From a virus, in IMG/VR virus record IMGVR_UViG_3300031952_000027, positions 1 through 49,074 of that record: 49,074 nucleotides of DNA, one strand, 5' to 3'. The first letter of the stretch is position 1. Each line of letters begins with the position of its first letter. The position numbers and the translations under genes are program-made. Positions 1-49,074 of the stretch are shown one piece after another. Under the pieces are notes generated by a model. The model saw nothing but the letters and a program-made list of their open reading frames with translations. It searched no databases and was not told where the DNA came from.

Positions 1-254
1 TAATACCATATCCTGCGCGGACACGATACTCCCAGTCGTCTGTCTGTACGTCTTCTCCGTTAGAACCTGCAGTAGGTGCAATCATATGAGGTGCCTCCCA
101 AACTCCTAAGTAGAAATTTGAAAGTTGGCTCGATGCGATTCCCCAGTAATACCTCTTAGTGGTGTCTCTTACACCGGCAGCGGTAAAAGCGATTCTTGGA
201 AGAATAACGTGCTTATACGAACCCGAGTACGGATTAATAACGCCAGCGTGAGCA
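1..254. repeat. Terminal direct repeat, left copy (pairs with 48821-49074)
   Basis: The first 254 bases are repeated at the right end of the window, with one difference (G at 127, T at 48947). Joining the copies gives a circle of 48,820 bases and restores an open capsid gene across the join. The repeat could be a short physical terminal redundancy, or the overlap left when a circular or circularly permuted genome is assembled. The sequence alone cannot decide between these. Because the copies differ by one base, they are not a trivial copied end. Confidence 0.95.
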
Positions 255-961
255 GCATCTGGATCACCAGTTGATTTCAATAATTGTTTCGCCGTGTTGA
301 CCGTATTAGGATCAGCAGTGGTGAACAAAATATCAAATGGTGCAGTTACCTGTTCTCCCAGATGATTGTAGGTTTCTTCTGCGACTAATCTCTCCATTCC
401 TTCTAACGCGCCCTTGGATAACCTTGGGTTGTTAGCTAAACGGTTACGATAAGTTGTTGCGCCAGAAGCCAACGGATGATCTGTGTCAAATAACTGTTGA
501 GATGAAGACGCTCCCGTGACGAGACTAATTGTCCGTCCATCGATGTCTGTATAAGAAGTGGCTGTTCCGAAGCCGATTCTGTGTGAAAGATCCAAGTCCA
601 TTCTGTTCGGTCCTTTGCGACCACCATTCAATAATTTTGCAACTACTTCAGGGTATTTGTTCTGTGTCCTCATTTCGTATGTAATACCGACGTTTTCGGC
701 AACACGATATGAAGTCATAGTCTTTGAATAACCCTGTTGAATGGTTCCTCTTGATGCCTGGTCGCCTTCGCCTTTGTATGCCAAGTATTCGTTACTGTCA
801 ATTTCAGAGAACTCTCGGGTATTTCCCGTGTGTTCACTGATACTGACTTCCTTGACCATACCGGAATCTCTCATGTAATTTGGAACAGAGTTTGCGCCCT
901 TAAACCAAATTACGTCTGCAAGTTTGGTAAAATCTGACTGTGAAATTGTGTTTAATTCCAT
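1..961 (-). CDS. Major capsid protein, N-terminal 320 codons (runs across the circle junction)
   Basis: This is the main shell protein of the head. The ATG is at 961 and the frame stays open to the window edge. On the circle it continues from 48820 to a TAA at 48768-48770, giving 337 residues. I infer an HK97-type capsid fold from the length, from the position directly after scaffold and decoration genes, and from the N-terminal arm followed by mixed alpha/beta sequence rich in Gly, Thr and Asn; no single motif proves it. The start lies 4 bases after the stop of the preceding small gene, so the two are probably translated together. Base 127 gives Gln at codon 279 here and Lys in the right-hand copy. 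Confidence 0.85.
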   Translation of the reverse strand, partial: MELNTISQSDFTKLADVIWFKGANSVPNYMRDSGMVKEVSISEHTGNTREFSEIDSNEYLAYKGEGDQASRGTIQQGYSKTMTSYRVAENVGITYEMRTQNKYPEVVAKLLNGGRKGPNRMDLDLSHRIGFGTATSYTDIDGRTISLVTGASSSQQLFDTDHPLASGATTYRNRLANNPRLSKGALEGMERLVAEETYNHLGEQVTAPFDILFTTADPNTVNTAKQLLKSTGDPDAAHAGVINPYSGSYKHVILPRIAFTAAGVRDTTKRYYWGIASSQLSNFYLGVWEAPHMIAPTAGSNGEDVQTDDWEYRVRAGYGI

Positions 962-965
962 AGGT

Positions 966-1394
966 TTACAGTGAACCAGCTACGGCACCAGTCCCGATAT
1001 TAAGTTTACACCAACACTTTGTTGTTGATATGAACTTCGAAATCTGAACGATGTCGAGGGTTCCGGATGCTCTACTAATAGTGTTCTGATCAGTCAAATC
1101 ACAGTGTAATCCAAGGTCTGCAACAACTAAAGTTGCAGTCACTGCTGCTTCCCATTCAACATTTTTGTCCATTGGGACTCTTACCTTAAGATTCCCCTGG
1201 GTAGTGTAAATGTCGGTAGCGGAAGTAACTGCCGATACAGCTACGCCAATTGTTGCTCCAGATGTGGTTGAGGACGTGCAAGGTATACCATACCCAACAC
1301 TCCAGCAAACCAATCCGTCTTTAGATGTTGTCGTACCTGTTGTCCAAGGAACTTCTATGATCTTGGTCTTTCCTTTCTTAACTTTAAAACTCAT
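966..1394 (-). CDS. Probable head decoration or capsid-stabilising protein
   Basis: 142 residues if translation starts at the ATG at 1394. The longer frame to 1430 would need a TTG that lies inside a hairpin, so I prefer the ATG. After a lysine-rich N-terminus the protein is Thr/Ser/Val/Ala-rich and looks like a small all-beta domain. Its place between the head genes and the capsid gene is typical of decoration proteins, though I recognise no family motif. The leader contains GCTCTTTAAA just before the start, the same word found before two plus-strand genes at about 8010 and 8262. Confidence 0.6.
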   Translation of the reverse strand: MSFKVKKGKTKIIEVPWTTGTTTSKDGLVCWSVGYGIPCTSSTTSGATIGVAVSAVTSATDIYTTQGNLKVRVPMDKNVEWEAAVTATLVVADLGLHCDLTDQNTISRASGTLDIVQISKFISTTKCWCKLNIGTGAVAGSL

Positions 1395-1420
1395 TTTAAA
1401 GAGCTTACTGATTAAGACTT

Positions 1421-1566
1421 GATTATTCAAATCACTCGACTACTGTTATTGAATAATCGCTGTCCTTCAGTCGTGGGTTACGTCTTCTCTGACGATTGAC
1501 TGGTTTGCCTTTTACGAAGGCTAACGAATGGAGGTGGGGGAGTTGAACCCCCTACTCCGTCCCTCC
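1421..1566 (-). promoter_or_regulatory. Multi-hairpin RNA leader upstream of the capsid genes
   Basis: Four consecutive stem-loops fill the gap before the decoration and capsid genes. In transcript order they are 1566-1530 (tRNA T-arm-like), 1521-1507 (GCCTT/AAGGC), 1502-1468 (CAGTC/GACTG with an inner CGTC/GACG), and 1458-1421 (a perfect 10-bp stem of GATTATTCAA with TTGAATAATC). None is followed by a clear U-run, so simple termination is unlikely. Possible roles are mRNA processing or stabilisation to boost capsid yield, or a packaging-related structure. Confidence 0.6.
1530..1566 (-). other. tRNA/tmRNA 3'-end-like hairpin
   Basis: On the minus strand the segment reads as a five-pair GGGGG/CCCCC stem closing a 7-base loop TTCAACT, flanked by GGAGG and CCTCC which pair with each other, followed by A. 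This is the arrangement of a T-arm stacked on an acceptor stem, and it resembles the 3' end of tmRNA genes. There is no room for D and anticodon arms, so it is not a functional tRNA gene. It could be an acceptor-like minihelix, or an att-like relic of a tRNA/ssrA site, although no integrase is visible. Confidence 0.45.
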
Positions 1567-1913
1567 TAAATCTTGATTTCTAACTTGTCTGTTAATTCAA
1601 CAAGGAATGAATCTGCTAATGTAAACTCCTTTGAATCGTTTCTCCTTTTTATGATTTCGGTTATCAGTTTTATCGCATCATCTGAAAATTCTATATTCTT
1701 CCCCTTGTCCTTTCTTGTGTCCCAGTTAATATTTCCATCTGGTGTTCTTGTCCACTTCACGTCCTTCTGTTCTTTTTCATCTATCATTAATAATCCAAGT
1801 ATCTTTTGGGCGATTACCAGATTACGCAGGTCAAGTCCACCCTTTTGGTATGTTTTATCAAGAAGAGTTGCGATTCCAAGTCGTTCTCTAATGTTTATGT
1901 TCAGTGTTTTCAT
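1566..1913 (-). CDS. Head-module protein of unknown function
   Basis: 115 residues, charged, mostly helical by composition, with a central WTRTPDG segment. It starts inside the 3' end of the preceding gene (26-base overlap), so translation is probably coupled. Its position between scaffold and decoration suggests a head-assembly or structural accessory role. I recognise no family. Confidence 0.6.
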   Translation of the reverse strand: MKTLNINIRERLGIATLLDKTYQKGGLDLRNLVIAQKILGLLMIDEKEQKDVKWTRTPDGNINWDTRKDKGKNIEFSDDAIKLITEIIKRRNDSKEFTLADSFLVELTDKLEIKI

Positions 1914-2301
1914 ATTTTTCTGGTAGTAATATCTTGTCTACGTCTAATAAATTTTTATCTCCTTTATCCTTACCCCATAATTTCTTATTGGCCTTATCGA
2001 TGTTTACGTTAACCGATTCTGTTACGTCGGGCATGAGATAATTTATTTCATCTATGGTCAATTCCGCTTCGGTGATAATGGCAAGTATTCTGGCGATAAC
2101 CGGTCTAATTCTGGTATTGACCAAAGTTGTCAGATCTGTGGGTTTTTCCGATATAACCATATTGGCCACTTCCAGAGGTAATTCTATATTTTGTTCTTTA
2201 TCCTTAAACTCAAGTCTGATCCTTTCCTTTCCGAAATATGTTTTATCCTTAAGTTTAACAACTTTTTCAATTTTGTTTTCTCCGTAATATTCTCCTTTCA
2301 T
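1888..2301 (-). CDS. Head-module protein of unknown function
   Basis: 137 residues, Lys/Glu/Asp-rich, with a hydrophobic helical centre (about residues 55-90). It overlaps the next gene at its 3' end. In many phages small genes between scaffold and capsid encode assembly factors, but nothing in this sequence identifies the role. Confidence 0.6.
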   Translation of the reverse strand: MKGEYYGENKIEKVVKLKDKTYFGKERIRLEFKDKEQNIELPLEVANMVISEKPTDLTTLVNTRIRPVIARILAIITEAELTIDEINYLMPDVTESVNVNIDKANKKLWGKDKGDKNLLDVDKILLPEKYENTEHKH

Positions 2302-2306
2302 AAATT

Positions 2307-2471
2307 TTAACCAGCAGCCATTGTCGGCTCCTGTTTGGTTTTAATTTCACCCCAAACAGCCTTTTCGCTGCCTTTTCTTTTACACCCGTGGACATATTTG
2401 CCTCCGGGTAATTTTTTAGTGAATTTTTTACTTCCTGGTGCATCTACGCACCTTTCAAAATTAATTGGCAT
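2307..2471 (-). CDS. Small basic protein, unknown
   Basis: 54 residues from the ATG at 2471. The alternative ATG at 2504 would read through a GC-rich hairpin, so the internal start is preferred. The protein has two cysteines (about residues 8 and 30), many Lys and Gly, and a conserved-looking C-VDAPGSKKF stretch. It could bind one metal ion or form a disulfide, but there are too few Cys/His for a classic zinc finger. The flanking genes encode head proteins. Confidence 0.55.
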   Translation of the reverse strand: MPINFERCVDAPGSKKFTKKLPGGKYVHGCKRKGSEKAVWGEIKTKQEPTMAAG

Positions 2472-2492
2472 AAACTTCTTTTCTTGGTGGTA

Positions 2493-2516
2493 GGGCGGCG
2501 TCACAAGTCACCGCCC
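2493..2516 (-). other. GC-rich intercistronic hairpin
   Basis: GGGCGG at 2493-2498 pairs with CCGCCC at 2511-2516 around a 12-base loop. It lies between the stop at 2523 and the ATG at 2471 and lacks a following U-run. It is probably an mRNA stability or processing element. Confidence 0.5.
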
Positions 2517-2522
2517 ATACCG

Positions 2523-2990
2523 TTAATTAACAAATTGAACACCGACTGTGTACTCCTTTCCGTTATCTTTTCTTCTTAGTTTAAGGGTTAAATTCCCCTT
2601 TTCGTCTGTTTCTGTGCCTATCTGTTCACAGTCTACGTGTCCATAGTCGCGATTCCAGGTAACCAAAGGCATTTCTATCTTTTTTCCGTTTTCCAGAATA
2701 ATCTCTATATCCTGTTTTTCTATTAATCTATTGGTTCCCGGGTCTATGTGCGCGCCCTCATCCCTTACGGTTCTCCAGAATAGAATCACCTGTTCGTCTC
2801 CCGTATCATCTGTCCACGTTCTAAGTTTCACGTAAACCGGAAGTTTTTCTTTGTGACGAGCGTAATACTGACCTCGCAACTTTCTGTCGGTCATTGACTC
2901 CAGTGCTTTTCCGTGTTCTTCAAGCGCTTCTACCTTTTTGACTAAATTCTCAAGAAATTCCTTTGTTACCTCTACTGTTTTTTCTGTCAT
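2523..2990 (-). CDS. Head-module protein with N-terminal coiled coil
   Basis: 155 residues. The first 40 form a probable coiled coil; the rest is strand-rich with repeated basic/acidic alternation, ending in a Tyr-Thr-Val-Gly-Val-Gln-Phe strand. The ATG overlaps the stop of the scaffold-like gene (ATGA at 2990-2987), indicating translational coupling. It may be a structural accessory of the prohead. I recognise no family. Confidence 0.6.
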   Translation of the reverse strand: MTEKTVEVTKEFLENLVKKVEALEEHGKALESMTDRKLRGQYYARHKEKLPVYVKLRTWTDDTGDEQVILFWRTVRDEGAHIDPGTNRLIEKQDIEIILENGKKIEMPLVTWNRDYGHVDCEQIGTETDEKGNLTLKLRRKDNGKEYTVGVQFVN

Positions 2991-3676
2991 AATATGCCTT
3001 TTTTATGATCCCTGAAATCTTTATCTGACAATCCCATTTTCTTTATTCCCATATCTTTCACTTCACCTTCGGGCGTTGTCTGTGTGGCCTCTCCCGGTGG
3101 CGCTGGAACATATCCTCCTGTTGTAGCGGCCGTATTGCCGAGAATATTTCCCTTTACTCCTCCGGCAAGAATGTGTGCGCTTTTAATCCGTTCTTTGAAG
3201 TTCTCCTCTCGCTTGACTGGATCGGTTTCTGTGTCTGGTTTGAAGTTGTTAAAGTGGAATTTGACTTTTTTCTGCACTTCCGGATCATTTCCTGCGACTT
3301 CCTTAATTGCATCATCTAATTGTTTTCCGGTAAATGTTTGTTTGATACTTTCAATCTCCTTTGTAGTAGTATCTTTATAAGTCGCTAACTCAGTTTTTGT
3401 ATCTCCAAGTTCCTTCTGAAGTTCATCCCGAGATTTTCTCAGTTCCTTAAAGTTTTTTGTCTTATCGTCCTCTCCTTTCATTTCTTCGGTCTTGGCATTA
3501 ACCTTGACTGTCAATTCAGCAATTTTATCGGTTAAATCAGCGGCTTTCTCTTTGGCTTCCAGTTTTGCTTCCTCGATTTTCTCTTCTGCCTCGCTTTTAG
3601 GAAGAACTTCTATCGGATTTCCGTCTTCGTCAAAAGTTTCAATGGGATCTCCTGCTTCATTAAAGACTCCTGTCAT
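2987..3676 (-). CDS. Probable scaffolding protein
   Basis: 229 residues. The N-terminal region is acidic and contains repeated short phrases (EAGDPIE, EDGNPIE), followed by a long Lys/Glu-rich coiled coil (about 28-115) and a Gly/Pro/Thr-rich flexible stretch, then a basic C-terminus with IKKMGLSDKDFR-type residues. Coiled coil plus basic C-terminal hook, upstream of the capsid gene, is the usual pattern of phage scaffolds that bind the capsid protein inside the prohead. No protease domain is visible, so processing may not occur. Confidence 0.75.
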   Translation of the reverse strand: MTGVFNEAGDPIETFDEDGNPIEVLPKSEAEEKIEEAKLEAKEKAADLTDKIAELTVKVNAKTEEMKGEDDKTKNFKELRKSRDELQKELGDTKTELATYKDTTTKEIESIKQTFTGKQLDDAIKEVAGNDPEVQKKVKFHFNNFKPDTETDPVKREENFKERIKSAHILAGGVKGNILGNTAATTGGYVPAPPGEATQTTPEGEVKDMGIKKMGLSDKDFRDHKKGIL

Positions 3677-3749
3677 AAAATTTTTTAATTAATGTTTAGC
3701 CTAACAACCAATTTGTTAACTAGGGCTGGCGTACCCCGTGCGGCGACCT

Positions 3750-4073
3750 TTACTCAATTTCACCCAAGACAGTTTCCTCTTCGGGTTTATCGTGCCTTGA
3801 GAGTGATTGACGTGATTTGTCTTTAAACCATTCCTGAACTATTTTCAGTCCGTTTATAGTCCCTCGTACAAACCATAAATCCTCTAAACTTTGGGATTTG
3901 GTTCCCAGTTCCTGCAATTGTTTAAATATTAAAAGTTTTAAAATCTTCTCTCCCCATTTTTTATAGAAAAGTTCCACATCTCCAATCATATCAGCCAATT
4001 CCTCGTCTGTGTACTCTTTTTCTTCAATTTCCTCTATTTCTTTACAATTTAAGTCTTCTATTGGATTGCTCAT
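3750..4073 (-). CDS. Small acidic protein after the portal
   Basis: 107 residues, very acidic N-terminus (residues 1-35, mostly Glu/Asp), then amphipathic helices. It overlaps the portal stop by ATGA (4073-4070). Its place between portal and scaffold suggests a head-assembly cofactor; function unknown. The following 76 bases before the next ATG are GC-richer but show no convincing structure. Confidence 0.6.
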   Translation of the reverse strand: MSNPIEDLNCKEIEEIEEKEYTDEELADMIGDVELFYKKWGEKILKLLIFKQLQELGTKSQSLEDLWFVRGTINGLKIVQEWFKDKSRQSLSRHDKPEEETVLGEIE

Positions 4074-6058
4074 AAAATGCCCTTAGGAGACACCGTCTCT
4101 GGTTTTGGCATCAATCCTTGCTTAACGCCCTTCTGACCTTGTCCAGCCCCTTGCATGCCCTGTGAGCGCGTTCCTGCGAGTTCTTGCGGTGCCATTGGCG
4201 CTTCACCCCTCAAAAACATCTTTCCGGGATCTTCTTCCCAGATTTGAGCGTAACGTTCCATTCCCCAGTCTGGGTTCAATGGAAATCCAAGGCCAATTGC
4301 CCCCATAACCATCTCTTGGAACATAATTTTATTAAACTCCGAGGTTTTCTTTTCCTTCGGATTGATATTTATAACCCACAATAACTTAGCTTTCTTGATT
4401 TCCTTGGGATTCAACATAATCATTTTGATCGGAATGCCCATTTTCTTAGTTGCCTGTTCTTCCAGAGACCGTATTTCCTCTGGTTTGGGTATCTTTTCCG
4501 TGGGTATGACCATACGCACCCCTTGACCCTTCTTGCTGACAGTTCTTTCGGTGGCAACTGTCCGGTAACGGTTCTTCAATGCTCCACGCGCCTCATCAAC
4601 TGTCTGATCAGTGGGTTCAAACCAGTATTTCAAAATCAACGCCAAACGTTTGTAGGCAAGTTTCTTTTCTAAAAGTGCGGCAGACAATGTAACCAGTCCC
4701 ATCATAATTTTCGCCTGACGCTGAAGTTGCATAATCTGGGTTGCGGTAACGCGTTCCCCTCCTTCTTTGGCGCCCGTAGTGGTCTGTGATACCGTGTTGC
4801 GGTCAATCATCGTGATCATTTCCTGAATCATACTAAATTCCCCCTGAGTAACGCCCTTGGTTTCCTGCTCACTTACAGGTTGAAGCTGTCCAGGAAGGAT
4901 TCCGCGTGTTATCTTGCCTGCGGAAAGCACGTCTCTTGAGAGCACCCTGTCCGAAGTATTCAAATATGGCGGCATATAAGACTTATAGGTCTTAAGGACT
5001 CCAAGTTGCATCATTTTGTCTAAAACCGCGACAATGTTCTTATTTTTAAATATAAAGGACTTTCCGATTGCGAAAGTATCCCTGATCGGTTCAAGGTTCT
5101 GTTGGACTATGGTGTACTCCCCGTCCGGTGAGACCTCAGTCAACGGGTAGCCTAACGGTAGCATCGGCACTCCATTCAGTATGATCTGGAATTCGTTATT
5201 AATCTTGTCCTGATACTTGATTACTTCCACTTTTTCGGTGTCCGTATCAATCAATCTCCAACAATTATAAACCATCTCATCTCCAGCGTTCCCCGAGAAA
5301 GAACTCTTTGTCTTGGAAACGTGTTTCCACATCTCCCAATCCCCATAAAGTTGTTTCGCTTCGTCATAACGAATCACCTGAAGCGTAAAAATAAACGGTT
5401 GGTCTTCGATAAAGTACTTACTCATGTCTCCCAGATAGACCGCGGTGCCAGGAATAATGCTTCTAATTGGACGCGAGTCGCTTTTTTTGCGGGACGTAGT
5501 CCATTTTGCGTCACTGCCTTCAAAAACTTTGGAAACATTCTTTTCCGTAAGATATTTCTCGTTCCAGATGTCCTCAACGTAAACCGTTCCCTGCTTCATC
5601 AGTTCATACTGCCTCAACATTCTTTTTTCTTCATCGTTCTCCATCTCGCCCACCTTATCCATAACGTCCTCTATCCCTTCCCCCAACGCCCCTATGGGAA
5701 AGTTATTCGCGTCAAACGCCGTAATGTCCGGCGAAAGGTTCAAACCCTGAAATGTAGACAAAAAAGCCAGCATCTTTGTACGCAAAGTGCCGGACTGGAA
5801 CACGGTATCGTCTTTGTTTTTTTTGTACTGGATTACGGTGTTGGCCCCGCGCTCATTAGCCCACCAATAGTTCAAATAATCCAAATTGTCGAACTCCCCG
5901 TGAACTTGATCACGGTTAGTTTTGGCTGTTTCCAGCCGCTTTTGGAGGTTGCCGATATATGTTTGTTCTTCAGGCGTGTAATTTGACACCTGAATATCCA
6001 CGGGCTTATTCTCTTCCCCCAAAATACTTCCTTGTGAAATTAATGTTGCTTCTGCCAC
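4070..6058 (-). CDS. Portal protein
   Basis: 662 residues, in the size range of podovirus portals. It should form the dodecameric ring at the unique vertex through which DNA enters and leaves. Support comes from its position after the large terminase, the N-terminal helical wing (about residues 25-60), the alternating alpha/beta central part, the long C-terminal helices with a Gln/Arg-rich QIMQLQRQAKIMMG stretch (about 440-460), and a Gln/Gly-rich tail. The start is GTG at 6058, with GAGG about 16 bases upstream. Confidence 0.85.
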   Translation of the reverse strand: MAEATLISQGSILGEENKPVDIQVSNYTPEEQTYIGNLQKRLETAKTNRDQVHGEFDNLDYLNYWWANERGANTVIQYKKNKDDTVFQSGTLRTKMLAFLSTFQGLNLSPDITAFDANNFPIGALGEGIEDVMDKVGEMENDEEKRMLRQYELMKQGTVYVEDIWNEKYLTEKNVSKVFEGSDAKWTTSRKKSDSRPIRSIIPGTAVYLGDMSKYFIEDQPFIFTLQVIRYDEAKQLYGDWEMWKHVSKTKSSFSGNAGDEMVYNCWRLIDTDTEKVEVIKYQDKINNEFQIILNGVPMLPLGYPLTEVSPDGEYTIVQQNLEPIRDTFAIGKSFIFKNKNIVAVLDKMMQLGVLKTYKSYMPPYLNTSDRVLSRDVLSAGKITRGILPGQLQPVSEQETKGVTQGEFSMIQEMITMIDRNTVSQTTTGAKEGGERVTATQIMQLQRQAKIMMGLVTLSAALLEKKLAYKRLALILKYWFEPTDQTVDEARGALKNRYRTVATERTVSKKGQGVRMVIPTEKIPKPEEIRSLEEQATKKMGIPIKMIMLNPKEIKKAKLLWVININPKEKKTSEFNKIMFQEMVMGAIGLGFPLNPDWGMERYAQIWEEDPGKMFLRGEAPMAPQELAGTRSQGMQGAGQGQKGVKQGLMPKPETVSPKGIL

Positions 6059-6100
6059 GTTATTTGAGGTCCTCGTATTTTCCGAGTACCTTTAAGTTAC

Positions 6101-7441
6101 TTATTCAAAAATATCCAATACGTCCCCCTTCCCCTCTGCCTGTTTCCTTCTAATCTCCTCAAACTCCCTTATCTCGGGGTCTTCAACGTAATTACCTAAC
6201 TCTCCTTCTGTCCTTCCCAACGCCAGATACCTGAACGCATCAGCAGCATGCGAAGACCAGTCATGATACGGGTGCTCCTTAAACTGGCCCTGTTTATCAT
6301 CCCACTCCTTATGATAAGCCACCAAGGCGTCAATTCCCGAGGAACACTTCTTTTCGTCAAACCAACACTTATTGAACATCCTTCTGGCCGCGTCAATTCC
6401 TTCCTCTATCGGTAATTTAGGAACTATTTTAAAATTTATTCCCAATTTTTGGGCAACTTCCAAGCGGGTCTTTCCGCTTCCTACTTCTCGGTTTTGGAGG
6501 TCGTGAGGTCCGAAGTGGTCTGAGTAGATGTAGCCCTTATCATTAAGAATCTTCGCAAAATACGGAAACCCCTCCCCCGTCGTCTCGTAGTAATCTATTA
6601 GCCTTATCTCTGCTCCTACTCTCTGAAAGAACCATATAGCAGTAGCGTCGCCTATGCCTATGTCCCAAGCAGTAGACACTTTAAGGCCTGGCTCATACAA
6701 TACGCCCGATATGCGTCCTTCTTGTCTTGCGTCTCTGATCTGGGTTGAGTAGTAAGCGCCCTGTATAGCCGCTTCAAACGAGCAATACCACTCCTGATTA
6801 AACTCATCCGGAGTCATTACCTTCTCTGCGTCGTCTAACTCCTTTTGAGAGATCAGGCCAGAATCAGCTACCGATAAGAGCATGCCGAACCAATCAGGAT
6901 CTGTCTTTGATCTTAGATATAACCTGTAAAAATCATTCTTGCCTTTTGGGGTGCCTATCCATATAGCATATCCTTTGTGGTCCGCAAGCGAAGGCCTTAT
7001 GATTTCAGTAAAGATATTTGAAGGTTGTTGAGAATACTCATCAAACACTACGCCCCACAAACCCAAACCTCTTAAACTATCAGGATTATCAGCGCCATAA
7101 AGCGTTATCCTTGCGTTGTTATGAAAATCTACCCTTAACTCACTTTCATTAAACTTAACTCCGTCAAATTTCTCTGTATACTCTTTTAAAATATCCCAAG
7201 CTACATTTTTAGCTTGTTTGTATGTCGGAGCAATATAAGCGAAGCGTGCTTTCTCTGTTCTTGTAGCATCACGGACTAAATGATTTATTGAGGCCGTTGT
7301 TTTACCGGATCTTCTATGAGCTACAATTACGCGCCATCTTTTAGTTGTCTCGTGTAGCGCTTGGGTCCACGCTCTCGGGCTGTAAACTATCACTCTCTCC
7401 TTTTTTATCTCCTTTGTCGTCATCATATTTTCCCCATTCAT
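6101..7441 (-). CDS. Terminase large subunit (ATPase and nuclease)
   Basis: Packaging motor. 446 residues. The Walker A-like AHRRSGKT lies at 41-48, the Walker B VVFDEYSQ at about 131-138, and a nuclease domain follows with an AWDIGIGDATA acidic motif (about 255-265) and a C-terminal HDWSSHAADAFRY stretch (about 395-410) typical of TerL RNase H-like nucleases. It overlaps the small subunit gene by 101 bases. ATGs at 7426 and 7423 are also possible starts; they follow GGGGAAAATATG and may be better placed. Confidence 0.93.
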   Translation of the reverse strand: MNGENMMTTKEIKKERVIVYSPRAWTQALHETTKRWRVIVAHRRSGKTTASINHLVRDATRTEKARFAYIAPTYKQAKNVAWDILKEYTEKFDGVKFNESELRVDFHNNARITLYGADNPDSLRGLGLWGVVFDEYSQQPSNIFTEIIRPSLADHKGYAIWIGTPKGKNDFYRLYLRSKTDPDWFGMLLSVADSGLISQKELDDAEKVMTPDEFNQEWYCSFEAAIQGAYYSTQIRDARQEGRISGVLYEPGLKVSTAWDIGIGDATAIWFFQRVGAEIRLIDYYETTGEGFPYFAKILNDKGYIYSDHFGPHDLQNREVGSGKTRLEVAQKLGINFKIVPKLPIEEGIDAARRMFNKCWFDEKKCSSGIDALVAYHKEWDDKQGQFKEHPYHDWSSHAADAFRYLALGRTEGELGNYVEDPEIREFEEIRRKQAEGKGDVLDIFE

Positions 7442-7808
7442 AAGATTTAAGTTCTATCTCTAATTTATTGGCTGTTCTCTGCTTTAATTGATTATACTCT
7501 TTAATTGCTGAAACCTTTGCTGATAAGTTGTCTTTTTGTTTAATTGTGAATGCTAATTCTTTGTCTACCACTATATCATTCAGCACAATATCCATTAACT
7601 CATTCACTCTGTCTAATATGTTAATGTTTGTTAATAATCCAGATGCTAATACCTTTGCCGAGTCATATTGCTTTCTTTTTAATCCATATGCTTTTAAATA
7701 ACTCTCTACTCCATTACCAAAAAACTCTCTATCTGTAGCATATAGCTGACAAAATAGTTCTTGCTGTAGGTTTAGCTTCCTTTTCTCTTTTTGTGCTTTT
7801 TTAGGCAT
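7341..7808 (-). CDS. Terminase small subunit
   Basis: 155 residues. The LNLQQELFCQLYATD stretch (about 13-27) and the later helix-turn-helix-like segment match the DNA-binding N-terminus of TerS proteins, which recognise the packaging site and activate the large subunit. Its 3' third overlaps the large subunit gene in another frame. It is the first gene of the virion operon, behind the promoter region at 7932-7959 and next to a tandem 10-base repeat that could be its binding site. Confidence 0.8.
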   Translation of the reverse strand: MPKKAQKEKRKLNLQQELFCQLYATDREFFGNGVESYLKAYGLKRKQYDSAKVLASGLLTNINILDRVNELMDIVLNDIVVDKELAFTIKQKDNLSAKVSAIKEYNQLKQRTANKLEIELKSYEWGKYDDDKGDKKGESDSLQPESVDPSATRDN

Positions 7809-7885
7809 TTTGTTTATTACCCTTTAAATTGTTAGTCATTATTTGCCTCTCTGTGCGCTTTTTATTTTCTTTTGGTGTTATTACT

Positions 7886-7905
7886 TGGCTCTAAATGGCT
7901 CTAAA
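7886..7905. repeat. Tandem 10-base direct repeat near the small terminase start
   Basis: TGGCTCTAAA occurs twice head to tail in the divergent intergenic region, 78 bases from the terminase start. Short direct repeats here may be an operator or a packaging-initiation (pac/cos) recognition site. The repeat itself is plain to see; its role is inferred. Confidence 0.5.
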
Positions 7906-7931
7906 TTATTTTGTTGATTTATCCGGCTTTG

Positions 7932-7959
7932 TGTATAAATAGCTGTTGCCTATTGACAA
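7932..7959 (-). promoter_or_regulatory. Putative promoter of the virion operon
   Basis: On the minus strand TTGTCA (7959-7954), a 16-base spacer and TATACA (7937-7932) form a fair sigma-70 promoter directed at the terminase genes. Its -35 overlaps that of the plus-strand promoter at 7953, so only one polymerase could occupy the site at a time. Confidence 0.45.
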
Positions 7960-7981
7960 GGGTATTTAATTTTGATAATCT
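7953..7981 (+). promoter_or_regulatory. Putative promoter of the plus-strand small-gene cluster
   Basis: A consensus TTGACA at 7953-7958 is followed after 17 bases by TAATCT, or after 15 bases by the better match GATAAT. Transcription would start about 40 bases before the first plus-strand gene at 8027. Confidence 0.5.
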
Positions 7982-8026
7982 TAAAGTAGGTTTAATTTAA
8001 GAGATTCGCCAGCTCTTTAAAAAAAT

Positions 8027-8191
8027 ATGAAATATATTGTAAGTTGGTCTGAAAATAGGTCAATTATTATTGAAGCAGACGATACAGAACAAGCAGAAGA
8101 AATTATTAAAACAGGAAATTTTGCCGAAGATGATGTTGAAAGCGATGGCGTTGATATGGCTACTATTGAAGCAGTTAAATTTGAAAAATAG
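8027..8191 (+). CDS. Small acidic protein, first gene of the plus-strand cluster
   Basis: 54 residues. It begins with a beta-strand-like MKYIVSWSENRSIII and continues with an acidic helix, a pattern seen in small phage-encoded modulators. The leader AGAG-loop-CTCT followed by TTTAAAAAAATATG is shared with the next gene. The TAG stop is followed by TTTTCTTTT and an 11-bp hairpin (8203-8213 with 8224-8234). Function unknown; the position behind an early-type promoter suggests an early host-directed role. Confidence 0.65.
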   Translation: MKYIVSWSENRSIIIEADDTEQAEEIIKTGNFAEDDVESDGVDMATIEAVKFEK

Positions 8192-8202
8192 TTTTCTTTT
8201 CT

Positions 8203-8234
8203 CCGCTCATTAATTCTGGCGAGTTAGTGAGCGG
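8203..8234 (+). terminator. Hairpin following the first plus-strand gene
   Basis: CCGCTCATTAA pairs with TTAGTGAGCGG (one G-U pair) around a 10-base loop. It is not followed by a T-run and comes after the T-rich word TTTTCTTTT, so it is more likely a processing or stability hairpin than a true terminator. Similar hairpins follow the next gene (8499-8534) and the gene ending at 8872 (8881-8910). Confidence 0.5.
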
Positions 8235-8278
8235 GATAAAGAATAATTAACAAAGAGATGCTGGCTCTTTAAAAAAAT

Positions 8279-8488
8279 ATGATACAAGAACTTTATAATG
8301 CTAAAATCTTTTATCAATTAAATTGGACAATATTATGGGATAGCGAAAGCAAAAAACTTTATTGGCGAAATACTTGGACGGGCAAAGAAATAAAACTTGG
8401 GATAGCAGAAAACAAAAATGAAGCCAAAAAATTGATGATTGAAAAAGCAGGAAGAATTAGAAACATTAAAAATAAGATTGTAAAATAG
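8279..8488 (+). CDS. Small protein, unknown, second gene of the plus-strand cluster
   Basis: 69 residues with aromatic-rich strands (WTILWDSESKKLYWRNTW, about 17-34) and a basic C-terminal helix; it resembles a small single-domain fold of about one sheet and one helix. Its leader repeats that of the gene at 8027, including GGCTCTTTAAAAAAATATG, and its TAG is followed by the same TTTTCTTTT word and a hairpin (8499-8505 with 8528-8534). Function unknown. Confidence 0.65.
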   Translation: MIQELYNAKIFYQLNWTILWDSESKKLYWRNTWTGKEIKLGIAENKNEAKKLMIEKAGRIRNIKNKIVK

Positions 8489-8561
8489 TTTTCTTTTGGC
8501 TCCTCTGATTTATCCAGCAATAGATTGGAGGAGCAATAAAGATAATTATTAACCAAAATAT

Positions 8562-8663
8562 ATGAATCAATTATACAAAATGAAATGTTTAAAAGCTGGT
8601 TTGTTTTGGGTTTGTATTGGGGGCTTGGCTCTTGGTTGGTTGTTAGGGGCTATGGGATTATAA
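8562..8663 (+). CDS. 33-residue single-span membrane peptide
   Basis: A short frame with an N-terminal basic segment (Lys 7, 8, 11) followed by a hydrophobic Gly/Leu/Trp-rich segment from about residue 13 to the end, with an AlaLeuGlyTrpLeuLeuGly helix-packing pattern. The ATG is preceded by AAAATAT like its neighbours. It could be a membrane-acting regulator, small holin or superinfection factor; the sequence does not decide. Confidence 0.5.
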   Translation: MNQLYKMKCLKAGLFWVCIGGLALGWLLGAMGL

Positions 8664-8698
8664 TTAATCAATGTTTTTAGCCGAACATTAAAAAATAT

Positions 8699-8872
8699 AT
8701 GATAACAAAGAAACAAAAAGAAGAATTAAAAAATGCGGGAGCAAATGACCAATTATTAGAAGAAATTTTAGAAGCACACGCACAAAATTATATTGATGAA
8801 ATGGGGATTGAGGGATTGAATGACCAAAACGAAGCGATTGTAATTTATAAGGAGGGATTTTTTGGTGGATAG
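8699..8872 (+). CDS. Small acidic helical protein, unknown
   Basis: 57 residues: a Lys/Glu-rich N-terminus, a leucine/glutamate helix (about 19-31), and a C-terminal strand ending Phe-Phe-Gly-Gly. The ATG follows AAAAATAT. The TAG stop is followed by five Ts and a hairpin (TCTTA/TAAGA inside TCTGC/GCAGA, 8881-8910), the third gene-plus-hairpin unit in this cluster. Confidence 0.6.
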   Translation: MITKKQKEELKNAGANDQLLEEILEAHAQNYIDEMGIEGLNDQNEAIVIYKEGFFGG

Positions 8873-8966
8873 TTTTTGTCTCTGCTCTTATTGGCTAAGA
8901 TGAGGGCAGAATATAGGAACTATTGCAAGGTCGCTAATAATTAAAATAAAAACTAAAATAAAAACT

Positions 8967-9215
8967 ATGGAAATCTTAACCGGAGACAAAATAAGAGAAA
9001 CGACAATTTTGAGTGAGGGGGACAAAGATAAAATGTATCAACCCTTTCTCATTACTTCGTTATGCCGATATGATTTAGTGATAGATCTTGATTGGTCCGA
9101 AGATAAGGCGCTGGCAGTCAGCAACGAACAAATGAAGAATATCTGTAAGAAAATGGCAGAAGAAACAGGATATCAGGCGGGGCTTGAAGAAATTGTAAAT
9201 AGCGTAATAAACTAA
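8967..9215 (+). CDS. Small protein, unknown
   Basis: 82 residues, acidic, alpha/beta by composition. The central CRYDLVIDLDWSEDKAL segment (about 33-49) looks like buried strands, and the C-terminal half is helical (about 50-80). The ATG follows a run of AACTAAAATAAAAACT with no Shine-Dalgarno site. Two membrane micro-proteins follow at once, so it may be their cytoplasmic partner. Function unknown. Confidence 0.65.
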   Translation: MEILTGDKIRETTILSEGDKDKMYQPFLITSLCRYDLVIDLDWSEDKALAVSNEQMKNICKKMAEETGYQAGLEEIVNSVIN

Positions 9216-9224
9216 TTTAAAAAT

Positions 9225-9311
9225 ATGTCCTTTAACCCAATAATCTTTGCCGTAATCTGTATTCTGATTATAGCACTAATCAATATATGGTTTTTTCGGC
9301 AAAAGAAATAA
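9225..9311 (+). CDS. 28-residue single-span membrane peptide
   Basis: One hydrophobic helix (about residues 6-23, Ile/Leu/Val/Ala) followed by a short basic tail Arg-Gln-Lys-Lys, the layout of an N-out/C-in or tail-charged micro-protein. The leader TTTAAAAATATG matches the cluster. The next ATG follows its TAA by a single base, so the two membrane proteins are probably made together. Confidence 0.5.
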   Translation: MSFNPIIFAVICILIIALINIWFFRQKK

Positions 9312-9312
9312 T

Positions 9313-9456
9313 ATGGAATTTGTAAAAGCGTATTTGCTAATAGTCGTTATAATAATCGTAGCACTTGTCTGGACTTGGTTATTTGGAAGGGAGGGTTGGA
9401 TATTTTTGTTTGGCGTTTTTGCTGGAATAATTTTATCTCTTGTTTTTCCTAAATAA
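9313..9456 (+). CDS. 47-residue two-span membrane protein
   Basis: Two hydrophobic segments (about residues 6-24 and 29-45) separated by a short GlyArgGluGly turn, the size and shape of a small holin or antiholin hairpin. It is the last gene before the terminator block at 9478. Together with the peptide at 9225 it could form a holin/antiholin pair or an early membrane-modifying unit. The true lysis genes appear to lie elsewhere (23489-26058), so the role remains open. Confidence 0.55.
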   Translation: MEFVKAYLLIVVIIIVALVWTWLFGREGWIFLFGVFAGIILSLVFPK

Positions 9457-9477
9457 TAATTTTTAAGGCATTTTTCC

Positions 9478-9542
9478 AATGGGAAGAAAACCGGCAGGGC
9501 CGGAAAAAGATATAATGAGTTATCTAAAACTCTTTTCCCATT
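9478..9542 (+). terminator. Terminator-like hairpin ending the plus-strand cluster
   Basis: AATGGGAA (9478-9485) pairs with TTCCCATT (9535-9542) and is followed by CTTTTTTATTTT. The long loop holds a second compact hairpin, CCGGC-agg-GCCGG (9491-9503). The U-rich tail on the plus strand fits termination of the genes ending at 9456. Confidence 0.6.
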
Positions 9543-9565
9543 CTTTTTTATTTTAACACTTTTTC

Positions 9566-9614
9566 GGCAGGAGACTTTATTTGAAAAGGTATAGATGAGA
9601 AAATATCTCCTGCC
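9566..9614. other. Hairpin in the convergent block
   Basis: GGCAGGAGA (9566-9574) pairs perfectly with TCTCCTGCC (9606-9614) around a 31-base loop. It is followed by seven As on the plus strand, so its T-run serves the neighbouring minus-strand hairpin rather than this one. Part of a three-hairpin block between converging operons. Confidence 0.5.
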
Positions 9615-9623
9615 AAAAAAACA

Positions 9624-9680
9624 AGTTCACGGCTTGTATCACTCGCCATTTCTGATGAGTAATTTAGAGCCGTGAACTCT
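9624..9680 (-). ncRNA. Candidate small RNA and bidirectional terminator hairpin
   Basis: AGTTCACGGCT (9624-9634) and AGCCGTGAACT (9668-9678) form a perfect 11-bp stem; an inner ACTC/GAGT pairs within the loop. On the minus strand the stem is followed by TTGTTTTTTT and on the plus strand by CTATTTTTAT, so it can terminate in both directions. A TTGACA-17-TAATAT promoter on the minus strand (9715-9687) would begin transcription at about 9680, at the very base of this stem, yielding a hairpin RNA of roughly 65 bases that ends in its own terminator. Confidence 0.55.
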
Positions 9681-9686
9681 ATTTTT

Positions 9687-9715
9687 ATATTATATCAATT
9701 AAATGTTTGTGTCAA
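9687..9715 (-). promoter_or_regulatory. Strong minus-strand promoter in front of the 9624 hairpin
   Basis: TTGACA (9715-9710), 17 bases, TAATAT (9692-9687); TATAAT also occurs with a 15-base spacer. The preceding bases AC give ACTTGACA, which is shared with the promoters at 22761 and 23374. It overlaps the last codons of the gene ending at 9699 and has no coding gene downstream on its strand, only the hairpins. Confidence 0.6.
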
Positions 9716-10091
9716 GTGGGGACAACTCCCCATTTTTATATTGAAACTTTTTACCACTTTTGTCAACCCAAATTACTTTCCATCTCCTTGTTTCAAAGTC
9801 CCATATTTGATGTATTTCGTATTTCTTTTCATAAATTCTTTTTGGCATTAATTTATTTTCTCTAAAAATTCCCATACCCTTAAATAGTCTTCCTGTGTGT
9901 TGTTCGCCAACCAAATTGATCCCGGGGATAGTGCTTCCAAAATGATGTCCCCATTCATACCCACAACGACAAATGTATTTCTTGTGAGTTTTGCAATACT
10001 TCTGTTTTAATTTTCCTATCTGACAATCAATAATCCGGCAACCCAGCGCGGATGAATGAAAATACCTATCTCCCTCCTTTGTCTGTCTCAT
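9699..10091 (-). CDS. Cys/His-rich small protein, unknown
   Basis: 130 residues from the ATG at 10091, chosen because it overlaps the stop of the small membrane gene as ATGA; a longer frame to 10151 exists but would overlap that gene. It contains C-x5-C, C-x2-H, then C-x-C with WGHHFG, a plausible zinc-binding cluster (about residues 18-53), and a C-terminal basic strand-rich part (VIWVDKSGKKF). Function unknown; last gene of the accessory operon. Confidence 0.6.
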   Translation of the reverse strand: MRQTKEGDRYFHSSALGCRIIDCQIGKLKQKYCKTHKKYICRCGYEWGHHFGSTIPGINLVGEQHTGRLFKGMGIFRENKLMPKRIYEKKYEIHQIWDFETRRWKVIWVDKSGKKFQYKNGELSPLDTNI

Positions 10092-10189
10092 AAAACATTC
10101 CAACCAAAGATTAATACGCCCGCCACAAATAAAGCGATAGCGATCGCACAACCCAAGTCATATAAAAAAGTTTTAAATTTCTCGTTCAT
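10088..10189 (-). CDS. 33-residue single-span membrane peptide
   Basis: It has a short amphipathic start and then a hydrophobic helix (about residues 13-31, Ala/Ile/Leu/Val/Gly/Phe). Both ends overlap neighbours as ATGA (10189-10186 and 10091-10088), so three genes are chained by stop-start overlap. This chaining is the main evidence that this tiny frame is real. Function unknown. Confidence 0.65.
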   Translation of the reverse strand: MNEKFKTFLYDLGCAIAIALFVAGVLIFGWNVL

Positions 10190-10536
10190 TGAATCTTTTT
10201 TAATGCTTCTAATAATTCTTCTAATTCTGTAATTGTCCAACACTTTGTTTCGCTTGCTTTTTTGCGAAGCGCGTTGTATCTTTTAATCCCCAATCGCTTT
10301 TTAATCATCTCGGTAAATTCCGTTGGCTCTTGATGTGCCCAGAAAAAATGACAATTCCAGTCCAATCCAATTATATTATCTAAAAACCATCTAACTGACT
10401 TATGATTACGGCTAAATATATGACACACTTGAACCGGCCCCTTTCCACATCTCGCGCATACAGGATAAAGAACCCTAACAACCCTACGAACTTCTGCGTC
10501 TAATTTGTCCTCTAATTTTCTTTTTTTTGTTTTCAT
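10186..10536 (-). CDS. NinG/Rap-like or HNH-type nuclease
   Basis: 116 residues. A C-x2-C-G zinc knuckle (about 27-31), then VCHIFSRNHKSVRW (about 37-50) and a later CH-x-FWAHQ motif form a His/Cys metal site like those in lambda NinG-type recombination nucleases and short HNH enzymes. It probably cuts branched or double-stranded DNA during recombination or packaging. The N-terminus is strongly basic. I cannot separate NinG from generic HNH by eye. Confidence 0.65.
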   Translation of the reverse strand: MKTKKRKLEDKLDAEVRRVVRVLYPVCARCGKGPVQVCHIFSRNHKSVRWFLDNIIGLDWNCHFFWAHQEPTEFTEMIKKRLGIKRYNALRKKASETKCWTITELEELLEALKKIQ

Positions 10537-10545
10537 TTTAATCTC

Positions 10546-10731
10546 TTAATTATTATAAAATTTCTTAATGTTCTTTCCGCACCGACCACAATATAGAGTT
10601 TCGCTTATTCCAATCGTCCCAACTATTCTTAACTTATGTCCAAGCAATTTACACAATAATTTAGTAAATTTTGTTGGTATTCTTCTTAACCAATTTTCTT
10701 TTTCTTTTGCTTGTTTTGTTATTTCTTTCAT
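10546..10731 (-). CDS. Small zinc-ribbon-like protein (DUF1660-like)
   Basis: 61 residues, basic, with LLCKLLGHK (about 25-33) and CGRCGK (about 48-53) near the C-terminus, the layout of the short phage proteins called DUF1660. Probably binds one metal through Cys/His. Its ATG is followed upstream by the conserved accessory-gene linker. Function unknown. Confidence 0.6.
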   Translation of the reverse strand: MKEITKQAKEKENWLRRIPTKFTKLLCKLLGHKLRIVGTIGISETLYCGRCGKNIKKFYNN

Positions 10732-10739
10732 ATAGAGAA

Positions 10740-10955
10740 TTAAGGGGTTAAAGATTTATATTTATCACCCATTGCCCTTATTTCTTCTGGGGTTCTGTGG
10801 TTAAAACAATCATCACAAACCAATACCATATCATTATTTTTATCGGCATTATCAACCCCCCAAATGTTCTTTGCCTCTTCATTGGCCTCTTCATCGGTTC
10901 TTGACTTCTCAAAAATTCCACCACAGACAGCACATTTAAATTCATTCTTTTTCAT
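10740..10955 (-). CDS. Small zinc-finger protein
   Basis: 71 residues with CAVCGG (about 8-13) and CDDC (about 48-51) knuckles separated by a charged helix, a typical two-knuckle zinc ribbon. It ends in Ser-Leu-Thr-Pro encoded by the intergenic linker. The ATG follows AAAAGGATATG, where AGGA could serve as a weak ribosome site. Probably binds nucleic acid or protein; function unknown. Confidence 0.65.
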   Translation of the reverse strand: MKKNEFKCAVCGGIFEKSRTDEEANEEAKNIWGVDNADKNNDMVLVCDDCFNHRTPEEIRAMGDKYKSLTP

Positions 10956-10961
10956 ATCCTT

Positions 10962-11129
10962 TTATTTTGTTTTAATGATTAGTTTCTTGGCTCTTCCCCA
11001 CTTTCTTGTAATCTTCCCTGGCGATTTTTTGCTTAACGGTATCTTTTCTTTATTTATAACATTAATCGGCGGAAATGCTCGCAAAAAATCTTCTGTCATA
11101 TATTCTGGTATTGTAATTACTTTTCTCAT
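10962..11129 (-). CDS. 55-residue basic protein, unknown
   Basis: A frame from ATG 11129 to TAA 10962 with a hydrophobic/acidic first half and a strongly basic second half (many Lys/Arg from residue 27 on). It has the same AAAAGGATATG leader as its downstream neighbour and tight spacing on both sides, which supports it as a real gene. The basic tail suggests nucleic-acid contact. Confidence 0.55.
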   Translation of the reverse strand: MRKVITIPEYMTEDFLRAFPPINVINKEKIPLSKKSPGKITRKWGRAKKLIIKTK

Positions 11130-11161
11130 ATCCTTTTATTTTCTTTTAATTTTTAATGGCT

Positions 11162-11353
11162 TTAAGAATTATGCTCTTTGAGTTCGTCTTTGGTGATGCC
11201 GTGTTCAAAAACCGCATTTAACATTCTAATTCCTTGTTGTTTGCGAAGTTCTCGTATTTCTTGTTTCATACTTTTCCTACTCATTCCCATCATAACTGGA
11301 CTAACATCGTGTTCTTTCCAATGTTTTTCTAATTTTGTTTGTTTCTTTTTCAT
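11162..11353 (-). CDS. Small basic helical protein, unknown
   Basis: 63 residues, Lys/Glu/Arg-rich, all helical by composition, with a MMGMSRKSMKQEIRELRKQ stretch (about 21-39). It starts next to a linker copy (11354-11373). No family recognised. Confidence 0.6.
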   Translation of the reverse strand: MKKKQTKLEKHWKEHDVSPVMMGMSRKSMKQEIRELRKQQGIRMLNAVFEHGITKDELKEHNS

Positions 11354-11361
11354 ATAGAGAA

Positions 11362-11670
11362 TTAAGGGGTTAATCTTTTAATAATTTCATCAAGACAAGC
11401 ATTGTGTCCCATTCTTGAAGCGAGCATATCTCTTTCAGTTATTCTTTCTAATTTTTCAGGAAGACCTCCGTATTTTTTAGGTAATAATCTTTCTGTCTCC
11501 AGCTTCTGGGCTTCAAGTAATTGGCGGATAAAGTGCTTAATATCTTCTTCGCTTCTCCCAATGTCACCATATAGTCCATAAAATTCTTGCCATTCATCTT
11601 CCCATTTTGTTGGTTTGGGGTTTTTCGCCTCTAATTCTTTTTTAAGTTTTTTATATTGTTTGTGGTTCAT
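11362..11670 (-). CDS. Small helical protein, unknown
   Basis: 102 residues, charged. The YKKLKKELEAK start is coiled-coil-like; the centre has WEDEWQEFYGLYGDIG and the end Ala-Cys-Leu-Asp-Glu-Ile-Ile-Lys-Arg-Leu-Thr-Pro, the last three residues encoded by the linker. Accessory gene of unknown role. Confidence 0.65.
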   Translation of the reverse strand: MNHKQYKKLKKELEAKNPKPTKWEDEWQEFYGLYGDIGRSEEDIKHFIRQLLEAQKLETERLLPKKYGGLPEKLERITERDMLASRMGHNACLDEIIKRLTP

Positions 11671-11693
11671 AATGGCTTTAAGAATTATGCTCT

Positions 11694-11769
11694 TGTGGGG
11701 AAAGAAAGGTCATGAACCTTTGAAAGAATACTTTCCTGTTGCCAGTGAAATATCTCACCTTCCCCCACA
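11694..11769 (-). ncRNA. Candidate 76-base cloverleaf RNA
   Basis: In the gap between two accessory genes, the minus strand folds into a perfect 7-bp closing stem (TGTGGGG with CCCCACA, 11769-11763 and 11700-11694) enclosing three hairpins: GTGA/TCAC (6-base loop), GAAAG/CTTTC (4-base loop) and AAAGG/CCTTT with a 7-base loop TTCATGA. Length and shape recall a tRNA, but the middle loop is too small for an anticodon and tRNA signature bases are missing. It lies in its own linker-flanked slot, which opens only a 12-codon frame, so RNA rather than protein is the likely product. Confidence 0.45.
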
Positions 11770-11809
11770 AAAGAACAATTCACTTCCCCTCATATAGAGA
11801 ATTAAGGGG

Positions 11810-12031
11810 CTAGCAACTTAATAAATAATGAATTCTATTATTGTCTTTTTTGCAAATATGGGGATTTTCCGAGCCATCCTCAAATTTGCTTTCTGATATT
11901 TTCCAATTAGAATGAATGCCCGTGAAGTTTTGTAAATTAACCTCTTTCTCAATTTCTTCTATGGTTAAATCTTTTTCAGCACACACAGCACAATAAACCA
12001 ATCCGTTTGCGTAAATTTCTACTTTTTTCAT
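11810..12031 (-). CDS. Small Cys-containing protein, unknown
   Basis: 73 residues. CAVC (about 14-17), a later ICK and a C-terminal Cys could form a metal site, with an acidic central helix. The ATG lacks a Shine-Dalgarno site and follows AAAATATATG. Accessory gene of unknown function. Confidence 0.6.
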   Translation of the reverse strand: MKKVEIYANGLVYCAVCAEKDLTIEEIEKEVNLQNFTGIHSNWKISESKFEDGSENPHICKKDNNRIHYLLSC

Positions 12032-12070
12032 ATATTTTTATCTTCTTTTAATTATTAATGGCTTTAAGAA

Positions 12071-12598
12071 TTAGGGGGTTAGGTTAATATCGCTTTCTAT
12101 TTCATTTCCCCAAGCGTCCCAACCTTCTGTTTTCTGTCGGGCAAAAAGTTCTATGCGGGGTAGGTCGCCATATAAGGCAGTAATATTGTTTCTTACCTTT
12201 TCTGGTTTTTGAGAATGTTTCCCTCTTGGTTGCAATAATACTTGTCTTATATTTAGAGTTTGTCGTTTTAATTTTCCTTTTAATCCCAATAGACATATTT
12301 CTATCCCGCCCAATGTGAATGTTCCTACTCGGCAATTTGGCATACCTGTTTTTTGAGATGTTTTAACCCAGCAAAAAGCTATTGTCTTAAAATTGAACCC
12401 CCACGAACTCATTACATCTAATCCTTCTTGTAGTCTACTATTAAGAACCCACAAAAATAAAGCACAATTATCATCTGTCATTTCCTGTATTGGTAAGTTT
12501 TTAATCGCACCAACCGACATTGTGGGATATTCGGGATTATACGCTCCTCCCTGCATTTCCCAAGGAGGGTCAGCATATATTATTTGATATTTTTTCAT
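12071..12598 (-). CDS. MT-A70-family DNA N6-adenine methyltransferase
   Basis: 175 residues. The catalytic DPPW is at residues 10-13; the following NPEYPTMSV, FLWV and RPRGKHSQKPE-type motifs (about 145-160) are those of the MT-A70 class, in which the SAM-binding region comes after the DPPW. It transfers a methyl group to adenine N6, probably to shield phage DNA from host restriction or to mark it. It ends in Asn-Leu-Thr-Pro encoded by the linker, and is one of two methyltransferases in this array. Confidence 0.85.
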   Translation of the reverse strand: MKKYQIIYADPPWEMQGGAYNPEYPTMSVGAIKNLPIQEMTDDNCALFLWVLNSRLQEGLDVMSSWGFNFKTIAFCWVKTSQKTGMPNCRVGTFTLGGIEICLLGLKGKLKRQTLNIRQVLLQPRGKHSQKPEKVRNNITALYGDLPRIELFARQKTEGWDAWGNEIESDINLTP

Positions 12599-12620
12599 AA
12601 TGGCTTTAAGAATTAGGGGG

Positions 12621-12791
12621 TTAAAGATTTACTTTATTATCTTCTTCTAAAATATCGCAGGGCTTTTTACATTTTCGGCAAACAAAATGATAAGTTTGAC
12701 CCTTTTTATATCTGCCGCCAAAATCTGAAACACCACCCTCAATTTTAACTTTCGCCCCACAACACTTTGATTTGTAGTTTGGTTTATACAT
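12621..12791 (-). CDS. 56-residue zinc-ribbon protein
   Basis: CC at residues 10-11 and C-x2-C-x3-C at about 38-45, separated by a Gly-rich turn and YHFVCRKCKK, give a clear zinc-ribbon layout. The frame is bounded by linker copies on the downstream side and an AAAAGATATG leader. Small phage zinc ribbons usually bind host proteins or nucleic acid; function unknown. Confidence 0.65.
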   Translation of the reverse strand: MYKPNYKSKCCGAKVKIEGGVSDFGGRYKKGQTYHFVCRKCKKPCDILEEDNKVNL

Positions 12792-12814
12792 ATCTTTTTA
12801 TTTTGTGTTAATGA

Positions 12815-13084
12815 TTAAAAATTATATTCTGGAATGTTTAATTTCTTATAAAGATATTTCATTGCGGGGCTTAATGCCACTGAACCCCCAAACTTTTTGC
12901 CCAATCCCTCATAATGTTTTTTCGCCCCTATAAGTAATTCGGTAGCATGTCCGCTGTTTTTCTTTTCGGACTCTATTTTATAAAGGGTTGCCCAGTCCTC
13001 ACCTATTCCGAAAAACGCCACACAACTTTTATGCTTCCATCTTTCAAGTTCCATTCCCAAAACATTAACTATCTTCTTTTTCAT
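12815..13084 (-). CDS. GNAT-like acetyltransferase (short)
   Basis: 89 residues, shorter than a full GNAT domain (about 140). The acetyl-CoA loop pattern GHATELL (about 45-51) follows a strand with acidic residues, and the C-terminal VALSPAMKYLYKKLNIPEYNF is like the end of phage GNAT proteins. It would acetylate a small molecule or a host protein. It may be a minimal or truncated version. Confidence 0.55.
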   Translation of the reverse strand: MKKKIVNVLGMELERWKHKSCVAFFGIGEDWATLYKIESEKKNSGHATELLIGAKKHYEGLGKKFGGSVALSPAMKYLYKKLNIPEYNF

Positions 13085-13105
13085 AATGGCTTTAAGAATT
13101 AAGGG

Positions 13106-13768
13106 TTATAATAAAATCTCTTGGCGTAATCTTTGTCTTGCGATTTCACAATACTTTTCGCTGATTTCTATGCCGATAAAGTTTCTTTTAAGATGCTTAC
13201 AGGCGACTGCGGTTGTGCCACTTCCGATACAAGCATCTAATACTAAATTGTTTTCATTTGAACTGCTCATAATTAGGTGCTTAAACAATTCTACTGGTTT
13301 TTCTGTTGGATGTTGTTTGTTCGTTCCACTTGGGAATTTCCATACAGGATTTTTACAGTGCTGATTAAATGTGGCATTTGGTTTCTTAAAATAAACCGCA
13401 AACTCTACCCCACTCAACCATATAAAATCTCCATTCATCGGACTTGGATTGGTTTTTTCCCATACACACAATCTCGTAGAATAGTTACTAAAATAATTTA
13501 TTATTTGCGATATTTGTCCCCACCCACAAAAGATATAACCCGAACCAAAACAAATCCTGTCCGTTTCTCGTAGGAATTTATCTAAATCAAAAGTAATAAC
13601 ATCCGCATCGCCCTTATCTAAATTTCTCAATCCCTGACTTTCACGACTTACTCCGTCATAGGGAATATCAGTCAAAACCAAATCCACACACTTATCTGGC
13701 AGTTGCTTCATAATTTCTAAGCAGTCGCCACAGATTATTGTATTTATAAAGTCGTCTATTGGTTTCAT
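13106..13768 (-). CDS. DNA adenine methyltransferase, beta class
   Basis: 220 residues from ATG 13768, chosen because this ATG sits directly after a linker copy; a longer frame would read into the preceding gene. The catalytic TDIPYDG (about 33-39, DPPY-type) precedes the SAM-binding DACIGSGTT (about 178-186), the order of the beta class. HPTEKP (about 152-157) is the usual motif X region. It methylates adenine (N6) or cytosine (N4) in a short site. It likely protects the phage genome from restriction. Confidence 0.88.
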   Translation of the reverse strand: MKPIDDFINTIICGDCLEIMKQLPDKCVDLVLTDIPYDGVSRESQGLRNLDKGDADVITFDLDKFLRETDRICFGSGYIFCGWGQISQIINYFSNYSTRLCVWEKTNPSPMNGDFIWLSGVEFAVYFKKPNATFNQHCKNPVWKFPSGTNKQHPTEKPVELFKHLIMSSSNENNLVLDACIGSGTTAVACKHLKRNFIGIEISEKYCEIARQRLRQEILL

Positions 13769-13782
13769 AATGGCTTTAAGAA

Positions 13783-13926
13783 TTAAGGGGTTAGGTTGAT
13801 GCTTAAAATATAAACTAAGTCTTCCAAATCTTTTTTGTCTAAAACAAGGCATTTCAAATCTTCGCTATTTTTCATATAGCGAAACAATATCTCGTAAATC
13901 CTTTCTCTTAGTTCGTCTTTACTCAT
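13783..13926 (-). CDS. 47-residue acidic helical protein, unknown
   Basis: Begins MSKDELRERIYEIL and ends Ile-Asn-Leu-Thr-Pro encoded by the linker, like the MT-A70 gene. All-helical by composition. Its stop and the linker sit directly before the methyltransferase ATG. Function unknown. Confidence 0.6.
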   Translation of the reverse strand: MSKDELRERIYEILFRYMKNSEDLKCLVLDKKDLEDLVYILSINLTP

Positions 13927-13998
13927 ATCTTTTATTTTTTATTAGTTAATTAGTGGCTTTAAGAATTAAGGGGTTAATTATTATTCGCTAAATTAGTT

Positions 13999-14253
13999 TT
14001 AAGTCCTTTGAAATTTTATTAAACCTTCTTGTTTGACGCGTAATTTCAAATTTTCTTCGTCCCAATTAACCCAAGAAAACCATTGCTTTTTTATGGGACA
14101 ATATGCCTTAAAGTTTCCTCGTCCTTTATGCTTCCAACACTTATAATCTTCTTGTTTTTTATCGGCACATTTTATAAACTCATTAAACTTCCGACAGAAC
14201 TTTTTACCCCCTTTGAGAGAATAGAATTTACAATTTTTGTGATATTTTTTCAT
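13999..14253 (-). CDS. Cysteine-rich small basic protein
   Basis: 84 residues with Cys at about 8, 20, 29, 39 and 52 and several His, spaced like a metal-binding fold, followed by WFSWVNWDEENLKL. Highly basic. Could be a zinc-stabilised DNA-binding or adaptor protein. Flanked by linker copies. No family recognised. Confidence 0.6.
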   Translation of the reverse strand: MKKYHKNCKFYSLKGGKKFCRKFNEFIKCADKKQEDYKCWKHKGRGNFKAYCPIKKQWFSWVNWDEENLKLRVKQEGLIKFQRT

Positions 14254-14279
14254 ATAGAAATTAAGGGGTTAGGTTAAAT

Positions 14280-14444
14280 CTAAATCTTGTCTTTTTCTTT
14301 TAGCCATAATGCTAATTGAAATATCATCATTGAAAAGAATCCAGCAAATACACACCAAGCCCACCAAGCATTTGTCATATAGATTACTGCTATCGGAACA
14401 ATTATCAATATCCATAAGATAATTTTTAATAAGAGTTTTTTCAT
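14280..14444 (-). CDS. 54-residue two-span membrane protein
   Basis: Two hydrophobic segments (about residues 4-22 and 26-49) with Lys at both ends and an Asn-Ala-Trp-Trp-Ala-Trp turn between them. It has the usual AAAATATATG leader and a linker copy at its 3' end. Possible role in membrane modification or exclusion of other phages; not a recognised family. Confidence 0.6.
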   Translation of the reverse strand: MKKLLLKIILWILIIVPIAVIYMTNAWWAWCVFAGFFSMMIFQLALWLKEKDKI

Positions 14445-14496
14445 ATATTTTTATATTCTTTTAATTATTAATGGCTTTAAGAATTAGGGGGTTAGG

Positions 14497-14772
14497 TTAA
14501 TAACGATACATCGCAAATGCCTCGTCATCGCAAGGCACAAGCTCTCTTATCTTTTCTTTATTAAATAATTTATCTCCGCGTCTTGCCAGTTCTTTTTTGT
14601 CCGCGCCCCAAAAATCTACAAAAGGAACGGCACTTAAAGAAGTATAAATAGCCCAATCGTGTATTCCGCCCCTAACGGCAACCCACATAAATGTCCGTCC
14701 ATCCATCTCTCCTGCCTTAAATTCAAAAATTGTGTGCGGTTTCATCTCTTTTAATTGTTGTAGTGTTAACAT
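14497..14772 (-). CDS. Small protein, unknown
   Basis: 91 residues, mixed alpha/beta: a strand FEFKAGEMDGRTFMWVAVRGGIHD split by turns, then WAIYTSLS and a basic helix. Its size and pattern resemble small phage proteins of one beta sheet plus helices. Accessory array member with a linker copy just downstream (14470-14494). Confidence 0.6.
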   Translation of the reverse strand: MLTLQQLKEMKPHTIFEFKAGEMDGRTFMWVAVRGGIHDWAIYTSLSAVPFVDFWGADKKELARRGDKLFNKEKIRELVPCDDEAFAMYRY

Positions 14773-14815
14773 ATCCTTTTATTAGTTAATTGTTTACTCG
14801 GCTTTTAGGGATTAA

Positions 14816-15187
14816 TTATTCTGGGTTTTCGTAGATATTGCCGATGACCTCATAGTCCGCATTATAAAACAATCCCCATCCACCAAAACAAACATTCCAT
14901 TCTACCTTATATGGCACTTCTTCTCCTTCTACTGGATTAAGATTATTTACAATATCCCCCTCATAAATCTCCTTTCCTTGCTTGTCTTTTAAGCCAGTGT
15001 ATTGCATTAAAATACCCATTGTGTAATCAGTATACAATTCATCTTCTCCTAATTCAGAATTCTGGAATACCCAACTACCATCTCCGAAAATTACAAGATT
15101 ATCAACATATGTTTCTTTTGGGTGCATATTAAAATAAAACATCTTTTGTTTATTTTTGTCCCACGCTCTAAATTTTATTTCTCTCAT
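14816..15187 (-). CDS. YopX-family protein
   Basis: 123 residues. The opening MREIKFRAWDKNKQKMFYF, the middle LMQYTGLKDKQGKEIYEGDIV (about 80-100) and the Trp-rich C-terminus match the YopX domain common in phages of Gram-positive bacteria. Its function is not known. It lies in the accessory array behind an AAAGTATATG-type leader. Confidence 0.85.
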   Translation of the reverse strand: MREIKFRAWDKNKQKMFYFNMHPKETYVDNLVIFGDGSWVFQNSELGEDELYTDYTMGILMQYTGLKDKQGKEIYEGDIVNNLNPVEGEEVPYKVEWNVCFGGWGLFYNADYEVIGNIYENPE

Positions 15188-15203
15188 ATACTTTTATCTT
15201 CTT

Positions 15204-15374
15204 TTAAGGATTAATGGCTTGATAAAACTTTAACAATGTTCCTTCGTGAATATGGTGTCCATTGTCTATTGTCCAGTGGCGGTTTCCTGTGGCTTTTCGC
15301 AAAATCTTAACAATCTTGCCCGTTGCCTTGTTCTGCCATTTTTGACCACGCTTTATTATTATTTCTCTTTTCAT
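15204..15374 (-). CDS. 56-residue basic protein, unknown
   Basis: A complete frame from the linker-associated ATG at 15374 to TAA 15204. Basic first half, then a strand-turn pattern NRHWTIDNGHHIHEG with three His close together (about 41-43), which might bind metal. It resembles a small beta-barrel nucleic-acid-binding protein. Function unknown. Confidence 0.6.
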   Translation of the reverse strand: MKREIIIKRGQKWQNKATGKIVKILRKATGNRHWTIDNGHHIHEGTLLKFYQAINP

Positions 15375-15400
15375 AATGGCTTTAAGAATTAGGGGGTTAA

Positions 15401-15493
15401 TTATTGTTCTGGGTGCGACCCGACTGCGGTCTTACCGGACATATTCGCCCCCTGTATTTTGCCCGCAGATTGCCCGTGGTCGGCCACAGCCAT
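15401..15493 (-). pseudogene. Fragment or micro-gene 3' of the HNH gene
   Basis: 30 residues from ATG 15493, Gly/Ala-rich and clearly higher in GC than its surroundings. The same frame continues upstream without a stop into the HNH gene's 3' end (FVLDSENRLAPL). It may be the C-terminal remnant of a gene interrupted by the HNH insertion, or a genuine micro-protein. A linker copy follows at once. Confidence 0.35.
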
Positions 15494-15515
15494 TAAGGGA
15501 GCCAATCTGTTTTCA

Positions 15516-16049
15516 CTATCTAATACAAAATTCTTTTTGGCAATGGGGACAAAGTATTGTTCCGTAGTGATTTCCCTTTCTTCCCATTTTTATTAATTCT
15601 AAGTTTTCAATTCTATTGTCATCTTTAATTCCATTTTTATGATGAACGATTTCATCTTTCTCTAAATATCTTCCAAGATATTTCTCCATTACAAGTCGGT
15701 GTTCTGCCATATATTTGCCACTTTTTGCACGAGGATGATTATGGACACGAATCCAAATATATCCATCATTTATTACTCGTCCACGATAAATTCCTGTTTT
15801 TATTCTATGATCATTAAAACATTTAAAACAACAAAACTTACCACCACCCTTCTTAATTTCTTGTTTTAATGGCTTAAATCTCTTGCCACAGAACAAGCAC
15901 TTTTTATAATAATTAATCCTGCCAAGAGATAAATTGTTTTTTCTTTGTTCTTTGTGATAACAAATTCTACACATTTTATGTGCTTGGTGTTTTCTATCTT
16001 TTGTTCCACAAATTATACATTTTTCAATTTTATACTTTTTGCTCCACAT
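15516..16049 (-). CDS. HNH homing-type endonuclease with zinc fingers
   Basis: 177 residues. The N-terminus has C-x2-C and C-x2-C knuckles (about 11-35 and 51-54), then the HNH core: the VHHKNGIKDDNRIENLEL motif (about 136-153) preceded by the EHRLVMEKYLGRYL helix usual for this group; a terminal CPHCQKEF adds another knuckle. It makes site-specific cuts and spreads itself. It lies between accessory genes and may have split one of them. Confidence 0.88.
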   Translation of the reverse strand: MWSKKYKIEKCIICGTKDRKHQAHKMCRICYHKEQRKNNLSLGRINYYKKCLFCGKRFKPLKQEIKKGGGKFCCFKCFNDHRIKTGIYRGRVINDGYIWIRVHNHPRAKSGKYMAEHRLVMEKYLGRYLEKDEIVHHKNGIKDDNRIENLELIKMGRKGNHYGTILCPHCQKEFCIR

Positions 16050-16098
16050 ATTTTTATTTAGCCAAACAGCCCTTTGCTTGTTTTACCCAGAATTTTAT

Positions 16099-16338
16099 TT
16101 AATATACGTCGCCATTTTCAGCGCATTTTTGTATTTCATAATCCGCGATACGTCTTCTGTAAATCTCAAATTGAATTGCAGTTAAAACTCCCAAGACATC
16201 ATTATAATTTTGGTAGTGCGGATTATCACCCAAATAATCTAAAATCAATTTAGTTAAAACATAATTTAACTCTCCTACGTTTTCTGGGGTTTTCCCCATG
16301 TTTAATTCGTCTCTATTAATTTTTTTTATGTATGGCAT
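16099..16338 (-). CDS. DUF6899-like small phage protein
   Basis: 79 residues with the pattern GELNYVLTKLILDYL, YQNYNDVLGVL, EIYRRRIADYE and the terminal ENGDVY, a small helical protein found very widely in phages near replication and nucleotide genes. Its function is unknown. The linker in front is degenerate (about 16345). Confidence 0.7.
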   Translation of the reverse strand: MPYIKKINRDELNMGKTPENVGELNYVLTKLILDYLGDNPHYQNYNDVLGVLTAIQFEIYRRRIADYEIQKCAENGDVY

Positions 16339-16359
16339 AAATTGTGCTGGCTTTAAGGA

Positions 16360-16710
16360 TTAACCAGCGAACCTTTTAAGTTCGTCCAAAGAGTAAAAGA
16401 TTGGTATGTTCAATTCTTTTGCCCTTTGAATTTCTGCTTGCGTTCCTTTAGAGTTTTCACTATTGGGAAGAACCAAAACTGCATCCGATACTTCAAGCCA
16501 CGCCATTGAATAATCGTAATAATTCTGCACGGTTAGAGTTTCTTCGTCTCTAATCATCAACTGAAAGTGGTAATCAAACCAAGGAACAAAGGGTGCAAAC
16601 CCCGCCAAAAGAACTTCGAGCCCCGCCCTCATTCCGCGCCTCATATTATCAAGGGCCGAGATAATGTTTGACGCAGAATAAGCACCGGCGACATAAACTC
16701 TTTTTGTCAT
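16360..16710 (-). CDS. Nucleoside 2-deoxyribosyltransferase-like (DUF4406-type) protein
   Basis: 116 residues from the ATG at 16710, preferred over 16722 because GGAGG lies 5 bases before it and it overlaps the preceding stop as ATGA. The N-terminal VYVAGAYSA, the central DAVLVLPNSENSKGTQAEIQRAKELNIPIFYS (as separate motifs) and the conserved S-x-G-x2-x-E are those of the 2-deoxyribosyltransferase fold, which acts on nucleoside or nucleotide glycosidic bonds. It may help adjust nucleotide pools. Confidence 0.7.
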   Translation of the reverse strand: MTKRVYVAGAYSASNIISALDNMRRGMRAGLEVLLAGFAPFVPWFDYHFQLMIRDEETLTVQNYYDYSMAWLEVSDAVLVLPNSENSKGTQAEIQRAKELNIPIFYSLDELKRFAG

Positions 16711-16916
16711 TTTTTCCTCCATTTCTTTTTTAAATCCTCAATTCTCTGCCAAAGCACCATCCCCCAACCCGCTATATCAATTATCTCCGCCTGAATTTCA
16801 TTCATTAGCTCTTTGGGATCTCGGCTAAAAGATTTATCCCCGTAGGAATAAAAACCTTTGAGCATTTTTTGGTCTAATAGTTTAACAAATTTTGGTAAAA
16901 CTTTTTTATAAATCAT
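16707..16916 (-). CDS. Small helical protein, unknown
   Basis: 69 residues from the ATG at 16916; the longer frame to 17162 is rejected because it lies inside the phosphoesterase gene. The motif ELMNEIQAEIIDIAGWGM (about 37-54) recalls the Glu/Asp-bearing helices of MazG-like nucleotide hydrolases, but the protein is too short to be sure. The ATG is preceded by an unusual double inverted-repeat leader (16919-16989). Confidence 0.6.
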   Translation of the reverse strand: MIYKKVLPKFVKLLDQKMLKGFYSYGDKSFSRDPKELMNEIQAEIIDIAGWGMVLWQRIEDLKKKWRKK

Positions 16917-16918
16917 AC

Positions 16919-16989
16919 AAAGAGAACGAGAGGAAGGCACCGCTTGTAATGCGTTCTCTTTTTTTGGACATTTAAGTCTTCCTCTCGTT
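16919..16989 (-). promoter_or_regulatory. Interleaved double inverted repeat before the start at 16916
   Basis: AAAGAGAACG (16919-16928) pairs with CGTTCTCTTT (16952-16961), and AACGAGAGGAAG (16925-16936) pairs with CTTCCTCTCGTT (16978-16989); both stems are perfect and share AACG, so they exclude one another. The order A-B-A'-B' and the position two bases from an ATG match the leader at 23298-23364. A mutually exclusive pair of stems suggests attenuation or start-codon control. Confidence 0.65.
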
Positions 16990-16999
16990 GTTAGCGAAC

Positions 17000-17773
17000 T
17001 TAGGCGGAAAAGGTGCGACCAGCATAGGTGAACTGGCCATTGATGATAATGGGAACGTAGTCGTTGAATAGCCCATCTTTCCTGATGTAGATAATTGCAA
17101 ATGCGTGGATCCACCTGTTGGGTCGGCCCCAGAGATACTGAGGCGACTTGTCGCAAAGGCAACCGATTGAAGAACAGGTGTGGTAGTCATTTGGATCTTC
17201 AACGTGGACCTTGGTGTAGAGTTGCCTATCATGGGTATGGCCGTACATAACGCTTTTCATGTAGGACTGAGAGGTCTTTTCTGCGTGGTATTTGTTGGTG
17301 TACTCACCATGGACTAAGGTCAACTTCCCAAGTTTCAGTTTGCCTCGTAAGGCAGATCCATGCTTTCCCCGGATGAGATAAGGGATTACATTCCAGCCAC
17401 GCTTTTTGAGCTTGAGAACATTCTCAATTTCTACCAACCCCTCTAATTGCGGGTTCGCTTCAACCAGTTGGTACTGCCAATCCTCATGATTTCCGAAAAG
17501 ATAATGCTTTTCTGCTTGTGGACAGAGCTTTTCCAGTGGTTCAAGAATGTCCTGTTTGAAGTTCTCGTAATCGTGAAGCAACCGCTTACCCTCAAATGCC
17601 TTGAGGTTGCCTTTCTCTCTCTTCCAGTGGTCAATACTCCGCATCTCAATTGCGTCTCCCAAGAGAACAAGGATATGCGGCTTGAACCACTTGATGAACT
17701 TCAGGACAGCAAACCAAGCTTTCTTGTTGAAATAGGGGTAATGAATGTCAGGAAGAACGATTACTTTTTTCAT
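17000..17773 (-). CDS. Calcineurin-like metallophosphoesterase
   Basis: 257 residues. Metal-binding motifs in order: D9-x-H11, GD at 39-40, GNHE at 94-97, VHG at 154-156 and GHTH at 178-181, the full two-metal set. It hydrolyses phosphoester bonds in nucleotides or nucleic acids. It starts inside the preceding gene (26-base overlap) with a GGAGG Shine-Dalgarno site (GGAGGTGAGAGATG). Phage versions often act in DNA metabolism or repair; the substrate is not visible. Confidence 0.9.
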   Translation of the reverse strand: MKKVIVLPDIHYPYFNKKAWFAVLKFIKWFKPHILVLLGDAIEMRSIDHWKREKGNLKAFEGKRLLHDYENFKQDILEPLEKLCPQAEKHYLFGNHEDWQYQLVEANPQLEGLVEIENVLKLKKRGWNVIPYLIRGKHGSALRGKLKLGKLTLVHGEYTNKYHAEKTSQSYMKSVMYGHTHDRQLYTKVHVEDPNDYHTCSSIGCLCDKSPQYLWGRPNRWIHAFAIIYIRKDGLFNDYVPIIINGQFTYAGRTFSA

Positions 17774-17921
17774 CTCTCACCTCCTCCGTGATGATACATC
17801 CATCTACTTTCGGACTGGCTCTGAATGATTCTGCGACCGTTTCACAGAACTTCTCGTCCGTAAATAGAATCTTGGAGACCTCTCCACTCTTCCAAAAGAT
17901 TGCCAGACAATACCATTTCAT
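17748..17921 (-). CDS. 57-residue protein, unknown
   Basis: Start chosen at ATG 17921 because GAGGAGG lies 5 bases before it and it overlaps the preceding stop as ATGA; the longer frame to 18002 lies inside the upstream gene. One hydrophobic start (KWYCLAIFWKSG), then a mixed alpha/beta body with a C-terminal acidic-basic tail. It belongs to a block of genes with classical Shine-Dalgarno sites. Confidence 0.6.
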   Translation of the reverse strand: MKWYCLAIFWKSGEVSKILFTDEKFCETVAESFRASPKVDGCIITEEVRDEKSNRSS

Positions 17922-18178
17922 TTTTTCCTCCTCATAGAAAGGGTTAAACAAATACCGGAACCGATTGCCCCACCCAAAGCTCCCGACAGGAGCAAAAACC
18001 ATTCCTTTGGGTGATTTATCACATAAGCGGACACACCAACCAACAACAGCTCCTCAACAAAGACAACATACATTGTCTTGGCTATTTTTCCGTTGGCAAT
18101 AAACCAAGTCCGCAGTGTTGCCGCTGACCACTGCAGAAGCCCCGCCACAAAATAGAGCAGAAGTTTTACAATAGTCAT
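17918..18178 (-). CDS. Small membrane protein with about three spans
   Basis: 86 residues with hydrophobic stretches at about 4-20, 36-54 and 60-78 and a basic C-terminus. AAGGAGG precedes the ATG by about 5 bases. Sitting between a membrane-anchored transglycosylase gene (18211) and small cytoplasmic genes, it may be a holin of a second lysis pair, or a membrane protein unrelated to lysis. Confidence 0.6.
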   Translation of the reverse strand: MTIVKLLLYFVAGLLQWSAATLRTWFIANGKIAKTMYVVFVEELLLVGVSAYVINHPKEWFLLLSGALGGAIGSGICLTLSMRRKK

Positions 18179-18210
18179 CTTTTCCTCCTTATTCGCTTTT
18201 TAAAGAACGC

Positions 18211-18639
18211 TTATTTGATTCCCAAAATCCGAGCACACGACCAATAAGAACTAAATCCTTTTTCCAGCGCCAATGTTAAAAATCTTATTTGGTCGTGCGG
18301 ACTATTAATATCACCCTTAAATCCCATTTTTTTTGAAAGGTAGTCCCAAGTTCTTTCCTGAACCTGAATCAATCCATAAGCCGGGTAGATATAATTCAAA
18401 TCACCTTTGGCGGTTTCAACCCATTGGCTCTCGCAAGAAATTATGGCATATACTTGGGAGCTAACTTCAACTGCTTTATGCGGAAACTCCATTGACTTCT
18501 CATTCTTCACCTCAAACCCATTGCTTTTTAAAGAGAGAAAAAACATAATAATCAGAAAAACAATCAATGCTAAAATCCATCTCCACATCTGTGGCTTTTT
18601 TGTTTCTCTTGGTGAGTATTCTGGTAAAATAGTTCCCAT
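18211..18639 (-). CDS. Membrane-anchored lytic transglycosylase-like protein
   Basis: 142 residues from ATG 18639, with AGGA just upstream; a GTG at 18663 is possible. After about 18 polar residues comes one hydrophobic span (about 19-36), then a compact lysozyme-like domain: IISCESQW (about 68-75) with the catalytic Glu, YPAYGLIQVQERTWD, and FSSYWSCARILG at the end. It cuts glycan strands of peptidoglycan at the outer face of the membrane. The neighbour at 17918 may be its membrane partner. Confidence 0.75.
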   Translation of the reverse strand: MGTILPEYSPRETKKPQMWRWILALIVFLIIMFFLSLKSNGFEVKNEKSMEFPHKAVEVSSQVYAIISCESQWVETAKGDLNYIYPAYGLIQVQERTWDYLSKKMGFKGDINSPHDQIRFLTLALEKGFSSYWSCARILGIK

Positions 18640-18778
18640 ATTCCTACCAGCTTCTGCCCACACAAGGTCGGCAGTTATCTCGCAGGCGAGTGATCGGGTC
18701 GGCGTTTCTCCAAGTAAATGAAGTTCTGACCCGCCCTCCTTTTATTAAAACAAGCAAGATTTAAACTGGTAGGAATAT
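18638..18778. repeat. GC-richer element bounded by 13-bp inverted repeats
   Basis: ATATTCCTACCAG at 18638-18650 and CTGGTAGGAATAT at 18766-18778 are perfect inverted copies enclosing 115 bases with distinctly higher GC, containing hairpins CTCGC/GCGAG (about 18698-18709) and CGGGTC/GACCCG. The left end overlaps the start of the gene at 18639, so it also supplies its leader. No target duplication is obvious. Candidates are a miniature mobile element or a structured regulatory RNA. Confidence 0.55.
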
Positions 18779-18798
18779 AAGAGCTAAATTTTAAGGTG

Positions 18799-19254
18799 CT
18801 ATTGATAAATTGGATTTTCAACCGAGGGAAAAGGAACATAAATACCCCAATTTTCCCCTATAAACTTACAGAACGCCTCATAAACTAAATCTATTTCCTT
18901 GTTTTTATCAAGTTGAGTCGTGCTATATTTTTTAAGTTTTGCGATTTGGATTACTCGCCAAAGTTCCTTAATGAATTCTGGCGAGGGTATAACATCAACT
19001 CCTTTTTTATTTAGGGCAGTTATTATCATACTCACACTAACCCCGTTTTCCTCGCACTCTTCTGAAACCAAGTCAAATAATTTATGTAAAGAATTATTTT
19101 GAGTAGAACTTCGTTTATTGATTATTCTTCCTATTTCAACTTCCAATTCTTTATCTTTTAATAACTCCAACCATATAGAAATTCCTATCTTATCGTGAAA
19201 CTTTAATTCTTTTCCATCTGATGTAGCACTAAATTTTTGTTTTTGAGTATTCAT
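18799..19254 (-). CDS. NinB-like recombination accessory protein (tentative)
   Basis: 151 residues. INKRSSTQNNSLHKLFDLVSEE (as IxKRS-xQN) is the N-terminal pattern of NinB-type and related phage proteins; the C-terminal WRVIQIAKLKKYSTTQL, EAFCKFIGENWG and VPFPS motifs are typical of this group. NinB binds single-stranded DNA and aids recombination. The ATG overlaps the stop of the HNH-like remnant as ATGA. Confidence 0.65.
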   Translation of the reverse strand: MNTQKQKFSATSDGKELKFHDKIGISIWLELLKDKELEVEIGRIINKRSSTQNNSLHKLFDLVSEECEENGVSVSMIITALNKKGVDVIPSPEFIKELWRVIQIAKLKKYSTTQLDKNKEIDLVYEAFCKFIGENWGIYVPFPSVENPIYQ

Positions 19255-19385
19255 GTATTTATCTTTTTATATGCATTGTCTCTATTGCCTTTACTGATAT
19301 TACACCATGCACAAAGCCATTGAATATTAGAAATTGGTCGTAGACATCTATCTTTCCCTTGTTCACTTTTCCAAAAAACATAGAT
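19251..19385 (-). pseudogene. HNH endonuclease C-terminal fragment without a start codon
   Basis: In frame with the gene ending at 19386, but beyond its TAG, a further 44 codons read IYVFWKSEQGKDRCL, RPISNIQWLCAWCN and ISKGNRDNAY, a recognisable HNH/zinc-knuckle C-terminus (NIQWLC-x2-CN-x2-KG). There is no ATG, GTG or TTG in frame, and its TGA overlaps the next ATG as ATGA. It is either a decayed HNH remnant or read-through product of the TAG. Confidence 0.55.
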
Positions 19386-19739
19386 CTATCTTTCATAATT
19401 TTCGGCATTTATTCCAAAATACTTATAAGCTGCCCTTCCAAGATCACAACTACAGAATGCCCCCGTAGCCTTTGCTCCGGTATCTCCGCAGAATAAACAC
19501 TTAAATCCAATCATCCTATCTTCCTGTTCTTTTGCCCACTCTTCTGTTAATGCTACCGCAAATATAATCTTTTTGCCATAGCGCTTAGTCCCGTCTTCTA
19601 AATTAGAAACAAACTTATAGGCGTGTATTAAAGAATAAAAAGAATCCCATTCCCTGTTTTTTATATCTTTTATGATATAGCGATTTTTAACTTCGCCTTT
19701 TTCATTTTTTACCACTGGCATATTTTTCAAAGAGTTCAT
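19386..19739 (-). CDS. Zinc-knuckle protein of the replication module
   Basis: 117 residues (a start at 19721, residue 7, is equally possible and reduces the overlap with the initiator gene). The C-terminal half has CLFCGDTGAKATGAFCSC (about 81-98), a Cys4 zinc site with a Gly-rich loop, as in helicase-loader and primase-associated zinc domains. It probably assists the initiator encoded just upstream. It ends at a TAG, after which the frame continues into an HNH-like stretch. Confidence 0.6.
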   Translation of the reverse strand: MNSLKNMPVVKNEKGEVKNRYIIKDIKNREWDSFYSLIHAYKFVSNLEDGTKRYGKKIIFAVALTEEWAKEQEDRMIGFKCLFCGDTGAKATGAFCSCDLGRAAYKYFGINAENYER

Positions 19740-20472
19740 CCTCAGATAGGCCGGTGTTTCCCAATTTTCCCGCCCTGAATAAATTAACAGTATGGCTCGA
19801 GAAACAAACCGATAGTGTATAGCCGCATTCTTCGGCTTTTTTACTATCCAAGAATGAATCTATTAATTGATAAGCTTCTTCTATTGGATAAAATAAACCT
19901 TCTTTTTGACGAACCACATTGCCATCTTTGCCAAAATCTATTGATGGTTTTTTACCAAATTTTTTCTCATAGGCAGCCGTGAAGTATTTTTGAATAGTTG
20001 AGAAAAATGTCGCAACGACTTTAGGAGTTGCCCCTATTTCCTTTACTTTACTTTCCTTTACTTTACTTACTGGGGAGTTCTCTATGATAACTCCCTGACT
20101 GCTCGCCGATAACTCTATGAGTTCTCCTTTATCTATTGATGGAATATGACTTGGGGCCTCTCTTTTAAGGTCTAAATATTGATGATCTTTGAATTTTCTA
20201 ACCTCTAAAAACCTATCTCCATCTACATTATAAAGGATTATAAGTTCAAGTTCGTGCATTTCTAAAAGTGCCTTTTCTATAATTGATATAGTTATTCTTT
20301 TAATTCGTGGCACAATCATTCCCTTAATAACCTCCGGATTGGCGGAAAACCTACCCTCTATGTCTAAATGAGGAAGAAGCCAGGTATAAATTAGACGATA
20401 AGTATCACTTGACAATAATGCCAATCTTCTACTTTGAGATATTACTTTTTTAAGTATTCGTCCTTCTGGCAC
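19702..20472 (-). CDS. DnaD-like replication initiator
   Basis: 256 residues. The N-terminus (about 1-110) has the pattern of phage replisome organisers: LLSSDTYRLIYTWLLPHLDIEGRF split by turns, a winged-helix core with ALLEMHELELIILY and a FKDHQYL segment at its end. A flexible Ser/Lys-rich linker (about 115-150) leads to a C-terminal helical DnaD-type half. It should bind the phage origin and recruit the host helicase, which fits the absence of phage polymerase or helicase genes here. Confidence 0.7.
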   Translation of the reverse strand: MPEGRILKKVISQSRRLALLSSDTYRLIYTWLLPHLDIEGRFSANPEVIKGMIVPRIKRITISIIEKALLEMHELELIILYNVDGDRFLEVRKFKDHQYLDLKREAPSHIPSIDKGELIELSASSQGVIIENSPVSKVKESKVKEIGATPKVVATFFSTIQKYFTAAYEKKFGKKPSIDFGKDGNVVRQKEGLFYPIEEAYQLIDSFLDSKKAEECGYTLSVCFSSHTVNLFRAGKLGNTGLSEDELFEKYASGKK

Positions 20473-20483
20473 AAATTTTTTAT

Positions 20484-20918
20484 TTAAAAGGGAATATCTT
20501 CTGCCCTAACCTCATCTTCCCCTTCGCTTATTTTAGTATTAATAGAATCTTTTTCCGCCTTAATCGGCAATACAAATCCATTCTCTGTCAGTTCTGCGTC
20601 TGGGTGCGAAAAATACCAGACATCAACAAATTTACCAGCTACATTTTGTTTAACCTTCCATGTTTTTACCTTTTTACCTACCCAGCCCAATGCGTCCGGC
20701 CCGTAACCGTCTATTAATCCATTTATGGTTGTTTGGTTAAAGCTGACGTTTCCTTCTTTCCCATCTTGGAGCTTTATTAAGAAAATGTCTTGCATTCCGA
20801 ACTCTCCCGAAACTTCTTTACCCTCATTTGCGATCTCTACCAGGTCGCCCTCTTTGAAGTCAATGCCCTTTTTTAAGAAGGCGCCGACTGATACTCTTTT
20901 TTGATATAGTTTTGACAT
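20484..20918 (-). CDS. Single-stranded DNA-binding protein-like
   Basis: 144 residues. The acidic C-terminus ends Glu-Asp-Ile-Pro-Phe, the tip that SSB proteins use to contact partner proteins; the body (about 5-115) is strand-rich with repeated aromatic residues, as in an OB-fold. It lies between the initiator and the exonuclease genes. It probably covers single-stranded DNA in replication and recombination. The family of the body itself is not certain. Confidence 0.7.
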   Translation of the reverse strand: MSKLYQKRVSVGAFLKKGIDFKEGDLVEIANEGKEVSGEFGMQDIFLIKLQDGKEGNVSFNQTTINGLIDGYGPDALGWVGKKVKTWKVKQNVAGKFVDVWYFSHPDAELTENGFVLPIKAEKDSINTKISEGEDEVRAEDIPF

Positions 20919-20922
20919 ATTT

Positions 20923-21636
20923 TTATATTATTTGGTTTTTAATTTTCTCTTGTATGCGATAAATATCCAAGCAAGCCAAGAATGCCCTGATATTATCTTC
21001 ATTAGAGATGCTTCTCTTCTCTAACACATCGCCTGACTCTTTAAGGTTAAGAATCAGATAACCCGTTACCTTTGGATATAAGTTCATTTCTTGAAGCATT
21101 AGGTCGTAGCCGGCACACTGCCAAAAGTTCTCCACATAAATCCCGCTACCTGACGTTTTAACGTCCCCAATCCATACTTGGCCGTCTATTTCTACTACCA
21201 AGTCAACGATTCCTCCAAGCCAGAGACGTTCCGAGTAAATGTTTTTTTCGCTTTCAAGGAACTTAACCTTGTTCTCGGTTGCCCAATTGATAAAGTTCTG
21301 AATTGACTTGTTGTCGGAAGTACCCGTAACTATGCCGTTATTGCTCTTAATTGCGTTCAGGACAAGGTTTTCAATCTCTTCGTGGGTCTTGGTACCGTAG
21401 TCTCCGGCTTCTTTCTTTCTTCTGGTGTGGGCTTTACGGGCTTCTTCAAAAACTTTATTTAATTCCTCGTCTGTCAATTTCCAATTTCCATTTGCCCTAA
21501 TATAATCCACCGCCATATTCGCTGCCCACTGAATGAGTGCTGGCTTAGCTACCACGCCTAAAATAGTCGTACAGCCGGTTAGTTGCTTGCCGTCTAAAAA
21601 GTGTTGGTGTTTAACTTTGTTGAAGTTGTATTTCAT
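20923..21636 (-). CDS. PD-(D/E)XK exonuclease (RecB/Cas4-like)
   Basis: 237 residues. The nuclease core is GGIVDLVVEIDGQVWIGDVKTS (as GG-x-VDLV and GDVKTS, about 141-162) followed by ENFWQCAGYDLM, which together give the D-x-EXK arrangement with the motif IV Gln/Tyr. A Trp/Gly-rich N-terminal part precedes it. It should degrade DNA ends for recombination, working with the SSB-like protein. The ATG overlaps the stop of the acidic protein gene as ATGA. Confidence 0.8.
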   Translation of the reverse strand: MKYNFNKVKHQHFLDGKQLTGCTTILGVVAKPALIQWAANMAVDYIRANGNWKLTDEELNKVFEEARKAHTRRKKEAGDYGTKTHEEIENLVLNAIKSNNGIVTGTSDNKSIQNFINWATENKVKFLESEKNIYSERLWLGGIVDLVVEIDGQVWIGDVKTSGSGIYVENFWQCAGYDLMLQEMNLYPKVTGYLILNLKESGDVLEKRSISNEDNIRAFLACLDIYRIQEKIKNQII

Positions 21637-21815
21637 ATATTCTCATTATCATCTTCTATCTCGTCATCTGGCATTTCGTCATCTTCCTCTAAGTCTCTGT
21701 CTAAATCACCCTCTTCTACTCCTGGGTCATGTTCGGGCTCTTCTTCATCTGATAATTTCAATATTTCGCTTTGAACGAAACTAAATTGATTCATTACTAA
21801 TTCTATTGGTGTCAT
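21633..21815 (-). CDS. Small highly acidic protein
   Basis: 60 residues. After a hydrophobic N-terminal 18 residues, the rest is dominated by Asp/Glu (over half of residues 23-60) with only two Arg and one Lys. Such a charge pattern occurs in DNA-mimic inhibitors, or in acidic tails that occupy DNA-binding partners. It is coupled by ATGA to the exonuclease gene, so it may regulate that enzyme or protect phage DNA. Confidence 0.6.
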   Translation of the reverse strand: MTPIELVMNQFSFVQSEILKLSDEEEPEHDPGVEEGDLDRDLEEDDEMPDDEIEDDNENI

Positions 21816-21832
21816 ATAATTTTTATTAATTA

Positions 21833-22261
21833 TTATGCTGGAACGGCCATTAAGTTAAACTCAACCCACTTATGATGTAGAGGACATAACCAAATAACTT
21901 CTAAGGGCTTTGAATGATCAGGATGGTGTCCGTGCGACTTAGGATCGCCACACACCACGCAGGGTTGTCTTTCTATTATCCCCTTAATAAGGGCACAGTG
22001 GAATATAATCATACACCTATATCTGTCGGGATGCTCTCTCCAATACTTCTTGATCAGTTCGCCTTGTTCGGGTCTCCACTTCTTATTCTGTGCCTTTGTG
22101 TGTTCGGGATGTTCTAATCTATATTTACGGCTATAAACTCTATCAATTTCCTGTTTACAATTCCTACACCAAGAACCAAATCCATCTTTAACTGATTTGT
22201 CTGGCTTGAAATATTCCAAAGTAGCTGGATATTTATTTTTACACTTACTACACTTTTTCAT
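21833..22261 (-). CDS. HNH-family endonuclease
   Basis: 142 residues. Two N-terminal zinc knuckles (CSKCKNKYP about 4-12, CRNCKQE about 31-37), a Tyr/Arg-rich linker, then the HNH core CVVCGDPKSHGHHPDHSKPLEVIWLCPLHHKW in separate motifs (about 97-128). A site-specific nuclease of homing type. It overlaps the preceding gene by 14 bases, and the two may derive from one longer HNH enzyme. Confidence 0.82.
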   Translation of the reverse strand: MKKCSKCKNKYPATLEYFKPDKSVKDGFGSWCRNCKQEIDRVYSRKYRLEHPEHTKAQNKKWRPEQGELIKKYWREHPDRYRCMIIFHCALIKGIIERQPCVVCGDPKSHGHHPDHSKPLEVIWLCPLHHKWVEFNLMAVPA

Positions 22262-22598
22262 GTTTATTTTTCAAATAATATGCCCTAGACATTGCTCTGT
22301 GTTTCTCCGGATCCGCCCAATATTTTTTCTTATGATTTATCCTTGCATATTCACGGAGATATTCTTTGTTTTTTTGATAATACGCCTTGCCCTTTGCCAA
22401 ATATCTTTCCCGATAATCCTGTCTCCATTTATCATAACTATTCTTTATCCTTGCTTTTAGACCGTGATAATCAACAACATACGCCATTGTTCTTGTTGGT
22501 ATGTTGAATATCCGAGATAATTCCCTGACGCTGCCATAGCTTCCGTCAAACAAATCTTTTATTTCAGCGATCAGTCCTTCGTGCAATTTTCTTTTCAT
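22248..22598 (-). CDS. Helix-turn-helix protein with Tyr/Arg-rich tail
   Basis: 116 residues from the ATG at 22598; the longer frame to 22661 lies in the preceding gene. A probable helix-turn-helix (about 10-40, SVRELSRIFNIPTRTMAYV) is followed by a repetitive Tyr/Arg/Lys segment such as YRERYLAKGKAYYQKN (about 56-100), like the N-terminal repeats of HNH proteins. It may be the DNA-binding part of a split HNH nuclease with the next gene, or a regulator. Confidence 0.55.
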   Translation of the reverse strand: MKRKLHEGLIAEIKDLFDGSYGSVRELSRIFNIPTRTMAYVVDYHGLKARIKNSYDKWRQDYRERYLAKGKAYYQKNKEYLREYARINHKKKYWADPEKHRAMSRAYYLKNKHEKV

Positions 22599-22752
22599 GT
22601 TCTTTTTTAAGAATATAAAAAAGATGTGCAGTTGGCATACGAAATATTTTGGCAAGGTCAACCAATCTTAATCCTTTTGCCTTATATTTCTTCCACACAT
22701 CATTATAAATTTCATTGCGCCTTTCTATTAAATAATTTGGTATCTTTATCAT
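22564..22752 (-). CDS. Small helix-turn-helix protein
   Basis: 62 residues, basic, with a helix-turn-helix pattern RLVDLAKIFRMPTAHLFYIL (about 29-48). The promoter at 22761-22789 would begin transcription essentially at its ATG, giving a leaderless or nearly leaderless message. It overlaps the next gene by 35 bases. Probably a transcriptional regulator of the early operon. Confidence 0.6.
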   Translation of the reverse strand: MIKIPNYLIERRNEIYNDVWKKYKAKGLRLVDLAKIFRMPTAHLFYILKKEHEKKIARRTDR

Positions 22753-22760
22753 ACAATTTA

Positions 22761-22789
22761 ATGCTAATTTAATTTTAATGTCGTGTCAA
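22761..22789 (-). promoter_or_regulatory. Promoter of the 22752 gene, nearly leaderless
   Basis: TTGACA (22789-22784), 17 bases, TAGCAT (22766-22761), preceded by AC as in the other early promoters. Transcription would start about 7 bases on, at or within two bases of the ATG at 22752. Confidence 0.55.
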
Positions 22790-23295
22790 GTCCCCTTGCC
22801 TGTGGAAAACTTTTTAATGTCTTTTAACATATAGTCTGTGGCGAAATCAATCCTTGCAATAAATCCTAATTTTTTGAAAATCGCAAAAACTATTTCTTGT
22901 TCTTTGCTTAATTTGAAATCTTTATTCTTTTTAACCTCTCTCCATTCAAAAATATATTTCTTTTTCTTTTTATCAAATCTCCATAATAAAAAATCTGGCA
23001 AACCATTATGAATAACATTCCATTTTTGAGACCGATATACTTTATACATTTTATATTCACTTTTTGTTAATCCCTTACCTGTGTGTCTATATTTTTCACT
23101 AATTTCTATGCCTGCAAAGTTTTTAGGAATTAACTCAATTATTTTTTTCTTGTGTTTATGAATTTTAAATGATGGCGACTTATAACCCATTAAAATCTGA
23201 TGAATTCGTTGTCTTGAAATGCCAAAAACTTTTCCTATTTTTTGATAGGTATATCCTTGTTGTCTTAATTCTAACACATGTTGTTTGTTTGCCAT
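22786..23295 (-). CDS. Helix-turn-helix plus VRR-NUC-like nuclease protein
   Basis: 169 residues. The N-terminal helix-turn-helix (about 8-38, YTYQKIGKVFGISRQRIHQIL) precedes a basic linker and a PD-(D/E)XK core: GLPDFLLWRF (about 98-107) and FEWREVKKNKDF (about 115-126), the VRR-NUC/Holliday-resolvase pattern. It may be a specific nuclease with its own DNA reader, or a regulator. It is the first gene behind the strongest promoter of the early operon and has the interleaved hairpin leader. Confidence 0.65.
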   Translation of the reverse strand: MANKQHVLELRQQGYTYQKIGKVFGISRQRIHQILMGYKSPSFKIHKHKKKIIELIPKNFAGIEISEKYRHTGKGLTKSEYKMYKVYRSQKWNVIHNGLPDFLLWRFDKKKKKYIFEWREVKKNKDFKLSKEQEIVFAIFKKLGFIARIDFATDYMLKDIKKFSTGKGT

Positions 23296-23297
23296 AA

Positions 23298-23364
23298 AAT
23301 AAGACGCCTCACCAGTTGAGTTAGCAACCGATGAGGCGTCTTATTAAAAAGATTGCTAACTCAA
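23298..23364 (-). promoter_or_regulatory. Attenuator-like leader with interleaved inverted repeats
   Basis: AATAAGACGCCTCA (23298-23311) pairs with TGAGGCGTCTTATT (23332-23345), a 14-bp stem; TTGAGTTAGCAA (23316-23327) pairs with TTGCTAACTCAA (23353-23364), 12 bp. The order A-B-A'-B' prevents both stems from forming together with such short connectors (4, 4 and 7 bases). The last 14-bp arm ends in TTATTTT two bases before the ATG at 23295, so it looks like a terminator whose formation competes with the other stem. Confidence 0.75.
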
Positions 23365-23373
23365 TCTATAATA

Positions 23374-23402
23374 ATTATATTCCTATTTAATTTGTTTGTC
23401 AA
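23374..23402 (-). promoter_or_regulatory. Consensus promoter of the early operon
   Basis: TTGACA (23402-23397), exactly 17 bases, TATAAT (23379-23374), a perfect sigma-70 consensus on the minus strand. Transcription would start near 23366, at the first base of the double inverted repeat, so that the whole 5' leader is the attenuator-like element. Confidence 0.85.
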
Positions 23403-23463
23403 GTCGTCACCACCCAAAAACTTGCCACCTAATTTGCCCCCACAATCAATTTTTATTGCACGA

Positions 23464-23478
23464 GTGATATATTATCAC
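23464..23478. promoter_or_regulatory. Palindromic operator candidate
   Basis: GTGATATATTATCAC has 6-base perfect arms (GTGATA/TATCAC) around three bases, between the end of the lysis genes and the early promoter, about 60 bases upstream of its -35. It may bind one of the helix-turn-helix proteins nearby. Confidence 0.4.
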
Positions 23479-23488
23479 CTGCCTAATT

Positions 23489-23884
23489 TCAATATGTTTT
23501 TGTAAAACATGTCCAAGGATTAAATCCTCTTTTTTGATAAAGCTTATACGCCTCTAATATATTATATTGATAATCATAATATCTTTCGTCATATTGTCTA
23601 TTGAGTTGAAATACGCCATAAGATGAATAAATTGTGATACCCCGTTCTTTTGCCTTCGTTTCGGGATTGTAGGCGCGAGGATTTAATCCGCTTTCACACT
23701 TAGCAACGGCAATGGCAGTATTTATAGGCCAGTCATATTTAGATATTTCTGTGATAATTTCTTTTTTCAATTCTAAGTCCATTGTATTTACCATTAAATC
23801 GGCCAATGTCTTTTGTTCCGGAACGGGAATTTCACTTATTGAATATACAAAAGAATCTCTGAATAAATCAGAATTAGTAGTCAT
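23489..23884 (-). CDS. Lytic transglycosylase/lysozyme-like endolysin
   Basis: 131 residues from ATG 23884. AVAKCESGLNPRAYNPE (about 59-75) holds the catalytic Glu, and SSYGVFQLN and NPWTCF near the end complete a small transglycosylase fold. The same frame continues 18 codons upstream to an ATT at 23938 and would add a strongly hydrophobic segment (ILIVVILGAFLF), with the AGG of the previous stop close by. The extended form would be exported or membrane-anchored. It follows the holin gene. Confidence 0.75.
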   Translation of the reverse strand: MTTNSDLFRDSFVYSISEIPVPEQKTLADLMVNTMDLELKKEIITEISKYDWPINTAIAVAKCESGLNPRAYNPETKAKERGITIYSSYGVFQLNRQYDERYYDYQYNILEAYKLYQKRGFNPWTCFTKTY

Positions 23885-23941
23885 ACCTACCGGAAACAGA
23901 AATGCCCCAAGTATTACGACTATTAGGATCTTAAAAATATC

Positions 23942-24172
23942 CTATTCCCCCTTACCTAACTGGCCCCGCGAATTGGTAAAAAGATTCTTTCCAAGATAAG
24001 CGATCAAAGTCGTAATAGCTATCTGTAAAATCGCAGACAAATCCGCAGCGCTTATATTGAGTCCTTTTTCGTTTAATATGTCAATCAGAAAAGTAAGAAC
24101 CGCAGAAATGATGGCCAATAATAGACCTTTCCCGAAGTCTCCCCAATTGAGAGTTAAAAATGTACTATTCAT
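23942..24172 (-). CDS. Holin
   Basis: 76 residues. Two hydrophobic spans (about 16-33 and 46-63) joined by a short polar loop, and a charged C-terminal tail with NSRGQLGKGE, the pattern of class II phage holins that open the membrane at the end of infection. It lies between the papain-like peptidase and transglycosylase genes. No Shine-Dalgarno site; leader AAAAATTATATG. Confidence 0.75.
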   Translation of the reverse strand: MNSTFLTLNWGDFGKGLLLAIISAVLTFLIDILNEKGLNISAADLSAILQIAITTLIAYLGKNLFTNSRGQLGKGE

Positions 24173-24193
24173 ATAATTTTTAGTTGTTAATTA

Positions 24194-25276
24194 TTATTTA
24201 AAGAGCGATTTAATCCACGCCCACAGAGAGAATCCTCCCGTGGGGACTTCGACATACTTATTGTCCGGTGCGAGCAATAAAATCTCCGCACACTCGGTTG
24301 CCTTTCCCCATTCTAATGAGGTGGCATTGGGTATAGTGGTAGTCTCTGTCCACGTCCAATACTTGTCAAGGTTTGTAGCTCCTTGTATTAATGTGCCTTT
24401 ATTTGCGAGATGGCGCTTGGCCAACCCGTCCTCTGAAAAGGCGTAAACCTCACTTGTGTCGTTTGGATCTCTTTTTAGTGTATACATGTTTTTTTTTACC
24501 GTCTGGGGTAGTGGTTCGCTCTCTGTTATAATGTAGCGAACAGCATAACCCATAAGGTTATAATTATCTGCTAATTTTTTAATGAATGGGTCATAAGAAT
24601 CAAATATCTGCCAAATAGTTGGCGGGTCAATAATTGCTATTGCGTGGTTTGTCGGATTTTCTACTCTATAGTATACACCATTATTAATGCCATTCCAAGC
24701 AAAGCAAGCGCCCGCCAGAGGCGATATTCGTAGGGCAGTGGCATAATCACTGGCATAGACCATCTCGTAGTTAATGGTGAAGCGTTTTAAGAACTCCTGA
24801 CCCAAAACATACATTTGGGGGGTTATCTTTGTCTTATTGAAATAATCTACTTCACTATCAGTCCAAGGCAACACGCTTTCTGGTATCAGTCCGTATTTGT
24901 GCTTAGCATCTGCTGGGGCTTTTAAGGTATTTCCGTAGTCAGGACTTGTCCCCGATACCAAAGCATCAAACCTATCAGAGAAATTTATATGTCCGCCAAC
25001 ATCTATGTATCCGTTGTCATTTAGCCATTTCAGATTCCCGACAGACATCAATTTTAATTCAATCAATCGGGTAAATAGAATCTCCACTGCCGAAGTTGAA
25101 GAAAAGTTGGTGCAACACATACTCTCAAATCCCTGACGTTGTTTCTCATTGGCTGGTAGGAATTGTGTCCAGTTTCCGTCTGAAACGCGAATCTCGGTAT
25201 CGCCCAACTTACCGAACATATAGTCGGTTTCTACTATTGGAGCAAGAATGATTCCTGAACGAATTGGTTTATTCAT
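24194..25276 (-). CDS. Papain-like (C1-fold) cysteine peptidase of the lysis block
   Basis: 360 residues. The catalytic order matches papain: Gln48 then Cys54 (QGFESMCC, the usual 6-residue spacing), His211 in TNHAIAI, and Asp226 in IFDSYD where papain has Asn. About 110 C-terminal residues form a separate strand-rich domain ending in WAWIKSLF, a possible wall- or membrane-binding tail. Next to the holin, it probably cleaves peptide cross-links in the cell wall or surface protein during lysis. Confidence 0.72.
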   Translation of the reverse strand: MNKPIRSGIILAPIVETDYMFGKLGDTEIRVSDGNWTQFLPANEKQRQGFESMCCTNFSSTSAVEILFTRLIELKLMSVGNLKWLNDNGYIDVGGHINFSDRFDALVSGTSPDYGNTLKAPADAKHKYGLIPESVLPWTDSEVDYFNKTKITPQMYVLGQEFLKRFTINYEMVYASDYATALRISPLAGACFAWNGINNGVYYRVENPTNHAIAIIDPPTIWQIFDSYDPFIKKLADNYNLMGYAVRYIITESEPLPQTVKKNMYTLKRDPNDTSEVYAFSEDGLAKRHLANKGTLIQGATNLDKYWTWTETTTIPNATSLEWGKATECAEILLLAPDNKYVEVPTGGFSLWAWIKSLFK

Positions 25277-25310
25277 AAATATAAATTTAATGATTAAAAG
25301 AGAGAAAGAA

Positions 25311-25391
25311 CTACTTATTGATTTTCTTCCGAGAAGAAAATCCTTTGAATACCCAACCGATAATTGTTCCGATTACTGCTATACTTGACAA
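25311..25391 (-). pseudogene. Orphaned 3' end of the small membrane-protein gene
   Basis: The minus strand encodes, in frame to a TAG at 25311, a stretch LSSIAVIGTIIGWVFKGF then SSRKKINK, closely related to the C-terminus of the gene at 25861-26058 (GSAMAGIGTIVGWIFKGY, ASGKKKKT). No proper start precedes it. It lies on the other side of the plus-strand HNH gene, so it looks like the displaced original 3' end. Confidence 0.65.
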
Positions 25392-25418
25392 AACATAATA
25401 CCTTGATAAGATTAAGAT

Positions 25419-25898
25419 ATGAGGAAAAAATCATACGAAAAATTGAAAATGAATCCCATTCGCTATGCCAAATTTTTGGAACAACATAGAATTTGGAACA
25501 GGAAATGGTATGCCAGAATGTCTTCCGAAAAAAGGAAAGAGCGATTTTTATATTCTCGTAATTATCGTCAGGAAAACCGAGAAAAACTAAACCTTAAAAA
25601 GAGAGAATACTGCATTAAACTTAGAGATGAAGTTCTTAAGCATTATGGAAATAAATGCACTTGTTGTGGTGAATCTCATAAAGAATTTTTATCTATTGAC
25701 CATATTTCTGGAAAGGGTAATCAACACAGAAAAGAACACAAATTGATTGGTAGTTATAAAATTTACTTTTGGTTGCGCAAACAACATTTCCCTACAGGAT
25801 TCCGAATTCTCTGCCATAATTGTAATCAATCTTTGGGTCATTATGGCTATTGTCCTCATTCTAAGTCTTCTTCTTTTTCCCTGAAGCATATCCCTTAA
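25419..25898 (+). CDS. Plus-strand HNH homing endonuclease inserted in the lysis block
   Basis: 159 residues. The core CTCCGESHKEFLSIDHISGKG (as C-x2-CG and IDHISGKG, about 76-99), later FRILCHNCNQSLGHYGYCPH, forms a complete HNH site. It is the only plus-strand gene among minus-strand virion genes, and its last 38 bases overlap the 3' end of the small membrane protein gene. Its own ATG follows AAGATATG. The insertion appears to have supplied a new 3' end to that gene. Confidence 0.88.
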   Translation: MRKKSYEKLKMNPIRYAKFLEQHRIWNRKWYARMSSEKRKERFLYSRNYRQENREKLNLKKREYCIKLRDEVLKHYGNKCTCCGESHKEFLSIDHISGKGNQHRKEHKLIGSYKIYFWLRKQHFPTGFRILCHNCNQSLGHYGYCPHSKSSSFSLKHIP

Positions 25899-26058
25899 AT
25901 ATCCATCCTACGATAGTGCCTATGCCTGCCATCGCACTTCCAAACATAACTCCATCTACCCCCTTTATCAGGGCGATTCCTTCAAGACCAGCAATAGACA
26001 GAATACCAAGAGTTGCTACTTCTAATTCGGTATCAAACCATTGATTTACTTTTTTCAT
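25861..26058 (-). CDS. Small membrane protein, holin-like
   Basis: 65 residues. Two hydrophobic stretches (about 14-30 and 38-53) and a basic C-terminus GKKKK. Its last 38 bases are shared with the HNH gene on the other strand. The strong likeness to the orphan frame at 25311-25391 shows that the current 3' end may have come with the insertion. The AGGAG word lies about 23 bases before the ATG, too far for normal use. Candidate antiholin or second holin. Confidence 0.6.
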   Translation of the reverse strand: MKKVNQWFDTELEVATLGILSIAGLEGIALIKGVDGVMFGSAMAGIGTIVGWIFKGYASGKKKKT

Positions 26059-26080
26059 TTATTTTGTGGTTAATGATTAT

Positions 26081-26131
26081 TTTCTCCTCTGGGAGCAGAC
26101 TATAAAAGGAGAAATATGTCCGCCCCCAGAG
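26081..26131 (-). promoter_or_regulatory. Structured leader before the 26058 gene
   Basis: CTCTGGGAGCAGAC (26087-26100) and GTCCGCCCCCAGAG (26118-26131) pair over 14 positions; on the minus-strand RNA the two non-Watson-Crick positions become G-U pairs, so the stem is complete only there. TTTCTCCT (26081-26088) can instead pair with AGGAGAAA (26107-26114) inside its loop, an interleaved arrangement again. One strand holds the AGGAG word, so folding could hide or expose it. Confidence 0.5.
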
Positions 26132-26188
26132 AAAAAAACTATATTCCCCAATAATTTTTTCTGAATTTTTTATAATATTCTGCACCCA

Positions 26189-26217
26189 TTGACAAGCGAT
26201 TTATTACTTGATACTAT
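26189..26217 (+). promoter_or_regulatory. Promoter-like site facing into the virion genes
   Basis: TTGACA (26189-26194), 17 bases, TACTAT (26212-26217) on the plus strand, similar to the site at 7953 (both ATTGACAAG). It would produce RNA antisense to the 3' end of the gene at 26238. The opposite strand also offers TTGTCA with TATAAA 15 bases on, directed at the lysis genes. Confidence 0.35.
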
Positions 26218-26237
26218 TTAATTGAGCGGTAGAATAA

Positions 26238-28304
26238 TTATTTGGATTCGTAATCTTCGGGATTAAATCCATGTCTATCAAAAATATCTTTTTTAATTTC
26301 TGTTTTTTTATCGGACAACTCGTCTGATTTTTTTTCATTATCTTTGATTGATTTATATGCTTCGCTTTGAATGTATTTATCAACTCTTTTGATAAAATCT
26401 TCGTTGGCTTGTTTAAATTTATCTTTACCCACTTGTTTTTTAAAGTTAATCATTTCTTTGCTTGTTTTTTCTTCCCAGTTGGCTGTATATCCGTATGTTC
26501 CCGCGCTGAATCCTACAAAGTCGGCGAGCAAAGACAACAATATCTCTGAACCATAAACACTCTTTTTGTAGGCATCTATTCCGGTTTGAACTATAATCGG
26601 AACAGCAAGACCTTCTATTTCTGTGCCAATTGTCGGTTTCTTGCCTTCAAATGTTTTCTGTTTTATCAAATCAGCCAGAACGCCACCAATTGGAGAAAAC
26701 TTACCTTCAACAAAATTCCAAAATACATCAAATCCATCCTGTGAACCATAACCATCATTAAATTTATACTTTACGCCAGTGGTTGAGCTTTTAGATGCCT
26801 GATTAAATGTTCTCATTGCTAAAACCACATAAGAAGCAAATCCACCGGTAACATCAATTCGTGTGTTGCCGATTTTTATTTTTCCAAAATCAGCACTTGT
26901 CGGGTCTTCCTCAACACTATCGGGGTCAATCATTTTAGCCATTAACAATATCAAACCACTACTTACCACTAACGATAAAACATTCTTTTGGGCTTGTCTG
27001 CGGGCAAATGAAGTTATCTTTTTACCCGAAATATCAAATCCCAATGGATGAGTCAATGTGTCTATTTGCGACTTAACCCATTTTGGAGCAAAAAATACCT
27101 TGTTGATTTCTTTGCCTGCCCGTTCCAACCCACCAATGCTTCCTCTTCCCGTCATACTATTAACCAGTAAATTTATGCTCGCAAGGTCTTCTTTTTCAAG
27201 TTTTGTTTTTCCGGTTTTTGCTTGCTGTTGATTTTCGGCTAATTTATACATAATATCTGCGGCGTCTGCCCTACAAGTCATTGCTCCGCCTTCATACATT
27301 ACATTTGCGGTTGCGAACAACCTTCCAATAAATGGTATCTTACTTGGTCCCCAAGTTGGTATTTCTTCTTCGCCGGTTCCTATATCAAGCTTTGTTTCCA
27401 GCCCCTTGCCATCATAATAACCATTTAGATAACTATCACTTGAATAAATTTTCGCCTTAGTTGCATCTAAAATTTCCTGTGCTGCATTTTTTCTACCAAT
27501 CAATGTTTTGAATCCCTCTTTAAGTGATTGTTTAAAATTTGATCCCCATGCCTTCATTGTAGCCGGTCTTGTCGCCATTTTTCTTGCCTGCCTTCCAAAA
27601 AAACTATTATCCATAAACCCGGCAAGGAATGCCCTTGAGTTTTCTGCTATAAAGTTAAAAGATATTCTGGCATCTTCAATGATTGCTCCTACCCGTTCCT
27701 TAATCGTTCCCCTGAATAGACTTATAAGGGGTCGTTTTCTTGCTTCTTGCTTAATTGCTGAAATATAGTTATCCAGGGCTGTTTTTGAAGCCCCAAAATT
27801 TATTCCTATGGTTTTTCTGTCTTCGGGGTTTTTATATGTTCCGTTCTCGCGGATACTTTGAACCTTATCAAGCTTTTCTTTGGCGAGTTGTGAAAGTTCC
27901 GTAATTTTCTGTGCTTCTTCTAATGAAATCTGTGTCCTGTATTTCTTGGAATAAATATCGCTGGTAAGCTCATTTAGAAACTTCTCATATTCTTTGGGAG
28001 AATACATCCTTTCTTGTTTTTTGATATAGGTTTCTTTTATTTTATCAAGGGTCGCCTGCTTGTCTTTTTGCGAAAGTCCAGTAATTTCTCTTGCTAAATC
28101 ATACATTGCCTTTTCTTGATTTTTAAGAAGTAGCTTTCTTTCATATAAAAGGTTAATCTGTTTGGCATTTTCGCTACCGACCAGGCCGGTCAAATAACTT
28201 CTTACTTCAGCAGAAGTCATATTGTTTAATTTTTCAGGATTAAACTCACCACTTCTGATGGCTTTTAAAATTTTATTAACTAATTCTTTTGGTAAACAAA
28301 ACAT
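26238..28304 (-). CDS. Large ejected internal virion protein
   Basis: 688 residues from the ATG at 28304, which overlaps the stop of the micro-gene as TAATG; the longer frame to 28346 is less likely. Mostly helical and charged, with a hydrophobic helix (about 445-462) and motifs such as SMTGRGSIGGLERAG (about 384-398), FAPKW and TDPTSADFGKIKIGNTRIDVTGG-type wording (as FGKIKIGNTRID) shared by a large family of podovirus ejection proteins. It probably passes into the cell with the DNA and helps form the channel. Confidence 0.7.
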   Translation of the reverse strand: MFCLPKELVNKILKAIRSGEFNPEKLNNMTSAEVRSYLTGLVGSENAKQINLLYERKLLLKNQEKAMYDLAREITGLSQKDKQATLDKIKETYIKKQERMYSPKEYEKFLNELTSDIYSKKYRTQISLEEAQKITELSQLAKEKLDKVQSIRENGTYKNPEDRKTIGINFGASKTALDNYISAIKQEARKRPLISLFRGTIKERVGAIIEDARISFNFIAENSRAFLAGFMDNSFFGRQARKMATRPATMKAWGSNFKQSLKEGFKTLIGRKNAAQEILDATKAKIYSSDSYLNGYYDGKGLETKLDIGTGEEEIPTWGPSKIPFIGRLFATANVMYEGGAMTCRADAADIMYKLAENQQQAKTGKTKLEKEDLASINLLVNSMTGRGSIGGLERAGKEINKVFFAPKWVKSQIDTLTHPLGFDISGKKITSFARRQAQKNVLSLVVSSGLILLMAKMIDPDSVEEDPTSADFGKIKIGNTRIDVTGGFASYVVLAMRTFNQASKSSTTGVKYKFNDGYGSQDGFDVFWNFVEGKFSPIGGVLADLIKQKTFEGKKPTIGTEIEGLAVPIIVQTGIDAYKKSVYGSEILLSLLADFVGFSAGTYGYTANWEEKTSKEMINFKKQVGKDKFKQANEDFIKRVDKYIQSEAYKSIKDNEKKSDELSDKKTEIKKDIFDRHGFNPEDYESK

Positions 28305-28399
28305 TAAAATATACTGATTAAAATAATTATCACTAATCCCCACCAAAATACTTTCATTAGCATTTCTAAATCTTCACTATGTTGCGGTGTTTCTAACAT
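28304..28399 (-). CDS. 31-residue single-span membrane peptide
   Basis: An acidic start (ETPQHSEDLE) and one hydrophobic helix (about residues 17-31, Val/Phe/Trp/Ile/Leu). It overlaps the stop of the preceding gene by seven bases and the start of the next as TAATG, so it is part of a tight chain of three genes. This placement is the main support. It may anchor or insert the ejection machinery in the membrane. Confidence 0.6.
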   Translation of the reverse strand: MLETPQHSEDLEMLMKVFWWGLVIIILISIF

Positions 28400-30510
28400 G
28401 ATATTTCTTTTACAAAATTAGCCCACGAATACTTGCTGACCTTTTCGGTTTTCTTTTTAATGGCTTCTTTCATTTCGTTAATTTCTTTCTCTTTTGGTTT
28501 TTTCGTCTTTTGTTTGGTTTCTTTTTCTAAAACCTTATTGACCTCTTTAATGTTATAAAATGCAGAATAAGGATTATCTTCTCTTGCCAAACTTAATACC
28601 GAACCTGCCTCACTCGTTTCGGTTGCCAACGGAGAATTAACCGCTTTCATTAATAAATCAATATCTCCTTTTTTTTGAGCGTAATCTGCCATTGTCTTTA
28701 ATAAAAATGAACTTTTGATATTGCTTGGCAGGGATTCTTCTCCCGTAAGAATCTTTCCGGCTTTTTCCATATTCGTATTCATCAATTCAGCAATAGTATC
28801 TGCCTGTTCTTTAAATGTAGTTGAAGTATATTCGGCAATTTCTTTAAATCCTTTCGTGAGTCCCGCCTCTATTGCCTTTACCTGTATATTCAAAGCAACC
28901 CCACTGGGTTTATTGCCTGTAATTTCTATTGGTTTAATTTCCGCCTTAACTTCTTTTATTCCTTTAGTAGCTTGGGCGTAGAAGTCAGTGAGTTGAGATT
29001 TAGAAAGTTTTATTAGTGGATTTTTACTATTAGAATAAATAAAATCTGCTCCCGTAAAAAATGGGTCTTTGGGGTCAAAATCACTGGCAAATTGTTTAAT
29101 TAGGTCTTTTGCTTTAACCCTTTTACTTACAACATTTTTAGGAACATCCGTATAAGATAATGCCGACTCAAAATCTGTGGTTACAAAGTCTCCGTCAATT
29201 ATTGTCCTTCTTGCTTTCCCCGATAAATCGTCAATCCCCCTATAAATAGTAATTTCTTTTTCTGGATTAATTCCCAAATCACTTATTCTCGCGCTTTCTG
29301 GCGTTCCATACTTACGAAGACTTGGGTTGTGTTCTCCGTATTGAGTAGCCCCGCCATTAACTTTTGATACAAATTCGTCTAATGTTCTATTCGGAACTTT
29401 CGCTTCTTTAATTATTGCTTGTTCAAGTTCTTTGGGGATTATACCTTTTTCGGCTGAAAGTGCCTCTGGGGGGGCAATTTTGACTTCTGGGGCGATTGTA
29501 GGGGCGGGTTTGACCCCTTGAATTATCTTTTTACCGTCCTCATTATATAATCGTATTTTTGGTTGTTTCGTTTCGGGAGTTTCAATTTGAGGGATATTTG
29601 TCGTTTGTTGAACTGCAGATATATTCTTTCCGCCAACAAGTTGTCCCGCTCCGCCGATTAAAGCACCACTTACACCGCCAACTCCAAGTGTCATTAAAAT
29701 TTGTCCCGAGGTAAAGTATTTTTTACCTTCCTCCATTATGGCGTTCTTTTCTTCGTCTGTCTTTGCCATTCTCCAGTTATTCTGATATTTTAAAAGATCT
29801 TGTGCTACTTCTGTTCCACCCTCAACTCCAAAATTCTTAACCATTACATTTAAGAGTGTTTTCCCACCACTCTTAAATAGCGATTCAATAGATTTCCCAA
29901 GCATCATATCTCCAACCGTATCTATGGCTATATTTGTTATACTGCTTACCTTTCCTTTGTTTTCAAGTTGTTCTGATGCCGATAATGCAGACCAATAAGC
30001 AGCAGATAAGGGTTTTCCCGCAATGGGGACAAAAGACAACGCAACGCCTATTGCTGTTTGCGGTAAGGTATTCCCAAGCTGATATAAGAATTTGCTTATG
30101 GTTGAAGATTCGGGATTTTCTGCCCTCTCTTTAATCGCCTTATATGCTTCTTCATATGTTTTTTGGGGACTTAAACTTTCTATTCTTGCCAACATTCCCG
30201 CTCCCGATGTTTCTTTTGATAATCCAGCAATTACTTTGCCCGTTTTAGATTCGGCGGTAATCTTTTCTAATGGCTTAGATGCTACGGTTTCTAATACTTT
30301 TGATGCATCAAATTTTTCTGTTGTTTTATAAATTGTTCCAAATATCTTTCCTAATACGGTTTTAAATACTTCCTTAATAGAAGGTTTTAATGACGTTGGT
30401 TGATATTCTAATTTCTTTTTTTCTTGAGTATCGGAATATAATCTAATTTTTCCAGTAGATTTTAGTTCGGTAGTAAGTGGTGTCGGATTGTCTTTATAAA
30501 GCCGAATCAT
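28393..30510 (-). CDS. Internal virion protein with ADP-ribosyltransferase-like segment
   Basis: 705 residues. Two glycine/alanine-rich hydrophobic regions (about 145-185 and 272-295) may insert in the membrane. The middle (about 418-493) reads ITIYRGIDDLSG, GDFVTTDFESALSY and GADFIYS, the order of an Arg-bearing strand, a Ser/Thr-rich turn and a final strand seen in ADP-ribosyltransferase folds. A canonical E-x-E is not evident, so activity is uncertain. The IRLY motif occurs three times. The start overlaps the preceding stop as ATGA. Confidence 0.6.
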   Translation of the reverse strand: MIRLYKDNPTPLTTELKSTGKIRLYSDTQEKKKLEYQPTSLKPSIKEVFKTVLGKIFGTIYKTTEKFDASKVLETVASKPLEKITAESKTGKVIAGLSKETSGAGMLARIESLSPQKTYEEAYKAIKERAENPESSTISKFLYQLGNTLPQTAIGVALSFVPIAGKPLSAAYWSALSASEQLENKGKVSSITNIAIDTVGDMMLGKSIESLFKSGGKTLLNVMVKNFGVEGGTEVAQDLLKYQNNWRMAKTDEEKNAIMEEGKKYFTSGQILMTLGVGGVSGALIGGAGQLVGGKNISAVQQTTNIPQIETPETKQPKIRLYNEDGKKIIQGVKPAPTIAPEVKIAPPEALSAEKGIIPKELEQAIIKEAKVPNRTLDEFVSKVNGGATQYGEHNPSLRKYGTPESARISDLGINPEKEITIYRGIDDLSGKARRTIIDGDFVTTDFESALSYTDVPKNVVSKRVKAKDLIKQFASDFDPKDPFFTGADFIYSNSKNPLIKLSKSQLTDFYAQATKGIKEVKAEIKPIEITGNKPSGVALNIQVKAIEAGLTKGFKEIAEYTSTTFKEQADTIAELMNTNMEKAGKILTGEESLPSNIKSSFLLKTMADYAQKKGDIDLLMKAVNSPLATETSEAGSVLSLAREDNPYSAFYNIKEVNKVLEKETKQKTKKPKEKEINEMKEAIKKKTEKVSKYSWANFVKEISC

Positions 30511-32321
30511 TGATTGTATCTATTAACATATGAATCTGGATAGGCATCATAAACTGCCCGTTGAATATCATTTGAGTCAATATCGGGATATTGTGATTTT
30601 AATTGAGTAGCAATAACCTCTCTGGTTATACCGCGCTTAATTTGATTATCAATCACTGTCCCATTTAACTCGGTATAAAACTTATTGATAGTCGTTTCAT
30701 CTGTAACGATTGTACCTGTAGATTTTTTAGGTAATCTGGTAGAAAAAGTATCAACACTGCCATCTTTGTAGAATATAGAAACCTGTGTCTGGTCGTCGCT
30801 TACAATGTGAAAACTCTCGTCTTTTGTGGTGTCTATACCCTCATAGATTGCTTTCGTAATACCTTGTGGTAGACCACTCTTTAATTCAAGTTGTGTTATC
30901 TGTGTTTGCATTGATGAATCTAATTCGTCCCATCCTTTATTGGTTTCACTCATCATTGAAGTAATGACCGAAAGATTGGCCTTTGCAGAATCCTTAATTG
31001 CTTGCACATCGTCTTTTGCTTCTTTTTCTCTACCAGAAACTATATCTAAAAGTTTAATAGCATTGTTGAATGAAGTTTGATAATTGTCGTTTGCTGTTGC
31101 GAAATCCATTTCTTTATATTTCATTGTTATTTCAATCATTCCAAGTTTTGTATTGTATTCATCGATAAGAGTTTGTTTTTGAAGTCTTAATTCCTCTGCT
31201 TTTCTTCTATATTGGGTATCTAATGCTTGTTGTTTAGTTCCAATTAATTCCATTGGCGCAAGTGCCTGTTCACTCTCTTCTATTCCTCTTTTATAACTTT
31301 CTTCTAATTCTCTTTCTTTCTTTTTTATATCATTTATATCGCTACTTATTTGTTCCATTCCATTTTCTGACATCAGGCTTTTATAGGTGCTTTCGTATCC
31401 GGGCAAAGGTGGTTTCGTTATCTTTTCCCCCGTTTCCCAGTCAATCCCCATCGCGGCCAAGTCTTGTTTTAGTTTCTCTGTCTGATAAGTATAGGTTAAT
31501 TTTTCCGCCTCTTTGGCTGCGTCAGCCGTTGCATTTGCTTCGTCTTCCTTTCTCTTGGCTTCATCGGCGGCCTCGTTGACATCAAGAGAATCAGATGTTT
31601 CCGCTACCTTGTTGGCACCTTCTCCGAACATATCATTAAAAGATACGCCCTCGGGCTTAACCCCAAGAGCAGTTGCCTGTTCTTTACTTACTATCCCTAC
31701 AATTCCTTGTTGATTAGACGTGCCGAATAAGTTTTTATATTCATCCGCTGAAAGATACTTTCCTCCGGGTCCGATTGTATAAACTTCATTCGTTCCCTCA
31801 ATTCTTACAGCGCCATAGATTCCTTGACTTTGAAGGTTGGCAAAAGCAGGGGATGGTTTCCAGTCAGCCCCGAATACTTTTTGGATATTTGCTATATTCT
31901 GATCTACTGCTCCTGTCTGCGTTACGGGCGTAGGTGTGGAAGTTGGCGTAGAAGTTGGTGCAATTCCGCTCGGATAATAAATCTTTCCTGACGATGGGTC
32001 TTTTACAGCTCCTGGTGGCAATTCGCCAGGTTGCAATGTCGTTGGACCAGTTGTTGGTGTTGGCGTAGGAGTCGGTGTTGGTGAGGGTGTGGGAGTCGGT
32101 GTGGGAACTGACGTGGGAGTTGAAATCGCTTGAGGATTAAAAATTTCTGGCATTTCACTAATACCATACTTATTTATCCAATCATAGATAGTTCCACCCT
32201 GAACCCATCCAGTTGCACCTGGTTTAGTATATCCGCCAGAGACGGGACTATAAAATGTTGTTTGTAAATCAGGTCGTGCTTCCCACGCCTTTAATGCTGT
32301 TGCTTGATTTATTGTTGGCAT
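30507..32321 (-). CDS. Internal virion protein with Pro/Thr linker and coiled coil
   Basis: 604 residues. A short N-terminal domain with several Trp and Tyr (about 1-62) is followed by a Pro/Thr repeat linker (about 67-135, mainly Thr-Pro and Ser-Thr-Pro units), a small domain with GADWKPSPAFANLQSQGIYG wording, and a long Glu/Lys/Ala coiled coil (about 250-430). The position after the fibre and before two other large helical proteins marks it as a probable ejection or core protein. Confidence 0.6.
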   Translation of the reverse strand: MPTINQATALKAWEARPDLQTTFYSPVSGGYTKPGATGWVQGGTIYDWINKYGISEMPEIFNPQAISTPTSVPTPTPTPSPTPTPTPTPTTGPTTLQPGELPPGAVKDPSSGKIYYPSGIAPTSTPTSTPTPVTQTGAVDQNIANIQKVFGADWKPSPAFANLQSQGIYGAVRIEGTNEVYTIGPGGKYLSADEYKNLFGTSNQQGIVGIVSKEQATALGVKPEGVSFNDMFGEGANKVAETSDSLDVNEAADEAKRKEDEANATADAAKEAEKLTYTYQTEKLKQDLAAMGIDWETGEKITKPPLPGYESTYKSLMSENGMEQISSDINDIKKKERELEESYKRGIEESEQALAPMELIGTKQQALDTQYRRKAEELRLQKQTLIDEYNTKLGMIEITMKYKEMDFATANDNYQTSFNNAIKLLDIVSGREKEAKDDVQAIKDSAKANLSVITSMMSETNKGWDELDSSMQTQITQLELKSGLPQGITKAIYEGIDTTKDESFHIVSDDQTQVSIFYKDGSVDTFSTRLPKKSTGTIVTDETTINKFYTELNGTVIDNQIKRGITREVIATQLKSQYPDIDSNDIQRAVYDAYPDSYVNRYNQ

Positions 32322-32340
32322 ATTTTTAATTTGTTATTTA

Positions 32341-34884
32341 TTACCAAATATATTGTTGTAAAATATAAGAACCAGCAGAACCATTTCCACCATTACCTCC
32401 GTTTTTAGCTCTGTTTATTCCGCCTATCCCACCTGTTCCGCCAATTACCGAACAAGAAGTTAATGTCCCTGTTAAAGTTCCCTTATAAAGGACTATAACA
32501 GTCCCACCAGCTCCGCCTCCACCAGCTCCACCGCCTCTTGGATAATTACCACCACTATCATTTCCTCCTGCTTCTCCGTCTGTTCCATTCATTCCTTCTG
32601 CCTCAATAGTTGTTGTGCCTGAAAAAGTTAAATTTCCAGCGATTTCTAAAATCAATGCTCCACCACCAGCACCACCCGCCCCACCATCCCCATTATAACT
32701 CATACTATCTTCATCTCCTCCTGCTCCACCTCCGCCGCCTGCTCCACAAGAAGCAAAATATGTTTTTCTATAATTATTTAAATCAAATAGTCCAGCAAAG
32801 TTTGTTTGTTTCAAGCCCTTGGCAAAAAGTCCACTTTCATTGGATGTTCCAGCAGTCCCGTTTGTTCCGTCTGTTAATTGTCCTCCTCCTCCCCCTCCAT
32901 TTCCACCTGTTCCGTCTTGTGCCCCTCCACCACTACCATAATGAATATTTTCACTATCAAATAATCCAGTTGGACTATTCCCATTACCGCCATTTGTAGC
33001 TGGTGTAGCTCCCACACCTGCTGTTCCTGCCGTTCCCCCTGAAGCCCCTGTCTGTCCGCCAGTAGAATCATTACCTATTTTTATCATTGTGCCATTTCCA
33101 ATACTTAAATCTCCACTACATTTTATAATAATAAGAGTTCCATTGGCGTGTGGATTGGTAAAGGTCATATGAACCGCTGAAGCCAATGTTATGCTTGAAT
33201 AATTTTTAACCACAACCAATGCACTGCCTAAATCTATCCCGCCGCCAGCATGTGCCCCATCTGAACCATCACCGCCAAATGCCACTGGAACATCAGCATC
33301 CCAAGCCAATGTTTTCCACGCTCCATTATATCCTTTAAAAACATCCAAGGCAGTATCGTAAAAAATCTGACCATCTGTTCCCGCTGGTTCACTCGCCAAT
33401 CTTGGAAGCTTTAAACCTAATCCAGAATTAAGTGTATTTCCAGTGTCAGTAGCTATCCAATTACTTCCGTCCCAAAAACCTAAATTCCCACTACCAGAAC
33501 TTGTCTCTCCTGCTTTTTGTCCATCGGAGACATATATTAAAGAACCCGCCTGAACCGCTGTTGTATAAAAAACTTCTAATGTGATATGGTCAACACTCAA
33601 TGTTGTCCCTGAACCCAAATTTGAACATTGAATATCTAAAACTAAATAAGTATCCGTAATTGTATCTGTGTTCCAAGTATAAGGAGAAATGTTTGTCCAT
33701 AAATCAGTCCCGTCCCCAAATGTTAGCGTTGTATCACTTCCATTGTTCGGCGTTGCTGTTTTGGCTGTGCTCCAAACTGTTCCACCATCGGGACTTAATC
33801 TAACGGCTACTTCCATGTTTGCGGCATCTCCTTTACACTCTACTTTAACTCTTAAACCAAGTATGGTTGAACCGTGCGGAATTACAGGAGTTTCAGGAGC
33901 TCCTAATCCAAATGTCTTATATTGCTGTTTTAATCCTGCGGTTGTTGTAGTGGCATAAACATTATTGCTTGAATAAGCATTTGTCGGATTTGTCCAATTT
34001 GCTGTTCCGATTGCAGAAGGACTCAACGTGGTAGTCGGACTTGTTGCGGGTGCTCCTGCCAACGTATAAGACCCCAACTGCAAAGACCCGATAGCCGCTA
34101 CTACGCCTTTAACTAAAATACTTGTTCCATCAGAAGCTACAAATTGAGTAGATGAACCCAGATTGTTAAACTTTGCTATACCATTTTTTAAAACATACGC
34201 TTTAGCGTTAGCTATACTTGAAGTAAAATTCGCTTGAGTACAACCCCAAAAAGTATCTCCATCTGATTCAACATGAAAAGAGTTTGCGGTTATATCCTCG
34301 TCGGGAATGTGTAATTCTGAAGCTGTTATCGTTCCCGCTATGTTCGCATTCGTAGCAAATAAAGTTCCATCAATATCTATGTAAAAGTTTTTGGCGTGGA
34401 ACGAAGAATTTGTGCCATCAGAATAAATCGTCATATCTCCCGCGTTTGCTGTATATCCTGAATGGTCTTCTGTCCCCGTGTAGATTGAAGTGGAATTTAT
34501 TGACCACCCGCCTATTGTTCCGGCAGTAGCCGTAAACGTTCCTTTGATATTAAAAGTGCCTGCGGACTGATCCCACAAGATACCTTGCGCACCAGCATAG
34601 TTTCCAATTGTAATATCTCCGACATTCGTGCCATCTATTTCTATTTTAAAGACCTGTGAACTTGAAGCATTGTAGGCAACAAATCCAATTGTTGGATCCC
34701 ACTCTGGCCTTATTTCCACCCTTGCTCCGGAATCATTGCTCTTATAGGCAGCACCAGAGATTGTTCCTCCAACGATTATCGAAACTCCAGCCGGTGCAAT
34801 ACCAGTAGATTCATCGGTTATTAGTTCGAACACATCCGTAAGTGTTCGTTCTGGAACAACCAGTTGTGTAAATAATTCTGTCAT
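32341..34884 (-). CDS. Tail fibre/adhesin with glycine-rich C-terminal region
   Basis: 847 residues. The N-terminal part (about 1-450) is made of beta-rich repeats typical of fibre shafts; a LysGlyTyrAsnGlyAlaTrpLysThrLeu segment (about 520) precedes a Gly-rich region of about 200 residues with repeated GGAGG, GGNGG and GGGGGAGG tracts. Such tracts can stack into polyglycine-II sandwiches like the receptor-binding tip of T-even gp38. It should bind the host surface. Its neighbours are the tail adaptor and ejection genes. Confidence 0.7.
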   Translation of the reverse strand: MTELFTQLVVPERTLTDVFELITDESTGIAPAGVSIIVGGTISGAAYKSNDSGARVEIRPEWDPTIGFVAYNASSSQVFKIEIDGTNVGDITIGNYAGAQGILWDQSAGTFNIKGTFTATAGTIGGWSINSTSIYTGTEDHSGYTANAGDMTIYSDGTNSSFHAKNFYIDIDGTLFATNANIAGTITASELHIPDEDITANSFHVESDGDTFWGCTQANFTSSIANAKAYVLKNGIAKFNNLGSSTQFVASDGTSILVKGVVAAIGSLQLGSYTLAGAPATSPTTTLSPSAIGTANWTNPTNAYSSNNVYATTTTAGLKQQYKTFGLGAPETPVIPHGSTILGLRVKVECKGDAANMEVAVRLSPDGGTVWSTAKTATPNNGSDTTLTFGDGTDLWTNISPYTWNTDTITDTYLVLDIQCSNLGSGTTLSVDHITLEVFYTTAVQAGSLIYVSDGQKAGETSSGSGNLGFWDGSNWIATDTGNTLNSGLGLKLPRLASEPAGTDGQIFYDTALDVFKGYNGAWKTLAWDADVPVAFGGDGSDGAHAGGGIDLGSALVVVKNYSSITLASAVHMTFTNPHANGTLIIIKCSGDLSIGNGTMIKIGNDSTGGQTGASGGTAGTAGVGATPATNGGNGNSPTGLFDSENIHYGSGGGAQDGTGGNGGGGGGQLTDGTNGTAGTSNESGLFAKGLKQTNFAGLFDLNNYRKTYFASCGAGGGGGAGGDEDSMSYNGDGGAGGAGGGALILEIAGNLTFSGTTTIEAEGMNGTDGEAGGNDSGGNYPRGGGAGGGGAGGTVIVLYKGTLTGTLTSCSVIGGTGGIGGINRAKNGGNGGNGSAGSYILQQYIW

Positions 34885-34889
34885 AATTT

Positions 34890-36113
34890 CTACAAATCAT
34901 AGTATGTTTGAATCAACGGCAATGCTCTTGACGGATTATTCATAACATATCTTGCTTTCAATTTTTCGTAATCTTTCTCGAATCTATCAGCTTCGTTAAA
35001 ATTCTTAAGATGTTCAGCCATTCTCTGGGCGGTCTTAGCAACAATAATTGGATATTCGTTAGTCTCGCAGTTCAATAAATCAGTCACGGCCGTAGCATCT
35101 TCTAAGAATACTCCGGCATTAGATTGCCAACCGTATCGGGTATAATAAACCACCTGTTGATGAGTTCCAAGTTTAAGTATAAGATTATCGAATCTGTAAT
35201 CAGTTTCGGAAACCTTTGCAGCATCTTTTGTCATATACAAAGCAACATAATCACAGGCATCGTCATCTGGGGTTCCTGATGGAGTAGATTTATTGGTAAA
35301 ATCAAACCTTAGAAGGTTCCATCCTGCGTAGAACGAAGCCGCTTCGTTGTTTGTTGTAATTGTAATCGAATAATAAGCAGACGAACTGCTCCCAATTCTA
35401 AGTATAAAATTAGTAAGATTTGTCGCAGATGAAATGTATACCCAGGCCAGCGCAGAACCAGCCGAGAGATAATCCGAAACATCAAACTCATCTAAGTCAT
35501 CGTTGTAAATTCCTGCAGTTGTTCCTCCTGCGGCACTTATATCCCAGTTAATCGAACCATTCCCCTTAACATAATTTTCTGTATCTGCCGTAAGATTTGT
35601 GCCGTCTCCGTATAAAGTCCAGGTTCCTCCTCCTGCGGTTAAAGAATCCATCGTACTTATACTCGTTTCTGTATCGTCAATAACCCTTGATATTAAAAGT
35701 CTATTCACCAAGTCATCTCGGTTAATAGCAACTATGTTGTCTCCAAGCCAACTACCTTTGTTTAAAGTTATCGGATCTCCCCATTGGTCAATGCGGTTAT
35801 CTTGTTTGACTTGGTCAAACTCTTCTGCGGTCACCAGGCGCCAGTAATCGTGCCTTCCCCTACCTATTTGGGGTTTAATATCTATTATCTTGTCGTCTTT
35901 AAGGTCTGTCGGACAAGCATAATCCCACACGCCATCAAAAAGGTTCGGCGACAAAGCGGCGCTTCTTATTGTGCCGTGTAAATCAATTTCTGATATGACC
36001 TCCTTAACCGAGTCATTAGCTATAATTAAAAAATTAGCCGCAGTAAAACTACCGCTTACTTTTGCGGTTACCGATGAATTTAATTCACTTTGTGCGAATG
36101 AACCTACGCTCAT
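34890..36113 (-). CDS. Tail adaptor-like protein with inserted beta-jelly-roll domain
   Basis: 407 residues. The N- and C-terminal parts (about 1-140 and 330-407) are helical with WRLVTAEEFDQVKQDNR and AQRMAEHLKNFNEADRFEKDY wording, the pattern of small head-tail adaptors that seal the portal. Between them (about 150-325) is a Thr/Ser/Asn/Tyr-rich segment resembling a carbohydrate-binding jelly roll (DVSDYLSAGSALAWVYISS, GWNLLRFDF, DYRFDNLIL). Neither part is proved; the mixture is the notable point. Confidence 0.55.
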   Translation of the reverse strand: MSVGSFAQSELNSSVTAKVSGSFTAANFLIIANDSVKEVISEIDLHGTIRSAALSPNLFDGVWDYACPTDLKDDKIIDIKPQIGRGRHDYWRLVTAEEFDQVKQDNRIDQWGDPITLNKGSWLGDNIVAINRDDLVNRLLISRVIDDTETSISTMDSLTAGGGTWTLYGDGTNLTADTENYVKGNGSINWDISAAGGTTAGIYNDDLDEFDVSDYLSAGSALAWVYISSATNLTNFILRIGSSSSAYYSITITTNNEAASFYAGWNLLRFDFTNKSTPSGTPDDDACDYVALYMTKDAAKVSETDYRFDNLILKLGTHQQVVYYTRYGWQSNAGVFLEDATAVTDLLNCETNEYPIIVAKTAQRMAEHLKNFNEADRFEKDYEKLKARYVMNNPSRALPLIQTYYDL

Positions 36114-36122
36114 AATTTTATT

Positions 36123-37592
36123 TTAATTAATTTTTATCCAAATTCCCGTCATTAAAAGGGTTCTTATTTTAAAAGGATTGGTCGTACTCCCATTAGTCCA
36201 CGAAAAATCTATCCTAAAGTCATCACATTGTAATCCTCCATTATAAATCTTCCTGAAAGTGGAAGAATCTGAAGCCGAATACGCAACCTGATCTAACGCC
36301 AATGTTGAAGCGCCTTGATTATATGTAATAGTCGTGTCCACTTTCGCACCAGTTGCAAGAGTTTCGAATCCCAACTGAACAAGATCAATTTGACATTTCC
36401 AGCCAGGTATTCTCATATTATATGCCATAGTATTATATCTGGCTCCCTTACTATATCCCGATGCTTTTGCTATATTATAATTCGTGCTTGCGGTTGAACT
36501 GATTAACGGCGTTCCAAATGGAGCAGCCCAAGTTCCTGCAGTAGCGTATGTTGGAGTTATAAATCTAAAGAAATTAACCGGTAAATCTTTATCTTTTGAT
36601 CCCCACAATACCAATACATTGCTTGAAATCCAACCAATAAAACCATCATAGAATCCCACCTGTGCCTGATTTGGTAATGATCCACTGTAGCGTCTAATTC
36701 GTTCTAATCTTGTTCCATTAATGTATCCGAAGTTATATCCTCCTGTAGTTATGGCGTCTCTCCACCAGACATAGGTAATTCCATTCTCGGTAAATAGGGC
36801 GCCGATTTCTCCTCCGACCTCTATTGGATCTCCTTCCCACGAACTTGATACTCCGTTCCATCTATAAATAGCAGATAAGTTATAATTAGACCCCGTAACA
36901 TTCGGTCTGTTAAGTGCAATGATCACCCTATTCTCGTTCCACGAAACCGATACGGTCTTTGAATCGGTAAAAAAGTCCAGTGCCGTAACATTCTTGGTCG
37001 TTCCGTCGACCGTAGCTATATAATATCCATTAGTAATATAGGCAACATCGTCTCCTCCTACTATCCCATAATGAGGCGCGTCTTGAAGCTGTGCCGCTCC
37101 CGTACCAACTGTTGATCCCCAGTTGTCGTCCCAAGTTGTATCGTTTGTAAGCAATCCGATGTCTCCGTCTACTCCTGTATCGTTCCAAAAAACAAGAACC
37201 TTTCCTTGATAGATAAGCACATCGGTAGAAACGTTAGCCGTTCCGGCAGTAATAGTTTTAGGAAAATTAGTGTTAGATACGGCTGTTGAGGTTATTTTAA
37301 AAACACTCGCAGCTCCACAGGCATAAGCAGCATCACTTGATAATGCATGTTTGGTAATTCCGACAATAAGATTAGACCCCAATTCACCGGCTTGTGTCCC
37401 GCCCGTCAAAGATGTGTCAACCAGCATTCCCGGACCCTGAGTAAGAACGTTCGGGTCTCGTAAATCAATATCTGTTATGGTAGTTGCTTGATTCTTGTTC
37501 CCATAAAAAGACCAACCATTATCAAAATACGCGGGACAGAAACCACCCCACTTACTTATTGAGATTGTCCACGGTTCTGGTTCTTTAACCAT
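36123..37592 (-). CDS. Beta-propeller-like tail nozzle protein
   Basis: 489 residues, almost wholly beta by composition, with regularly spaced Trp and Gly-Asp/Asn turns about every 45-60 residues (for example VLVFWND, VAYITNGYYIATVD, ITYVWWRD, VLVLWGS), like propeller blades. T7 gp12 and P22 hub proteins have this shape and form the short tail tube. It precedes the adaptor-like gene in the operon. A function as nozzle is inferred. Confidence 0.6.
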   Translation of the reverse strand: MVKEPEPWTISISKWGGFCPAYFDNGWSFYGNKNQATTITDIDLRDPNVLTQGPGMLVDTSLTGGTQAGELGSNLIVGITKHALSSDAAYACGAASVFKITSTAVSNTNFPKTITAGTANVSTDVLIYQGKVLVFWNDTGVDGDIGLLTNDTTWDDNWGSTVGTGAAQLQDAPHYGIVGGDDVAYITNGYYIATVDGTTKNVTALDFFTDSKTVSVSWNENRVIIALNRPNVTGSNYNLSAIYRWNGVSSSWEGDPIEVGGEIGALFTENGITYVWWRDAITTGGYNFGYINGTRLERIRRYSGSLPNQAQVGFYDGFIGWISSNVLVLWGSKDKDLPVNFFRFITPTYATAGTWAAPFGTPLISSTASTNYNIAKASGYSKGARYNTMAYNMRIPGWKCQIDLVQLGFETLATGAKVDTTITYNQGASTLALDQVAYSASDSSTFRKIYNGGLQCDDFRIDFSWTNGSTTNPFKIRTLLMTGIWIKIN

Positions 37593-37594
37593 AT

Positions 37595-38398
37595 TTAGAA
37601 TCCCTTAATTCTTATATCTACTGAACCCGATGCGTAATTTGAAGACTTGACGAATAGCCACTTCAAGTTGTTTGCGTAAACCTGGTAGATGCTATTTGTG
37701 TCTGTTCCGGAAATCGTAATTCCTGTATCTCCTTCAAGTTCTGTGTTGTTCTGAAGGTCATAGACAGCAACGTTGTCATATCTGTTCGTACTTGATTGCG
37801 AAGCATACCAATCTGGTGCTGTCTCCATATCTGATCCAACAATCTTGAATCCAACGCTTGCCACTTCTTCTGCGTTGATAGTAATAGTCTTGAACTCATA
37901 ACTACCCGCGTCAAATGCGACAGCGTCTTTCATTTCTTGTGTAAAGAAGTATTTGCCATCACTTCCAGACGCCGTTGAAGCAAAATCAACTTCAGATCCA
38001 CCTTTTGTAGTAGATACTTGAAATCTATCGCTGTTGCTCGCAGTCGTTCCAAGATCAGCATAAGAAGTACTGACTACGTAGTATGCTGTATCCTCTGTGA
38101 GAATGCTGTCGTCAAACGAACTAGCCGTATTGAACATTACAACGTTTCCAACAGAAGGACTCGCGAATACTGCACCCGGATCTCCTTCAATATAGATGGC
38201 ATTGTCAGAAACGTCGGCAGAAAATGACGCCAAGCTTTGTTGTTGACCATCAAAGACTACAAACTCTGCCTGTGCGCTGTCTCCTCCACTCGATCTTCCG
38301 CTGAAGATTCCCGTTTCGTTCTTTGCTTGTACTCCAAGGAATACTAAGATTCCAATCAGTAGAACGATTTCAATCCAGTGTAATTTTATGTTTTGCAT
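37595..38398 (-). CDS. Membrane-anchored beta-rich structural protein
   Basis: 267 residues. N-terminal span about 9-24 (hydrophobic Ile/Leu/Val) with basic residues before it. The remainder is a beta-rich Ser/Thr/Asp/Asn-rich domain. Its C-terminal 60 residues (VAVYDLQNNTELEGDTGITISG, NNLKWLFVKSS) match the gene at 46563 at the same spacing, so the two are paralogues. AGGAGG lies about 27 bases before its ATG, with in-frame stops between. It belongs to the anchored cassette. Confidence 0.7.
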   Translation of the reverse strand: MQNIKLHWIEIVLLIGILVFLGVQAKNETGIFSGRSSGGDSAQAEFVVFDGQQQSLASFSADVSDNAIYIEGDPGAVFASPSVGNVVMFNTASSFDDSILTEDTAYYVVSTSYADLGTTASNSDRFQVSTTKGGSEVDFASTASGSDGKYFFTQEMKDAVAFDAGSYEFKTITINAEEVASVGFKIVGSDMETAPDWYASQSSTNRYDNVAVYDLQNNTELEGDTGITISGTDTNSIYQVYANNLKWLFVKSSNYASGSVDIRIKGF

Positions 38399-38477
38399 GT
38401 TAGTTTATTAATTATTATTTCTTATCCTCCTTTAATTTTTAACTATTTAAAACGAATACTCCCTGCTTTAATTCTTA

Positions 38478-38503
38478 TGCGGTTTCTTAACAAGAAATCC
38501 GCA
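38478..38503 (-). other. Hairpin between two anchored-protein genes
   Basis: TGCGGTTTCTT (38478-38488) and AAGAAATCCGCA (38492-38503) pair with a one-base bulge and a 3-base loop. No U-run follows in either direction, so it is more likely a stability or processing hairpin than a terminator. Confidence 0.5.
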
Positions 38504-38511
38504 GAAAGAAA

Positions 38512-40197
38512 TCACTCAATAATTATCGGTGGACTATCTATAATCTCCCCTTCTCCTGTCCAGCCCGGCCCACTCGCCGCAGTAGTAAACTTATTATATC
38601 CCTGTGAAGCATCTCCTAAACTCCACGCACCCCAAGTATTTGAACCTGAAGCGTCTTTTGCTCTTACTCTCCAGTAGTAATCTGTTGAAGCCGTTAATCC
38701 TGCGGCCGCCTGAACTGAATAAGTTATCTGATTTCCTGAAGGAAAAGGAGAGGGAGAGCCTGTACCTGCAAAATGTGAGGGGGATTCGGTGGAGGAGAGG
38801 GTGTCAAGGAGAGGAGTACCAGAATATCCATATATACTTAGTACCCCAGAGGCATCCATAGTTGCAAAGGTATATGGGCCTCCCGAAAAAGCATCTCCAC
38901 TTTTTCCAAGTACCCCACCTCCACCAGTAGTATCTTCTTCAACATATCCAGAAGTGTTCGTAAATATTCCCAAAATATCGCCAATTTCTGCGGTAATACT
39001 TAACCTACCAACAATTACTTTTGAACCAGCAGTTATTTCACCTAAAGTTGCAAAACTTCTCACTTGCCAACTTGTTCCACTACCATAAAATGTTCCTATC
39101 TTACCACCCGCTGGAATAGTAATTGAAGCCCATATTTCAACAACATTTATAGTTCCAGCACTAGCGACAGGGTTGTTTACATCAAGATATGTATAATTAG
39201 CGCCCACTTGTGCACCCCTATCTGATGCGGTACTACCAACATCTATAGTTCCCACCACACTTGCAAAAGTATCTGCCGTATCCACCTGTACCTCATATTC
39301 CACTTCATCTGCATTAGCGTCTGTTCCTGTAAAGAGTAAATCTGGGGTTACACTTACTCCTGTGGCGTTGTTGTCGGGGGTATCAATGGTTGTTGTGGGG
39401 GCAAGGTTTATCTTAAACGCACCAACTATCATTACGTTTCTTGAGTCATCTTCTACTGTGGCGTGGAAGTTTCCTGTATTTGCGGCAGTAGCTTTAATTG
39501 CGTCTGCAATAGCCAAGCCGTGGTCAGCTCCTGTTGTGGTAATATCATCAGAACGTTCTAACCAAGTATCTGCGGTAGGGGCGGTAGTAGTATCCGTTGC
39601 CCCAGAATCCACGTCTGGCTTGGTAGCGGCATCAAAGCCTACGGTATTATCATTATCTCCTATGGATACCATCGCCACTATGAGTTCATTTGCTTCTGCG
39701 GTAGTAATGTCTCCAGCAAGAGTATCAAAAGCAACTACAGCTAAAGTGCCTGCCTGCCCCGTATCGTAAGCATATCCATATCCCGAATAAGCAATAATCC
39801 TTGCCTGAAGCACATCGCCAGCAGTTCTGTGTCCCACTAAATCGGGGGCAGAAGCCCCACGAGTAATATAATACATTTTCCCAGAAGCAATACCGTTTGA
39901 AATATCCGTATCTCCTTCGTTTTGTGCCGAAGCTACGACTCCCCAGCTATCCAATCCTGTTATTGCGGCATTTCCTCTATACCCTATGAAAGCAACCATT
40001 AAGTCTCCCGAGGCAGCACCTGCTGGCTCCGTAAGGGTAAAGTCTCCAGTTGCGTCTTCAACTAATGTTCCGATTTTCGGAACTCCCCACGCCCCCAATG
40101 TTTCCTCTGTTCTTACTGGTCGTGTTTTCAGATAAGCAAAACCGCTTACATCAAGCACCACTAAGATTATTAAAATTGTAATCAGTATTTTTCTCAT
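38512..40197 (-). CDS. Membrane-anchored fibre-like protein with FN3-like domain
   Basis: 561 residues. Residues about 4-20 form a hydrophobic signal anchor after a basic start (MRK). The body is Thr/Gly/Ala/Asp-rich, beta by composition. Residues about 274-330 and 475-560 carry PxDNATGVSVTPDLLF and DYYWRVRAKDASGSNTWGAWS wording of fibronectin III-type domains. The start overlaps the stop of the giant gene as ATGA. Virion appendage or phage-coded surface protein. Confidence 0.68.
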   Translation of the reverse strand: MRKILITILIILVVLDVSGFAYLKTRPVRTEETLGAWGVPKIGTLVEDATGDFTLTEPAGAASGDLMVAFIGYRGNAAITGLDSWGVVASAQNEGDTDISNGIASGKMYYITRGASAPDLVGHRTAGDVLQARIIAYSGYGYAYDTGQAGTLAVVAFDTLAGDITTAEANELIVAMVSIGDNDNTVGFDAATKPDVDSGATDTTTAPTADTWLERSDDITTTGADHGLAIADAIKATAANTGNFHATVEDDSRNVMIVGAFKINLAPTTTIDTPDNNATGVSVTPDLLFTGTDANADEVEYEVQVDTADTFASVVGTIDVGSTASDRGAQVGANYTYLDVNNPVASAGTINVVEIWASITIPAGGKIGTFYGSGTSWQVRSFATLGEITAGSKVIVGRLSITAEIGDILGIFTNTSGYVEEDTTGGGGVLGKSGDAFSGGPYTFATMDASGVLSIYGYSGTPLLDTLSSTESPSHFAGTGSPSPFPSGNQITYSVQAAAGLTASTDYYWRVRAKDASGSNTWGAWSLGDASQGYNKFTTAASGPGWTGEGEIIDSPPIIIE

Positions 40198-43100
40198 TGT
40201 GCTGTATATTTAAAGTGAACATTTATATGAACTGAGTCCACGTCCCCCGAAACATCTCCTTGTGAAATTGAAGCCAAAACCCAATCCAATGCGTCTATTG
40301 AAGCGTTTGAAAGAGAGCCATCATCAGCAACATCGGAGGTCGTACAAGTAATTGCCGCGTCAGTCGTAGCGCAGTTTGCTCCATTGGCGTCACATTCCTC
40401 AATCTCAATCTGTGCCGAAGTCCCGCTGGTTACAAAACAATCAATCGCAGTTATGGTAATCGGTTCGTGAAATTGTACATATTGCTGGTTATTCGTCAGG
40501 TCAAATGAGCCAGAACTATAATTGAAAGCGAAAGATTTTGTCGCCATTAAGACATTTACTTCGTCTGAATAGAATAAGAATTGCCCGCCAGTGGTATCAA
40601 CGGCTACCTCTCCATTGGCATCTACTGTTGGTGCGGTGGTATTCGGTATCTCTAAAGAAGTCGCCCCTCCCATATCCCAGACACCAGAATTTATAGTCCA
40701 GTTCCCAGAAGTAGATGCAGTGCCGTCAAATTCCACGCTTTGCCCTGTTGAAAATTGCCAACTATGGCTCGATAAAACATTTCCCGTAGCGCTTGTAGTC
40801 CATAGTTGGTCTGTTCCTAAAGCGAATATTCCTGCGATATTCAAGCCTCCATCAGAAAGAAAATCAGTTCCTGCGTTTCCGATATTTACTAACAACCCCA
40901 CACTACTAAAGTCCCATGTTCCTTTATTGATTGTCCAATTACCTGAAGTAGACGCAGTTCCATCAAACGAAAGATTGCCAGTTGTAAATCCCCAACTCGC
41001 ACTGGAAAACATCTCACTTGTCTTGGATGTATTCCATAGTTGGCTTGTTCCTAATGTAAAAGAACTTACTGCTGCCAAGTTCCACACCCCGTTATTCGCT
41101 GTCCAGTTATTTGACGTAGAAACTACACCATCAAATTCTACCGTTCCAGTGGTAAATTGCCAATTTCCACTTGCAAGACCAGCTCCTTCAATATCAAGTA
41201 TTCCATCCATAGTAATCGCACCTATTCCAGTCATATCTCCCGTAGTTGAAATGTCCCAATCGCTTGAATTAAGATATAAAGTGTCACCGTTGTCTCCGAT
41301 AGTTAAAGCACCCCCCGGATTTATCGCGAATACCCCTGTAGTAGTAAAAGAGGTTGTAAGTTCTGGGGAAGTATCAAATACTATATGTCCACTTCCTGTT
41401 TCGTCATCAAATATAGCCAAGAGTTCAGAAGAAGCATCCATCTCGTCATTATTTAAAACTGCTATTCCTGCTTCGGTGATTGCTCCTACGAAAGTTGAAG
41501 CTCCGCCTACCCAAAGAGTAGAAGAAATAGAGGCAGTCCCATAAATATCTATATTCCCTGTTTCGTTGACGAATAAAGTATCCACTCCGTTTGCTCCTGC
41601 AAAACTGCCAGAAGCTCCCATTACAAGTTCTGCCCATTTGGGAGTTGAATTTCCCACGATTAAACTGCCCTGAGAAACAGAAGCCAGCAACACATCGGTA
41701 TGCCAATCAGTATTCAAAAGTCCGTGAACCTCTCCTCCCGCTCCGCCCGTGTTGTCGTCATCTCCACAAGTAAACACGCCGGTATCGCTCCATCCCAAGG
41801 TCTGGGTATCTCCATCACAATCAACAAGTCCCCCGCCAAAAATAGTAGAAAAACTTAAAGAAGTTATCTGTCCCGATGGCGTTGAAAAATCTTCAGAAGC
41901 AGATGCGTGAACAACGGCAAATGGGTCGTCTACATCAAAGTCAGTGCCATTTAAAGTTAGATTATCGCCCCCTGTATATGTAGTATCATCATCCGCCTCA
42001 CAGGCAAGGTCGTTCCCGTTTAAATAATAGTGATTCCCTGCGGCACAGGCAGTTGTAAAACTTATGTCTGCCTCTTGTATTGAATCATCGGGAAGGTTAA
42101 TTGTCCCAAAACTCGCAGATGTTATATCGGCAGAATCAATCGTAAGTGTTGACGCAGATGCATTATCTCCTGCCGTTAGGAAGTAAATATCCTCAATCTC
42201 TGTAGCGTTAAGACAGTCAGTGCAGGTTAAGTCGCCAGTCAAGGTCCCCGTTAAAGTGCTTGTCCATAAGTTTGTAATACTCATAGAGGCAACTGTCGGG
42301 TCAATGAGATAAATCGGGTTTGTAGCATCACTTATAAGAAAACTATTGGAAGCACCAACCGCCAAAGGAGTCCAAGTTGTGCCAGAACCATAGATTAAAG
42401 CCCCAGCAGAAGCAGAAGCGTTTGATACGTCATTATGGCCGAAATCGCTTAAAAGTCCGTGTGTGGCAAGTCCACCTGCGGCAGTAGCATCGGTGCCACA
42501 AGAAAGCAAACCATTTACATCGCTATCAATCGTGTCGCAGGATTTAAGATTTGTAAAGTTTATTGTGCTGTCTACGTAAAAAGCACCAGAAACAGAAGCA
42601 ACCCCCAAACTTGTCTGTCCTGAAATAGAAGTAGCATCATCTATGCTCCAAGAAGCGGAAGTCCTAATAATATCGCTTCCAAATTCCAATAAAACATCTG
42701 TTGTTGCCAAATCTATTGTCCAAGTTTGCGTAGCCGAACCAGAAGCAAAAGTAGGATTATTAAATTCTGTAAGGTCTAAATCCAAAGTCCCCGAATTATT
42801 ATCTATTCCTTCTCCCCCCACCAAGGCACTAAAATCGGCAATCTCTGGCACATCATCATCGGCATTACAGGCAAAATCATTTCCATTGACATAAAGTTTC
42901 TGTGTCGAAGTGCATGCGGTATTCATATCAATGTCTTCTTCGGCCACCGAATCATTGGGAAAGTTTAAAGTTGTCGCCGAAAGTGAAGCAATCACTCCTG
43001 TATCCGCCTCAAAACCAGCACTAATTGAAACCCAAGTGCCAGTGTCTCCATTATTTAAAAGAAAATCATCATCAACATCAAAGTCAGTTCCGGTAAGAGT

Positions 43101-45410
43101 CAAATGGTCTCCTCCTGTGTAGGTTGTATCTTTGTCCACATAGTCGGCCCAAACCGGATTTGTGCCATCGCTTTGTAAAAAACTATCCGAAGCGCCCACT
43201 GCCAAAGGAGTCCAAGTTGTACCTGCACCGTAGATTAAAGCACCAGCAGAAGCTGAAGCATTTGAGACATCATTATGACCCCAGTCGCTTAATAGTCCGT
43301 GAGAAACGGGTGTTCCTGTTGCGGCATTATCAGTTCCGCATTTTAAAAGTCCCGTAGAATCGGTGTCTATCGTATCGCAATTAGGTGTATTAAATAAATA
43401 TACCGCCCCTGAAATAGATGCCGTGCTATCACTTTCAAAACTTGAACTTGAATGCGTCCAGTCAATATGGGCATTCACACTTGCTTGATGCCCCCAAAGG
43501 GTTTCATAATCGCTTCCCAGTAAATAACCTCCAAATGTTTGAGAAGCATAATCTATGTCAAATGCAGTCCCAGTTAAGAATAATGGGTCTGTTGCCGTAT
43601 AAGTCGTGTTATCGTCTGTTTCGCAGGCAAGATTAGTTCCCGAAAGATAATAGTGACTTCCCGCTGCACAAGCGGTTGAAAAACTTATATCTGCTTCGGC
43701 TATGCTATCATCGGGAAAGTTAAGCGTGGTAGCCGAAAGAGAAGTTATCTGTCCGTAATTAGTTTCAAAGTCATTGGAGATTGTTGCATAATTAGCATAA
43801 AACCTACCATCGGCATAAATAGCATATCCACTTACACTTTTTCCATAAACGCCATGACTTGTAGTACTCTCTCCATAAACACCATAACCAGTGGTGCTTC
43901 CTCCATAAACGCCAGATGCACCTTCGTTATTTATTCCAAAAATACCATTGTCTTCATCACTTTTTCCATAAATGGCAACTCCCGAAGTTGAGGCAAATAA
44001 ACCCATAGGATATGTATTGTCAAATTCGGGTTCGTTGCTAATAATCACTTGTGGAGTATAATCTATTAAAGCATAAACCTCTGCCTGCGTTATGTTTCCT
44101 ATTTGAAGATCATCTGAAACAGAAGCGTGATTCAATCCTAAATAATTACTCGTATCATTCCAACTCACACTTGAACCATCGCTTATTAAAAAACTATTAG
44201 ATGCACCATTGACCAATTCTTTCCAAGAATCTCCCTCTCCGACTATTAAAGAACCAACAGAGGCAGAAGCCAGAACAACATCCGTGTGCCAATCAGTATT
44301 CAAAAGTCCGTGGACTTCACCTCCTGCTCCGCCCGTGTCGTCATCTCCGCAACTAAACACTCCAGTATCTGACCAAGCAATCGTTTGATTGTCTGCATCA
44401 CAGTCAGTTAAACTGAATCCCCATAGATTCGTTCCTGATATAGAAGCGATGTTCGCCTGTGCTGCTTGAAAATCTGCAGAAAGTGAAACCCAAGTTCCTG
44501 TGTCTCCATTATTTAAAAGAAAGTCATCGTCTACATCAAAATCTGTGCCGGTCAATGTCAGGTGGTCTCCTCCTGTATAGGTGGTATCGTCATCTGTCTC
44601 GCAGGCCAGATTAGTACCATTCAAATAATAGTGACTACCAGCAGCACAAGCTGTTGAGAATGAAATGTCTGCTTCCGCTATTGAGTCATCTGGAAAATTA
44701 AGAGTTGTTGCTGATAAAGATGTAATCTGTCCACTTGGAGTTGTGAAGTCTTCAGAAGCAGAAACATGTGTTCCTGTAAGAGTCACTACCGTAAACGGAT
44801 CATCTATGTCAAAGTCGGTTCCCGTAAGAGTAAGCATATCTCCAGCAGTATAAGTTGTATTAGCATCAACATAATCTGCCCAGAACGCTGTTGTGCCATC
44901 GCTCATTAAAAACGATTGTGAGGCTCCTATGGTAAGTTCTGACCACTTAGGGGTAGCATTTCCAATAATTAAAGAACCGGCAGAAACGGATGCTAACAAA
45001 GCATCACTATGCCAATCACTATCCAATATACTATGCGGAATGGCAGAACCGGTTCCTCCTGTCGCTGCTGCCCAAGCAGGCAATCCAGAGGAGAACGTTA
45101 AGACGTTTCCTTCTGAACCAGATGCAAGTAATCTTGAAAGTGTTCCCGGACCTGAAGCATAAAGTAATTCTCCCACAGAATAAGAGGCAAGTCCGGTCCC
45201 TCCCTGGTATGGAAACAAAACTGTAGCACCAAAAACATCTTGTGGTTCAGTCCCCTGCCAGTTTAAATTAACGTCTTCTAAATCATTAAAATTCAAAACT
45301 CTGACCGGATAACCAGTGTCTTTTGCCGCATAGTATCGTCCAGCAATGACCCCGACAATCAAAACCGTCAGGCATGCGGCGATTATTAAAATGTTTCTTT
45401 TTTGTTTCAT
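40194..45410 (-). CDS. Giant membrane-anchored fibre protein with internal repeats
   Basis: 1738 residues. A basic start and a hydrophobic span (about 6-23) predict a type II membrane anchor. The rest is fibre-like: FPYQGGTGLASYSVGELLYASG (about 66-87, in parts) is the typical entry phrase of tail fibres. A unit of WH-D, LASxSAGSLIxG, GASxSFLxSDG and TYTGGDHLTLTGTDF recurs about five times, a TLNFPDDSIAEADISFSTACA unit about four times, and a GNWTINxGxWD unit about four times near the end. The start overlaps the preceding stop as ATGA. Confidence 0.75.
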   Translation of the reverse strand: MKQKRNILIIAACLTVLIVGVIAGRYYAAKDTGYPVRVLNFNDLEDVNLNWQGTEPQDVFGATVLFPYQGGTGLASYSVGELLYASGPGTLSRLLASGSEGNVLTFSSGLPAWAAATGGTGSAIPHSILDSDWHSDALLASVSAGSLIIGNATPKWSELTIGASQSFLMSDGTTAFWADYVDANTTYTAGDMLTLTGTDFDIDDPFTVVTLTGTHVSASEDFTTPSGQITSLSATTLNFPDDSIAEADISFSTACAAGSHYYLNGTNLACETDDDTTYTGGDHLTLTGTDFDVDDDFLLNNGDTGTWVSLSADFQAAQANIASISGTNLWGFSLTDCDADNQTIAWSDTGVFSCGDDDTGGAGGEVHGLLNTDWHTDVVLASASVGSLIVGEGDSWKELVNGASNSFLISDGSSVSWNDTSNYLGLNHASVSDDLQIGNITQAEVYALIDYTPQVIISNEPEFDNTYPMGLFASTSGVAIYGKSDEDNGIFGINNEGASGVYGGSTTGYGVYGESTTSHGVYGKSVSGYAIYADGRFYANYATISNDFETNYGQITSLSATTLNFPDDSIAEADISFSTACAAGSHYYLSGTNLACETDDNTTYTATDPLFLTGTAFDIDYASQTFGGYLLGSDYETLWGHQASVNAHIDWTHSSSSFESDSTASISGAVYLFNTPNCDTIDTDSTGLLKCGTDNAATGTPVSHGLLSDWGHNDVSNASASAGALIYGAGTTWTPLAVGASDSFLQSDGTNPVWADYVDKDTTYTGGDHLTLTGTDFDVDDDFLLNNGDTGTWVSISAGFEADTGVIASLSATTLNFPNDSVAEEDIDMNTACTSTQKLYVNGNDFACNADDDVPEIADFSALVGGEGIDNNSGTLDLDLTEFNNPTFASGSATQTWTIDLATTDVLLEFGSDIIRTSASWSIDDATSISGQTSLGVASVSGAFYVDSTINFTNLKSCDTIDSDVNGLLSCGTDATAAGGLATHGLLSDFGHNDVSNASASAGALIYGSGTTWTPLAVGASNSFLISDATNPIYLIDPTVASMSITNLWTSTLTGTLTGDLTCTDCLNATEIEDIYFLTAGDNASASTLTIDSADITSASFGTINLPDDSIQEADISFTTACAAGNHYYLNGNDLACEADDDTTYTGGDNLTLNGTDFDVDDPFAVVHASASEDFSTPSGQITSLSFSTIFGGGLVDCDGDTQTLGWSDTGVFTCGDDDNTGGAGGEVHGLLNTDWHTDVLLASVSQGSLIVGNSTPKWAELVMGASGSFAGANGVDTLFVNETGNIDIYGTASISSTLWVGGASTFVGAITEAGIAVLNNDEMDASSELLAIFDDETGSGHIVFDTSPELTTSFTTTGVFAINPGGALTIGDNGDTLYLNSSDWDISTTGDMTGIGAITMDGILDIEGAGLASGNWQFTTGTVEFDGVVSTSNNWTANNGVWNLAAVSSFTLGTSQLWNTSKTSEMFSSASWGFTTGNLSFDGTASTSGNWTINKGTWDFSSVGLLVNIGNAGTDFLSDGGLNIAGIFALGTDQLWTTSATGNVLSSHSWQFSTGQSVEFDGTASTSGNWTINSGVWDMGGATSLEIPNTTAPTVDANGEVAVDTTGGQFLFYSDEVNVLMATKSFAFNYSSGSFDLTNNQQYVQFHEPITITAIDCFVTSGTSAQIEIEECDANGANCATTDAAITCTTSDVADDGSLSNASIDALDWVLASISQGDVSGDVDSVHINVHFKYTAQ

Positions 45411-45679
45411 GGTTCTACGCGATAATCAACTTTTAAAAGCGATCCCGTTGGAGGAGCAATCAAAAGCGTAAGCGTGTCTCCTGAAATCGTATAATCTTCA
45501 TTCACCATTAACTCTGCGCCATTCAATGTTACCTCAAGACTGCCCGCTGGTTTAGGCGAGTTAGCTAAAGTAAATGTTGTGTTGCTGTCGTTAATTGACC
45601 CAACTGGAATCTCGCCAGTATAAAACAAAGTTCCATCTTCCATCCGCTGGACAATGTTCGACGTTCCTGTTCTGCCCAT
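45407..45679 (-). CDS. Small beta-rich structural protein
   Basis: 90 residues. The wording IPVGSINDSNTTFTLANSPKP, GSLEVTLNGAELMV and YTISGDTLTL (in parts, about 25-75) matches the small domain found in many phage tail proteins and fibres as a separate module. Its stop overlaps the giant fibre's ATG (ATGA), so it may be a subunit or chaperone-like partner for that protein. Confidence 0.65.
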   Translation of the reverse strand: MGRTGTSNIVQRMEDGTLFYTGEIPVGSINDSNTTFTLANSPKPAGSLEVTLNGAELMVNEDYTISGDTLTLLIAPPTGSLLKVDYRVEP

Positions 45680-45683
45680 GTTT

Positions 45684-46553
45684 TTAGATGACCTTGATTG
45701 GCATTTTTAATTTATCAAAATGCTTTTGCAGAGTCTTTGCTAGTGTATTTACCTGATTTTCTCTCTCGCCGAATGTTAGTTCTTTTTGAGCCAGAGATTC
45801 TTCCCTCGCTTTCAGTTCCACCTCCTTCTTATTTACCGGCGTAAGTCGTTTCTGTATCGTCTCATCAAGAACTTTCAGTTCAGAATTTTTCTTTACAATC
45901 TCACCATTAAGAGAATCGATGTTGGCCTTGACCTCTTCTTCCTTTCGTTTCCAATTCTCAATTCGTGTTCCGTATTCACCTGCCTCTGTTTTCTTTTTCT
46001 GTTCAATTTCATTGTCTAAATCGAGCAGTTGTTTCTTCCTTAAAACAATGGCATCGTCAAGATCCATTGCATTTTTGGCATGAACATTAACATTCTCCGT
46101 ATCCTTCTCAATGTCTGCCAAAAGTCCCATCTTAACTCTCTCTAGTCCAGCAATCTCTTCTTTAAGCTCATCTTTCTCTTTAAGAATTTTATCTCTCTCG
46201 GCCCTAAGAACTTCGGTTTTCTTCTCTGCCTCGACAAGTTCATCTCGAATCTTTTTAACATCAACAATTTCCAACTTTACTTTATCAAGTGCCGTTTGTG
46301 CGTCAACGATCTTGCCCTTAATGTCAACAAGTTTGTCGTTCTCCGCAAGAACGTCTAGTCGAATTTTGTCCAACTTCTTGTCAAGATCGATAAGCTCTTG
46401 AGATTTATTCTTAAGGGTTGTTTTTTTACTCTCAAGATCTTTCTCTATCTTTTCAATCTCAAGTTTCTCTTTGTTGATTTCTCCAAAGAGTTTTTTCTTT
46501 TCGGTTTTAACAGCAACATTAGTTGGTTGTGCTCCAAACTTTTTGCGTCTCAT
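45684..46553 (-). CDS. Long coiled-coil protein
   Basis: 289 residues. From about 18 to 280 it is an almost continuous heptad-rich coiled coil (Lys/Glu/Leu/Ile) with few breaks, ending in a basic helix. No membrane span or signal. It lies between a small beta protein and the fibre cassette, so it may form a rigid stalk, connect fibre parts, or act inside the head. Family not recognised. Confidence 0.65.
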   Translation of the reverse strand: MRRKKFGAQPTNVAVKTEKKKLFGEINKEKLEIEKIEKDLESKKTTLKNKSQELIDLDKKLDKIRLDVLAENDKLVDIKGKIVDAQTALDKVKLEIVDVKKIRDELVEAEKKTEVLRAERDKILKEKDELKEEIAGLERVKMGLLADIEKDTENVNVHAKNAMDLDDAIVLRKKQLLDLDNEIEQKKKTEAGEYGTRIENWKRKEEEVKANIDSLNGEIVKKNSELKVLDETIQKRLTPVNKKEVELKAREESLAQKELTFGERENQVNTLAKTLQKHFDKLKMPIKVI

Positions 46554-46562
46554 ATATTTTAA

Positions 46563-47204
46563 TTAGTCATTATACAACCTACAACGAACCGAAACATCTC
46601 CATCTGTCCACGCCGTGATTATCACATTCAACCATCTAATGGCATTAACATTCAGTTCAAGTTGTCGAACATCTGCGCCGTCGAGACTAATCCCAGTATC
46701 ACCATCAATCGAAGAACCGTCCTCTAAATCAATAACTTCAATATAGTCCCAGGCATTTGACTGAGACTGTGCGGCTGAAAAGTCTGGGGCGTCATCTGTC
46801 GAAGTCACGGAATCTCCAAGAGACCCCTGAATCTTTAGAGTCATTGTCGCGTCTGTACCAACTTCCACGCTTAAGATAGCGTGCTGAAAGTCCTGACAAA
46901 GGATACTTCTACCAATGTCGTGTTCAGTCCAAGTATGTGTTCCAGTTCCTGTGCTTGTAATGTCTATTTCCGGTCCTTCTGGCGTTGCAGCAAGCTTAAA
47001 CGTATTCGTTGCCTTGTCTCTGATATAATAGATAGTCGCAAGTGCTAATCCAGCAGGAAGTGTAGTAGTTGTCGTTAAAACAACTCTGTCGCCATTTTCA
47101 AGTCCGTGAGCAGTTGAAGTACAGATGTTTGTGACTGCTGCGGTAAATGTTGCTGTTGACAAACCTTGAGACTTCATTACATCGTAATCTACAAAATCTC
47201 TCAT
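46563..47204 (-). CDS. Beta-rich structural protein (soluble paralogue of the 37595 gene)
   Basis: 213 residues. The C-terminal third (YIEVIDLEDGSSIDGDTGISL, LNVNAIRWLNVIITAW, DGDVSVRCRLYND in parts) follows the same order and spacing as the protein at 37595, and the middle HGLENGDRVVLTT, YYIRD, FKLAATP wording also corresponds. It has no N-terminal membrane span. Two copies, one soluble and one anchored, in the same late operon suggest a virion part and a membrane counterpart. Confidence 0.65.
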   Translation of the reverse strand: MRDFVDYDVMKSQGLSTATFTAAVTNICTSTAHGLENGDRVVLTTTTTLPAGLALATIYYIRDKATNTFKLAATPEGPEIDITSTGTGTHTWTEHDIGRSILCQDFQHAILSVEVGTDATMTLKIQGSLGDSVTSTDDAPDFSAAQSQSNAWDYIEVIDLEDGSSIDGDTGISLDGADVRQLELNVNAIRWLNVIITAWTDGDVSVRCRLYND

Positions 47205-47221
47205 ATATTTTTAATTAATGA

Positions 47222-47488
47222 TTATTCTTCTTTTTTTATTCTCGCCTCGTAGTCTTTAGGTTCTACGACTTCTATTGAACCATCTGATAAGTAAATCTTC
47301 TTCTGAAGCCCCTGTGCATCCTGAAAGTCCTCTACCTTCATCACTTCTTTGCCAGCATAGATTATTTTCTTTACTTCCGGCACAATCGGAACTTCAGAAA
47401 CAGCAATGGGTTCTGCCACCGATTTCATCACCGGTTCTTTCTTTGCCTTTTTACCAACTTTAATTGGTTTTACGATTTTCTTTTTCAT
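47222..47488 (-). CDS. Small Lys/Glu-rich protein, unknown
   Basis: 88 residues. Basic N-terminal 20 residues (KKK, KPIKVGKKAKK), a Val/Pro/Glu-rich middle and a C-terminal YLSDGSIEVVEPKDYE stretch. Likely partly disordered. Preceded by an AT-rich leader with weak hairpins. Possibly a head-tail or internal protein; function unknown. Confidence 0.6.
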   Translation of the reverse strand: MKKKIVKPIKVGKKAKKEPVMKSVAEPIAVSEVPIVPEVKKIIYAGKEVMKVEDFQDAQGLQKKIYLSDGSIEVVEPKDYEARIKKEE

Positions 47489-47562
47489 AATTTTAATTAG
47501 TTAATTACCTCTCCGGTTCTTTTACAGAGAGCCGGAAAGAACTGTTAATTTCACAAGGAAAA

Positions 47563-48591
47563 TTAAGCAGGTGTTTGTGCAATACCAACTGTTATTGCAA
47601 CATTATTGTCTGAACTATCTGCCATACTATGTCCAACAACAGTTACACTGGTTGAGGTAGTGCATAGATCGGTAGTGTTGGCAGCAGGATTGACAACCAA
47701 TAAATTACCATCTGTAAAACCCGCAGCCGATTCTATTGCCGCAGTAAGAGTTACACAAGAGCCAGTGCCCATAACAACTGCGTGAAAAACTGGATTTATG
47801 AGGGTGTTACGTAGTTGAGCTTTAGTAATCTTTAGAAAATGAGCATCTGCAGCACTTGACCTGATTACCCACATACAATCAATAAAGGTGCATTCTTTCA
47901 TTCCATATGTTCCCCCAGCCGCACCCGTAACAGAATTAGCCTCTGTCACAAAACGAACTGCAGAAGACACAAGAGAATCATAGCCAAATACACATCGTCT
48001 AAATGTTCCACCAGCTTCGGCGATTACCATTTCACAACAAGTAGTAAGATTAAGATTATCTGCTACTTCAAACTGAAACATACAGTCCTGCCATAAAGTA
48101 CTACTTCCGGCAGATACAACTACATGGATAGCAGCGGCATTAGTATCATTCTGAATGAACTTTAGATTTCGGAAGGTATTGCGAGTACCGGTTACTTTTA
48201 TCAAGGAATCAGATGCCGCACCAACAGTCCCCGTAATTCTTGTTCCTTGCTCTGTATACCTACCACCACTTTCCATACCAACTACGTGAATTCTACTTTT
48301 AGACCAAGCGATTTCAGAGGCAATAACGTGTGCAGAATGCGCATCCATCAAAATAACATCATTGTTATTTGTCGTGGCGGCAGTATAAGCCGCTAACAAT
48401 GTAGTAAAGAATCGCACATTACCATCTGGGTCTACCTTGCAAACATCCTCAAGAATCTGATAATTAGGGTCAGCAGAATCGTCTGGACTCATCACTACAA
48501 AGATCCTTCCGAACGTAGGACAGACACTTGCAGCAACAGCATTCAATCTGTTGAGCAATGCAGCGCCATATCCTGAATTTTGATTATACAT
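47563..48591 (-). CDS. Parallel beta-helix protein next to the capsid gene
   Basis: 342 residues. Short strands with Asn/Ser/Thr turns repeat about every 22-28 residues between about 105 and 270 (for example FRNLKFIQND, WQDCMFQFEV, FRRCVFGYDS, MKECTFIDCM), the rung pattern of a right-handed beta-helix. It starts 176 bases after the capsid stop, behind an unusually strong AAGGAGGTGGATC word located about 24 bases before its ATG. Probably a capsid or head-fibre decoration. Confidence 0.6.
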   Translation of the reverse strand: MYNQNSGYGAALLNRLNAVAASVCPTFGRIFVVMSPDDSADPNYQILEDVCKVDPDGNVRFFTTLLAAYTAATTNNNDVILMDAHSAHVIASEIAWSKSRIHVVGMESGGRYTEQGTRITGTVGAASDSLIKVTGTRNTFRNLKFIQNDTNAAAIHVVVSAGSSTLWQDCMFQFEVADNLNLTTCCEMVIAEAGGTFRRCVFGYDSLVSSAVRFVTEANSVTGAAGGTYGMKECTFIDCMWVIRSSAADAHFLKITKAQLRNTLINPVFHAVVMGTGSCVTLTAAIESAAGFTDGNLLVVNPAANTTDLCTTSTSVTVVGHSMADSSDNNVAITVGIAQTPA

Positions 48592-48700
48592 ATTTTTATT
48601 CGTTGTTTGAGATCCACCTCCTTCCTAAACTCATTAGAAAATAAGTTATAATCTCATAAACGATATTAATTTTTACTCTTCGACCTTTACGGACTTACTT

Positions 48701-48724
48701 CTGGTGGCGATTATTCGTCACCAG
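48701..48724. other. Hairpin after the capsid gene
   Basis: CTGGTGGCG (48701-48709) and CGTCACCAG (48716-48724) pair over nine positions with one G-U pair (plus-strand RNA) around a 6-base loop. It lies between the capsid stop at 48768 and the next gene at 48591. No U-run follows, so its role may be mRNA protection or processing. Confidence 0.5.
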
Positions 48725-48767
48725 CCAAAAGCCCACAAGGATAGGAAACTATTTTGACTTACCAAGT

Positions 48768-49074
48768 TTACGCAGCGCCGTCTCCGGTACTAAACTTAAT
48801 CCACTGACCGGTAACGATTGTAATACCATATCCTGCGCGGACACGATACTCCCAGTCGTCTGTCTGTACGTCTTCTCCGTTAGAACCTGCAGTAGGTGCA
48901 ATCATATGAGGTGCCTCCCAAACTCCTAAGTAGAAATTTGAAAGTTTGCTCGATGCGATTCCCCAGTAATACCTCTTAGTGGTGTCTCTTACACCGGCAG
49001 CGGTAAAAGCGATTCTTGGAAGAATAACGTGCTTATACGAACCCGAGTACGGATTAATAACGCCAGCGTGAGCA
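48768..49074 (-). CDS. Major capsid protein, C-terminal part (right-hand copy)
   Basis: The segment holds the final 17 codons and stop of the capsid gene (48768-48820), followed by 254 bases that repeat the window start. Read with bases 1-961 on the circle it completes a 337-residue protein ending Phe-Ser-Thr-Gly-Asp-Gly-Ala-Ala. In this copy codon 279 reads Lys because of T at 48947. Confidence 0.85.
   Translation of the reverse strand, partial: AHAGVINPYSGSYKHVILPRIAFTAAGVRDTTKRYYWGIASSKLSNFYLGVWEAPHMIAPTAGSNGEDVQTDDWEYRVRAGYGITIVTGQWIKFSTGDGAA
48821..49074. repeat. Terminal direct repeat, right copy (pairs with 1-254)
   Basis: Identical to bases 1-254 apart from T at 48947 (G at 127). 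It lies inside the capsid gene. See the left copy for interpretation. Confidence 0.95.

Follow-up and report, generated by a model that had tools for sequence, protein, structure and literature searches.

Introduction

The fibres of textbook tailed phages are assembled in the cytoplasm and carry no export signals. A virion fibre usually consists of a constant N-terminus followed by a variable body, and the ends that attach to the virion are often closely conserved between related phages. We know of no established precedent in tailed phages for the export of a fibre before its attachment to the virion. Patescibacteria, to which part of this work relates, are ultra-small bacteria.

PblA and PblB of the Streptococcus mitis phage SM1 are tail-module proteins that double as cell-surface adhesins; they are released by the phage holin and lysin, bind the wall via choline and are also reported in the phage tail (PMC7600539). 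Export of XepA during phage development is reported, as is its absence from mature particles; it has no transmembrane segment and is a member of a lytic cassette (PMC6834076). XepA and YomS, from the Bacillus subtilis prophages PBSX and SPbeta, have a C2-like beta-sandwich fold. Candidates for a host-recognition role include large surface-targeted proteins of one patescibacterium (PMC13059738), and putative adhesion genes have been reported in Patescibacteriota phages (PMC12911398).

Here we analyse a 49,074-nt stretch of viral DNA (the whole of positions 1 to 49,074 of record IMGVR_UViG_3300031952_000027, hereafter the window) in which three consecutive genes encode beta-rich proteins with N-terminal hydrophobic spans. 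We read them, with moderate confidence, as an exported-fibre cassette in the late operon, the fibres being mostly membrane-anchored and shown on the infected cell. In a search of the literature (open-licence papers) no comparable cassette came to light.

Results

The phage and the gene setting of the cassette

The ends of the viral record overlap by 254 bp, which suggests that its sequence is a complete genome. The source of the cassette is a metagenomic tailed phage of environmental origin with an HTVC010P-like terminase, 46.8-49.3% identical to HTVC010P-type records over about 90% of its length. HTVC010P-like podoviruses (Pelagibacter phages) resemble the window phage in the large terminase (about 47-49% identity) and in the general order of packaging and head genes; unlike the window phage, HTVC010P has an N-terminal hydrophobic segment in 0 of 24 ORFs of at least 150 aa. 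No integrase was recognised on plain reading of the ORFs, and the phage is apparently lytic. Candidate lysis genes (18211-18663, 23489-23884 and 23942-24172) are separate from the cassette.

The three genes are situated within the late (virion) operon. As with PblA/PblB, the location is a virion structural module, judging by gene order in the window and in two related contigs, G001 and G431. No promoter or terminator of the cassette's own was found, pattern counts being close to those of shuffled sequences. The features of the region are as follows.

32341-34884, minus strand: ordinary fibre-like protein of 847 aa with a glycine-rich C-terminus (17-residue Kyte-Doolittle maximum 1.55), a contrast to the cassette
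36123-37592, minus strand: conserved beta-rich protein of 489 aa at the downstream flank of the cassette, hydrophobic N-terminus absent
37595-38398, minus strand: anchored beta-domain protein of 267 aa, body paralogous to the anchorless 213-aa protein
38512-40197, minus strand: anchored beta protein of 561 aa, anchor kept and body variable among relatives
40194-45410, minus strand: fibre-like protein of 1738 aa, homologues at L002:8435-12670 and L147:10750-13350
40194-40685, minus strand: C-terminal tip domain of the 1738-aa protein, common to phage G002 and Patescibacteria chromosomal ORFs
45066-45239, minus strand: conserved mature fibre start of the 1738-aa protein (DVFGATVLFPYQGGTG...PAWAA)
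45339-45410, minus strand: signal-anchor of the 1738-aa protein (MKQKRNILIIAACLTVLIVGVIAG), Kyte-Doolittle maximum 3.14, starting in an ATGA overlap with the upstream stop
45407-45679, minus strand: adaptor-like beta domain of 90 aa, weak PHROG tail-fibre match (E=0.0012)
45684-46553, minus strand: coiled-coil protein of 289 aa, kept in relatives, where its gene lies between those for the 213-aa and 90-aa proteins
46563-47204, minus strand: anchorless protein of 213 aa with tail-fibre-like PHROG matches, paralogous to the body of the 267-aa protein

By eye, the 489-aa protein is propeller-like.

Three consecutive proteins with N-terminal hydrophobic spans

The original prediction described three genes in a row, each encoding a beta-rich fibre-type protein with a basic start and one hydrophobic span. 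The consecutive arrangement and the single span were confirmed for all three. Kyte-Doolittle maxima (17 residues, first 45 residues) are 3.14, 2.81 and 2.51 for the 1738-, 561- and 267-aa proteins, compared with at most 1.44, 1.32 and 1.08 beyond the N-terminus, and no further membrane span was found by the same 17-residue measure; the uncharged runs comprise 18, 12 and 13 residues. Random draws from each protein's own residues equalled the N-terminal maximum 1, 7 and 16 times in 20,000, respectively. The coding strand has 21 ORFs that reach 200 aa; no others among them have such N-termini (next-highest value 1.69), and the chance that three special genes are consecutive among 21 is about 19/1330 = 1.4%. 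Chance hydrophobicity was ruled out by this randomisation and by the comparison with the other ORFs.

In the 1738 and 561 genes the start codon shares a 4-nt ATGA overlap with the stop codon of the gene before. Since equivalent genes in other, divergent phages likewise begin in ATGA overlaps, these two start calls can be taken as real, and mis-called starts were ruled out by the overlaps together with the recurrence.

The basic start held for the 1738-aa (+4) and 561-aa (+3) proteins, but the 267-aa protein is barely basic, its N-terminus MQNIKLHWIE having a net charge of about +1. In the 1738-aa signal-anchor the n-region of +4 is followed by uncharged residues 7-24 and by +2 after the span. 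The 561-aa span includes one D and the 267-aa span opens with E, so both are weaker cases of a signal-anchor, and the charges flanking these two spans do not clearly set their orientation. All three proteins have the charged start, the one uncharged hydrophobic run and the lack of a second span that characterise a Sec signal. Their hydrophobic N-termini set them apart from conventional virion fibres, which have no N-terminal membrane segment. The label 'signal-anchor' is used here on the basis of hydrophobicity, charge and comparison across phages.

As to the bodies, all three are beta-rich, but the 267-aa protein is one beta-domain and no long fibre. The 1738-aa protein consists of the signal-anchor, a spacer, a mature start with the motif TVLFPxQGGTG, a long repetitive beta shaft and the C-terminal tip domain. 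PHROG, Pfam and PADLOC gave nothing above chance level for the three proteins, and profile searches of the PDB with the big fibre, the family of the 267-aa body and the 489-aa flank returned no sequence relatives.

Export signals recur in distant phages

A signal-anchor or signal peptide on fibre-like proteins was found in eight viral contigs, the window and seven others, mostly at the equivalent locus and in several cases with unrelated capsid genes. The phage has at least seven distant relatives whose fibre-like proteins begin with an export signal. G001 has all three anchored genes, the middle one with an unrelated body that is still anchored; G431 encodes a homologue of 866 aa with an anchor, besides two more anchored ORFs; and in G002, G004, G005, G029 and the L157 contig an anchor or signal peptide stands at the front of fibre-like proteins. 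Two relatives share the mature fibre start of the 1738-aa protein at 75-81% identity, one more contig has a 21-residue piece of it at 57%, and an export signal stands ahead of this start in every contig that has it. Viral contigs scanned with the anchor alignments and with the 267-aa protein yielded the known relative and no other. In terminase-related viral loci the trait was seen in 4 of 396 ORFs of at least 250 aa, one of which (L036) belongs to the set; this count, with that for HTVC010P, ruled out a trait general to the terminase lineage. Nor is the cassette universal, since G432, a related, incomplete contig, has an anchorless body paralogue immediately before its 489-aa homologue.

Comparison of the N-termini bears on whether these are ordinary virion fibres whose hydrophobic helix docks in the virion, in the tail or collar, and is never exported. 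This would suit genes inside the virion operon, and also a constant N-terminus on a variable body. The 561-aa anchor recurs, 28/29 identical, in a phage that otherwise differs, and at its position in the nearest relative the body is swapped for an unrelated one. In the closest relative the 267-aa protein is near-identical over residues 1-37, a strong conservation of the anchor that docking would also explain; the big-fibre anchor is 14/25 identical between the closest two genomes. In G431, the third big-fibre homologue, however, the hydrophobic sequence is only 8/23 identical, compared with 40/50 for the adjacent mature fibre start. A signal that has diverged beside a conserved fibre start points to selection for membrane targeting, not for a packed helix. 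Moreover, textbook cleavable-type signals occur among the relatives (...LPLFASA/VV, ...LVSSA/AT, ...GISQA/AT), and the signal peptides of cleavable appearance on the equivalent genes in G004, G005 and L157 would leave no helix to dock. Within the window genome itself, the ordinary fibre-like proteins (847, 489 and 407 aa) have no strong hydrophobic N-terminal segment. We therefore regard docking without export as unlikely.

The neighbouring genes raise another explanation. A gene carrying the 90-aa adaptor-like domain lies directly before the exported fibre gene in five phages, which fits docking as well, and with one ORF between them in a sixth. Fibres that first cross to the external side of the membrane and attach to virions at or after lysis would be virion fibres with a membrane stage, and this would reconcile the export signals with a place in the virion operon next to an adaptor-like gene. 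Yet tailed-phage particles assemble in the cytoplasm, no established precedent is known to us, and a membrane anchor would need to be cut or pulled out. We consider such late attachment quite improbable.

The body of the 267-aa protein

Structure prediction had been proposed for the fibre shafts; an AlphaFold2 model is reported for the 267-aa protein, with a helix at residues 4-27, a low-confidence linker and a single beta-domain (mean pLDDT 70.6). Compared with PDB folds, the body of this model (pLDDT 70.6) matched YomS (6i5o) best, at E=2.1e-3 and a TM of 0.64 on the target, and XepA (6i56) third, at E 1.1e-2, no match having an E below 1e-3. XepA lacks a transmembrane segment, whereas the 267-aa protein has its N-terminal hydrophobic span. 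Like XepA, which is reported to be exported and not found in mature particles (PMC6834076), the cassette proteins might be no adhesins and instead act on the membrane or wall, weakening the envelope or aiding lysis. The similarity in fold, however, is weak and restricted to the smallest protein; the 1738-aa shaft and tip are fibre-like, and the window has its separate candidate lysis genes. A lysis role is accordingly highly unlikely in our view.

Relatives of the big fibre in Patescibacteria

Homology to the shaft or tip was found in 14 of 287 Patescibacteria genomes at E<=1e-6 (full profile). The tip profile matched in 2 of 380 genomes, and the tip of the 1738-aa protein is 44% and 41% identical in two Patescibacteria genomes; a fold search with it gave only weak jelly-roll-like matches. 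No tip or shaft match was found among 50,697 phage records or among 72,556 plasmid records. The giant surface fibres of Patescibacteria (for example L129, L130, L131, L132 and L133; tip homologues L127 and L128) have a beta shaft or tip related to the 1738-aa protein. Several of these chromosomal homologues have a single N-proximal membrane span, and in the 1738-aa protein, too, one N-terminal span precedes a long beta shaft. Unlike the phage proteins, the giant fibres are chromosomal, 2.8-4.3 kaa long and in several cases have a DNA-binding-like domain before the span, whereas in the phage proteins the signal-anchor is short and the genes stand on a virus record, in the virion operon. The portal and capsid genes of the window phage were not found in 380 Patescibacteria genomes, an empty result of little weight, and the links between phage and these genomes are at the fibre level only. 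The host is probably a patescibacterium, without an outer membrane.

Patescibacterial-type adhesins could be carried mainly to alter the attachment of the infected cell to partner cells. Such conversion would accord with the homology to anchored chromosomal fibres, with the large surface-targeted host-recognition candidates (PMC13059738) and with the adhesion genes of Patescibacteriota phages (PMC12911398). It sits poorly with late-operon genes of an apparently lytic phage whose ORFs, as read, revealed no integrase, and it depends on the inferred patescibacterial host. We hold it to be very doubtful.

Discussion

The original prediction had left two locations open, the infected cell surface and virions joined after export; for the first it proposed that the proteins perhaps block other phages, alter adhesion or bind partners of the host, and all of these are hypothetical uses. 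Surface display has emerged as the better-supported one, and joining the virion after export as its rival. Display is favoured since the seven other contigs keep export signals even where the sequence is unrelated, since some of the relatives' signals look cleavable, and since the closest relatives encoded by cells are surface fibres that Patescibacteria anchor in the membrane. Unlike PblA/PblB, every cassette protein comes with an N-terminal signal for export and anchoring, which suggests a display route different from release by holin and lysin.

Under surface display, the cassette proteins would be inserted via the host Sec machinery late in infection. The 1738- and 561-aa proteins, and probably also the 267-aa protein, would remain tethered to the cytoplasmic membrane, the bodies facing outwards; in some relatives the signal looks cleavable, so that the fibre may be secreted. 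On a host without an outer membrane, the 1738-aa fibre may project and present its tip, like the host's own giant anchored fibres. As its likeliest use, the tip might mask or occupy a surface partner common to this and other phages, which could reduce superinfection or the loss of progeny on infected cells; alternatively, it might alter cell adhesion. Late expression would fit poorly with superinfection exclusion. The virion-operon location and the adaptor-like neighbours with their weak tail-fibre-family matches speak against display, as do the paralogy of the 267-aa body with the 213-aa protein, a probable virion protein, and the close likeness of the anchors in the closest two genomes, which resembles that of virion-attachment ends.

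A cassette of fibre-like proteins that bear export signals, recurring within the virion operons of phages whose capsids are unrelated, departs from textbook fibres. If surface display is true, some phages remodel the surface of the infected cell using fibre parts; otherwise fibre assembly may have an unrecognised membrane stage. It is conceivable, as a tentative extension, that widespread, largely uncultured phages of Patescibacteria anchor tail-fibre-like proteins on infected cells from virion-operon genes, swapping tips and anchors among themselves and with the giant fibres of their hosts, and so altering episymbiont binding or phage entry. The partner-recognition proteins of Patescibacteria are little known, and the fibre link would offer a testable entry to both phage adsorption and episymbiont adhesion.

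Late gene order and N-terminal spans

The virus record comprises 49,074 bases. Its ends (1-254 and 48821-49074) are 99.6% identical and lie within a probable capsid gene that crosses their join, so the genome, though classed as linear, is probably complete and circularly permuted. The minus strand carries the late genes, among them:

Minus strand: terminase, 446 aa, 47-49% identity to HTVC010P-type Pelagibacter phages
Minus strand: putative portal, 662 aa, a late gene after the terminase
Minus strand: probable capsid protein, after the 662-aa putative portal gene
40194-45410, minus strand: 1738-aa protein (big fibre), cassette
38512-40197, minus strand: 561-aa protein, cassette
37595-38398, minus strand: 267-aa protein, cassette

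Past the capsid gene, the order is 342-, 213-, 289- and 90-aa proteins, the three cassette genes, and then 489-, 407- and 847-aa proteins that are beta-rich or fibre-like. Elsewhere, at locus L139 (6631-8413), an inserted endonuclease-like ORF splits the capsid gene into two ORFs, and a viral contig (L143:979-2562) carries an ORF that by eye is GroEL-like.

The original prediction described three fibre-like proteins, each with a basic start and one hydrophobic span. A single N-terminal hydrophobic span was found in each of the 1738-, 561- and 267-aa proteins, with nothing comparable further along, but the 267-aa protein has a barely basic start and, rather than a long fibre, is predicted to form a helix, a loose linker and then a single beta domain. 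The hydrophobicity values of the three spans were seldom matched by random draws of the same protein's residues, and no other coding-strand ORF of at least 200 aa came near them. The start codons of the 1738- and 561-aa genes lie in an ATGA overlap with the preceding stop, as do those of their equivalents in other phages, which indicates that the hydrophobic ends are translated. Since the window's own 847-aa fibre-like protein has no strong N-terminal span (Kyte-Doolittle maximum over 17 residues, 1.55), the phage appears to possess ordinary fibres too. The N-terminal spans are real and more than chance, and the observation extends to a recurring type of cassette.

Recurrence and exchange of the cassette

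Eight viral contigs, the window included, carry the trait. G001, a 48-kb phage whose capsid protein is 76% identical to the window's, has a three-gene cassette in the same position (1411, 476 and 253 aa), all anchored, i.e. with one N-terminal span predicted to target the membrane; the body of its 476-aa middle protein is unrelated to the 561-aa protein. In the viral contig G431 a homologue of the big fibre, anchored and 866 aa long, comes after the 90-aa gene, and the 489-aa homologue has two anchored proteins of 168 aa each immediately before it. At least three anchored ORFs follow the capsid gene in a row in G029, and textbook cleavable-type signal peptides start the fibres of three further contigs (G005, G004 and that of L157). 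Phage G004 also encodes a signal-peptide start followed by glycine-rich, gp38-adhesin-like sequence (L098:17998-18527), a possible exported fibre tip. Viral loci retrieved through terminase similarity contained 396 unique ORFs of 250 aa or more, and a single strong N-terminal span occurred in four of these, including one from G029, itself a member of the set; none of the 24 HTVC010P ORFs of at least 150 aa had an N-terminal hydrophobic span. In the open-licence literature we came across no account of fibre-like phage cassettes that carry export signals of their own.

Another viral contig, G002, has head genes that matched none of the window's when the proteins were compared. Its 1274-aa anchored fibre lies directly behind a protein ending in the 90-aa domain, and a second anchored protein comes next, whose anchor agrees with that of the 561-aa protein in 28 of 29 residues and 85 of 90 nucleotides. 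The tip, together with the start of the anchor behind it, was exchanged as one tract of 610 nt that is 88% identical in the window and G002. Window positions 16134-17012 and 17766-17932 show 90% and 96% nucleotide identity to G002 (L093), and 116 of the 120 residues of the protein at 16360-16722 match it at 100%; these shared stretches suggest a common host or gene pool.

Divergence of the signal and the fibre start

Three homologues of the big fibre (window, G001 and G431) were compared. Counting from the conserved FGxTVLxPxQGGTG start, 40-43 of 50 residues are identical; in the first 26 alignment columns, G431 shares 8-9 of 23 residues with each of the other two. The N-terminus keeps its hydrophobicity and not its sequence. 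A cleavable-looking signal would leave no helix for docking in the virion, and the diverging and cleavable-looking signals together favour export over a helix packed in the virion. However, the closer pair, window and G001, share anchors well (14 of 25 in the big fibre), and the first 37 residues of their 267-aa-type proteins are nearly identical.

Cellular relatives and host

When 84,980 prokaryote species were scanned for the big fibre, the sole match was a Falkowbacteria (Patescibacteria) contig; this was a limited test with two short patterns only. The big-fibre profile matched 14 of 287 Patescibacteria genomes; the full ORFs read encode 2.8-4.3 kaa with one membrane span near the N-terminus, on contigs reaching 1.2 Mb and in the vicinity of ordinary chromosomal genes. 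Two patescibacterial ORFs resemble the C-terminal tip, at 44% and 41% identity, and on the contig of one a DNA-polymerase-I-like gene follows; the tip profile matched 2 of 380 genomes. Neither fibre nor tip matched any of 50,697 phage records, nor the fibre any of 72,556 plasmid records. The window's portal and capsid genes were sought in 380 Patescibacteria genomes and not found, so that we only infer the host. Large surface-targeted proteins with adhesion domains have been described in a patescibacterium (PMC13059738), and putative adhesion genes in Patescibacteriota phages (PMC12911398).

By eye, giant patescibacterial proteins (L129:5510-14497, L130:7166-15619, also L109, L110, L121 and L125) begin with a MerR/excisionase-like HTH. 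In L129 and L130 a single membrane span at about 214-223 and then a fibre shaft follow; these may be DNA-binding domains joined to surface fibres. On the Falkowbacteria contig L092 (32-12293) a fibre ORF of 2710 aa lies together with an anchored ORF of 345 aa and one that is reverse-transcriptase-like, a neighbourhood resembling a diversity-generating retroelement.

Location and function

The N-terminal signals, the beta-rich bodies, the conserved operon position and the exchange of tips and anchors are all directly seen. In our model, the cassette proteins would be exported late in infection by the Sec route, and most would stay membrane-anchored; if the host lacks an outer membrane, the large fibre would project from the cell. 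Of the possible locations, the infected cell's surface has the best support, with display there slightly more likely than not. In phage SM1, the tail proteins PblA and PblB double as surface adhesins, but it is lysis and wall binding that bring them to the surface (PMC7600539). The adaptor-like 90-aa neighbour, with its weak match to a tail-fibre family, keeps virion roles of the cassette proteins open. For the smallest protein a lysis-related role is possible, since the fold of its body is weakly like those of YomS and XepA and XepA is reported to be exported and missing from particles (PMC6834076); an anchorless paralogue of this body is the 213-aa protein.

If the proteins are displayed on the infected cell, the late operon position does not fit superinfection exclusion very well. 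The likeliest benefit would be that the displayed tip masks or competes for an adsorption partner, or alters adhesion.
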